39,692 bases of DNA, taken from the IMG/VR virus record IMGVR_UViG_3300001352_000027, positions 1 to 39,692 of that record; one strand, written 5' to 3'. The DNA is from a virus. The notes beneath the pieces are model-generated. The model was given only the letters and a program-made list of their open reading frames with translations. It ran no database searches and had not been told where the DNA came from. This document shows, in pieces, positions 1 to 39,692 of this stretch. The position numbers and the translations under genes are program-made. Each line of letters opens with the position of its first letter. Position 1 is the stretch's first letter.

Positions 1-148
1 AATGTAACTAATATTGCTGAGTCTGCTAATGTAACTAATATTGCTGAGTCTGCTAATGTAACTAATATTGCTGAGTCTGCTAATGTAACTAATATTGCCG
101 AGTCTGCTAATGTAACTAATATTGCTGAGTCTGCTAATGTAACTAATA
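1..148 (+). repeat. 27-base in-frame tandem repeat (5.5 copies)
   Basis: Five complete 27-base units fill 1-135 and a sixth diverges after 13 bases at 148. Each unit encodes NVTNIAESA. The only difference among the full copies is a silent GCT to GCC change in copy 4. The array may continue upstream of the window. Confidence 0.95.
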
Positions 149-1431
149 GTGTAAACGGGATTCAGTTTAAATCAGAAAATTCTTCAGTTGAGTATGTAAG
201 TGACAACTCAACCAACTTGGATGAACCCAACTACACAGATTCTCAATATGAAACAGATGTGCAGGAAATCAAGAAACAAATAAATGTTGAAGATTTAAAA
301 TATTCACAGAAATCAATTTCTACCCAAGTTGCTGAATCAAATGATAAATTAATAAAACAGGAGAACACACAAACCACCATACCCAATAAACCCAAAAGTG
401 TAAAAGAGCAACTTGGAATAAAATCGCAGAAACAAGATAAGCAAATCGAATTCAGTTCATCCGATACAGATACACTTACAAAATCACCGATTCCCACCGA
501 CAATAAAAAGATTAAAGCAAAAACTAAAGATGACCTTGAAGATGAAATAAAAAAAGATGCAATCAGTTCGCACCAAATAGAAGAGAAAGGCTCGTCTGGT
601 ATAACGTATGAATCAGACAACAAGAGTGTGGTTTACGATACATACACAGATGACAACGGAGATATAAAAGAAGATACATACGAAAAGACCGGAGACGAAT
701 CATACAAAAAAACAAAATCTACAACAAAACAAAAGAAACCAGCAGGTGGACCTCCAGCAGAACAGGATGCAGACGAAGTAACTTCATTCCACACAGGAGA
801 AACAATTAAACGTGAAGAACTAAAGGGTACCGTTCTTGAAGACGCAGACATGAACGCAGTTGGGTTACTACATCCAAATGATTTGAAAAACTTAAAGAAC
901 AACGAAGAAGTGCAAAAAACACTAGCAGATGCTGAAAAAGTATACGATAAAACATTTGCAAAGGAAATTGAAAAAACAGAAAATCTGGTCTTGTCAGAGC
1001 AAACCGATGGCATAATTTTTGGAGCACAACTTCCAACCTTAAACGGCAATCAAATAGTAATAAATTCAGAACGAATACTTATATCAGCTAAAACACAAGA
1101 GTGTGGAATTTTTTCAAAAAGAAAATTCTTCGTTTCAACTGATGATGAAATTACAATGAACGCAAAACAAAGAATTGTTTTAAAAACCGATATGCACACA
1201 TCAATAGAATCACCCACAATTCATCTGGGTGTGTATACAACCAGAAACCACCCATCTTTAAAAGGAGATTGTACCGTGTGGTGGTTGCAGGATTTATGTG
1301 ACTGGTTATCAGGACACACTCACAGTGACCCGTGGGTAACAACAGGAACACCAACTCAACAGGGTTCTTTGGCAGCTTTAAGAGCAAGAGCTCCAACATT
1401 ATTGAGTGAACGAATATTTATATCTGGATAG
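1..1431 (+). CDS. Baseplate spike-like structural protein, 5' end outside window
   Basis: The frame is open from base 1, so the true start lies upstream; internal TTG or ATG codons are not needed as starts. The visible 476 codons begin with five in-frame copies of a nine-residue repeat (NVTNIAESA), followed by a long, charged, low-complexity Lys/Glu/Asp/Thr-rich stretch. The last 150 residues look folded. They have a run of short alternating beta segments (IVINSERILISAK, then ITMNAKQRIVLKTD, then SPTIHLG) like the beta-helical needle of gp5/GpV-type spikes, then a Trp/His-rich end (CDWLSGHTHSDPW) and a Pro/Thr segment. It sits directly upstream of gp25 and gp6-like genes, which suits a baseplate hub or spike role. 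I infer the role from this beta pattern and position; no lysozyme domain is visible in the part present. Confidence 0.6.
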   Translation, partial: NVTNIAESANVTNIAESANVTNIAESANVTNIAESANVTNIAESANVTNSVNGIQFKSENSSVEYVSDNSTNLDEPNYTDSQYETDVQEIKKQINVEDLKYSQKSISTQVAESNDKLIKQENTQTTIPNKPKSVKEQLGIKSQKQDKQIEFSSSDTDTLTKSPIPTDNKKIKAKTKDDLEDEIKKDAISSHQIEEKGSSGITYESDNKSVVYDTYTDDNGDIKEDTYEKTGDESYKKTKSTTKQKKPAGGPPAEQDADEVTSFHTGETIKREELKGTVLEDADMNAVGLLHPNDLKNLKNNEEVQKTLADAEKVYDKTFAKEIEKTENLVLSEQTDGIIFGAQLPTLNGNQIVINSERILISAKTQECGIFSKRKFFVSTDDEITMNAKQRIVLKTDMHTSIESPTIHLGVYTTRNHPSLKGDCTVWWLQDLCDWLSGHTHSDPWVTTGTPTQQGSLAALRARAPTLLSERIFISG

Positions 1432-1443
1432 AAAGGTTATACA

Positions 1444-1845
1444 ATGAAAAAAAATGAATTAATAAAACTAATAAGAGGTGCAGTTAGGGCTGAATTAAAC
1501 GAGTCTTTGCCAAAAATGCTATCTGAACTGATAAAGACAGAAACTATACCAAGTATGGTAGATGATCCAGTTGAGATTACAAAACAAATACTTGAAAATG
1601 TTCCATCTAAAAAAACACCCACAAAGAGGTATAGTAATAACGAGGCACTAAACAAAGTACTAAACGAAACTGTGGGGGGGATTCCGGTAGAAGGAACTCG
1701 GGTAGGAAACCATCAAAACTTTACCGACACAAGTGGAAATGATGTCGATATAGATGCGTTACCTGATCATGTATCAAACGCACTAACTAGAAATTATTCT
1801 GATGTAGTAAAACTTGTAGATCAGAAGCGAGGAAACCTTAAATGA
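1444..1845 (+). CDS. Small structural-region protein of unknown function
   Basis: 133 residues. The start is supported by an AAAGG ribosome-binding sequence about eight bases upstream, and the stop overlaps the gp25 start as ATGA. The N-terminus is helical and Lys/Glu-rich (KNELIKLIRGAVRAELNESL). A variable middle and an Asp-rich, probably ordered C-terminal third follow. I recognise no catalytic motif. Its position between a spike-like gene and gp25, and the coupled overlap, suggest a baseplate or tail assembly part made alongside gp25. A run of seven G (around 1674-1680) lies inside the frame; it is a place to check for sequencing slippage, but the frame stays open. Confidence 0.7.
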   Translation: MKKNELIKLIRGAVRAELNESLPKMLSELIKTETIPSMVDDPVEITKQILENVPSKKTPTKRYSNNEALNKVLNETVGGIPVEGTRVGNHQNFTDTSGNDVDIDALPDHVSNALTRNYSDVVKLVDQKRGNLK

Positions 1846-2228
1846 ATAAAGACATCCCACTTGGTATCAAAATACCGTATTCACGTGGTAAAGCAGGTTT
1901 TTTTGAACAAACATATTCTGACATAGAGCGTGCACATACGAACTTAAAAATGCTTTTAATGACGGCAAAGGGAGAACGACCCATGATGCCAACATATGGA
2001 AGTGATTTAAGAAGTTTGTTATTTAATCCAGCAGAAGAGGATTATGATGAACTTCTTAGGGAGGCGGTGAGAGATGCAACCGAAAAGTGGATGCCAGAGG
2101 TGATTATACTTGGTGTTGATATAACAAGAGACACATCATCAGCACCCAATTCAGCAACAATACAAATTACATTTTCGTTAAGTTCAATTCCTGATTCATA
2201 CGAAAAATTAGAAATAGAGGTTTCATAA
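1842..2228 (+). CDS. 25: Baseplate wedge protein, gp25-like
   Basis: 128 residues, close to T4 gp25 (132). The hallmark features of the GPW/gp25 family are visible: an N-terminal Pro/Gly-rich entry, then a helix leading to a GERPMMPTYGSDLRSLLF segment, matching the family's conserved G-E-R/x-P-x-(F/Y)-G-(C/S)-x-L signature. An acidic helix (EEDYDELLREAVRDATEKW) and paired beta strands finish the fold. In T4, gp25 joins gp6 and gp53 in the wedge and contacts the sheath, acting as a contraction trigger. The start overlaps the previous stop (ATGA) and is preceded by GAGGAA. The next gene, one base away, is its usual partner gp6. Confidence 0.93.
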   Translation: MNKDIPLGIKIPYSRGKAGFFEQTYSDIERAHTNLKMLLMTAKGERPMMPTYGSDLRSLLFNPAEEDYDELLREAVRDATEKWMPEVIILGVDITRDTSSAPNSATIQITFSLSSIPDSYEKLEIEVS

Positions 2229-2229
2229 A

Positions 2230-4200
2230 ATGGCCAACGACACATATCAACAAGCATCTGCAAGTAAAAAAGACATTAATTATACGGGTAAAGATTTCAA
2301 TTCGTTTAGAAAAAATCTGATTGAATATTCAAAATCTTATTTTTCATCTACATATCGTGACTTTAGTGAGAACTCTACGGGAATGATGTTCATAGAACTT
2401 GCCAGTTATGTAGGTGATGTGTTGTCTTACTATATAGACCATCAATTTAAAGAGGGATTTCTACAATACTCATCGGAAAGAAAGAATATAATAAGTTTAG
2501 CAAATTACCTTGGATACAAAATAAGAACATCTGTATCTGCTACAACTGAGTTAGAAGTTTTTCAACTTGTTCCTTCAAAGGTAGGTTTAAATGGAAAAAT
2601 GGAACCAGACTTAAAATATGCACTTAATATCCAAGAGGGCATGGAAGTTGCATCTTCTGACGGAAACTCACCACCATTTAGAACACTTTCGCAGATAAAT
2701 TTTAATGAAGACAAAAAAGAGTCTCCACGTGAAGTTAGTGTATATGAACGTGATTCAATCGGTCAACCCACATTCTACATTCTTAAAAAAAGATGTCTAG
2801 CAAGTGCCGGAACTTTAAAATCAAAAACAGTTAGAGTCGGAGAACCAACTGAATTTTTTGAAATTACACTTGCCGATCAAAATGTAATTGAAATACTTTC
2901 AGTAGAGGACTCATCTGGAAATCCGTACTATGAAGTTCCGTATCTTGCTCAAGATACAATACCGATAGAAGAATCAAACGATTATCAAAACAACCCAGTG
3001 TATTCAAAATATGCTGATTCTGTTCCCTATATATTGAAGTTCATAAAGTCATCCAGAAGATTTACTACTATAGTAAATCCGGACAACACCACTACATTAG
3101 AATTCGGTGCAGGAAGTGATAAATTTGATGATGAAATCATTATACCAAATCTTGATAACTTAGGAAAAACCATGAACTCTGCTAAGAGCTTGGAAACTAG
3201 TATTGACCCAAGTAACTTTTTAAAATCAAATAGTTATGGAAGTTCTCCTTCTAACACCACACTTCTTGTAAAATATTATGTGGGTGGAGGAGTTTCGTCA
3301 AATGTTTCGGCAAACACACTTAATACTATTCAAAGCATAAAATTTCAAGAAACAACCGACTACGTAGATCAATCAGAACAAGCATCAATTGATACGGTTA
3401 AATCAAGCATACAAGTAAATAACCCACTTCCTGCCACGGGAGGAAAATCTGCTGAAACTGATGAAGAAATAAGACAAAACGGACTTGCATCATTCTCATC
3501 ACAACATCGTGCAGTTACACGTGATGACTATGTAATACGAACATTGTCTATGCCACCTAAGTTTGGGAGTATAGCAAAGGCATATGTATCCAAAGACGGA
3601 ATTCTTGATACTCGTTCACAGACCAATATTTTTAAGGACGCTTTCACGGACGAAGCAAAAACAACACCAAACGGAATGAACATTGTTTATGGTGAACTTA
3701 ACAACCCACTTGCTATCAATCTTTATGTATTGTCTTATGACAAAAACAACCACTTAATAAGACCAAATGAATTGATATTAAAAAACTTAAAAACTTATTT
3801 AGGTAAATACAGAATACTGACAGATGGAATCAATATCACAAATGCATTTGTGATAAACTTTGGAATAAACTTTGAAATCTCAGTATTTGAAAACTTTAAT
3901 AAAAAGGAAGTTTTAATTGCCTGTATCAGTGAACTTACCGATATGTACACAACTGATAAAATTTCAATCATGCAACCAATTGAAATCGGAGAAATAGAAC
4001 TCAAACTAACAAAGGTATCTGGAGTTCGGTCTGTGGTTGATGTTGAAATAGTAAATTTAACAACTGAGAATGGAAACTATTCTGAAAACGAATACGATAT
4101 AAAGGCAGCTACAACAGGAAAAACAATATACCCATCAATGGACCCTTCTATATTTGAAATAAAGTTCCCAAATAAAGACATAATAGGGAGGATAGTATAA
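2230..4200 (+). CDS. 6: Baseplate wedge protein, gp6/baseplate J-like
   Basis: 656 residues, nearly the length of T4 gp6 (660). The N-terminal third has the typical opening of this family: a YTGKDFNSFRKNLIEY segment, then ENSTGMMFIELASYVGDVLSYYID and a helical segment around RKNIISLANYLGYK. The middle is beta-rich and the last third carries the baseplate-J core (GGKSAETDEEIRQNG, then QHRAVTRDDYVIRTL). These proteins dimerise to form the inner ring of the baseplate and link neighbouring wedges. An AGAGG sequence lies about 11 bases before the ATG, one base separates it from gp25, and the stop overlaps the next start by one base. The gp25-gp6 order is conserved in T4-like phages. Confidence 0.9.
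   Translation: MANDTYQQASASKKDINYTGKDFNSFRKNLIEYSKSYFSSTYRDFSENSTGMMFIELASYVGDVLSYYIDHQFKEGFLQYSSERKNIISLANYLGYKIRTSVSATTELEVFQLVPSKVGLNGKMEPDLKYALNIQEGMEVASSDGNSPPFRTLSQINFNEDKKESPREVSVYERDSIGQPTFYILKKRCLASAGTLKSKTVRVGEPTEFFEITLADQNVIEILSVEDSSGNPYYEVPYLAQDTIPIEESNDYQNNPVYSKYADSVPYILKFIKSSRRFTTIVNPDNTTTLEFGAGSDKFDDEIIIPNLDNLGKTMNSAKSLETSIDPSNFLKSNSYGSSPSNTTLLVKYYVGGGVSSNVSANTLNTIQSIKFQETTDYVDQSEQASIDTVKSSIQVNNPLPATGGKSAETDEEIRQNGLASFSSQHRAVTRDDYVIRTLSMPPKFGSIAKAYVSKDGILDTRSQTNIFKDAFTDEAKTTPNGMNIVYGELNNPLAINLYVLSYDKNNHLIRPNELILKNLKTYLGKYRILTDGINITNAFVINFGINFEISVFENFNKKEVLIACISELTDMYTTDKISIMQPIEIGEIELKLTKVSGVRSVVDVEIVNLTTENGNYSENEYDIKAATTGKTIYPSMDPSIFEIKFPNKDIIGRIV
4186..4191 (+). promoter_or_regulatory. 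Strong Shine-Dalgarno (GGGAGG)
   Basis: GGGAGG lies eight bases before the ATG at 4200, inside the end of the gp6-like gene. It fixes the start of the next gene and is one of the few strong ribosome binding sites in the structural block. Confidence 0.8.
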
Positions 4201-5432
4201 TGATTAAATTTATATACCCAACACAATCCTGCACATTATATAGTAATTATGATGTATTAAACACGGGTGCTGACGAGATACTGGAAGTTGCTTCTGACTT
4301 TACACCAACTAACGGTCCTATGACAACCCGTGCTCTTTTATTATTTTCTAACGAAGACATTTTGTCAGACTTCAAAACAACAAACAGATATATATTAAAC
4401 TTAAAGATAGTACAAAGTGTAGAGTTAGAGTCTCAAGTAGAACTTGAAGCATATCCGGTTTCAGAAAAGTGGGATGCAGGAAAAGGTAGATTTTCTGATA
4501 CAGAGTTATTATATCCTGGAGCATCTTGGTTATATAAAAATAAAAATAAAGATACATGGACTACAACCACACCCGTTGAATATGAAGCAGGTGGAGGTTC
4601 TTGGTATGCTAAATTTTATGACAATGAACTGGATGAAGAATCTACATTAGATTTTAGATTCAAGTTCGAAACAATGACTTCAGATGTAAAAATTGATATA
4701 ACCCAACTTGTTTCTTTTTGGAATATGTCTGCTATTGAGAATAACGGAATTATTTTAAAATTCAAAGATGATATATCAAAAAGATGCGGTAATGTAAAGT
4801 TTTTCTCAACAAACACAAATACAATATACCGACCGTATATTGAAGTTGGTGAATATGACTATACATTTGAACCATATATTATTACATCTGCCACAAAAAA
4901 TATAGAACTTTCATCGGGATCATTAGACTCGGGATCATTAGACTCGGGATCATTAGACTCGGGATCATTAGACTCGGGATCATTAGACTCGGGATCATTA
5001 GAAGAATCTATTACTTACAACACCGAACAAACCAAACAACTTGAAAGTGGTGTGTTGGAGTTAACAAATAAAGACCTGCAAATTTTTATAGAAAACACAA
5101 AAGAATCATACTCAAAAGACGAAGTTGAAAAACTGATGGTCGGTGTGAGAGAATCAAACCCTAAGAAAAAATTCTCGAATAGAATACGATACACGGGTCG
5201 TAATATTACCTCACTTGATATGTTCTTTTCTGTATTGGACGCTGAAACAGAAGAAATTGTTATAGACTTTTCTGAGTTTACAAAAATATCATGTGATACA
5301 AGTGGTCACTATTTTAATTTTGATTTTGGATGTTTATCTAGGGGTCGACTTTATAAATTTATTTTAAAATTAGAATACGAGGGTATTAGAAAAAAATACG
5401 ATAACAAACTATCATTTATGATAACAAACTAA
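4200..5432 (+). CDS. Beta-rich virion structural protein with SGSLD repeat
   Basis: 410 residues. The N-terminal 240 residues look like a single beta-sandwich domain with regularly spaced aromatic strands (TLYSNYDVLNTGADEILEV early on, then ALLLFSNEDI and LDFRFKFE, then IILKFKDD), reminiscent of DNRLRE-type domains of surface proteins; that match is from memory and tentative. A hinge of five SGSLD units plus SGSLE follows (residues 239-268), then a short helix and a second beta domain of about 110 residues. It lies between gp6 and the giant tail gene, so a baseplate-to-fibre connector or tail decoration is plausible. The start has a strong GGGAGG site; the ATG overlaps the upstream stop by one base. 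Confidence 0.72.
   Translation: MIKFIYPTQSCTLYSNYDVLNTGADEILEVASDFTPTNGPMTTRALLLFSNEDILSDFKTTNRYILNLKIVQSVELESQVELEAYPVSEKWDAGKGRFSDTELLYPGASWLYKNKNKDTWTTTTPVEYEAGGGSWYAKFYDNELDEESTLDFRFKFETMTSDVKIDITQLVSFWNMSAIENNGIILKFKDDISKRCGNVKFFSTNTNTIYRPYIEVGEYDYTFEPYIITSATKNIELSSGSLDSGSLDSGSLDSGSLDSGSLDSGSLEESITYNTEQTKQLESGVLELTNKDLQIFIENTKESYSKDEVEKLMVGVRESNPKKKFSNRIRYTGRNITSLDMFFSVLDAETEEIVIDFSEFTKISCDTSGHYFNFDFGCLSRGRLYKFILKLEYEGIRKKYDNKLSFMITN
4914..5003 (+). repeat. 15-base in-frame tandem repeat (6 units)
   Basis: Six units of TCGGGATCATTAGAC run head to tail; the last ends GAA instead of GAC. Each encodes Ser-Gly-Ser-Leu-Asp (Glu in the last). The five complete units are identical in DNA, pointing to recent expansion. 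The repeat sits exactly between two predicted beta domains, like an adjustable linker. Confidence 0.97.
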
Positions 5433-5433
5433 G

Positions 5434-6009
5434 ATGAACCAACAAAACAACATTCCGGAATATTTAGATAATAAAAACTTTGATCAAACTGAGTTAAGTA
5501 ATTTACTCACGGGTGTACCCGCAACTGAAAATGTTGATGAAAATGGTAATCAACTAGTTGACATGAACACCGAAGATTTAAGTAACAATATTTCTGTGGT
5601 TAAACAAAATATCACAGAATTCTCTAACAATAAAATTGAGCAAAACTACGACACATCATTCAGTGAACTTATAAATGAATCAGATTCTAACAACAATCTT
5701 ATGATAGAAGATGACATAAAACAACTGAGTGAGGATCAATTAAAACGTGAAGGTGTGTTAGAAAACCAACTAGATGAATTATCAAAAGTATTAGAACGAG
5801 AATCGCAACGCAATATTAAAATACAAGAGGACGCGGAAACTAACTATAAAGCAATGAAATCCGTTATAGTTGAGCAGAGAATCAAAAATGGTGAGGGTGT
5901 AGATGAAACTGATTTTTCGGATGCGTTTCCATTTTTACCCAAAAGTGATACTGCTTCTGAAAATAAAACTTCATTCAACCCATCACCGTATGCGGTTGAA
6001 CCCACATAA
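5434..6009 (+). CDS. Acidic coiled-coil virion-associated protein, unknown function
   Basis: 191 residues, strongly acidic and Asn-rich. The first 90 residues look disordered. A long helix with heptad-like spacing spans about residues 98-150 (SEDQLKREGVLENQLDELSK and onward), and the end contains DETDFSDAFPFLPK. I associate this helix-plus-FPFLP ending with proteins placed just before very large tail genes in marine phages, but no function is known to me. Only one base separates it from the previous stop, and there is no Shine-Dalgarno sequence before the ATG. A chaperone or connector for the giant downstream product is a reasonable inference, not shown. Confidence 0.68.
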   Translation: MNQQNNIPEYLDNKNFDQTELSNLLTGVPATENVDENGNQLVDMNTEDLSNNISVVKQNITEFSNNKIEQNYDTSFSELINESDSNNNLMIEDDIKQLSEDQLKREGVLENQLDELSKVLERESQRNIKIQEDAETNYKAMKSVIVEQRIKNGEGVDETDFSDAFPFLPKSDTASENKTSFNPSPYAVEPT

Positions 6010-6028
6010 TAAATAACTTAAATTGGTT

Positions 6029-9000
6029 ATGACTGACATTTTACAACATACATACGCATCTAAGTTTGACATTGATACCAATGTTATTAGGTCTAGTAGT
6101 CTAGAACCCACAGACTTCAATAAAATAAAAGAAAGAGAAGTCTCGGGAGACTTATTCGGTGTAAACTCAAAAGATGTGATAGAGTTTTCGGCATTTACAC
6201 AAAACAACGAACTAGTTGGATGGAAGACCATACAACAGACTCCAAATTACTCAACACGTGCCGTCTCATATTTAAATTCAGACGGAGTCCTTGAAAGAAA
6301 AAACATATCTTATTTAAAATCGTTATATCCAAAAACAAGTGATGGTAATATATTAGTTTCACCAAAGTATGAGTTAAGTCAACTCGGAATTAGGCAAGGT
6401 GAGTACAAAGTAAGAATTTCATATAGAAACGATATAGTAGGTTCGTTCGAGAACCCATACAAACTACAGATAAAAGAAATATCTGGATCAAGAACGGAAA
6501 TAAAAGCAGTAACTCAGTCTTTTAAAAATTCAAGAAACCCAAATCAAATTTCTTTTAATTTTGAATACGGAAACTTTTTAAACAAACAAACTATAGTTGC
6601 TCATGTAATAGAAAAACTCAAAAACATACTCAAAAACAAAACATTTGTATCCGAACTTGAATCAAAGGAGTTTTCTAAAAAAACATCTGACTATTCAATG
6701 TATATAAACAAAGCAAAAAAGTCATTTTCTTTAACCGAGTTACAAATCTTAAAAGAATTAGACTCTATATATACAAATTTAAGAGATGTATATACAAACT
6801 ATCTATATGGAAGTTACAATGAAGTCTTTTCACAAGACAGATTTTACACAGATTATATAAATTTAGTTGATTACACCCTGAACACTTTTTCAAGATTCGT
6901 TCAGGAAAATAATTCTGACTTAAAATTGTTCTACAAATATATGATGATACAGATGTTTGATGAAGACGAAGTTTCGGGTGTATTTAAAAAACGATTTGAC
7001 ACATATCTTTTAAACGGAATGAACTTTGGTAATGGATTATTTGTCCCATTTTTGAAATACACAAGTTATGTAGACGAATCGTTATCAACCGACTCAAACG
7101 ATGTTTTATTAATAAAACTACTAACACCGTTAGACGAATCAATCACGGAAGATGTAAATTTCTATATATCACAAAATCCGTATTCAGATGACATAGTAAA
7201 AAGCATTATACTTAGGTCGGTCGTTGAGAAAAACTCCACAACCTTTAAGTTGAGGGGTCCCGATATATCAACAAAGTTGACCTCAAATGCAACCAAGAAG
7301 TTTTCACTTAGTGATGAAGAAGAATCTCAATTAATAGAGGACGATGTACAGAGTGCAGAAAACCATTTTAAGACAACCAACACGGAAGTAGAAAATCTCA
7401 ACATAGATTATTCTGACTTTAAAAATTTTGTTAAGTTTTCTTCTGCTCGTTCACGATTGGATAATTTTGTTTTAAAACTCACGAATATATCAAAACTTAA
7501 ATTCAAGATTCAAGAAACAATTAGAAAAATAAATAAACTAAATAGTGATGTATCAAGTGGTTTTTTGACACCAAACGAAGCGACTAGATCAATTGAGGTA
7601 TTAAAAAACGAAGATATCAGAAAGTACAATGAAGGAATTGTTGAAATCTTTAAAACATTTACTCCATACGATAAATTTCTATACTATGATAGTGATAACA
7701 ATGCATGGCCACGTGAAACATCCTTTAATATAAACGGATTTACTGGAGCAGTTGATGGTGCGAATGGTTTGTACAAACTACACGCATCTAGAAAATACGA
7801 CCTTGATAAAGTTTTTCTAAATGAAAATAACTATTCCTGGAAGATAATATGGGACTATTCAGTTTCAAGGTGGAAGTTGTTTCAAGAGGATACTGATATA
7901 TTCATTTACTCGGGAACTGCCAATTTAAACTCAGGATTCTCGGCAAATGAGAATAACAATTCTGGATTTGCAAATCAGTCATCACTGTTTAAACTCAACT
8001 TACTTGAGGGGGAGTATACAGACGGAACTGCAATTTTTCCACCTGAGCTAATTCCCACTCAGATAATTGACTTTCAGAAAAGTGATGGATTTGCTTGGTA
8101 TAAAAGTAAAGCAAAGGAGGCAGATTTGCATGATAAATACAATGATGAATCACTTTACAATAGTTTACCTGAATTTTTGGTAAGAACAAATGAAAACGAA
8201 GAGTTTACTTTGTTTCTTGGAATGATAGGAGAGCAGTTTGATATTCTTCATGTATACACAGAAAACATGACAGAAATGGCAAATGCCAGAAACTCAATGA
8301 AAAAAGGAATTCCAAATCAACTAGTTTGGTTTGTAATGAATTCATTCGGAGTTAGGCTTTCAGGAAGAACGTCAGATCAACTTACAATTGGCAAGCAGTT
8401 TGAAGAAAACAGAGATATAGTTTGGCGCAGAGTTTTAAACAACTTACCCTATATTCTAAAAACATCAGGTACTGAAACCTCAATCCGTGCGTTGTTTAAG
8501 TGTTATGGAATTCCTGATCATTTATTTAAAATACGTGAATATGGAGGAATAAATTACAACACAGATTTGGACGAATCGGATGCTAATTTTAAAATAGATA
8601 CACTTGATTATGCATTACAGATAAACTCAGCAGATCAATATTTGGATATTCCAGTAAACTTTGAAATTATTGACACAAACGAAACTTCGGTTGAGTTGAA
8701 ACTTAGTGTAGGTAGGGAGTTTTTTGAAAACACCAACGATACAATAACATTTGAAAACACTAACAGTGCAACCCTACCCGCAAACATAGGCACGGTGGTT
8801 GGAATTGAAAAGTTGATTAATTCAGATGCTGACTACATTATTGGTTCTAGTAAACCTAGATTTTATACAAAAGGAAAAAACCAAGATTCATTTATTCCTG
8901 AATTGTGGAAAAACGAAAACTCGGTTATTGCGATATCTTGGAAAAATTTTCGTGAGGGTGTTTCGTTTTCTTACCCTAAAGTAAACGCGGGTACAGAACC

Positions 9001-12000
9001 TTCATTTGTAACCATATACTCAGACCGAGGAAAATTAGAAGACGGAACGTACGATCCACTGTATACTCTAGCAGAAATCGGTGGCCATGACACACTTAAC
9101 GGAGAGGTGGTGCGATTGTCATTCAGTTTCTCACAAGACTCTGGTGCCAACAATGGTGAATTTAGAAATGACCAACACAATCTTGATTTTAGATTTGAAG
9201 GAAGTGTTGCTGGAAACCATTACACAATAAGTGAATTAAAGCAAAACGGATATCTCAATAACAGTGGTTACTATTCTATTTTACAATCAAATAAAAATTG
9301 GGAATTCGGAATTCACCGAGATAACACATTCAAAGAAGATTATGGAAAGTTTTATTTAAATTTTTATAATACCGATGGTATTCTTGTGTGTCCGAGTAAA
9401 CTTTCTAATCCAATATACTTTGATGATAATGTTGAGTATGATATATTAATAACCAGCAAACAATCGGATACCAACACAGATTCTGTTATATCCATGTATG
9501 TAAAACGAATGTATGACTCATCTGAAGTATTTTCAAGTCAAGAAGATTTAATAGTAACTAAGTACACCGCAAACAATATCATACAAACAAAAAATTTATA
9601 TTTTGGAAACTATAATCAACAAACAAACTTCAGAGGAACACTTGATAAACTTAGAATTTACACAACTGCTATAACAGAAAAACGATTTATTGGTCACATA
9701 AACAATAATCAAGGCTATGACATTGATAACTATATTGAACTAGAAAGTGTGTTGCTTACTAAAATAAACTTTGATCATCCATATTCACTTATATCTGAAC
9801 AAACTCCTACGACAACACCTGAGCAAACTCCTACACCAACACCTGAGCAAACTCCTATACCAACACCGACATTGGGTGTGGATGGCGGTACTATAAAAAA
9901 CTATGCACTTTCACCACATAAACAAGACGTAATTGCACATAACTTTACTAATACCACATATCCGTACCACTTCGTGGGAAAAAACAGAAGTGAACTTAGT
10001 AATCTTCCTGCAATGGGTGGAAAATCATTTAACAATAATAAAATTAGAATAGAGACTCAGGAGAAGGTAGCAGAACTAAATCCATACTCTCGTTCTACAA
10101 AAAAATCAAAGGATAGACACACGATAGATTCAAATACACTAGGAGTATACTTCAGTCCAACCGATATAACTAATCAGGAAATTATCAGATTCTTTGGTCA
10201 GATTAATTTAGGAGAGTTTATAGGAGACCCACATGAAACATATAACTATTGTTACAAGAAACTAGAGGGTCTGAGAAAAATATTTTTTAAACATGGTTTT
10301 GGAAAACTTGATATTCAAAAATACTTCAATCTAATTAAGTCTTACATTGATCCATCTTTATTTGAAAACTTAGAAAAGATAGTACCTGCGAGAGCAAATT
10401 TAATATCTGGATTATTAATTGAACCGTCTCTGCTTGAGAGACACAAAATAATACCACCTCGTATAAAGTCTTCAACTTGGATAGACCTAGAAGAGAACTC
10501 AAAATCGGATAAGGAAAAAATAACTGAAATTTTAAATATTAATTTTGATGTAGGTTTGTCTGATAAGAACATAGCAGCCTTTGGAAATGACCGTACATAC
10601 CTCGCAGATAAACATGGAGACTATAAACTAACACACGACTCGGACATTAAAGTTTTTAAAAACAACTCTGAGTTTACATTTGACTACAACTATTGTGGAA
10701 AGTTGGTGGGAGAGGACATCACAGATTCCACACGAGACATATTTACCGTTCACGGAATTACCGAACAAAAAGGAAAACTTTTTAAGGTAGAAAAAATAAA
10801 AGAAAAAAAATCAATAGGAGTTCAGTATACGGGTAAGTTGGTAAATTACGATGTATTTCTCAACGATGGAATTCAGATTTCTGGATTTACAGATGGAATG
10901 GAAACCGCAAACGGAATATATGAATTTAAATTTAAAGGAAGTTCTGGACTTCCTGTATTTACAAACCAAAGTAGAATGTGGTGGGTATTTTATTCCTCTC
11001 ACAAATTGAGATGGATTATTGCATCAGACAACACGGTTGATGGTGGAAAATATTTAGCACTAAACCAAGGCAGACAATATGAAAACTATACCTGGATTGG
11101 GGGAAACAAGATTGCAGAAAGTAACACAAATACACCAGAGTGGTTCAGCACCGGGTTTAACAACTCAATTCAATCAGACAATTTACCACAACGAGGTGTA
11201 GACTATTTTGGTCGTGTTAGTTTTATTTCAAAATATGATAGATTCATTGAGTGTGATGCATATATACACGGTTGGGTTAATGCAGAACTATACGGAGTAT
11301 ATAAAGGTGAGTTAACTGAACGAGTTTTTTCAGAAGGATTGAGTTTCAAAAACATAAGTAAACCTAACGATAACTACATATTTTCTGGAGATAAAAAATA
11401 TGTATTTCTAAACGGAACGTTTAGAGGTAAGTTACAAAACGGTTGGGTAGGTAGTGACCAGATTCAACAAACCGACTCGGATAAAAATATTAGAGTAGTT
11501 GGGTTTTTTGATGGTAAAAAATACGAATCATGTGACAACCCACACTACACATCGGGATTAATAAATTCATTGGTTAGTTTTGACAACCGAGATAAGTTGG
11601 TTTTTGATTTTAGAAATTACAACAGCAACCAAGTTAAATTTTCCTCTAAAAACTTTGACAACATAAATCTAGTAAAAATACCGAACTCTTTAGAATATTC
11701 AAATGATGTCAACTTCAAGTTTATATCAGACTATACTATAAAAAACCAAGGAATTTCTGACGTAGTCGATTTAAGCAGTGGTCAAGTTAGAAAGAAGCAT
11801 AAACATAAAACAACTGATATATTTTACTCACCCAATGTATACGATGTATCCGTTACACACGACATAAAACTAAAAACAAACTCAATCTTAGATATACACT
11901 TTTTGGCTCAAGGAATAAATTTTAAAGTAAATGGGAGTGTGGTAATAAAGATTAATGAATCTAATCTTAAATTTAATTTTAATAAAAATAAATACAAAAA

Positions 12001-15000
12001 TTGCGAGATAATAAGCAGAGGTAATCAATTTCAACCTGGATCGGTATATAATCAACATGGAGAAAAAGTAAAAACAAACACTCGTAATTTAATTAACACT
12101 ATTAAAGAAAGTGTAAACTATATTTCAAACGAAGAAGTTATAAATAATTTTGAAAATAACATTCTCAATAAAGAAGATTATAGTTTAGTTTATGTGGGTG
12201 AGTCACTTGATACTTTTGATTTTATATTTTTAATATCACTCGAATCTAAATCTGAGATAAATACCAATCTAAAATGTGAAAACTTTTTTGAAAATACACT
12301 AATTACACGACAAACAAAAGAGACGGTGTTTCAACATACACCCATGCATATAAACAATATACCCCAGTTCGTTAGAGGAGTTGATTTAATTAAAAGTGGT
12401 AGGGGATATACGGGTCAAGAAGAGGTCGAGATTTATGGAAACAGACCTCTGAATTGGAAATCGTCATGGCCACAAAAGATAAAAGCATATAAACTATTTA
12501 ATATAGACACATCGACTGGAATAATAACAGGAGTAAAACCAGATAACTTTTTAATCACAGGAACAAACTGGATTACAGATTCTACTATAACATTTAATGA
12601 CACCCCAAAAATAAAGATTGAAAATCCAATCACAGATTCACGATATGCAAACACAGAAAACGCAGAACTTAGAATTATTACAGGAGAACCAACACCAAGT
12701 GTCAGTTCAATCGTTACACTTCAAAACTATGTAGACCTTGAACTTGGTGACACAATTGGAAAATCATTAAATTCTGCAAATATGTATTTTGAGGGACGTG
12801 ACTCGGTAAAATACGACACAGGATTAATTCACACCAAAAAAATTAATATACAAACTTCAGAAAAAACGTCAAGTAACCGATTAAACGCAACTGAAGTTAT
12901 AGTTTTTTCTAATGAATCTATTTTAGATTTTGAATTATATCTAGACGCAAAGATAAAAGAAGTAATGCGTTCTGATGTATGTGGAAACGAAACCCCCATT
13001 TCGTCTGATACATATGAAATTCAAATTACAAATTTCTATGAGGATGATGGTGATATAGATCACGGAATTACATACACTAAGAACAGAGAACTTGTAAATA
13101 ACTTTTTTGTAATTTTAAATGAAGAAAAAACATCAGAGATAGGTGAATTTATAACGGATGAGCAATATGTAAACAAAATATCTAAGATAAACGACAACAA
13201 ATACGCCGAGGGATATGTGAGAATAAACGGATTCACAACCACACAGTCTTCTGCAAATGGTATATATAGATTTAGAAATGATATTTCATATTGTGATAAG
13301 TTTGAGGCATACAATGTTCCGATTCCTACATATACGAACGAAAACAAAGAGTGGATCATAACCTACGATGAAGAAATTAGAAAATGGAAACTTAGAAATA
13401 TTAAAAATTTAAATTTCATAGTTTCAAATACAAAATATTTAGAAGATGGATTTCTCGCAAACAAAAATAATAACCAAGGGTTTTATACAGGAAAAGAAGT
13501 ATTGCCCAATTCTAATAACACAATTGATCAAAATGGGTTTGTTTACGATGCAACCAAACAAATAATAGGTAATAAGTTTCAAGAAGCAAATGTATCGGTT
13601 AGCAACAGATTCAAAGTAGTTCCCAACAAATTATTATTTAAACTTGAAAAAGAAAATTTCAATAACTTTTTAATTTGGAAGATTGCTATTAAATCCAAAA
13701 CAAATAATAAATTTATTTATGAAATTCCACTTGTTTATATAAACTCGGATTCACAAGATGAATTGTTTTTAGATAAATATAATAGCATAGAAACTAAGTT
13801 AAAATTGCTTAATATACTGCAATATCAAGAAACAAGTGCGTGTAATTTAAATTTTCAAAATGCAATAGTTTGGAAAATAAAATCAACCAACGAGCAGAGT
13901 GGTGAATTTTCAAATAAGTCAAAAATTAATACACAGGGTTTGACATATTTAAATGCAACCTGCTTTTCTAAGGATAAAAATCATACCTTGGGTGGACGAT
14001 ATTCGTATGTTGTAGATAAAATAATAAACGAAAATAGTTCTGTTGTTGAATTCTCTAGATTAAATCGTGTGTGGAAACTGAAAACACTAACCAGAGACAT
14101 TAGTTTGCTTATGAATCACAAGTATCCAAGGTGTGGTGTGTATAAAACTACAACAAAAAATATATACGGTATATGTGAATACACAACCGCAGATGACAAT
14201 GGGAATTTAGCAATTGAACTTAGAAACTTAACGGATGAGTATGAAGATGCAAATGGTGTCTATTATTCATATGGATACCTAGAAACGGGAGAATATCTCT
14301 TTAGAAACAATGATTCAAACTGGTTGTTTCACACATCGGATGGAGGAGAAACATGGGAACTCAGAAATGATAGACTACATCCTACATTAAAAATAGAACA
14401 ATACAGCCAAATTGAACAGGTTGGAGTATATACAAACAAGTCAGAAACTTTGAAATTTTATATAAACTTTGAAATAGATTTTATTTTTGAAGATACACGT
14501 GACTTTTTAAATGTAGATATCAACTCTCTCCGATTAAAAAGTGATATAGGTGAGTTACTCGTTTACAACAAACTGGGATACGAAAAAAATATTTCAGATG
14601 ACATGAAGTTAAACGTTGAAGTTAATGTTGTAAATGCTGAAAAAATATCAAAATATTGGTCATCAATTCCGTGTAAAAACGAAAGAAGTGTAGGTGATTT
14701 TTATATTCACAACAACTTATTTCTTAAATCAAAAAACGAGTTGTATGTGGACGAGGGGGGATTTGATAAATTTAAACTAATTTTTGGTGTAGAAAACTCA
14801 AGAGATATTCTACATACAAATGTTGAATATGATACTAATTTAAGTCAACACTCACACGACACACCTCACATTCTTGAAAATTTCTACGACAACAGCTTTA
14901 AAACCACTGTTAAATATAAAGTAGGAGATAGAGTGTATCACACAGATTTAATGTGGGAGTGCACGAACGATATTCCTGATAATAGAAGTGTGATACCCGG

Positions 15001-17158
15001 TGTTGATTTTGATACGGGTAATCATTGGAAAATATTTAGCAACAACTATACTAAATTATGTGTTACTTCAACTATAAACATTAAAAAGAAACAATATAAA
15101 GATGTAACTAAAATCAATTATCACGATTTTGAGTTTTCCAATGAGTTTGTTAAGATATTTAAATCACAAAACCAATTTAATTTTGGAATTGATGAAAGTG
15201 TGGTGTGCTTTTCTAATAAAAAGTATTTAATAGAAAAAGAATATTTACCATTTGATTTAGCACATATAGGTACTACTAAAAACATAGTTTCGCATGGTAA
15301 AGTGAGAACGCACACCGAAAATAGTTATAATAGAAATCTCGGTGTTTCAAGTAATAGCAACGAAACAACAATTGACACATCAACCGGATATGTGTGTGGA
15401 AAACCACCAATCGTAAGAACATATAAAAAATCAGACAAACGAAAAACAGAGTATGAAAAAGACTCATTTTGGTTTAATCAAGACAAACAACACATCAGAC
15501 AAACTGAACCGACTCTGATTTACGAACAACCAGAAACCGACCCAATTATATCTTTTAGATTTGAAAACCACGACACATTACAAGATATTACATTAAAAGT
15601 TACGAATTTCAATACAACCGAAACAGAAGATGCAAATGGATTATACAATAAAATTAATCGTTCATATAATAATACTCATGTATTTGAAAATGAAAATGGA
15701 TACTTTATATACAAAACCGATGAGTGTTGGGTGGTTCAAAAATCAAATAAATTTAATGATTTACAATTTTTAGAAAATGTGGGGTATGAATATACTACGA
15801 GTGAAACAAAACGAATTGATGGAGATTTAAATGGAAACTTTGGAAGTAGTTCAAATTTCTCATCGCAAACTGGTTTAATAGAAATACTATCTAATAACAT
15901 AATTGAAAAAACCCCAACACCGACTCCCGAACAAACCCCAACACCAACACCAACCCCAACACCAACACTGCGTTCAAATGAATCTCCTGAGACACCTGAG
16001 GGTATATTAACACCCACCCCGGTGCTGATTACTACACCGACTCCTGAGATCACGGCCGTTACACCAACACCACAGGAAACTTTTCAAACCGATACTGCGT
16101 TTTTATTTGAATATGGTGACTTTGCAATTACAACTAAAAAATATGATTTATCAAAAAACCCCCACTTAACAGAATTAGAAATAGCAGAAGATCTAGACGA
16201 TCAGAGAATAATTATTTCGGGTATTATGTCGGTGGAGGAAATACAAGACCGAGAAGAAATATTATCAGAAATACCCGAGGTAGCTAAAAACTTCGGAATG
16301 GTTGTTTCAAATTATACCAAGATGATTGATGAACGGATTACATCAGAAAATATAAATCAGTATGGTTGGGATTCTAGCAATACACATATAAATGGCAAAT
16401 TCAGAGCATTTTATATGTCAAAGAATCAGTTGGGTCTTTTGCACAAATATGACAACCAACACATATTTGCAGATTATGGATATTTCATCAAAAGTTGGAT
16501 GGGTGCAAGGCACATCGCCGTAAAAGTTCTAAATCAGATTGATCCTGTTACTGAACTATCCGCTACAACAGGATTACCCGAAGGTGTGTTATTATCCTGG
16601 AAACCATCGTATAGTGCAAGTTACCTAAGAATCGAAGCACACAATGAAAACACATCCGAGTGGGTAGTTGTTGTTGACAACCTTTCCCAAATAAGAGCAA
16701 CCGGTGGATATCTCGATACCTCACTTGAATTTAACGAAGAAAGAAAATACAGAGTTATATCAATAGGGGTATCTGGAAAAGAAACAACATCAACAACGGC
16801 AACCGGATGGAAACTTGGAATTCCAGAGGCACCGTCATCTCTTAGTGTATCATATGGAAAATATTCTAATAAGATAGAACTTTCATGGGACGGAAATTCG
16901 TTAAACTCTCAATTCAACAAATCGGATAGTTTTACAATTCTTAGATCAGAGACGAATGAATTTGAAGATTTTTCAACTTATGTTGCAATTGCAAATGATG
17001 TTAAGGAAACTACATATACTGATACCGGTAATTTAAACTCTACTTTTATATATTGGTATGTAGTCGTTGCTAATAATGAAAAAACAAAAATAATGACGGA
17101 GGATGAGTTCAATAAAAAAGAAAACTGGTCAACCTCCGTTGCGGGTAAATTATCATAA
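6029..17158 (+). CDS. Giant modular tail/adhesion protein (3709 aa)
   Basis: One uninterrupted frame; I chose ATG 6029 over TTG 6023, and neither has a Shine-Dalgarno sequence. Order of parts: an N-terminal structural domain (residues 1-200) and helical stretch; an ANGhY module at 7724; a conserved tail segment (about 8200-8560, ending near LPYILKTSGTETSIRALF and CYGIPDHLFKIREYGG); a LamG-like domain that appears split by a WKNFRE module (8855-9250); a Thr-Pro linker (9797); a second conserved segment (GVYFSPTDITNQEIIRFFG, then VPARANLISGLLIEPSLLER); four more ANGhY modules; a CBM5/12-like segment (14903-15037); more Thr-Pro linker; and two fibronectin III domains (16541-17100). This is a mosaic of glycan- and protein-binding folds on a conserved phage scaffold, suggesting a tail fibre, tail tip or baseplate-anchored receptor-binding protein. 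The exact position in the virion is inferred. Confidence 0.85.
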   Translation: MTDILQHTYASKFDIDTNVIRSSSLEPTDFNKIKEREVSGDLFGVNSKDVIEFSAFTQNNELVGWKTIQQTPNYSTRAVSYLNSDGVLERKNISYLKSLYPKTSDGNILVSPKYELSQLGIRQGEYKVRISYRNDIVGSFENPYKLQIKEISGSRTEIKAVTQSFKNSRNPNQISFNFEYGNFLNKQTIVAHVIEKLKNILKNKTFVSELESKEFSKKTSDYSMYINKAKKSFSLTELQILKELDSIYTNLRDVYTNYLYGSYNEVFSQDRFYTDYINLVDYTLNTFSRFVQENNSDLKLFYKYMMIQMFDEDEVSGVFKKRFDTYLLNGMNFGNGLFVPFLKYTSYVDESLSTDSNDVLLIKLLTPLDESITEDVNFYISQNPYSDDIVKSIILRSVVEKNSTTFKLRGPDISTKLTSNATKKFSLSDEEESQLIEDDVQSAENHFKTTNTEVENLNIDYSDFKNFVKFSSARSRLDNFVLKLTNISKLKFKIQETIRKINKLNSDVSSGFLTPNEATRSIEVLKNEDIRKYNEGIVEIFKTFTPYDKFLYYDSDNNAWPRETSFNINGFTGAVDGANGLYKLHASRKYDLDKVFLNENNYSWKIIWDYSVSRWKLFQEDTDIFIYSGTANLNSGFSANENNNSGFANQSSLFKLNLLEGEYTDGTAIFPPELIPTQIIDFQKSDGFAWYKSKAKEADLHDKYNDESLYNSLPEFLVRTNENEEFTLFLGMIGEQFDILHVYTENMTEMANARNSMKKGIPNQLVWFVMNSFGVRLSGRTSDQLTIGKQFEENRDIVWRRVLNNLPYILKTSGTETSIRALFKCYGIPDHLFKIREYGGINYNTDLDESDANFKIDTLDYALQINSADQYLDIPVNFEIIDTNETSVELKLSVGREFFENTNDTITFENTNSATLPANIGTVVGIEKLINSDADYIIGSSKPRFYTKGKNQDSFIPELWKNENSVIAISWKNFREGVSFSYPKVNAGTEPSFVTIYSDRGKLEDGTYDPLYTLAEIGGHDTLNGEVVRLSFSFSQDSGANNGEFRNDQHNLDFRFEGSVAGNHYTISELKQNGYLNNSGYYSILQSNKNWEFGIHRDNTFKEDYGKFYLNFYNTDGILVCPSKLSNPIYFDDNVEYDILITSKQSDTNTDSVISMYVKRMYDSSEVFSSQEDLIVTKYTANNIIQTKNLYFGNYNQQTNFRGTLDKLRIYTTAITEKRFIGHINNNQGYDIDNYIELESVLLTKINFDHPYSLISEQTPTTTPEQTPTPTPEQTPIPTPTLGVDGGTIKNYALSPHKQDVIAHNFTNTTYPYHFVGKNRSELSNLPAMGGKSFNNNKIRIETQEKVAELNPYSRSTKKSKDRHTIDSNTLGVYFSPTDITNQEIIRFFGQINLGEFIGDPHETYNYCYKKLEGLRKIFFKHGFGKLDIQKYFNLIKSYIDPSLFENLEKIVPARANLISGLLIEPSLLERHKIIPPRIKSSTWIDLEENSKSDKEKITEILNINFDVGLSDKNIAAFGNDRTYLADKHGDYKLTHDSDIKVFKNNSEFTFDYNYCGKLVGEDITDSTRDIFTVHGITEQKGKLFKVEKIKEKKSIGVQYTGKLVNYDVFLNDGIQISGFTDGMETANGIYEFKFKGSSGLPVFTNQSRMWWVFYSSHKLRWIIASDNTVDGGKYLALNQGRQYENYTWIGGNKIAESNTNTPEWFSTGFNNSIQSDNLPQRGVDYFGRVSFISKYDRFIECDAYIHGWVNAELYGVYKGELTERVFSEGLSFKNISKPNDNYIFSGDKKYVFLNGTFRGKLQNGWVGSDQIQQTDSDKNIRVVGFFDGKKYESCDNPHYTSGLINSLVSFDNRDKLVFDFRNYNSNQVKFSSKNFDNINLVKIPNSLEYSNDVNFKFISDYTIKNQGISDVVDLSSGQVRKKHKHKTTDIFYSPNVYDVSVTHDIKLKTNSILDIHFLAQGINFKVNGSVVIKINESNLKFNFNKNKYKNCEIISRGNQFQPGSVYNQHGEKVKTNTRNLINTIKESVNYISNEEVINNFENNILNKEDYSLVYVGESLDTFDFIFLISLESKSEINTNLKCENFFENTLITRQTKETVFQHTPMHINNIPQFVRGVDLIKSGRGYTGQEEVEIYGNRPLNWKSSWPQKIKAYKLFNIDTSTGIITGVKPDNFLITGTNWITDSTITFNDTPKIKIENPITDSRYANTENAELRIITGEPTPSVSSIVTLQNYVDLELGDTIGKSLNSANMYFEGRDSVKYDTGLIHTKKINIQTSEKTSSNRLNATEVIVFSNESILDFELYLDAKIKEVMRSDVCGNETPISSDTYEIQITNFYEDDGDIDHGITYTKNRELVNNFFVILNEEKTSEIGEFITDEQYVNKISKINDNKYAEGYVRINGFTTTQSSANGIYRFRNDISYCDKFEAYNVPIPTYTNENKEWIITYDEEIRKWKLRNIKNLNFIVSNTKYLEDGFLANKNNNQGFYTGKEVLPNSNNTIDQNGFVYDATKQIIGNKFQEANVSVSNRFKVVPNKLLFKLEKENFNNFLIWKIAIKSKTNNKFIYEIPLVYINSDSQDELFLDKYNSIETKLKLLNILQYQETSACNLNFQNAIVWKIKSTNEQSGEFSNKSKINTQGLTYLNATCFSKDKNHTLGGRYSYVVDKIINENSSVVEFSRLNRVWKLKTLTRDISLLMNHKYPRCGVYKTTTKNIYGICEYTTADDNGNLAIELRNLTDEYEDANGVYYSYGYLETGEYLFRNNDSNWLFHTSDGGETWELRNDRLHPTLKIEQYSQIEQVGVYTNKSETLKFYINFEIDFIFEDTRDFLNVDINSLRLKSDIGELLVYNKLGYEKNISDDMKLNVEVNVVNAEKISKYWSSIPCKNERSVGDFYIHNNLFLKSKNELYVDEGGFDKFKLIFGVENSRDILHTNVEYDTNLSQHSHDTPHILENFYDNSFKTTVKYKVGDRVYHTDLMWECTNDIPDNRSVIPGVDFDTGNHWKIFSNNYTKLCVTSTINIKKKQYKDVTKINYHDFEFSNEFVKIFKSQNQFNFGIDESVVCFSNKKYLIEKEYLPFDLAHIGTTKNIVSHGKVRTHTENSYNRNLGVSSNSNETTIDTSTGYVCGKPPIVRTYKKSDKRKTEYEKDSFWFNQDKQHIRQTEPTLIYEQPETDPIISFRFENHDTLQDITLKVTNFNTTETEDANGLYNKINRSYNNTHVFENENGYFIYKTDECWVVQKSNKFNDLQFLENVGYEYTTSETKRIDGDLNGNFGSSSNFSSQTGLIEILSNNIIEKTPTPTPEQTPTPTPTPTPTLRSNESPETPEGILTPTPVLITTPTPEITAVTPTPQETFQTDTAFLFEYGDFAITTKKYDLSKNPHLTELEIAEDLDDQRIIISGIMSVEEIQDREEILSEIPEVAKNFGMVVSNYTKMIDERITSENINQYGWDSSNTHINGKFRAFYMSKNQLGLLHKYDNQHIFADYGYFIKSWMGARHIAVKVLNQIDPVTELSATTGLPEGVLLSWKPSYSASYLRIEAHNENTSEWVVVVDNLSQIRATGGYLDTSLEFNEERKYRVISIGVSGKETTSTTATGWKLGIPEAPSSLSVSYGKYSNKIELSWDGNSLNSQFNKSDSFTILRSETNEFEDFSTYVAIANDVKETTYTDTGNLNSTFIYWYVVVANNEKTKIMTEDEFNKKENWSTSVAGKLS
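7724..7990 (+). repeat. ANGhY module, copy 1 (in 3709-aa protein)
   Basis: Begins with FNINGFTGAVDGANGLYKL, then an Asn-Glu-Asn and Trp strand pair (NNYSWKIIWDYSVSRWKLF), and ends in an Asn/Gly-rich tail (SGFSANENNNSGF). The same layout recurs five more times in the window. Confidence 0.75.
8855..9250 (+). repeat. WKNFRE module, single copy in 3709-aa protein
   Basis: About 130 residues: RFYTKGKNQ, then ISWKNFREGVSFSYPKV, then TIYSDRGKLEDGTYDPLYTL, EIGGHDTLNGEVVRLSF, and GNHYTISELKQNG. It is preceded by the same LPANIG-type linker seen between copies of the eight-unit array at 22729-26424. Confidence 0.9.
9797..9871 (+). repeat. Thr-Pro-Glu-Gln linker 1
   Basis: Three units of the pattern EQTPTPTP encode a stiff extended linker just after the LamG-like domain. 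DNA copies differ by single bases. Confidence 0.9.
10871..11105 (+). repeat. ANGhY module, copy 2
   Basis: Starts IQISGFTDGMETANGIYEF, followed by FTNQSRMWWVFYSSHKLRWI and a short Gly-rich end. Same order of motifs as copy 1, with the second strand pair keeping the Trp residues. Confidence 0.7.
13217..13501 (+). repeat. ANGhY module, copy 3
   Basis: VRINGFTTTQSSANGIYRF, then YTNENKEWIITYDEEIRKWK, then a tail DGFLANKNNNQGFY that closely parallels the tail of copy 1. Confidence 0.78.
14213..14400 (+). repeat. ANGhY module, copy 4
   Basis: IELRNLTDEYEDANGVYYS, then FRNNDSNWLFHTSDGGETWE. The Gly-Gly-Glu-Thr-Trp turn replaces the usual charged turn before the second Trp. Confidence 0.65.
14903..15037 (+). 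other. CBM5/12-like (chitin-binding type) segment
   Basis: Within the 3709-aa protein, residues about 2959-3003 read YKVGDRVYHTDLMWECTND, then a Pro-Gly turn and TGNHWKI. The pattern Y-x-x-G-D-x-V-x-x-x-x-x-x-W/Y-x-C ... P-x ... W is that of small carbohydrate-binding modules of families 5/12 found in chitinases and phage tails. Assigned from the motif only. Confidence 0.5.
15593..15885 (+). repeat. ANGhY module, copy 5
   Basis: LKVTNFNTTETEDANGLYN, then FENENGYFIYKTDECWVVQ, then an Asn/Ser-Gly-rich tail (GNFGSSSNFSSQTG). Confidence 0.72.
15911..15967 (+). repeat. Thr-Pro linker 2
   Basis: Encodes alternating Thr-Pro with one Pro-Glu-Gln unit. A looser Thr-Pro stretch continues to about 16075, forming the hinge between the module-rich middle and the C-terminal FN3 part of the 3709-aa protein. 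Confidence 0.9.
16541..17100 (+). other. Two fibronectin type III domains
   Basis: Residues about 3505-3690 of the 3709-aa protein. Each domain has the FN3 pattern: a Pro start (DPVTELSATT; IPEAPSSLSVS), a core Trp strand (VLLSWKPS; IELSWDG), a Tyr/Ile strand and a final Tyr-x-Val strand (YRVISIG; YWYVVVAN). FN3 pairs are common near the ends of phage tail proteins. Confidence 0.85.
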
Positions 17159-17165
17159 AATAAAC

Positions 17166-18062
17166 ATGAATACTATACATAAATTATACTCCGAAGATAC
17201 GGAAAAAGTTGATGCAGTTTTATATAACGGTAAACTTATTAGTGCGGGTCAAAATAGAGGCTTTAAAACTGCGGTTGAATTTAATAATGATCCAAATTTA
17301 AATGAAACAATTCAATCATTTGCTGATATCAATTGCGATAGTTTTTCAACAAGAGAACTTTCTCTTTCTTTTTGGATACACCCAAAAAATAATAGCTTTC
17401 AAAACTCACCAATATTTGTAAACGAAGACAACGACAAATTAACAGGTGTTTTTTACAATTGTGGAGAAGAGGATGAGGGAAATCTAGGAGTGTGTTGGAA
17501 CGAGGATAAAAATAACCAACCTACGAACTTTGATGTAAAAATATCTAACTCTGGATGGGTACACTTTATTATCTTGTTTGAAAAAGAAGGTCTTGTTAGA
17601 GTATTTGGAAACGGAAAATATCTTTTTAAGCACGACATGGGGCGTGATTTAGAAAAGGTAAAATTTTCAAATATGAAACTCGGTGGGTTTTCTGGTTGGA
17701 TTGATGATTTCAGTGTATATCACTATCCATTAAAATACGGAAAGGTCAACTTGAACCAACTTGCGACACAGAATGTTTCTTATTTATTTAATACAAGCAG
17801 AAAAAACGGAGAGTTGTCAATTCCAGTTGATATTGAGTTTGAAGAAAAGAATGAACCATTTCATTATCTACAAAACAATAAATTTGTAGAAGCACATGAA
17901 AATTACAACTTACAAAAGCAAAACAATCAAAATTACTTTGACGAGGAATCTATGTATCAAATCGTTGGTGGTGAAAATGATGGAAAACTTACAGAGGCAA
18001 CCGGTTCATTTAGAACCTTTTTAGGCAAGATATACGATGAATCACCCAAAGAAGACAAATAA
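17166..18062 (+). CDS. Concanavalin-A-like lectin/LamG-type tail protein
   Basis: 298 residues from ATG 17166; the frame extends upstream into the preceding gene, but this ATG, seven bases after the previous stop, avoids that overlap. The centre has the LamG/laminin-G-3 pattern: LSLSFWIHPKNNS, then SNSGWVHFIILFEKEGLVRVFGNG, then SNMKLGGFSGWIDDFSVYH, the classic order of strand, W-h-H-h, 'fNG', and 'G-x-h-D-D-h-x-h-Y'. Such folds bind sugars or act as trimer-side decorations on tails. It follows the giant protein directly and lies upstream of a promoter-like site, so it likely ends the transcription segment from the baseplate block or reads through. Sugar binding is inferred from the fold. Confidence 0.75.
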   Translation: MNTIHKLYSEDTEKVDAVLYNGKLISAGQNRGFKTAVEFNNDPNLNETIQSFADINCDSFSTRELSLSFWIHPKNNSFQNSPIFVNEDNDKLTGVFYNCGEEDEGNLGVCWNEDKNNQPTNFDVKISNSGWVHFIILFEKEGLVRVFGNGKYLFKHDMGRDLEKVKFSNMKLGGFSGWIDDFSVYHYPLKYGKVNLNQLATQNVSYLFNTSRKNGELSIPVDIEFEEKNEPFHYLQNNKFVEAHENYNLQKQNNQNYFDEESMYQIVGGENDGKLTEATGSFRTFLGKIYDESPKEDK

Positions 18063-18073
18063 AAAATCTTATA

Positions 18074-18081
18074 TATAAATA
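18074..18081 (+). promoter_or_regulatory. T4-type late promoter core TATAAATA
   Basis: TATAAATA, an exact match to the T4 late -10 element, lies 37 bases before the ATG at 18119 in a 56-base gap. It is embedded in a perfect 16-base palindrome (18073-18088), so the same octamer also reads on the minus strand. The use of a T4-type gp55-like factor is an inference from phage relatedness. Confidence 0.6.
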
Positions 18082-18118
18082 TTTATATGAAATAATTTTA
18101 AATTAAATATATATTAGT

Positions 18119-18790
18119 ATGGGTTATCTAAATAATGAAACTATAACCGTTCATGCGGTTCTTACCCGAAAGGGTAGAGAATTGCTTGCTTCGGAGAATG
18201 GTCTAAATATCACGAGTTTTGCACTTGCTGATGATGAAGTAGACTATACACTATACGATCCGAACCATCCAGAAGGATCGCAATACTATGACTCCGCACT
18301 TCGTAGTATACCTGTATTTGAACCACTTACTGATGAAACACAATGTTTAAAATATAAACTAGTAACACTTCCACCTGGAACAGAATACATCCCCACTATT
18401 AAACTCGGTCAACAAAACATTATCGTTGATAAGACATATAATGGAGTTATTAACATAACACCTACAACAGAACCTGTATATAATACTTCACTTGGATATA
18501 CTGCGGTTTTATCAAATAGAAATGTAGGAACACTCACGGGTACAGGACTTGATGTAGGTGCTTCACAAACCGCTTCTATATTTTTAGGAGACACTTCAAG
18601 TGAAATGGCAACTACTGAGGTAGGGTTTTCTTTTACATTTAAACCAAACAAAAGCATAACAACTGACCAACGAGCAACACTGACTATAATCGGAAATGAA
18701 AGTGGAGGTTCAACCTCAATCCCTGTCGTTGTAACGGTCGTTTCAGCAAGTGAAAATTCAGAACAAGATACACTTAATACATTCCTATGA
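18119..18790 (+). CDS. Virion structural protein (MGYLNNET family), unknown function
   Basis: 223 residues. The start MGYLNNETITVHAVLTRKG and the segment FALADDEVDYTLYDPNHPEG are a well-conserved opening that I associate with structural proteins of large marine tailed phages; I know no assigned function. The C-terminal half is Thr/Ser/Gly-rich beta structure (TGTGLDVGASQTASIFLGD, then RATLTIIGNES), like an Ig-type or BACON-like domain. It follows the late-promoter-like site, has no Shine-Dalgarno sequence, and its stop overlaps the next ATG (ATGA), so the two are probably translated together. Likely a tail or tail-fibre-associated component. Confidence 0.75.
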   Translation: MGYLNNETITVHAVLTRKGRELLASENGLNITSFALADDEVDYTLYDPNHPEGSQYYDSALRSIPVFEPLTDETQCLKYKLVTLPPGTEYIPTIKLGQQNIIVDKTYNGVINITPTTEPVYNTSLGYTAVLSNRNVGTLTGTGLDVGASQTASIFLGDTSSEMATTEVGFSFTFKPNKSITTDQRATLTIIGNESGGSTSIPVVVTVVSASENSEQDTLNTFL

Positions 18791-20205
18791 GCATATACAG
18801 AGAAATAGAACAAACTGATAAAGTTTTTGGTCGTGTAAGAAAAGTATCTTCTGGATTATTTTCAACGGGATTTGAGTGTATAGATTTTTATATAGATAAT
18901 TCTGAAGTTTCTAGTAACATAAGTGGTTGGGTAGAGTCAACACCTGATGAATCTACACCAAGTTCGTATGTAAGTCCAGACTTTGATGACTTTGGAAACG
19001 TTACGAACTACAATGCAGATGATGTAATATTCGAAGGAGAGTCCACGGGAACACTTGGTGAAAATAAAAAAAAATGGAACGATGTGTCATTTGGAGATTA
19101 TTATGTAAATGTATATAACGAACCAACATATATTGACGGAATCCCAAATGACAACTCTACTTCACAATTTTCTATATCATACGGAAATAAGCACGGATAT
19201 GGTTCACTAAACTCGGATTTATCCACATCCGTTACAAAAGCAGTTTACAATCAATACAAAAATATATTACTGGGACCGGGAGACTCTAGTTGGACATTTG
19301 CGTTGGATTCAAACACCAACTCATTTAAAGACAGAGATTCAATATATGTAATAAATTTTTCATCATCGCAGTTGAAAGAAAAGTTCGATCCTGGTAATCT
19401 TGAATTTAGATTAACCATAACACATGACGATATTACCGTAACCGAGACATTTAGAGATGATAGTAGATTCACAACAAATTCGGTTAGAAATCCATCAACT
19501 GGTAAAGTATATCAGATAGTTACGGGTTCTATTGTTGACGAAATGTCGGATGATAAACGATATGCATCCGGTTCAGGAGAAGGATCTGGTGAAGGATTTG
19601 GGTTTGTATATCCCGATTTAGGTATTCTTGTTTTAAATCCGTTTGCATTGTCGTGTCACTTTGGAAGTAAAATAGAAGAAGAGCTGATCAGCAGAGGTGA
19701 ATCAGAGCAAGCCTCTGAAAAAAATAACAAAGGAAGACAACTAAGTTGGTATGGAAAAAGTGATCCGACTGTAATTAACACAAGTGAAGAGCTTGGTTCT
19801 GCTGATTTACAATATGGAACAGAAAGAAATCATCAAAATTTTATGAAGTTATTCAATGCTATTAAATTAGGTGGGTCATTCAAAGCAAGAAGCACCGAGT
19901 TCGTACCATCCAAGCATTATTTTATACGAGTAAAAAATACAGACTTTAACTACAGTAATAATCCTTCATTTGTATACGGTGGTAAAGAGGCCACTCAGAT
20001 TCACGAAGAGGGTTCGGGTCCTAATCGTGACTATTGGATTGGCAGGTTGCGTCATGAAGATTTTATAGATGATCCAAAGTCTTACATTACTACTGTTGGT
20101 TTGTATAACGAAAACAACGAGTTGGTTGCAGTTGCAAAGTGCAGTGTTCCGATTTTAAAAAGTTTTGATACAGAAACATTGATAAAAGTAAAACTAGACT
20201 TCTAA
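18787..20205 (+). CDS. Virion structural protein with conserved C-terminal TTVGLY motif
   Basis: 472 residues, coupled to the previous gene by a 4-base ATGA overlap. Beta-rich throughout, with a Gly/Ser-rich turn (SGEGSGEGFGFVYPDLGIL) near the middle and a FIRVKNTDFNYSNNPSF stretch near the end. The last 45 residues read YITTVGLYNENNELVAVAK, then a Pro and a Leu-Ile-Lys-Val-Lys strand. The same ending pattern closes the 3129-aa protein, which suggests a common attachment or trimerisation tail. The FNYSNNPSF segment also parallels FNFSTNPTS near that protein's end. I infer a tail fibre or baseplate-peripheral role; no enzyme motif is visible. Confidence 0.75.
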   Translation: MSIYREIEQTDKVFGRVRKVSSGLFSTGFECIDFYIDNSEVSSNISGWVESTPDESTPSSYVSPDFDDFGNVTNYNADDVIFEGESTGTLGENKKKWNDVSFGDYYVNVYNEPTYIDGIPNDNSTSQFSISYGNKHGYGSLNSDLSTSVTKAVYNQYKNILLGPGDSSWTFALDSNTNSFKDRDSIYVINFSSSQLKEKFDPGNLEFRLTITHDDITVTETFRDDSRFTTNSVRNPSTGKVYQIVTGSIVDEMSDDKRYASGSGEGSGEGFGFVYPDLGILVLNPFALSCHFGSKIEEELISRGESEQASEKNNKGRQLSWYGKSDPTVINTSEELGSADLQYGTERNHQNFMKLFNAIKLGGSFKARSTEFVPSKHYFIRVKNTDFNYSNNPSFVYGGKEATQIHEEGSGPNRDYWIGRLRHEDFIDDPKSYITTVGLYNENNELVAVAKCSVPILKSFDTETLIKVKLDF

Positions 20206-20247
20206 AGAATACGTGTAAATATTTTAATACAAATATATTTATATATT

Positions 20248-23200
20248 GTGATAAAAGTATTAAAACTATCAAATAAGTCGGTTACACGATTTAATACTAA
20301 TAAAAAGTGGAATTATAGTACACTTGATTCTGGTAGCAATATAGTACTAGAGCAAGGTGAAGATATTCCGTTATTTTCGTCTGCAACAAATAAATTATCA
20401 ACAGAGCAGAATAACTCCGAGTTTAAGTTGAATATGCGGGTTGGTAAAAAGGTGACTGGAACCTTTTTCTCAAAAGACAGCAAGCACTTTAACTCAAAAA
20501 ACGAACCTTTGAATTACGATGGTTCATATCAAAGAGTTGTATATAACAGTGTAAAGCATTTGTTTTATAACGACTACGGAGTTGTTGGAGATGCAGAAAA
20601 TGATCAGCACTACAAAAATCCAATGAACATTTTTGGAAGTGAAACTGGAATTTATTCACCACAAAACTTTAATTCAAATACAATTGAAGTAGATAAAAGA
20701 AGTGAACGTAGGATACTGAAGAATGAAGTTACGGTTCTTGAGATTCCAGCTGGTGTGTTTGGTGAGAAGATAAAACCAGGTACATTAAAAATAACGGATC
20801 ATAGTTCTGAGTATGAATCAATAGAAATTATTGATGATGGAAACACCAACTTAGTTGTGGGGTCGGATACTTTTAATAGTATATCTGAACTAAACTTGAA
20901 TTCATTTTTTAGTTCAATATCCGAAACATCATCTACGGATGTTAAGGTAAATGTTGATTACACCGATTTGTCGTATGGATTTACGATTGACTCATACGGA
21001 GACTTTCTTCTAACCGGAGCTCCTATATTACCAACATCTCCTTCAGAAAACCAAGCCGGCCGTGCATCTTTACATAAATTCAACCCAACTTCTAAGCAAC
21101 ATGAATTAGTAAAAAACTTTTATTGTCCATTTACACAGAACGGAATCGCACAAGAAAACAGAAACGATAATTGTCAGTTTATAATAACAGAGTTAGATGA
21201 TGTTATATCAACTGAAGATTTTTTGGTAAATGATAATTTTGGAAAATCTGTTTCAATTAACGAAACTATATGTGCAATCGGTTCTCCTGTGTCACATATA
21301 AACGGAAGAAACAATGATCAACCAACTGGTCATGTTTTTATTTATGAAAAAAACAAAGGTGGAAAAGAAAATTGGGGAATCATAAATGTATTTGAGGGAA
21401 CACCTGACTCTGAGTTTGGAGAGTCCATCTCAATCGATAAAGATTTTATAGCAATTGGATCACCCAACTTTGACAATGGAACTGGATGTGTTTATTTATT
21501 CAAAAAAACAAAAAGAACAAAAGAACATCCTTGGATCAAGACATCGTCTGTGTACGATTCATATAAATGGGACGATGTATTATCTAAATACGAAGGAACT
21601 CCAAATCAAAACACAGAGAAATATTCTAAGTATCTGAAAGAGCGTGATAGAATCGTATCTCGAAGAATTTCAAAAACAATCAAAGAACTTAAAAAATTAA
21701 GAGAGGCAGGAACTATATCAGATATAGAATATATTCAAAGCATCCCAACAAAAGACGATTATAGTGAGGTGTTTCCATATAACTATTTATATACAGACAC
21801 CGATCAAGATTGTGATAATGAATCTATAAATTGGTATAACCAAAAAATATGGAGCAAGCATACTCATCCAGCGACCCGTTGCCAATTCTCTGAATCTGAA
21901 AAACACTACAAGAAATCCACCTGGCCAGGATACATGACAGATGAAAAAACTGACCTATATCTACCAAACCCTGACCACGAACAAAATAAAGATAACAAAT
22001 GGGCATATCGGTGGAAGCTTCAAAATATTGAGGGTGGTGCAGAGTTCATTCATTTGTTCGGTGACGAGAACGAATGCGACTCAGAAGAACTATCCATGTT
22101 TTCAGATACGAACTTGAATTCATTTGGAGATGGTAGTGGGTTTCCATTAACAGAATATTCAGAAACACCAAACGAGTCAATTGGTGATACTACATTTGAT
22201 TTAGTTGGAACTATAAAGTCACCTGATCTGAGCAGTAAACGGTTCGGTGAGAAGGTTGTCATTAAGGGCAACAAGTTATATGCGTCAACATACTCAACCA
22301 ACCTACCTCGGTGCTATATGTTCACAAAAACTACAAACCAACATGGATGTGAGGTATGGGAATTAAAAAATACAATATCTGAGACAGAACTCGTGGGACA
22401 TACATCTGAGTCATATATAGATGAAAATGCATTTAAGTCGGCAGAAATAAACCACTACGATACATATTTTGACATTAAGGTCTGCCCAAACATACAACCT
22501 GAGTCAACTTCTAGGTACGACAAGTGGATATACAGTTTTGATCAACCTATTCTAAATTCAGAATTTAAAATACAAGGTGGTGTAAGAGTTGATAGATGTG
22601 ACTCTATCTGTAAAGATTTTAACACATATGAATATTACTCACGATTTAATAAAATAAACCTAAACCAATCTGCACAAATACCTGCTAACTATGGAGAATC
22701 TATAAATCTACCAATGTTAGACACATCTGCAAAGTTTTTTAGTAAATCCGAGTTAGCAGATTCGTTTTACCATCCATCCGAAAACTCTACCGGAGTATCT
22801 TGGAAAAACGCAAGAGATAACGTTTCGTTTGCATATACAAATGTTGAACCTGGAACTTTTCCAAATTTCATGACGATATATTCAAATGATGCGAAACAAG
22901 ATGATGGAACATATGATCCACTTCACACACTGATAGAAATCGGCGCACAAGAAACTCTAAACAACAAGTATGTCAGACTAATAATAAACAGTGGCATGGG
23001 TGACACAGAACACTTTTATGAGTTTTTATATCGTGGGTCAATAGAGGGTACTCATTACACACTAAATGAACTCAAGCAATCATTAGACTTTGAATGTACC
23101 CTTCCACCGAACAGAGGGCATTATGAAATAATTTCCAATGAAAATTTCGTAGATTCACTTGGTAATAAATCAAACGCAAAGTTATTCTATAATAAAGAAA

Positions 23201-26200
23201 GTGATTCCGTGTACTCAGAACCGTGGACTTCCGATGATACATTAAGTATCGGATGGAAAAATTTTAGAGAAAATGTATCGTTTTCATATCCTGTGGTTGT
23301 CAAAGGAAAGCATACATCTATAATGAAAGTGTATTCAAATAATGCTAAAAACTTAGACGGTTCGTACAATCCTTTAAATATATTAGCAGAAATTCATGCA
23401 CAAGAGACACTTGAAGGTGAAAATGTAAGACTCACATTCAACACAGGATTCACCAATAATGTGGAGTATCATTATGACTTTATATATAGAGGATCAATAA
23501 CCGGTACTCAGTATACATTAAATGAACTTAAAACATCATTGGATTATAGTTGCACCTTACCACCAAACCAAGGTGAGTATATTGAAATTGCAGAAGACAG
23601 ATTCACAGACCCACTTGGTAGTAAACTACCTGCACAATTGTTTTCCAAAGGAGAAACTACACCTTCTTATATACAACCTTGGTGTGGTGAAGATGCGATT
23701 GGGTTATCGTGGAAAAATTTTAGAGAAAATGTATCTTTTTCATATCCCAATGTCAAACGAGGTAAACTTCCTTCGTTTATGGCAATTTATGCAAATGAAG
23801 CAAAACAGGAAGATGGATCATATGACCCACGATACATCTTAGCAGAAATAGGCGCACAAGAAACATTAAACAGAGAATTCGTGCGACTTACATTTAACAC
23901 CGGATTTGTCGGTGGTGATGAATATTATTATGAGTTTATGTATCGTGGGTCAATTGAAGGAACGCACTATACACTAAACGAACTAACAGATATTTATGAT
24001 TCTTATGCTGAGACAGACATAAACTCAGGAACAATTAGGTATATCAATGATTATGAAAATTTGAATATATTTAAAAAATGCAGACTTCCAAAATTTTATT
24101 CTAAATCAGAAAACCAACTTTCATATGTTGAACCATATTCATCGGATAAAAAACAAGCAATATCATGGAAGAACTTTAGAGAAAATGTTTCATTTTCATA
24201 TCCCAACATAGACTCTGGAACTGAACCAAGTTTCATGACAATATATTCAAATGATGCAAAACGACTAGACGGAACATATGATCCCATTTATACGTTGGCA
24301 GAAGTTGGTGCTTCAAATGCAATGAATGGTCAACTTGTAAAATTATTTATATATGCTGATAATTGTAAAAATGATAAAACTCAAGTTTATGAGTTTATAT
24401 ACAAAGGATCTGTGGGTGGTTCTCACTTTACACTTGATGAATTAAAAAATAAAATTGACTACGATTGTACCTTACCTCCCAACATGGGAATTCCTGTTTT
24501 GCTAACAACAATAGACTCAACCGCAAATGAAAACTCGTTGCTTTTTAGTAAATCTGAAGGAGGGTTGTCATATACAGAACCTTACTCATCTGATAACTCA
24601 ATGGGGTTGTCGTGGAAAAACTTCAGAGAAAATGTATCGTTTTCGTATCCTGATGTATCTAGAGGAGACTACCCTTCGTTTATGGCAATTTATGCAAATG
24701 AAGCAAAACATGAAGATGGATCATATGATCCAAGACACATCTTAGCAGAAATAGGCGCACAAGAAACATTAAACGGAGAAGTCGTGCGACTTACATTTAA
24801 CACCGGATTTGTCGGTGGTGATGAATATTATTATGAGTTTATGTATCGTGGGTCAATTGAAGGAACGCACTATACACTCAACGAGCTCAAGCAATCATTA
24901 GAGTTTGAGTGTACACTTCCTGCGAACCTTGGTGGTTATATCTCAATATCAGATCGTGAATTCAGTGATCCTCTTGATAACAAATTCAGAGCAAAGTTTT
25001 TCTCGAAGAATGAAGACGGAGTTTCATATACCGAACCTTGGATTGGTGAAAACATACTTGATATTTCATGGAAAAACTTCAGAGAAAATGTATCGTTTTC
25101 GTATCCAAGTGTGAAAAAAGGAAATGCACCATCTGTTATGACAATATATGGAAATGGAGCAGTTCAACCAGACGGATCATATAATCCATTATATATACTT
25201 GCAGAAATCGGGGCACAAGAAACTTTAAACGGAGAGTTGGTTAGACTAACATTCAATTCGGGTTTCGTGGGTGGTGACGAATATTACTATGATTTTGTAT
25301 ATCATGGTTCACTTGATGGTACTCACTATACAATCAACGAACTACGAGAATCAGTTGAGTTTGAGTGTATGTTACCACCAAACCAAGGAACATCAGTTTC
25401 CTTATCAGAGATAAAATTCGAAGACTATTTATTAAACTCTGCTGGTGCAAAGTTTTTCACAAAAAATAAGAATCAAAGTTCATATAAACACAATCCACAC
25501 ATGGATGAGATTTCAATTAGTTGGAAAAACTTCAGAGAAAATGTATCACTTTCCTACCCAAGTATAATTTCTGGATCAGAACCTAGTTTCATGACTATAT
25601 ATGCAAATGGTGCCAGAGATAAAAACGGTAACTATGATCCGATAAAAACCCTAGCAGAAATAGGAGCAGAGGATTCGTTAAATGAACACACGGTTAGGCT
25701 GACATTTAATTATGGGTCCGAAACTGACGATGAGTTTTATTATGAGTTTATCTACAACGGGTCATTGAACGGAACTCACTATACACTCAGTGAACTTATG
25801 GATCATGGTTTGCTAAAGAAAGTAGAATCATCATCACCTCTCCAAAAAAATAAATCTGATAAAAATAATAGATTTTATGTCGAAAAACTTAAAAGTGAAG
25901 TAGTAAATCAAGTTGAACCTCACGATGTTACTATAATTTCGAGTAGTACAGATACAGAAATTAAAAAAATAAAATCCTTTGGGAAACTACCTGCTAATTA
26001 CGGCCACAGAGACATAGTTGATATTCAACTTACAGATGATATACTGCAATCTTCTAATCAAATCACATTTTATAGTATGACTGAACTCGGTGATCCGTAT
26101 ACACAACACAGTGGTTTGGAAGATGAGATTTCACTTAATTGGGGAAACTTCAGAGAAGGTGTGAGTTTCTACTATCCAACCATTTCAAAAAAATCATTAG

Positions 26201-29200
26201 ATACAGATGAGTACCACATGAGTATATACATGAACCACATCACCGAGAGTGGTTATGATAAAAACAGACTTCTGGCAGAAGTAAAATCAAATAGTGCATT
26301 AAACGGAGAGATTGTTAGATTGGTTCTTAATGAAGATGAGAATACGGAAATTTTCTATGAATTTCTATTTGATGGTACACTAGAAGGAACTCATTACACA
26401 ATCACAGAGTTGAATGAGACAATTTCTCCAAATTTAAATAAACCTTTGATAGTCCACTCTCCTGAACTTGAAAATTGCAAAGTTAGAATAGATAAAAATC
26501 AACTTACACCTGGGTTGCACAAGTTGTATATATTACTATTAGATTCATCTGATCAACCAATTGGTGAAGAGTCAAAAATAGAGATGTACAACAATCCAAT
26601 TATTTATGATGTAGAGACTCGTAAAAACTTAGTTAAAAAATCATACACCTATTCAACAAATATAAAATCTAAATTTGGAAAGGGAATAGATGCTTCGGAT
26701 AATTTTTTGGTTATTGGAAATCCGGTAGATAGGAAGTACTACACAGATTATACAACATCATATACGGCCGGAAGTGCATATGTATTTAGGGTAAACGAAC
26801 AAAATTTAGACTTCGTTGAAAAAATTTACGGTGAAGATAACTTTGAAAACGAATTTAGTTCAGAATTCGGAAACGATATATCTGTACTCGGAAGTAACTT
26901 TCTAGTTGGGAGTCATTCAACAGAAATGACGAATATTAACATAAACGAAAGTGGTGGAATTAAAAAACTTGATATTGAAGACTTAGAATTCGGTGCAACA
27001 AAATATTTAGACGAGAACTATAATACAAACGAAGCACTGATAACTGATTACGAACTTGATTTAAATAGTGAGGTGGGAGATGCGATAGTAAAAGTAAAAA
27101 TAGATGATTTGAACATAAATAAATCACTACTCAGTGAAGCAACATTAAAAGCAAACTTTATTGATACGGGTTACGAAACTTTGAGAATTTCTGATGTGGA
27201 TGGTGAATTAACTGAATCTATAAACGGAGTGTATAGGTTAGTAAAATCCCCAATTAATGTTGTATCGGGTTGTGATATAGATTTAAATTCAATGAATCGT
27301 GTTTACATGAATAAACATAACTGGTCGGTGTTTTACGATAAGTTACGAAGTTGTTGGGTTCTTACTGATAAACCTAATATATCAGTTGAATATGAAATAC
27401 CATGTAGTTGGAGTAATACTCTTGAAATATTTGAACGAATTAATTTAATAAGTGAGTTTAATTTGTTGACCGAAGAGATGCTGACAAGTGCGTTTGCGTT
27501 GTATAATATAAGTGACCAAGATACGATAACTAAATGGAAAGCACGAACACAAACTAGAATTCCTAGCATACAAATTCGGTACGCGGATTTAATCAGAGAA
27601 CTTGAGTCAATTACTAAACTTGAATTAAACGGAGAACTTATCGAAGAGTTGTTTTATTTGTATAGTTCAAATTCAAGAAAACGAATCGGTGTAGACATAC
27701 TGAATAGGTGGAAAGAGTCTGATGGTAATTTAGGGATGTTACCTTTTATATATGAACTAGATTCAGTTAACCCCATTTTTTTAAATTTTAATTTATTGGT
27801 TAAAACTTTGGACATCTATAAATTAAAAGATTATGAAATACTAAAATCATGGTCAGTTAAACTTGGTTATGAACACCTTCTTGGTGATTTATTGAGAGAA
27901 ATTAGACCAAGTTACCATGATAAATTATCATTATATAATCTACGGGTATTAAGTAAAATTGCATTGGACTTTATAAATCAAAGAAAATATAACTCACTGC
28001 CCTCGGTTGAAAATCAGTGTTCCGATGACGAAAACTTTCATTTAACTGAAGAGGAACTTGTTAGTTATAGACAAAAATGGAAACCACGTGTAGATAGTGG
28101 GTTTTTGTTGAGTGATGTATTCAAAGATATAAATGAAAACATAAATATCAATTTTGCATTGTCAAGTGAGTCATCCGAAGATGAACTTCCAATGAATTTC
28201 AAATCAGGAGTTGGAACTCTTGGTGATAAAGTTGTTAATGTATATTCAAAAAATGATACAACAGGTCAAACTTCATCATTAACATGGGGCATATATCGTG
28301 ATGAAACAAAGATAGTAGGAAATCACATACACTTTTATATCAACTTACTTCCCGACACCGAACTTGATAGTACATTAGTCTTTGTGTACAATTCTGTAAA
28401 GTCCGCAATTAACGGGTATGTATATTATTACTCAATGGACAAAACTAACAATAAATGTAATAAACTAAAAAGAATGAAAACCAACAAGACATCATATTCA
28501 TGTAAAAAACAATATGGTCATTCCGTAAGTTTAAGTAAAAACTTCATTTCAGTTGGGTCTCCTGTGCTTGGCAATTTTAATATTGATGAAATTACTACAT
28601 TTGGTGGAAGGTCATTGGTATCGTTTGGGGAGTCTGATAAACTTTTTATAGAGTATGATATGATACACCCTACTTATATAAATCAACTTAGTAAAAAGGT
28701 TGTGGGTTCTATTATTGCATATGACCACTCGGCTATACGAGACAATAAACGTCATTATATAGGAAATATATTCTATAAGAATGGTATTATAGCACTTACC
28801 GATAGAAGTGGGTATTTCTCAGATGTACTAAGCAACAGTGGTGTGTCTGGATTTGAGTTAGAGTTTAAATCTATGCATACCTTATATGAAAACGAAATAT
28901 TGTGTAAAGTTGAACCACATGAATTTAATTTCAGCACAAATCCCACATCCGTAGCAACTGGAAGTGCCTCGTATGATATAAATCAAGATGGAAAATTTGA
29001 TATTATTGATGCATCCTACATATTTAAATACATAATGGGTGAAGTTGGTGATATAGAAATAACCGATGATGAGATAATAGAAAATGAAACATCAATCAAG
29101 TTGTCAGATAAAAATAAGTGGCCAAAGCAAGATATATTGATGACAGAATCAGAAGATGCTTTGTTGATGGATTTATTTTTTAGTTCTGATGTAATTGAAA

Positions 29201-29637
29201 ATCGTCCAGTACACGATAAAATAGTATCAAATTTAAAAGAAAAATATGATAATGGAGAGTTTGATATTAACGGAGACGGAAAAACTGATGAAGTTGATGC
29301 GAATTTATTATTAAGATATTTCATAGGAAGACGTGGAGCATATTTAACTCGTGATTTGGTAAGTAAATATAACGATTCATCTAGAACAGATTCAAATAGT
29401 ATAGTGAAGTTTCTAGATGAAAAGACTGGCAAAAACTTAGGTCGTGAAATATTAAAAGATTTTCAAGACTTTTCTGAAAATGACAAACAAGATTCTACTG
29501 GAAGTTATCTTGCTCCATATGCAACTACAATTGGATTATATAGTGGTTTGGAACTTGCTATGGTTGCAAAATTAGGCAAGCCTGTGAAAATACTTCCGAA
29601 CTATCCTATAAACTTTTTAATAAAATTTGATAATTAA
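20248..29637 (+). CDS. Giant modular tail/adhesion protein (3129 aa)
   Basis: One continuous frame from GTG 20248; no in-frame ATG or Shine-Dalgarno sequence supports another start near the N-terminus. Order of parts: an N-terminal structural domain (residues 1-200); FG-GAP/beta-propeller-like blades (FGKSVSINETICAIGSPV; FGESISIDKDFIAIGSPN; FGEKVVIKGNKLYAST); an eight-copy WKNFRE array (22729-26424); two or three more propeller-like blades (FGKGIDASDNFLVIGNPV; FGNDISVLGSNFLVGSHS; YGHSVSLSKNFISVGSPV); one ANGhY module (27181); a helical region (about 27430-28150); a conserved structural end (SMHTLYENEILCKVEPHEFN); two dockerin/EF-hand-type calcium loops; and the TTIGLY tail. It probably forms part of the host-contact apparatus together with the 3709-aa protein. 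The beta-propeller seems interrupted by the array. Confidence 0.85.
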   Translation: MIKVLKLSNKSVTRFNTNKKWNYSTLDSGSNIVLEQGEDIPLFSSATNKLSTEQNNSEFKLNMRVGKKVTGTFFSKDSKHFNSKNEPLNYDGSYQRVVYNSVKHLFYNDYGVVGDAENDQHYKNPMNIFGSETGIYSPQNFNSNTIEVDKRSERRILKNEVTVLEIPAGVFGEKIKPGTLKITDHSSEYESIEIIDDGNTNLVVGSDTFNSISELNLNSFFSSISETSSTDVKVNVDYTDLSYGFTIDSYGDFLLTGAPILPTSPSENQAGRASLHKFNPTSKQHELVKNFYCPFTQNGIAQENRNDNCQFIITELDDVISTEDFLVNDNFGKSVSINETICAIGSPVSHINGRNNDQPTGHVFIYEKNKGGKENWGIINVFEGTPDSEFGESISIDKDFIAIGSPNFDNGTGCVYLFKKTKRTKEHPWIKTSSVYDSYKWDDVLSKYEGTPNQNTEKYSKYLKERDRIVSRRISKTIKELKKLREAGTISDIEYIQSIPTKDDYSEVFPYNYLYTDTDQDCDNESINWYNQKIWSKHTHPATRCQFSESEKHYKKSTWPGYMTDEKTDLYLPNPDHEQNKDNKWAYRWKLQNIEGGAEFIHLFGDENECDSEELSMFSDTNLNSFGDGSGFPLTEYSETPNESIGDTTFDLVGTIKSPDLSSKRFGEKVVIKGNKLYASTYSTNLPRCYMFTKTTNQHGCEVWELKNTISETELVGHTSESYIDENAFKSAEINHYDTYFDIKVCPNIQPESTSRYDKWIYSFDQPILNSEFKIQGGVRVDRCDSICKDFNTYEYYSRFNKINLNQSAQIPANYGESINLPMLDTSAKFFSKSELADSFYHPSENSTGVSWKNARDNVSFAYTNVEPGTFPNFMTIYSNDAKQDDGTYDPLHTLIEIGAQETLNNKYVRLIINSGMGDTEHFYEFLYRGSIEGTHYTLNELKQSLDFECTLPPNRGHYEIISNENFVDSLGNKSNAKLFYNKESDSVYSEPWTSDDTLSIGWKNFRENVSFSYPVVVKGKHTSIMKVYSNNAKNLDGSYNPLNILAEIHAQETLEGENVRLTFNTGFTNNVEYHYDFIYRGSITGTQYTLNELKTSLDYSCTLPPNQGEYIEIAEDRFTDPLGSKLPAQLFSKGETTPSYIQPWCGEDAIGLSWKNFRENVSFSYPNVKRGKLPSFMAIYANEAKQEDGSYDPRYILAEIGAQETLNREFVRLTFNTGFVGGDEYYYEFMYRGSIEGTHYTLNELTDIYDSYAETDINSGTIRYINDYENLNIFKKCRLPKFYSKSENQLSYVEPYSSDKKQAISWKNFRENVSFSYPNIDSGTEPSFMTIYSNDAKRLDGTYDPIYTLAEVGASNAMNGQLVKLFIYADNCKNDKTQVYEFIYKGSVGGSHFTLDELKNKIDYDCTLPPNMGIPVLLTTIDSTANENSLLFSKSEGGLSYTEPYSSDNSMGLSWKNFRENVSFSYPDVSRGDYPSFMAIYANEAKHEDGSYDPRHILAEIGAQETLNGEVVRLTFNTGFVGGDEYYYEFMYRGSIEGTHYTLNELKQSLEFECTLPANLGGYISISDREFSDPLDNKFRAKFFSKNEDGVSYTEPWIGENILDISWKNFRENVSFSYPSVKKGNAPSVMTIYGNGAVQPDGSYNPLYILAEIGAQETLNGELVRLTFNSGFVGGDEYYYDFVYHGSLDGTHYTINELRESVEFECMLPPNQGTSVSLSEIKFEDYLLNSAGAKFFTKNKNQSSYKHNPHMDEISISWKNFRENVSLSYPSIISGSEPSFMTIYANGARDKNGNYDPIKTLAEIGAEDSLNEHTVRLTFNYGSETDDEFYYEFIYNGSLNGTHYTLSELMDHGLLKKVESSSPLQKNKSDKNNRFYVEKLKSEVVNQVEPHDVTIISSSTDTEIKKIKSFGKLPANYGHRDIVDIQLTDDILQSSNQITFYSMTELGDPYTQHSGLEDEISLNWGNFREGVSFYYPTISKKSLDTDEYHMSIYMNHITESGYDKNRLLAEVKSNSALNGEIVRLVLNEDENTEIFYEFLFDGTLEGTHYTITELNETISPNLNKPLIVHSPELENCKVRIDKNQLTPGLHKLYILLLDSSDQPIGEESKIEMYNNPIIYDVETRKNLVKKSYTYSTNIKSKFGKGIDASDNFLVIGNPVDRKYYTDYTTSYTAGSAYVFRVNEQNLDFVEKIYGEDNFENEFSSEFGNDISVLGSNFLVGSHSTEMTNININESGGIKKLDIEDLEFGATKYLDENYNTNEALITDYELDLNSEVGDAIVKVKIDDLNINKSLLSEATLKANFIDTGYETLRISDVDGELTESINGVYRLVKSPINVVSGCDIDLNSMNRVYMNKHNWSVFYDKLRSCWVLTDKPNISVEYEIPCSWSNTLEIFERINLISEFNLLTEEMLTSAFALYNISDQDTITKWKARTQTRIPSIQIRYADLIRELESITKLELNGELIEELFYLYSSNSRKRIGVDILNRWKESDGNLGMLPFIYELDSVNPIFLNFNLLVKTLDIYKLKDYEILKSWSVKLGYEHLLGDLLREIRPSYHDKLSLYNLRVLSKIALDFINQRKYNSLPSVENQCSDDENFHLTEEELVSYRQKWKPRVDSGFLLSDVFKDINENININFALSSESSEDELPMNFKSGVGTLGDKVVNVYSKNDTTGQTSSLTWGIYRDETKIVGNHIHFYINLLPDTELDSTLVFVYNSVKSAINGYVYYYSMDKTNNKCNKLKRMKTNKTSYSCKKQYGHSVSLSKNFISVGSPVLGNFNIDEITTFGGRSLVSFGESDKLFIEYDMIHPTYINQLSKKVVGSIIAYDHSAIRDNKRHYIGNIFYKNGIIALTDRSGYFSDVLSNSGVSGFELEFKSMHTLYENEILCKVEPHEFNFSTNPTSVATGSASYDINQDGKFDIIDASYIFKYIMGEVGDIEITDDEIIENETSIKLSDKNKWPKQDILMTESEDALLMDLFFSSDVIENRPVHDKIVSNLKEKYDNGEFDINGDGKTDEVDANLLLRYFIGRRGAYLTRDLVSKYNDSSRTDSNSIVKFLDEKTGKNLGREILKDFQDFSENDKQDSTGSYLAPYATTIGLYSGLELAMVAKLGKPVKILPNYPINFLIKFDN
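22729..26424 (+). repeat. Eight-copy WKNFRE module array
   Basis: Eight modules of about 125-133 residues at 22729-23118, 23176-23574, 23632-23991, 24088-24489, 24538-24933, 24991-25389, 25447-25815 and 26062-26424. Consensus order: (A/P)-x-h-F-S/T-K, then hSWKNFRENVSFSYP, then SFMTIYxNxAK with DGxYDP, LAEIGAQETLNG, VRLTFN, YYEFhYRGSIEGTHYTLNEL. Most copies end in a Leu-Pro-Pro-Asn-x-Gly linker. Copy 8 is the most diverged (NWGNFREGVSFYYP). The pattern looks like an all-beta domain; I do not recognise the family. Confidence 0.95.
27181..27400 (+). repeat. ANGhY-type module, copy 6 (in 3129-aa protein)
   Basis: LRISDVDGELTESINGVYRL, then MNKHNWSVFYDKLRSCWVL. It keeps the N-G-h-Y and the paired Trp strands but has Ile for the Ala of ANG, and is the only copy in this protein. 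Confidence 0.65.
28975..29340 (+). other. Dockerin-like pair of calcium-binding loops
   Basis: Two loops of the form D-x-N-x-D-G-x-x-x-x-x-D occur at residues about 2910 (DINQDGKFDIIDA) and 3006 (DINGDGKTDEVDA). Each is followed by a helix ending in a Tyr/Phe and Gly (SYIFKYIMGE; NLLLRYFIGR), as in type I dockerin repeats. The roughly 80-residue spacer between them is longer than in classical dockerins. Calcium binding is inferred from the ligand pattern. Confidence 0.75.
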
Positions 29638-29677
29638 GCAAGTTGGCTTGATATTTATGAATAACAACCTATTAATC

Positions 29678-29683
29678 GGAGAA
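29678..29683 (+). promoter_or_regulatory. Strong Shine-Dalgarno (GGAGAA)
   Basis: GGAGAA lies seven bases before the ATG at 29691, in contrast to the weak or absent sites before the giant tail genes. It suggests high-level production of the glycine-rich protein. Confidence 0.75.
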
Positions 29684-29690
29684 AAATAAA

Positions 29691-30284
29691 ATGAGTTTAG
29701 ATGCAAAAACAGCAGACGCAAGATCAAAAACACTTAACAATTCAAGTGGACGTTGGTCTATTGATCATGGCAAAGGTCTTGAAGATTTATACGCAAACGC
29801 AAAAGGAAGTATTTATACCGCAATGGGTGGTGGTAATATACCAGCAGGAGCAAAGTCACCTGGTTTGAATGATCAAATTGGTTCTGGTATGAACAGAACT
29901 GAGGGTGGTCAAAGTTTCTTCGGATTTGGTCGTGGCAATGTACAAGCACGTGGAGGAAAGCAAGGTCAATCAGCAACTGGATCTGAGAATGTAGCAGGTG
30001 GAGAGGGTCGTGGTAAACAAGCACCAAAGCAAAAGGGGTCAGTTGAGATTAAAGGTTTTACAACTTATCGTGTACCAATGACAGACCACGACTACGGTTC
30101 AAATGCGGATGGAGTAAAAAGTTTGGCAATGGCAAGTTGGTATACACAAGGCCTAGACAATCCGGCAAAATACGGAACTACAATGACAGGTCTTGGTGGT
30201 AGAAGCAAAAGTTCACGTGGTCGTACTGCGGGTGGTAAGGACAATGCTAGAAGTGGTGGAGACGGAGGTCAAAGCAAACTCTAA
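29691..30284 (+). CDS. Glycine-rich phage protein of unknown function
   Basis: 197 residues, rich in Gly, Lys, Ser, Gln and Arg, and basic overall, unlike the acidic Asn-rich tail proteins beside it. The centre is a low-complexity stretch (GFGRGNVQARGGKQGQ and similar), and the end is Arg-Gly-rich (GRSKSSRGRTAGGKDNARSG). A compact segment (IKGFTTYRVPMTDHDYG, then SLAMASWYTQGLDNPAKYG) may fold or bind a partner. It has its own strong ribosome binding site and its own terminator, so it is probably made in high amount. It could be an abundant virion or nucleic-acid-binding protein; no family is recognised. Confidence 0.72.
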   Translation: MSLDAKTADARSKTLNNSSGRWSIDHGKGLEDLYANAKGSIYTAMGGGNIPAGAKSPGLNDQIGSGMNRTEGGQSFFGFGRGNVQARGGKQGQSATGSENVAGGEGRGKQAPKQKGSVEIKGFTTYRVPMTDHDYGSNADGVKSLAMASWYTQGLDNPAKYGTTMTGLGGRSKSSRGRTAGGKDNARSGGDGGQSKL

Positions 30285-30303
30285 TATTTAGTCTTGCTTT
30301 TTT
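30271..30303 (+). terminator. Rho-independent terminator overlapping the stop codon
   Basis: The arm AAAGCAAACT (30271-30280) pairs with AGT-C-TTGCTTT (30290-30300), giving a 10-pair stem with one bulged C and a 9-base loop, followed by more T residues to 30303. The upstream arm includes the last codons of the glycine-rich gene. It marks the boundary between the structural block and the recombination block. Confidence 0.75.
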
Positions 30304-30329
30304 AACACAATACGCATAACATATAAGTT

Positions 30330-30860
30330 ATGCAAAATAAATCCTATTGTTTAGGATTGGATATCAGTTCAACTGTAGTAGGTTATAGTGTATCCTCTTC
30401 TAAAAATAAAGTAACTCATGCTGGATACATTGATATTCGTAAAGAAACGAGTATCAAGCAAAAAGCACACGGTGTAGCACAAATACTAGATAAGTTAGAA
30501 ATAGAACCATCTGTAATTATAGTAGAAGATACATTAAGTGGATTTGGTGGGGGTAGAACAAGTCAACAGACTATTGTCAAGTTGGCAAAGTGCAATGCAG
30601 TAATAAGTTATGTAATAGAAGCATTGTATGAATTGGACGTAGAACACGTAAATGTGTCGTCTCTTCGCAAGGTTGTATTCGGAAAAAGTCGTGAACAAGG
30701 AGTTGATAGTAAAACTTTTGTACGTGAACAACTTGAGAAAAAGATTGATTTAAATGAATTTATTGTCTATAATAGTAGAAAAAATTATGATAAAAGGAAC
30801 TACGATATGTTGGACGCAACGGTAGCATCGCTATATCATTGGTATACTATTGACAATTGA
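30330..30860 (+). CDS. RuvC-like Holliday junction resolvase
   Basis: 176 residues, similar in length to RuvC (about 170). The RNase H-type fold is indicated by a start strand CLGLDISSTVVGYS (Asp11), a second strand ending in SVIIVEDTLSG (Glu66), and a C-terminal helix YDMLDATVASLYHW (Asp159/Asp162), the expected acidic residues for two-metal catalysis. A Gly-rich loop (SGFGGGRTSQQT) follows Glu66 as in RuvC-like nucleases. T4 itself uses the unrelated endonuclease VII, so this is a different solution to resolving branched DNA before packaging. It is the first gene after the terminator, so a promoter probably lies in the 45-base gap, though none is convincing. Its stop overlaps the primase ATG by one base. 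Confidence 0.88.
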   Translation: MQNKSYCLGLDISSTVVGYSVSSSKNKVTHAGYIDIRKETSIKQKAHGVAQILDKLEIEPSVIIVEDTLSGFGGGRTSQQTIVKLAKCNAVISYVIEALYELDVEHVNVSSLRKVVFGKSREQGVDSKTFVREQLEKKIDLNEFIVYNSRKNYDKRNYDMLDATVASLYHWYTIDN

Positions 30861-31786
30861 TGGGGATTTCCGAACAAAAGTTATATGCCTTGTTGCAGAA
30901 GGTGTTAGGTGAAGGTAAAATCGTTTCTAAAGACGAAGCAATGTTTGTGTGTCCGTTTTCACATCACCACAAACCAAAGTTAGCAGTTAATCTTACAACG
31001 CAACGGTGGCAAAGTTGGATTGATACAAATGCCAAAGGTCGTAGTATTTTTTCGTTATTCAAAAGAATGCAGGTTCCAAGCAATTATTTTGCAGAGTTAT
31101 CTAAAATTGTTAAACTTCCAAAAAACACTAAACTTGCAGATACCGAAGAGCAATTTGTATCATTGCCTTATGAATTTAAAAGATTGACCGAAACACATAC
31201 TGATTTTTCTTATTCTAAAGCAATGAAGTATTTAAAAAATCGTGGAATTAAATCGTATGACATTGAAAGATACGATATAGGATATTGTGACAAAGGAGAT
31301 TATGCAGGTCGTATCATTGTTCCATCATTTGATGTAGACAACAAATTAAATTACTTTCTTGCAAGAGATTTTACAGGTAATGCCTATTTGAAGTATAAGA
31401 ACCCACCTGTGAGCAAAGATGTGGTTGTATTCGAAAACCAAATAGATTTCTCTGAACCTTTGATTTTATGCGAAGGTGTTTTTGATGCGATGGCAATCCG
31501 TAGAAATGCAATTGCTTTACTTGGAAAAAATATTCCAAGCAAACTTAAAATGCGTTTGATAGAACATGGTGTAAAAGAAGTTAGTATTGTATTAGATAAT
31601 GATGCGTATAAAAACGCATTGCATATATCAGAAACTTTAATGAACGATAATATAAAAGTAAAATTGGTAAGGATGGGAAATGAAGACGCAGCCGATTTGG
31701 GATTTAACAAAATTATTCATAAAATCAGAGAAACTAATCTTCTTGATTTTAGTGAATTGATGAAGCAAAAGTTATGCATGAATTAA
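30860..31786 (+). CDS. DNA primase, Toprim type (DnaG/gp61-like)
   Basis: 308 residues from ATG 30860; the TTG three bases earlier is possible but unnecessary. The Toprim domain is clear: LILCEGVFDAMAIRRNAIAL (Glu205) and VSIVLDNDAYKNA (Asp246, Asp248). Before it, an RNA-polymerase-basic-type segment contains YAGRIIVPSFDVDNKLNYFL. The N-terminal region aligns by eye with the zinc-ribbon region of phage primases (FVCPFSHHHKPKLAVNL, then QRWQSWID), but three of the four expected cysteines are Ser34, Ser52 and Asp55; only Cys31 remains, beside three His. The stop overlaps the SbcD start by 13 bases. Role: RNA primer synthesis for lagging-strand replication. Confidence 0.87.
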   Translation: MGISEQKLYALLQKVLGEGKIVSKDEAMFVCPFSHHHKPKLAVNLTTQRWQSWIDTNAKGRSIFSLFKRMQVPSNYFAELSKIVKLPKNTKLADTEEQFVSLPYEFKRLTETHTDFSYSKAMKYLKNRGIKSYDIERYDIGYCDKGDYAGRIIVPSFDVDNKLNYFLARDFTGNAYLKYKNPPVSKDVVVFENQIDFSEPLILCEGVFDAMAIRRNAIALLGKNIPSKLKMRLIEHGVKEVSIVLDNDAYKNALHISETLMNDNIKVKLVRMGNEDAADLGFNKIIHKIRETNLLDFSELMKQKLCMN

Positions 31787-32478
31787 AAACTAATTTAAAG
31801 AATGTAGAAAAAGTATATCATCTCGCTGATATTCATATACGTAACGTAAAAAGACACACAGAGTATTCAGCTGTTTTTGATAATTTTTATGAACAAGTTA
31901 AAAAAGACAATCTTGATAATGCTATTATCTTTGTTGGAGGAGATATTGCTCATGCCAAAACAGAAATGTCACCGGAACTTATTCAGCAAATTTCATCATT
32001 TCTTCGTAAATGTTCTCAGTTACATCCTACCGTTGTAATTGCAGGTAACCATGATTGTAATTTAAATAATCCTGATCGTCTTGATGTATTATCTCCTATT
32101 ATGGATATGATGGATGATGATAATCTTTTTTATTTAAAAGATACCGGTGTATATAAAATCGGTGATGTTGCGATAAGTGTGTTTGGTATATTTGAAGAAC
32201 CAACTGAATACATACATGGTAATGAAATTGATGATCCATCAATTAATACAAAGATTGCAGTTTATCACGGAGCAATAAGAAGAAGTACAACAGATATTGG
32301 TTATATTGTAGTTGGGGGAGACTTAACACTTCCACAATTTGATGGATATGATATTGTCATGCTCGGTGATATTCACAAATATCAAGTTCTACAAGAGTAC
32401 AAAACCGAACATAGATTTATACCAGAAAGTAAATTAGATTCATATAAACTAGATGGGTGGGATGTGTGTAATGACTAA
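31774..32478 (+). CDS. 47: SbcD/gp47 (Mre11-like) nuclease, catalytic half only
   Basis: 234 residues against about 340 for T4 gp47. All metallophosphoesterase motifs are present: LADIHIR (Asp19, His21), GGDIAHAK (Asp57, His60), GNHD (91-94), YHGAIRR (His165) and GDIHKYQ (Asp199, His201). Family similarity stops at Tyr209. The last 25 residues (KTEHRFIPESKLDSY, then LDGWDVCND) are foreign to SbcD and encoded by the interrupting segment. The capping region that normally follows is found at the start of the SbcC-type protein at 33345. In T4, gp46/gp47 processes DNA ends for recombination-dependent replication and degrades host DNA. Active only if this half pairs with the fused cap; unproven. 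Confidence 0.85.
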   Translation: MHELKTNLKNVEKVYHLADIHIRNVKRHTEYSAVFDNFYEQVKKDNLDNAIIFVGGDIAHAKTEMSPELIQQISSFLRKCSQLHPTVVIAGNHDCNLNNPDRLDVLSPIMDMMDDDNLFYLKDTGVYKIGDVAISVFGIFEEPTEYIHGNEIDDPSINTKIAVYHGAIRRSTTDIGYIVVGGDLTLPQFDGYDIVMLGDIHKYQVLQEYKTEHRFIPESKLDSYKLDGWDVCND

Positions 32479-33364
32479 GATTTTAATAAATTGTATTGAT
32501 CTGGACATAGGTGATATTTTATTTGCAAGTAGTGTTGCTAAAAAAATAAAAGAAGAATCTCCGTGGGAAACATCCTGTCAACTTGAGTTTAATGTAAATT
32601 ATTTACAACCACTTGAACTTTTGAATAACAACCCATACATTGACAAAGTTTACTATAAAGATTCAGGTAGTGGTTATACTGATATTTTTGACATAAACAA
32701 AAGTAGTCACGAATTAAATCTTTCCACATCTGTGGTTTCTCAATACCAAAGAATGTGCAATATTAAAAATTTCAACGATACCTTTGAGATTTTTACAAAT
32801 CCTGTAAGTGATTATTCAATTGAGTGTAGCATGAAGGAACTTGTTGAAATTGAGTATTGGAATTCTGACATAATAAAAGTTTGTTATGTAATGGATTGGG
32901 ATAGAAAAAGTTTCCCGTTAAACAATTCAACTGATAGACCAATTACACGAAATGCTCATTCAATAATTGAATCACTAAAAGGTAATGAACAAATTATGCT
33001 ATTTGCGATAGGGATTGAATCTAAAGATTCTAAAAAGTTTCCAAGTATAAACTCAGCAAGCAAATTTAGCTTTACTGCAAGTTTAATTAAAAATTCTGAT
33101 TATGTAATTGGTCCAGAAGGGTGTCTTACCAATTTAAGTTCTGCAATTGGAACACGCACAATAATAACAACTGATTACATTCATGGTGTATATGGACCCA
33201 ATGGTACTAAGGTAGATACAAATAAAACTTATATAGAACCATTTCTAGGACCTCGTAAGTATTTTCCGTCAGGAGGTCATATACATCTTGATCCCAATTT
33301 AACTGATCAAGAAGTTGGAAACGAAATTTTGAAGATTATATCATATGGAAGATAAAGAAGAGTA
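32393..33364 (+). repeat. 7-base direct repeats flanking the SbcD interruption
   Basis: AAGAGTA occurs at 32393-32399 and 33358-33364, 965 bases apart. Both copies lie in the codon context (C/G)AA-GAG-TA(C/T), so they are in phase with SbcD. Removal of one repeat plus the segment between gives one open frame from the catalytic half into the cap. It could be an insertion-site duplication or the remains of a recombination event; chance cannot be excluded for seven bases. Confidence 0.6.
32471..33355 (+). CDS. Glycosyltransferase family 9-like protein inside the SbcD region
   Basis: 294 residues from ATG 32471; upstream in-frame ATGs (32453, 32462) overlap SbcD more. The N-terminus TKILINCIDLDIGDILFASS resembles the nucleotide-sugar transferase opening (strand, GD-h-h, helix) of heptosyltransferase-like GT9 enzymes. 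The C-terminal segment SDYVIGPEGCLTNLSSAIGT (from residue 209) matches the GT9 donor-binding pattern (D-h-h-h-G-P-(D/E)-(S/G)-x-h-x-H/N-h-(A/S)-x-A-x-G-(T)). Asn replaces the usual His after Leu-Thr. It overlaps SbcD by 8 bases and SbcC by 11, so it is translationally embedded. Possible roles: sugar modification of phage DNA, virion or host surface. The substrate is unknown. Confidence 0.68.
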   Translation: MTKILINCIDLDIGDILFASSVAKKIKEESPWETSCQLEFNVNYLQPLELLNNNPYIDKVYYKDSGSGYTDIFDINKSSHELNLSTSVVSQYQRMCNIKNFNDTFEIFTNPVSDYSIECSMKELVEIEYWNSDIIKVCYVMDWDRKSFPLNNSTDRPITRNAHSIIESLKGNEQIMLFAIGIESKDSKKFPSINSASKFSFTASLIKNSDYVIGPEGCLTNLSSAIGTRTIITTDYIHGVYGPNGTKVDTNKTYIEPFLGPRKYFPSGGHIHLDPNLTDQEVGNEILKIISYGR

Positions 33365-35945
33365 TATAAAGGTAAAACGACACAACGCAAATAAACCTGT
33401 CGTGGTTTATTCGGGAAGCATGATTCAACAAAATCATGGTGAAAAACCAGTCGGTCATGGATATGTTATGTGGGACATTCCAAACAGAACACATACCCAC
33501 CACGAAGTCCAAAACGATTATGGGTATTATACAATAGAAGTTCGTGACGGAAAGTGTGTAAGTGATTTAAGTCAACTTCCAAAAAAAGCAAGATTGCGTG
33601 TAAAGGTATTTAACACAACTGCAACGGAAACTAAAGAAATCATTGCTGAAATTCGCAAGCAAACCAACATTACAGATTTAAATGTAACACGATGTGACGC
33701 AATATCAGAAGCAAAGAAGTATGATCGTGACAACAAATTTGACTTTGGTGATATATCGTTAGTTCAGGTTCAGAATAATTTGATAGAAGATTATTTAAGA
33801 CGTAATTTTGTGGTGGAGGATGAACAAGTTAAAACCGCACTTGATATAAACAAAGAAATAAACGAAAAACTCATAATAAAAGAAACACTTAGAAATTGTA
33901 TTTGGAAACCAAAGAAATTTGAGTTTGGAAATATGTTTAGTTACGGAGACGGTAACATTGTTGACTTTTCTAATATGAAAAGTGTTATGGGATTGTTCGC
34001 ATCTAATGCAAGTGGTAAAAGTAGTGTTATGAGTGCTTTGAGTTTCTGTCTGTTTGACAAATGTGATCGTGCATTCAAAGCTGCTCATGTACTGAACACA
34101 CAAACAGATTCCTTTTACTGTAAATTAAATTTTGAAATATCGGGAGTAAACTATTACATAGATAGAACTGCAACTACTAAAAAAAATGGAGATGTTACCG
34201 TTGTTGTTGATTTCTGGAAGTTAGATGAAGATGGTCAACAATTATCTTTGAACGGAGAACAGCGGGCGGGAACAAATGCAGCTATTCGTGATCATGTTGG
34301 TTCGTATGATGACTTTGTTCTTACTGCACTTAGTTTGCAAAATAACAATGCGATTTTTATAGACAAAAGTCAAAGTGAAAGAAAGGATTTGCTTGCTCAG
34401 TTCATGGGCATTGATACATTTGATCAACTACATTCAACTGCATCTGAAGACATCAAAGAAATTAATGCTTTGTTGAAACGATTTAATCGTGAAGATTTTG
34501 ATGAAACATTATCCGATATCCAAGAAAAACTTGAAGATGTTAAAACTAGATACACAGAACAAGATAGTAAAACTAATGTGGCACTACTTGAACAGAAACG
34601 TTTCAATAAACAACTATCAGATAAAAATTCTCAATTCAAGAATTGTTCTTTTGACGAATCATCGGTGGACATAGATAAACTTGAGTTTAATAAAAAGAAC
34701 TTACACGAACGACTAGATGTTGCTAAAGAAAATAGAAACGATGAATCTGATAGAAAAAAACAATTAGTAACGAACAGAAAAACTAAATCAACCGAATTAT
34801 CCTCACTTGATGGTACAGAAGAAAAGTATGTTAAAGTTCTAGCAATCCGTGAAGAAATAACAACCGTTGAAAAAGACTTAGCAGTTCTTCGTACATCTGT
34901 AAATGCTAAATTAGACAAACTCAAACACTACGATAGTCACAAATATGATCCTAAGTGTAAGTTTTGTGTAACTAATTCTAAAAATCTTATAGAAAGTGCT
35001 TCACAAACAAAAGAAGAACTTGATAAAGATAAAGCAGCTGCTGATGATCTTGTAACACAAAAAAATGAATTGTTAAAAATATTAGATGAATGTAAAGATG
35101 TTGAATCCAATTATGAAAAACTCGGTGAGTTAAAATCTACGACAACTCATCTTACCTATGAAATTAACGAAGCAGATTCTAAGGTTCTCGCACTATCTAG
35201 TATGATAGAATCGTTGGAAAAGGATATTGTTATTAACGATAAAAATATAGAATCATATTACGAATGCAAGGACATCATAGAGTTTAATAAAAAACTACAA
35301 TTGGATGTAGATAAAATTCAGAACGAGTTAATCAACATAAACGCTATAGCAAATAATGAAACAGAAAAACTTCAAACTTTATTTGGTGAAGTAAAAATTG
35401 TTGAAAAAGAACACGAAGACATTTTGGCATCTATCGAAGAAGCAAAAGGTTACGAACGAAAAAAACGTGGTTACGAATTATATCTTGATGCAGTAAAACG
35501 AGATGGTATTTCATATGAACTTATATCCAAGACAATTCCAAGCATTGAAAGTGAAGTTAATAATATTCTTTCTCAAATCGTTGATTTTGGAATGCAACTT
35601 GAAATGGACGGAAAACATATCTATTCAAAGATTACATATGAAGATCGTCATTGGCCATTAGAAATGTGTAGTGGAATGGAACGATTTATCAGTAGTATCG
35701 CAATGCGAGTAGCACTTATCAACGTAAGTAGTTTACCACGTTCTAATTTCCTTGTTATTGATGAAGGATGGGGTTCGTTGGACGGAGACAACATAAGTAG
35801 TGTATTTAATCTGTTTACCTATTTAAAGGGGCAGTTTGAGTTCGTGATGGTTATTAGTCATTTGGACGTAATGAGAGATATGGTGGACGAAATTATTGAA
35901 ATTCAAAAAGAAGGTTCTTTTAGTAAGATAAAATACACATCATAA
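33345..35945 (+). CDS. 46: Fusion of SbcD capping region to SbcC/gp46 (Rad50-like) ATPase
   Basis: 866 residues; T4 gp46 is 560. Residues 1-190 are SbcD-like: PVVVYSGSMIQQNHGEKP and GHGYVMWDIP are the strand pair that normally follows the last nuclease motif, and the capping region comes after. From about residue 195 it is SbcC: a Walker A loop FASNASGKSS (Lys225), a Q-loop (TALSLQNNN), long coiled coils, a zinc hook CKFC (Cys538/Cys541), a signature CSGMERF (Ser776), Walker B FLVIDEGWGSLD (Asp806, Glu807) and the VISHLD switch His. It should form the Rad50-like arms of the DNA-end complex. The ATG overlaps the glycosyltransferase stop; the natural start before the split was probably SbcD's own. 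Confidence 0.88.
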   Translation: MEDKEEYIKVKRHNANKPVVVYSGSMIQQNHGEKPVGHGYVMWDIPNRTHTHHEVQNDYGYYTIEVRDGKCVSDLSQLPKKARLRVKVFNTTATETKEIIAEIRKQTNITDLNVTRCDAISEAKKYDRDNKFDFGDISLVQVQNNLIEDYLRRNFVVEDEQVKTALDINKEINEKLIIKETLRNCIWKPKKFEFGNMFSYGDGNIVDFSNMKSVMGLFASNASGKSSVMSALSFCLFDKCDRAFKAAHVLNTQTDSFYCKLNFEISGVNYYIDRTATTKKNGDVTVVVDFWKLDEDGQQLSLNGEQRAGTNAAIRDHVGSYDDFVLTALSLQNNNAIFIDKSQSERKDLLAQFMGIDTFDQLHSTASEDIKEINALLKRFNREDFDETLSDIQEKLEDVKTRYTEQDSKTNVALLEQKRFNKQLSDKNSQFKNCSFDESSVDIDKLEFNKKNLHERLDVAKENRNDESDRKKQLVTNRKTKSTELSSLDGTEEKYVKVLAIREEITTVEKDLAVLRTSVNAKLDKLKHYDSHKYDPKCKFCVTNSKNLIESASQTKEELDKDKAAADDLVTQKNELLKILDECKDVESNYEKLGELKSTTTHLTYEINEADSKVLALSSMIESLEKDIVINDKNIESYYECKDIIEFNKKLQLDVDKIQNELININAIANNETEKLQTLFGEVKIVEKEHEDILASIEEAKGYERKKRGYELYLDAVKRDGISYELISKTIPSIESEVNNILSQIVDFGMQLEMDGKHIYSKITYEDRHWPLEMCSGMERFISSIAMRVALINVSSLPRSNFLVIDEGWGSLDGDNISSVFNLFTYLKGQFEFVMVISHLDVMRDMVDEIIEIQKEGSFSKIKYTS

Positions 35946-35988
35946 AACATATTTAGATATATATTTATTATGTACCTGAAGTGTATTT

Positions 35989-37038
35989 ATGAGCAATTCC
36001 GAAGAAAATCAAGAAGTCCAAGAAGAAAGTCTTATCAAGGCTGGTCTTCGTAAAGGATACTTTACTCTTGTAGAAGGAGTATATGATCCTGGTATTTTAA
36101 AGGCTGTATTTTTAGCAGGAGGACCTGGATCAGGAAAATCTGCAACTGTTAATACTTTGTTTGATCTAGCTCCTCCCACCAAAAATCTATCACCAAGTGG
36201 ATTAAAGGTAGTTAATAGTGATCCTGCATTTGAAATACTTCTTAAAAAAGCAGGATACGATTTAAATCTTGCTAAAATGGATGATAAAACATTTCAAACT
36301 GTTACAAGTGATGATCCAAATAGTATACGTTCTCGGGCAAAAAAAATAATGCTTAAACAATTTGAGTTATTCAAAGAAGGTCGTCTTGGGGTCATTGTTG
36401 ACGGAACTGGTGATAATTACGATAAAATATCAAAACAAAAGAAAGTTTTAGAAAAACTTGGTTATGATTGTTATATGGTATTTGTAAATACATCACTTGA
36501 TGTTGCTCAACAAAGAAATGCGGCCCGTGAACGAAAATTGAAACGATCATTAGTTAAGAATATTTGGACAGACGTTCAAAAAAATCTTGGAGCATTTCAA
36601 AATACATTCGGAAAAAACTTTGTAATTATTGACAATTCCGAAGATACACGAAGTAAAACTAAACCAGGAAGATTAGATTTAGTTCCTCATGTATTAAAAG
36701 CAACTGCACGTTTTATATCAAAACCTATTCGTAATCCTATTGGAAAAAAATGGATTAAAATGATGATGGCACATGATAAAATGACTAAAAGTGGTGATAA
36801 ACGAAACCAAGTAAACGAAGAACTTGATATGGTATCTATGGAAAGTGTTGTATTACCGATGGATTTAGAACGACATTTAAGTCGTTCAATTCATGTTATC
36901 AACAAGTTCAAGTTAAATGAAAAAAGAAATCTTGCGGTGTTATCTAGATTAGTAGAAAGTTTAAATCTTAGTAGAAATCAAATGGTGAAGTACTTCCATC
37001 ACATTAGAACTTTGAAATTCAAAGGAGAACAAGACTAA
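35989..37038 (+). CDS. Zeta-toxin/P-loop kinase family protein
   Basis: 349 residues. The Walker A loop is AVFLAGGPGSGKSATVNTLF (residues 44-51 for GGPGSGKS). An acceptor Asp region (VVNSDPAFEILLKK), a later strand VIVDGTGDNYDKI, and an Arg-rich lid helix (AQQRNAARERKLKRS) complete a kinase fold of the zeta-toxin/polynucleotide-kinase type. The C-terminal third is helical and probably specific to phages. T4-like phages use polynucleotide kinase for RNA/DNA end repair; zeta toxins phosphorylate UDP-sugars, and I cannot tell which substrate applies. It starts after a 43-base gap with no Shine-Dalgarno sequence, and its stop overlaps the next start by one base. Confidence 0.78.
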   Translation: MSNSEENQEVQEESLIKAGLRKGYFTLVEGVYDPGILKAVFLAGGPGSGKSATVNTLFDLAPPTKNLSPSGLKVVNSDPAFEILLKKAGYDLNLAKMDDKTFQTVTSDDPNSIRSRAKKIMLKQFELFKEGRLGVIVDGTGDNYDKISKQKKVLEKLGYDCYMVFVNTSLDVAQQRNAARERKLKRSLVKNIWTDVQKNLGAFQNTFGKNFVIIDNSEDTRSKTKPGRLDLVPHVLKATARFISKPIRNPIGKKWIKMMMAHDKMTKSGDKRNQVNEELDMVSMESVVLPMDLERHLSRSIHVINKFKLNEKRNLAVLSRLVESLNLSRNQMVKYFHHIRTLKFKGEQD

Positions 37039-37388
37039 TGTTTGATAAACTCATAGACGAGCTAATCTCAGAAGATAAGTTAGGAGAAACCTGGCATCTT
37101 GAAATGGCTCCTATTCACGCTCGTTACAGTTTTTCCTCAAAAAAACACGGAAATGAAAACTGGGCAACATCACTTGCAACTAAACTTACACAAAAAGAAA
37201 AAGACGATTTTAAGTTTATAGGAATATTTAGTGAAGGAGAAACGAGTGAAGGTCCTGTGGTTGATGGTTATGTCTTTCATTGTACCGATGATTATTTGAA
37301 AAGCGCACCTCATATGCATCGTGATAAACGTAAAGCGTGTAAACGACATCTTAAAACAAACAAAGCAGAAGAATATCTTGAGGATTAA
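37038..37388 (+). CDS. Small phage protein of unknown function
   Basis: 116 residues. AAAGGAG lies about 11 bases before the ATG, which overlaps the kinase stop. The sequence has a short helix, then ETWHLEMAPIHARYSFSSKK, a charged middle and a His/Lys-rich end (SAPHMHRDKRKACKRHLK). The two His-containing and Cys-containing stretches could bind metal, but no known motif is complete. Its tight packing between a kinase and an adenylyltransferase-ligase suggests a part in the same nucleotide/RNA-end module; that is inference. Confidence 0.65.
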   Translation: MFDKLIDELISEDKLGETWHLEMAPIHARYSFSSKKHGNENWATSLATKLTQKEKDDFKFIGIFSEGETSEGPVVDGYVFHCTDDYLKSAPHMHRDKRKACKRHLKTNKAEEYLED

Positions 37389-37390
37389 GA

Positions 37391-37918
37391 ATGAGCATCA
37401 GCGAATATAAAAAATATAAAGATGATCCATTTTGGATGAAGTCAAAATATGACGGAGTATCTGGTGAACAAAACTTACCCATTCAACGCAGATTGCGTAA
37501 AGGTGAAGTAAAATTTAAGAAGGGTGATGAAATACTTTATTATCCAAAAGGAAAAGTAATATTAGTAGGAAAAAAAGCAGAGCAAGCATACCGAGATTTT
37601 CAGGCAGCTGCTTCTGATGAAGATTTTTATATGTCTCAGTATGAGGAGTCCACCATGAAAAAAGAAACAAACGAAATTAAAATTACAAGTGATGAGTATA
37701 AAAAGGCAATCAACTTTATGTCTGACTTACATTCAAGCATTCTAAAAGCAAAAGACAAAGTAATTAAGTTTTTACAAAGAAAAGGATTTGATGAAATGGC
37801 AGACGAACTTATGGGTATGTCCAAAGGTGAGTTTAATAAATTCGTACAAAGACGAGTGTATGAACAAAAACTTCGTAAACAAATCCGCACTATATTGTCA
37901 GAAATGCTTAATAAATGA
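37391..37918 (+). CDS. Small helical phage protein of unknown function
   Basis: 175 residues. It starts two bases after the previous stop and ends in an ATGA overlap with the next gene. The first 80 residues are Lys-rich with a small beta segment (KKGDEILYYPKGKVILVGKK). The rest is helical, with alternating Lys/Glu (SSILKAKDKVIKFLQRKGFD, then an Arg/Lys-rich end ending SEMLNK). No enzyme motif is seen. A nucleic-acid-binding or scaffold role would fit the charge, but there is no direct evidence. Confidence 0.65.
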   Translation: MSISEYKKYKDDPFWMKSKYDGVSGEQNLPIQRRLRKGEVKFKKGDEILYYPKGKVILVGKKAEQAYRDFQAAASDEDFYMSQYEESTMKKETNEIKITSDEYKKAINFMSDLHSSILKAKDKVIKFLQRKGFDEMADELMGMSKGEFNKFVQRRVYEQKLRKQIRTILSEMLNK

Positions 37919-39692
37919 ATGAAAGAATGTCAGAATTGCTATCTGAAGATTTAGCAACCTATATGGTTGACGATATCTTACAAGAAGCAAAAATTAAAAA
38001 AGTAATCGGCATTTATCCAGGTAGATTTCAACCTGCTGGTATTCATCACTACAAAACATACAAGTGGTTAGATGGTAAGTTTGATAAAGCATATGTAGCA
38101 ACAAGTGATAAAACAGATTCTACAAAAAGTCCATTGAATTTTAAAGAAAAGAAAATGATATGGACAAAACACAAAGTAAAAAATGTTGTTAAGGTTAAGA
38201 ATCCGTATGTGTGTGAAGAACTTTTAAAAAAATATGATCCCAATACAACTGCCGTAGTTTATATATTTGGTGAAAAAGATGCAGGTAGATTAAAAACAAC
38301 AAAAGCAGATGGTTCTCCTGCTTACTATCAATCATACGAAGATAATAAAAACAATTTAAAACCATATGCTGAACATGGATATTTCATCGTTGCACCTCAT
38401 GTAAGTATTAAAGTTCTAGGTAAAGAAGTAAGTGGAACCCGTATTCGTGATTTACTTGGAAGTCCTAAACACGACAAAATGACCAAAACCCGTGCATTTG
38501 AAGAATTGTTCGGATGGTATGATGAAAAAATATTTAAATACTTGACCGACAAGTTTGCAACTCTTTTTGAAAATGAAAAGTTATTTGAAAGTTTCTTGTA
38601 TGAATATCCTAAGTTTGAAACATATATAGATAATATACCCGACTTACTAAATGAAATAAGTGCAATTGGTCCAATGGGAATAAATATGGTTGATGATGGT
38701 CCAAGTATGTTTTATCCTGGTAAGTCATATGAAGGATATACAAATAAACGAGCACAACAACTCGGATATGATCTACTTGACTATGTGGTAGGAAAGCACG
38801 GTTTAGGCAGAAACGCAGACTACCGTGAATGGGGAAAGTATACCGGACCAGTACCTGCGGTTAGTTTTTATCCAGCAGGTGACATTGGTGCAAAGACTCC
38901 AATGAATCAAATTGACACAGATGCATCAAAATCTGCTCACCAACAATGGGTTGGTTTTATCAACGGAGTTGCAGAAACTGCTGGTTACAAGTTGGTTGAT
39001 TTCCTTGGTTCAGAAAAGTCAATACGAACCAAAGACGAACATGGAGACGAAGATGTTAGTGGGAATGTTATTGATACACAAAAGGCAGAAGATGGTGATG
39101 AAATAGATAAAGGAGTTGAGGGTCACGCTGTCAAAGAAAGTAAACTAATATCAGAAGGAGGTGCGGCTGGTCATATGAGTCATCCGTTTGATGATAAAGA
39201 TTTAACTTTTGCGGATTTAAAGGAAATGATTCGTAGATCACTAGCAGGTGAACTTAATGTTGAGAAAGAAGTTACTGAAAAACTTGATGGTCAAAATTTA
39301 ATGTTTTCTTGGAAAGATGGAAAGTTGGTCTCGGCGAGAAATCAAGGTCATTTGAAAAACGCAGGTGCTAATGCTCCAGATGTAACTGCATTTGAAAATA
39401 TTTTTTCGGATCGTCCTGAGAACATTCGTGATGCGTTCGTAACAGCAGTTAAAGATTTAGAATCAGCAATTTCAAAGTTATCGGATGCACAAAAAAATAA
39501 AGTGTTTAAAGAAGGTGAACGATTTATGAACATAGAGGTTATGACACCTGCTACACAGAATGTTATTCCTCAAAATGTAGATATGTTAGTCTTCCACGGA
39601 ACACAAGCATACGATTCCGCAGGAAAACCAGTTTCAGTAGACTCTGATGGAAACGACATAACAAGTGAATTAAAAGATTCTGCTCGTATGCT
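37915..39692 (+). CDS. Adenylyltransferase fused to KxDG ligase-type domain, 3' end outside window
   Basis: 592 codons open to the window edge, from ATG 37915 (ATGA overlap). Residues 28-190 are a nucleotidyltransferase of the NMN/FAD-synthase type: GIYPGRFQPAGIHHYK replaces the usual (H/T)xGH with a G-x-H-H form, and the second motif is SGTRIRDLL. A middle domain (about 240-400) contains GPVPAVSFYPAGDIGAKTPM. From residue 456 the motif EKLDGQNL provides the lysine of a covalent nucleotidyltransferase (DNA/RNA ligase or capping type). An Arg in SARNQGHLKN (motif Ia) and FMNIEVMTP (motif III, Glu) follow; the later motifs are beyond the window. Possible role: NAD or cofactor salvage linked to nucleic-acid end joining. 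The pairing of activities in one chain is unusual. Confidence 0.8.
   Translation, partial: MNERMSELLSEDLATYMVDDILQEAKIKKVIGIYPGRFQPAGIHHYKTYKWLDGKFDKAYVATSDKTDSTKSPLNFKEKKMIWTKHKVKNVVKVKNPYVCEELLKKYDPNTTAVVYIFGEKDAGRLKTTKADGSPAYYQSYEDNKNNLKPYAEHGYFIVAPHVSIKVLGKEVSGTRIRDLLGSPKHDKMTKTRAFEELFGWYDEKIFKYLTDKFATLFENEKLFESFLYEYPKFETYIDNIPDLLNEISAIGPMGINMVDDGPSMFYPGKSYEGYTNKRAQQLGYDLLDYVVGKHGLGRNADYREWGKYTGPVPAVSFYPAGDIGAKTPMNQIDTDASKSAHQQWVGFINGVAETAGYKLVDFLGSEKSIRTKDEHGDEDVSGNVIDTQKAEDGDEIDKGVEGHAVKESKLISEGGAAGHMSHPFDDKDLTFADLKEMIRRSLAGELNVEKEVTEKLDGQNLMFSWKDGKLVSARNQGHLKNAGANAPDVTAFENIFSDRPENIRDAFVTAVKDLESAISKLSDAQKNKVFKEGERFMNIEVMTPATQNVIPQNVDMLVFHGTQAYDSAGKPVSVDSDGNDITSELKDSARM

Follow-up and report, generated by a model that had tools for sequence, protein, structure and literature searches.

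A tandem array of an unrecognised beta domain is nested in an FG-GAP propeller of a putative phage tail-fibre-locus protein

The window, a 39,692-nucleotide stretch of virus DNA from IMG/VR (record IMGVR_UViG_3300001352_000027), contains a giant open reading frame (ORF) in which one domain recurs many times, raising the question of what this domain is, how the array is built into its carrier and what it does there. The initial annotation had described eight copies of an unrecognised W-K-N-F-R-E domain. All eight copies are in frame within a single ORF with a GTG start codon, and the motif starts at residues 850, 1001, 1153, 1305, 1454, 1606, 1757 and 1963. When one copy was used as the query, the other copies in the record were recovered with E values of 1e-19 to 1e-65 and 44-90% identity, far above chance. 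The total of nine copies given in that annotation was likewise confirmed, the ninth being a single module in the 3711-aa ORF upstream (Table 1).

Comparison of the copies refined the unit. The array had been placed at 22729-26424; this location is right, but the array is slightly wider (about 22675-26445) with the N-terminal segments of its units. Similarly, the repetition stands but the size of about 130 residues does not: the period is 149-152 residues (~151), because ~46 N-terminal residues, usually from LPPNxG, are part of each unit. Between units 7 and 8 the period is 206 residues, and the spacer found there precedes the last unit in all complete arrays. The LPPNxG linkers, said to join most modules, were found as Cys-x-Leu-Pro-(Pro)-Asn at the junctions 1-2, 2-3, 4-5, 5-6 and 6-7 and were absent at 3-4 and 7-8, a pattern conserved in relatives. 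Module 4 has its own Cys pair, which is conserved in all unit-4 orthologues. The units are arranged in segments following a 3+n+1 grammar, observed in nine of nine complete arrays with n = 4, 2 or 1. Each unit consists of a common core of ~95 residues, alike across positions, and a position-specific N-terminal part of ~46 residues, which differs.

Table 1. Features of the window, with positions counted from its first nucleotide
Feature	Position	Strand	Basis
gp25 and gp6 baseplate wedge genes (1842-2228, 2230-4200)	1842..4200	+	homology
3711-aa ORF, gp7 / P2 gpI position; homologue of Mel-JY01 WWT39511 and immuto gp109	6023..17158	+	homology, position
Ninth module, single copy, within LamG-like domain of 3711-aa ORF (core 8936-9241)	8774..9259	+	copy search; insertion relative to Mel-JY01 WWT39511
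472-aa neighbour; homologue of immuto gp106 and four adjacent Mel-JY01 proteins	18787..20205	+	homology
Giant ORF, 3129 aa: core, FG-GAP propeller, beta domain, eight-module array, two dockerin-type motifs	20248..29637	+	ORF call, Pfam FG-GAP_2 and Dockerin_1, comparison
Core, N-terminal part (residues 1-202)	20248..20853	+	sequence comparison
FG-GAP blades 1-4 (residues about 240-285, 328-380, 387-425, 660-700)	20965..22347	+	blades 2 and 3 by HMM; motif; blade 4 by alignment
Beta domain, first half, hairpin houses array (residues about 727-781)	22426..22590	+	alignment with array-less orthologues
Module 1	22675..23091	+	copy search in record
Module 2	23089..23553	+	copy search in record
Module 3; core in gene conversion with module 5	23551..24012	+	copy search in record
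Module 4; without preceding Cys-x-Leu-Pro linker	24013..24471	+	copy search in record
Module 5	24469..24909	+	copy search in record
Module 6	24907..25371	+	copy search in record
Module 7	25369..25797	+	copy search in record
Spacer between modules 7 and 8, about 55-60 residues	25798..25986	+	unit comparison
Module 8, most divergent copy	25987..26445	+	copy search in record
Beta domain, second half (residues about 2066-2118)	26443..26601	+	alignment with array-less orthologues
FG-GAP blades 5-7 (starts about residues 2140, 2204, 2753)	26665..28737	+	blade 5 by HMM; motif and alignment
Core, middle part (residues 2837-2905)	28756..28962	+	sequence comparison
Dockerin type I motifs, two	28936..29322	+	Pfam
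Core, C-terminal 50 residues	29485..29634	+	50% identity to end of immuto gp105

To identify the domain, the module was compared with profile, sequence and structure databases. No credible match was found in Pfam, PHROGs, NCBIfam or PDB sequences, so that its description as unrecognised holds, and no credible relative was found among PDB folds, BFVD or 50,697 named phage records. Nine members of set A1 had no match in Pfam, including its Ig-like, FN3, BACON and CBM families, 80 members of set A4 had none in NCBIfam, and no lectin or carbohydrate-binding family was matched by the module. In the databases searched, there was thus no clear match to a domain family already described. Weak matches to Nop5, transketolase and Ig/MHC chains were rejected as chance, being short, of low TM (about 0.1-0.2) and of unrelated functions, and a bacterial origin was rejected since two GTDB scans returned no bacterial relative. 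The AlphaFold models of a single unit (pLDDT 89) and of a tandem (pTM 0.77) were both confident, and the latter suggests that the units are stacked in a defined orientation. The single unit had no significant Foldseek match; Ig-type chains came first, but with E values of at least 0.14, probabilities of at most 0.25 and TM about 0.2. Some caution applies to the conserved residues of the module, among them W50, R54, E95 and H135, which may lie in the interior and serve folding only. The modules form a new domain family, whose unit is predicted with confidence and lends itself to expression on its own.

The carrier had been called a giant tail protein, and its surroundings agree with this. The ORF lies downstream of gp25 and gp6, and its position is that of the tail-fibre slot in Flavobacterium phage immuto, which infects Flavobacterium sp. 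LMO8, and in Microcystis phage Mel-JY01; with the proteins of these two phages it shares its core and C-terminus. Based on gene order and homology, it is a putative tail-fibre-locus protein of an uncultured T4-like phage. Its residues 91-202 match L063, a protein of 342 aa that consists of the core only, residues 156-203 match WWT39517 of Mel-JY01, and a C-terminal motif is common to the core and the 472-aa neighbour. The 3711-aa ORF was named by position only, because no gp7 / P2 gpI profile match was found for it. A T4-type late promoter was rejected as well, since TATAAATA was no commoner than in shuffled sequences and the start-adjacent copy lay on the opposite strand. The window contains no tRNA and no Rfam match.

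In Pfam, the 3129-aa protein matched FG-GAP_2 in three stretches (E 2e-15 for the whole protein, 57.2 bits against a cut-off of 23) and Dockerin_1 in two (32.2 bits for the whole protein against 22.9). Seven blade motifs are readable by pattern and alignment in L107, L094 and the window protein, three of them passing the HMM in the latter, and blade 6 holds an extra region of 340 residues (about 2321-2660). Homologues such as immuto gp105 and L063 consist of the core only, with no array. The array-less IMG/VR orthologues (L094-L115, 1269-1409 aa) have the same core and seven putative FG-GAP blades. Compared with these, the array is one insertion in a hairpin of the beta domain between blades 4 and 5, its junction lying at window residues 766/2068 and L094 residues 656/669. 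The flanking blades are kept where the array is absent, and the insert is accordingly a domain in a loop between two blades. Considering that both ends are rooted at one point, the array should project as a loop and not as a fibre shaft, judging from topology. In one subgroup of the orthologues (L100, L101 and L104), an array occupies another propeller loop, the one that joins blades 3 and 4. This array is unrelated; distant homology to the eight-module array was rejected at an hhalign probability of 0.3%. An evolutionary series is visible, from the core only to core and propeller, to the propeller with the beta domain, and finally to that domain with the eight-module array or, alternatively, to an array of another kind in a different loop.

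The module is found in three different phage proteins, namely the array protein and two others, and in some phages without the array a single module sits in another protein. The third module-bearing protein (740 aa, in L034) has no named relative and no Pfam match. Among nine complete arrays, seven have eight copies and the other two have six and five. When compared across phages, units cluster by position and not by phage, so they are orthologous by position. The arrays are only ~63-72% identical, yet this orthology is kept position by position. The array dN/dS is about 0.16, indicating purifying selection. Gene conversion was detected between the cores of units 3 and 5, which means that recombination acts in the array. 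Homogenised cores beside divergent N-terminal parts would be expected where all cores have to retain a single function in common.

Based on these results, we propose, at a probability of about 0.48, that the 3129-aa protein arose by nested insertion and serves the virion as an adhesin encoded in the tail-fibre locus, and that its array is multivalent and probably binds glycans. The small core protein, which still occurs alone in relatives, would probably anchor the protein to the baseplate or tail. The core bears an integrin-type FG-GAP propeller of putatively seven blades, and a small beta domain is set between two of these. The hairpin of this domain holds the array, which would exit and re-enter at one point and form a loop whose beta-rich domains fall into segments of 3, 4 and 1. 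Most likely, every common core would contact a repetitive ligand on the host surface, probably a glycan, weakly and in the same way. The loop would then work by avidity, and the position-specific N-terminal parts would most likely set its geometry. Occurrence of the module in two other proteins, together with an unrelated array in another loop, is what one would predict of binding parts that can be exchanged. Fast evolution is common in receptor-binding parts, and the absence of any elevation in the array dN/dS counts against receptor binding.

It is also conceivable, though we consider it rather unlikely, that the array is a structural brace or spacer, which would bind no host and would fix the geometry of the propeller or a neighbouring fibre, or link tail proteins. 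The strongly conserved copy number and order, a segment grammar that looks architectural, the defined stacking suggested by the tandem model, purifying selection without acceleration, and single modules in two other structural-type proteins would all suit such a role. However, close relatives manage without the array, so the tail does not need it, the contrast of homogenised cores with divergent N-terminal parts exceeds what a spacer needs, and some phages have a different domain at another propeller loop. An improbable option is that the modules bind phage or host proteins instead of glycans, for example in docking an accessory fibre, the dockerin pair then providing a further site of this kind. 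This pair is kept in 10 of 10 array-bearing records tested and is present in the array-less orthologue L094, and the module occurs in three different proteins; however, no cohesin was found among the Pfam matches of the scanned proteins of the window, which is a fragment, and the dockerin motifs may simply be calcium-binding loops.

Such arrays had been said by the initial annotation usually to set fibre length or receptor avidity. While avidity fits and is the leading but unproven reading, a fixed shaft step per copy is very improbable and was dropped after the insertion site had been mapped. Head-to-tail repeats of five to eight copies in a tail-locus protein would agree with a length ruler, but with both ends in one hairpin between two blades the copies are not stacked end to end into a longer shaft, and the predominance of exactly eight copies does not support length setting either. 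Neutral or selfish expansion without function, for which the recombination between units 3 and 5 would speak, is hardly credible given purifying selection, positional orthology at such low identity and the conserved linker grammar.

Tandem beta domains on phage tails are known and are usually read as shafts or loose decorations. In integrin alpha, an inserted alphaI (vWA) domain binds ligand, and integrin-type propellers also exist in bacteria (PMC3192720). Like integrin alpha, the phage protein has an FG-GAP propeller, here of putatively seven blades, in which a further domain emerges from a loop that connects two blades. The phage insert differs in that it consists of tandem copies of an unrelated domain, sits within an additional beta domain, belongs to a phage protein and lies between blades 4 and 5 instead of 2 and 3. 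Whereas the integrin insert belongs to the vWA domains and has a MIDAS metal site, no vWA match was found by Pfam in the 3129-aa protein or its modules. The array also resembles the BACON-domain tandem array in a tail-associated protein of crAssphage, in that eight tandem beta domains of duplication origin are tail-associated, here putatively, and distinguishable by position (PMC6949934). In contrast, the module here lacks any Pfam match and is therefore not BACON; two GTDB scans gave no bacterial relatives, and the array is inserted as a loop in a propeller. For Ig-like domains and carbohydrate-binding modules on phage virions, weak surface binding has been proposed. These, too, are small beta domains that occur as insertions in several structural proteins of a single phage, but the module here matches no Ig-like or CBM profile, and its fold gave no significant match.

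The evolutionary series described above suggests that an integrin-type propeller in a virus can serve as a socket for insertable domain arrays, akin to the gain of alphaI. A further-reaching and unlikely extension is that the main host-gripping element would be a new beta fold, so far only in this T4-like group, which an integrin-like propeller presents as a closed loop of several domains with a 3+n+1 code; the propeller loops would be exchangeable sockets for unrelated domain arrays. The 3+n+1 rule itself predicts at which sites copy number may vary.

In the giant ORF, eight W-K-N-F-R-E modules start at residues 850, 1001, 1153, 1305, 1454, 1606, 1757 and 1963, and a single-copy query against the window record matched these array copies and a ninth with E-values of 1e-65 to 1e-19. 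The copy count and motifs of the initial annotation were right, with eight in the array ORF and the ninth in ORF 6023-17158; its module length of about 130 residues was too short, the unit being ~151 residues, made of ~46 N-terminal residues (usually starting LPPNxG) and a ~95-residue core. No credible match to the module was found in Pfam, PHROGs, NCBIfam, PDB sequences, 50,697 phage records at E<=1 or two scans of GTDB genomes. As such, the module, initially described as unrecognised, is indeed a domain undescribed in the libraries searched. AlphaFold2 prediction of one unit and of a pair, which had been proposed as a check, was confident in both cases: the single unit was beta-rich (pLDDT 89.2, pTM 0.83), and the tandem pair gave a pLDDT of 88.0 and a pTM of 0.77. 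Considering that a pTM near 0.5 is usual for two well-folded domains that lack a fixed arrangement, the model suggests that tandem units have a defined mutual orientation. Foldseek searches returned no significant match for the tandem model in BFVD (best E 0.003, TM 0.11) or for the single unit in the PDB (best E 0.15).

Using a profile of the N-terminal part of the giant ORF, we found array-less orthologues. In one of them, L094 (1379 aa), residues 468-656 correspond to window residues 583-766 and residues 669-927 to window residues 2068-2325, and about 1300 window residues lie where L094 has 12. By alignment, the array interrupts a hairpin in a small beta domain that sits between FG-GAP blades 4 and 5, and this beta domain itself seems to be missing in the orthologues L107, L109 and L110. 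Seven blade motifs are readable in the array-less orthologues and in the window, where only three pass HMM; blade 4 and parts of later blades were assigned by motif and alignment. The propeller in turn interrupts a core, since three window segments (residues 91-202, 2837-2905 and 3080-3128) match consecutive stretches of L063, a 342-aa core-only protein, and the latter two segments also match immuto gp105. Based on these alignments, the array is a nested insertion. In the orthologues L100, L101 and L104, another tandem domain of about 105-125 residues (SSxWxxxGILS ... VDVYDxxxxLxGHITYTG; three or more copies) lies between blades 3 and 4; nothing in Pfam exceeded the cut-off, and profile comparison ruled it out as a relative of the WKNFRE module. 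The window's pair of dockerin type I motifs is kept in 10/10 array-bearing records tested, and no cohesin was seen in the window.

Features and their coordinates (window unless a contig is named)
Feature	Position	Strand	Remarks
Giant ORF	20248-29637	+	3129 residues
Ninth module copy	8936-9241		inside ORF 6023-17158; one-copy search of record
Thr-Pro-rich stretches	9803-9877; 15914-16094		ORF 6023-17158, residues about 1261-1285 and 3298-3358
Unit 4	24013-24471		Cys pair at unit positions 21 and 116
Dockerin type I motifs	28936-29322		two
P-loop kinase	35989-37038		Zeta_toxin (E 1.6e-11), AAA_33
Tandem domain of array-less orthologue	L101:11393-13132
Mel-JY01 WWT39513 to WWT39517	L043:28999-37945		five adjacent proteins, 352-954 aa
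~710-757-aa protein	L034:6147-8369		one module near C-terminus

Baseplate wedge genes gp25 and gp6 lie upstream of the giant ORF, and RuvC-like resolvase, primase and SbcCD-like genes downstream. The gp6 is 42-43% identical to those of Microcystis phage Mel-JY01 and uncultured phage LR756508, and 38% to that of Flavobacterium phage immuto. The contig of L009, an array-bearing relative, encodes a gp23 capsid protein of the T4 type, whose nearest relatives are those of LR756508, immuto and Mel-JY01, with Rhodothermus phage RM378 further off. The equivalent slot in immuto and Mel-JY01 holds a series of related proteins, adjoined in immuto by genes with tail fibre and tail spike annotations. Gene order, the baseplate neighbours and this homology therefore support the initial reading as a tail protein. 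The five Mel-JY01 proteins share a C-terminal core motif, YITTIGLYNDxxELLAVAKLSKP, and are otherwise variable; the motif recurs in immuto gp105 and gp106 and in the 472-aa ORF of the window, and together these make up an unannotated protein family of the tail locus. The P-loop kinase of the window also matches PHROG ATPase/polynucleotide kinase families.

In every complete array, a Cys-x-Leu-Pro type linker joins units 1-2-3 (with Arg for Cys after unit 2 in L018 and Tyr after unit 1 in L016), no such linker precedes unit 4 or the last unit, and a long spacer comes before the latter; the arrays thus read 3+4+1, 3+2+1 (L018) or 3+1+1 (L017). Unit 4 alone carries a Cys pair, which all its orthologues retain, those of five- and six-copy arrays included, and which may form a disulphide or a metal site. 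In a quick tree from few columns with several forks unresolved, units grouped by position and not by phage (18 label changes vs a shuffled mean of 57.6). The 46-residue parts of the window are 26-43% identical between units compared and 72-96% identical to their positional counterparts in L010 and L011, and the cores are 56-89% alike between units. Within one phage (window, L010, L011), the cores of units 3 and 5 use the same codon for 84-93% of their identical residues, versus 69-73% against the L011 orthologues of these units and 59-62% against those of L013; this shows gene conversion between these units in the core only. The array dN/dS was about 0.16 (unsaturated comparisons only: L010, L011) and that of the termini lower, at 0.05-0.10, clearly pointing to purifying selection on the array.

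Domain, copies, nesting, grammar and selection are thus established at the sequence level; fold and stacking are predicted from models. Since both array ends root in one hairpin, the topology would have the array project as a loop. The cores, common to units and homogenised, may make one contact repeatedly, and the N-terminal segment, which differs by position, may set geometry. Most simply, the array would hold a repetitive surface polymer through many weak contacts. As the chief alternative, it would act as a brace that keeps a fixed geometry; the proposal in the initial annotation that the array sets fibre length is disfavoured, as an array with both ends in one hairpin would form a loop. 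In integrins that bear alphaI, a domain that binds the ligand emerges from an FG-GAP propeller (PMC3192720), and crAssphage has an eight-copy BACON array (PMC6949934). The giant ORF architecture works like both, although the module belongs to neither the alphaI nor the BACON family.

IMG/VR scans found modules in many contigs. Among array-bearing relatives, uncultured contigs throughout and several partial, the copy number comparison advised initially gave eight copies in seven complete arrays (window, L010, L011, L013, L014, L015 and L016), six in L018 and five in L017. In three contigs whose length allows every location to be seen, the total was exactly ten modules in each: the eight of the array, one within a ~3700-aa ORF and another close to the C-terminus of a ~725-757-aa protein. 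The window's ninth module splits a LamG-like domain (Laminin_G_3 match below threshold), and the homologous region of Mel-JY01 WWT39511 is continuous without this insertion. The ~710-757-aa protein (L034; also L025, L036-L041, L123-L129), for which no named relative was found, occurs in array-bearing and array-less phages alike; among 14 incomplete array-less contigs searched, seven had one module, always within a 708-729-aa frame (7/7), and seven had none. Because the module sits in this protein whether or not the array is present, the ~725-aa protein was probably the source of its spread within the genome, as judged from these incomplete contigs. The 3711-aa ORF 6023-17158 also has Thr-Pro-rich stretches (TPTPEQTPTPTP) that look like linkers, and similar runs occur in L034 and ahead of the array in L016.
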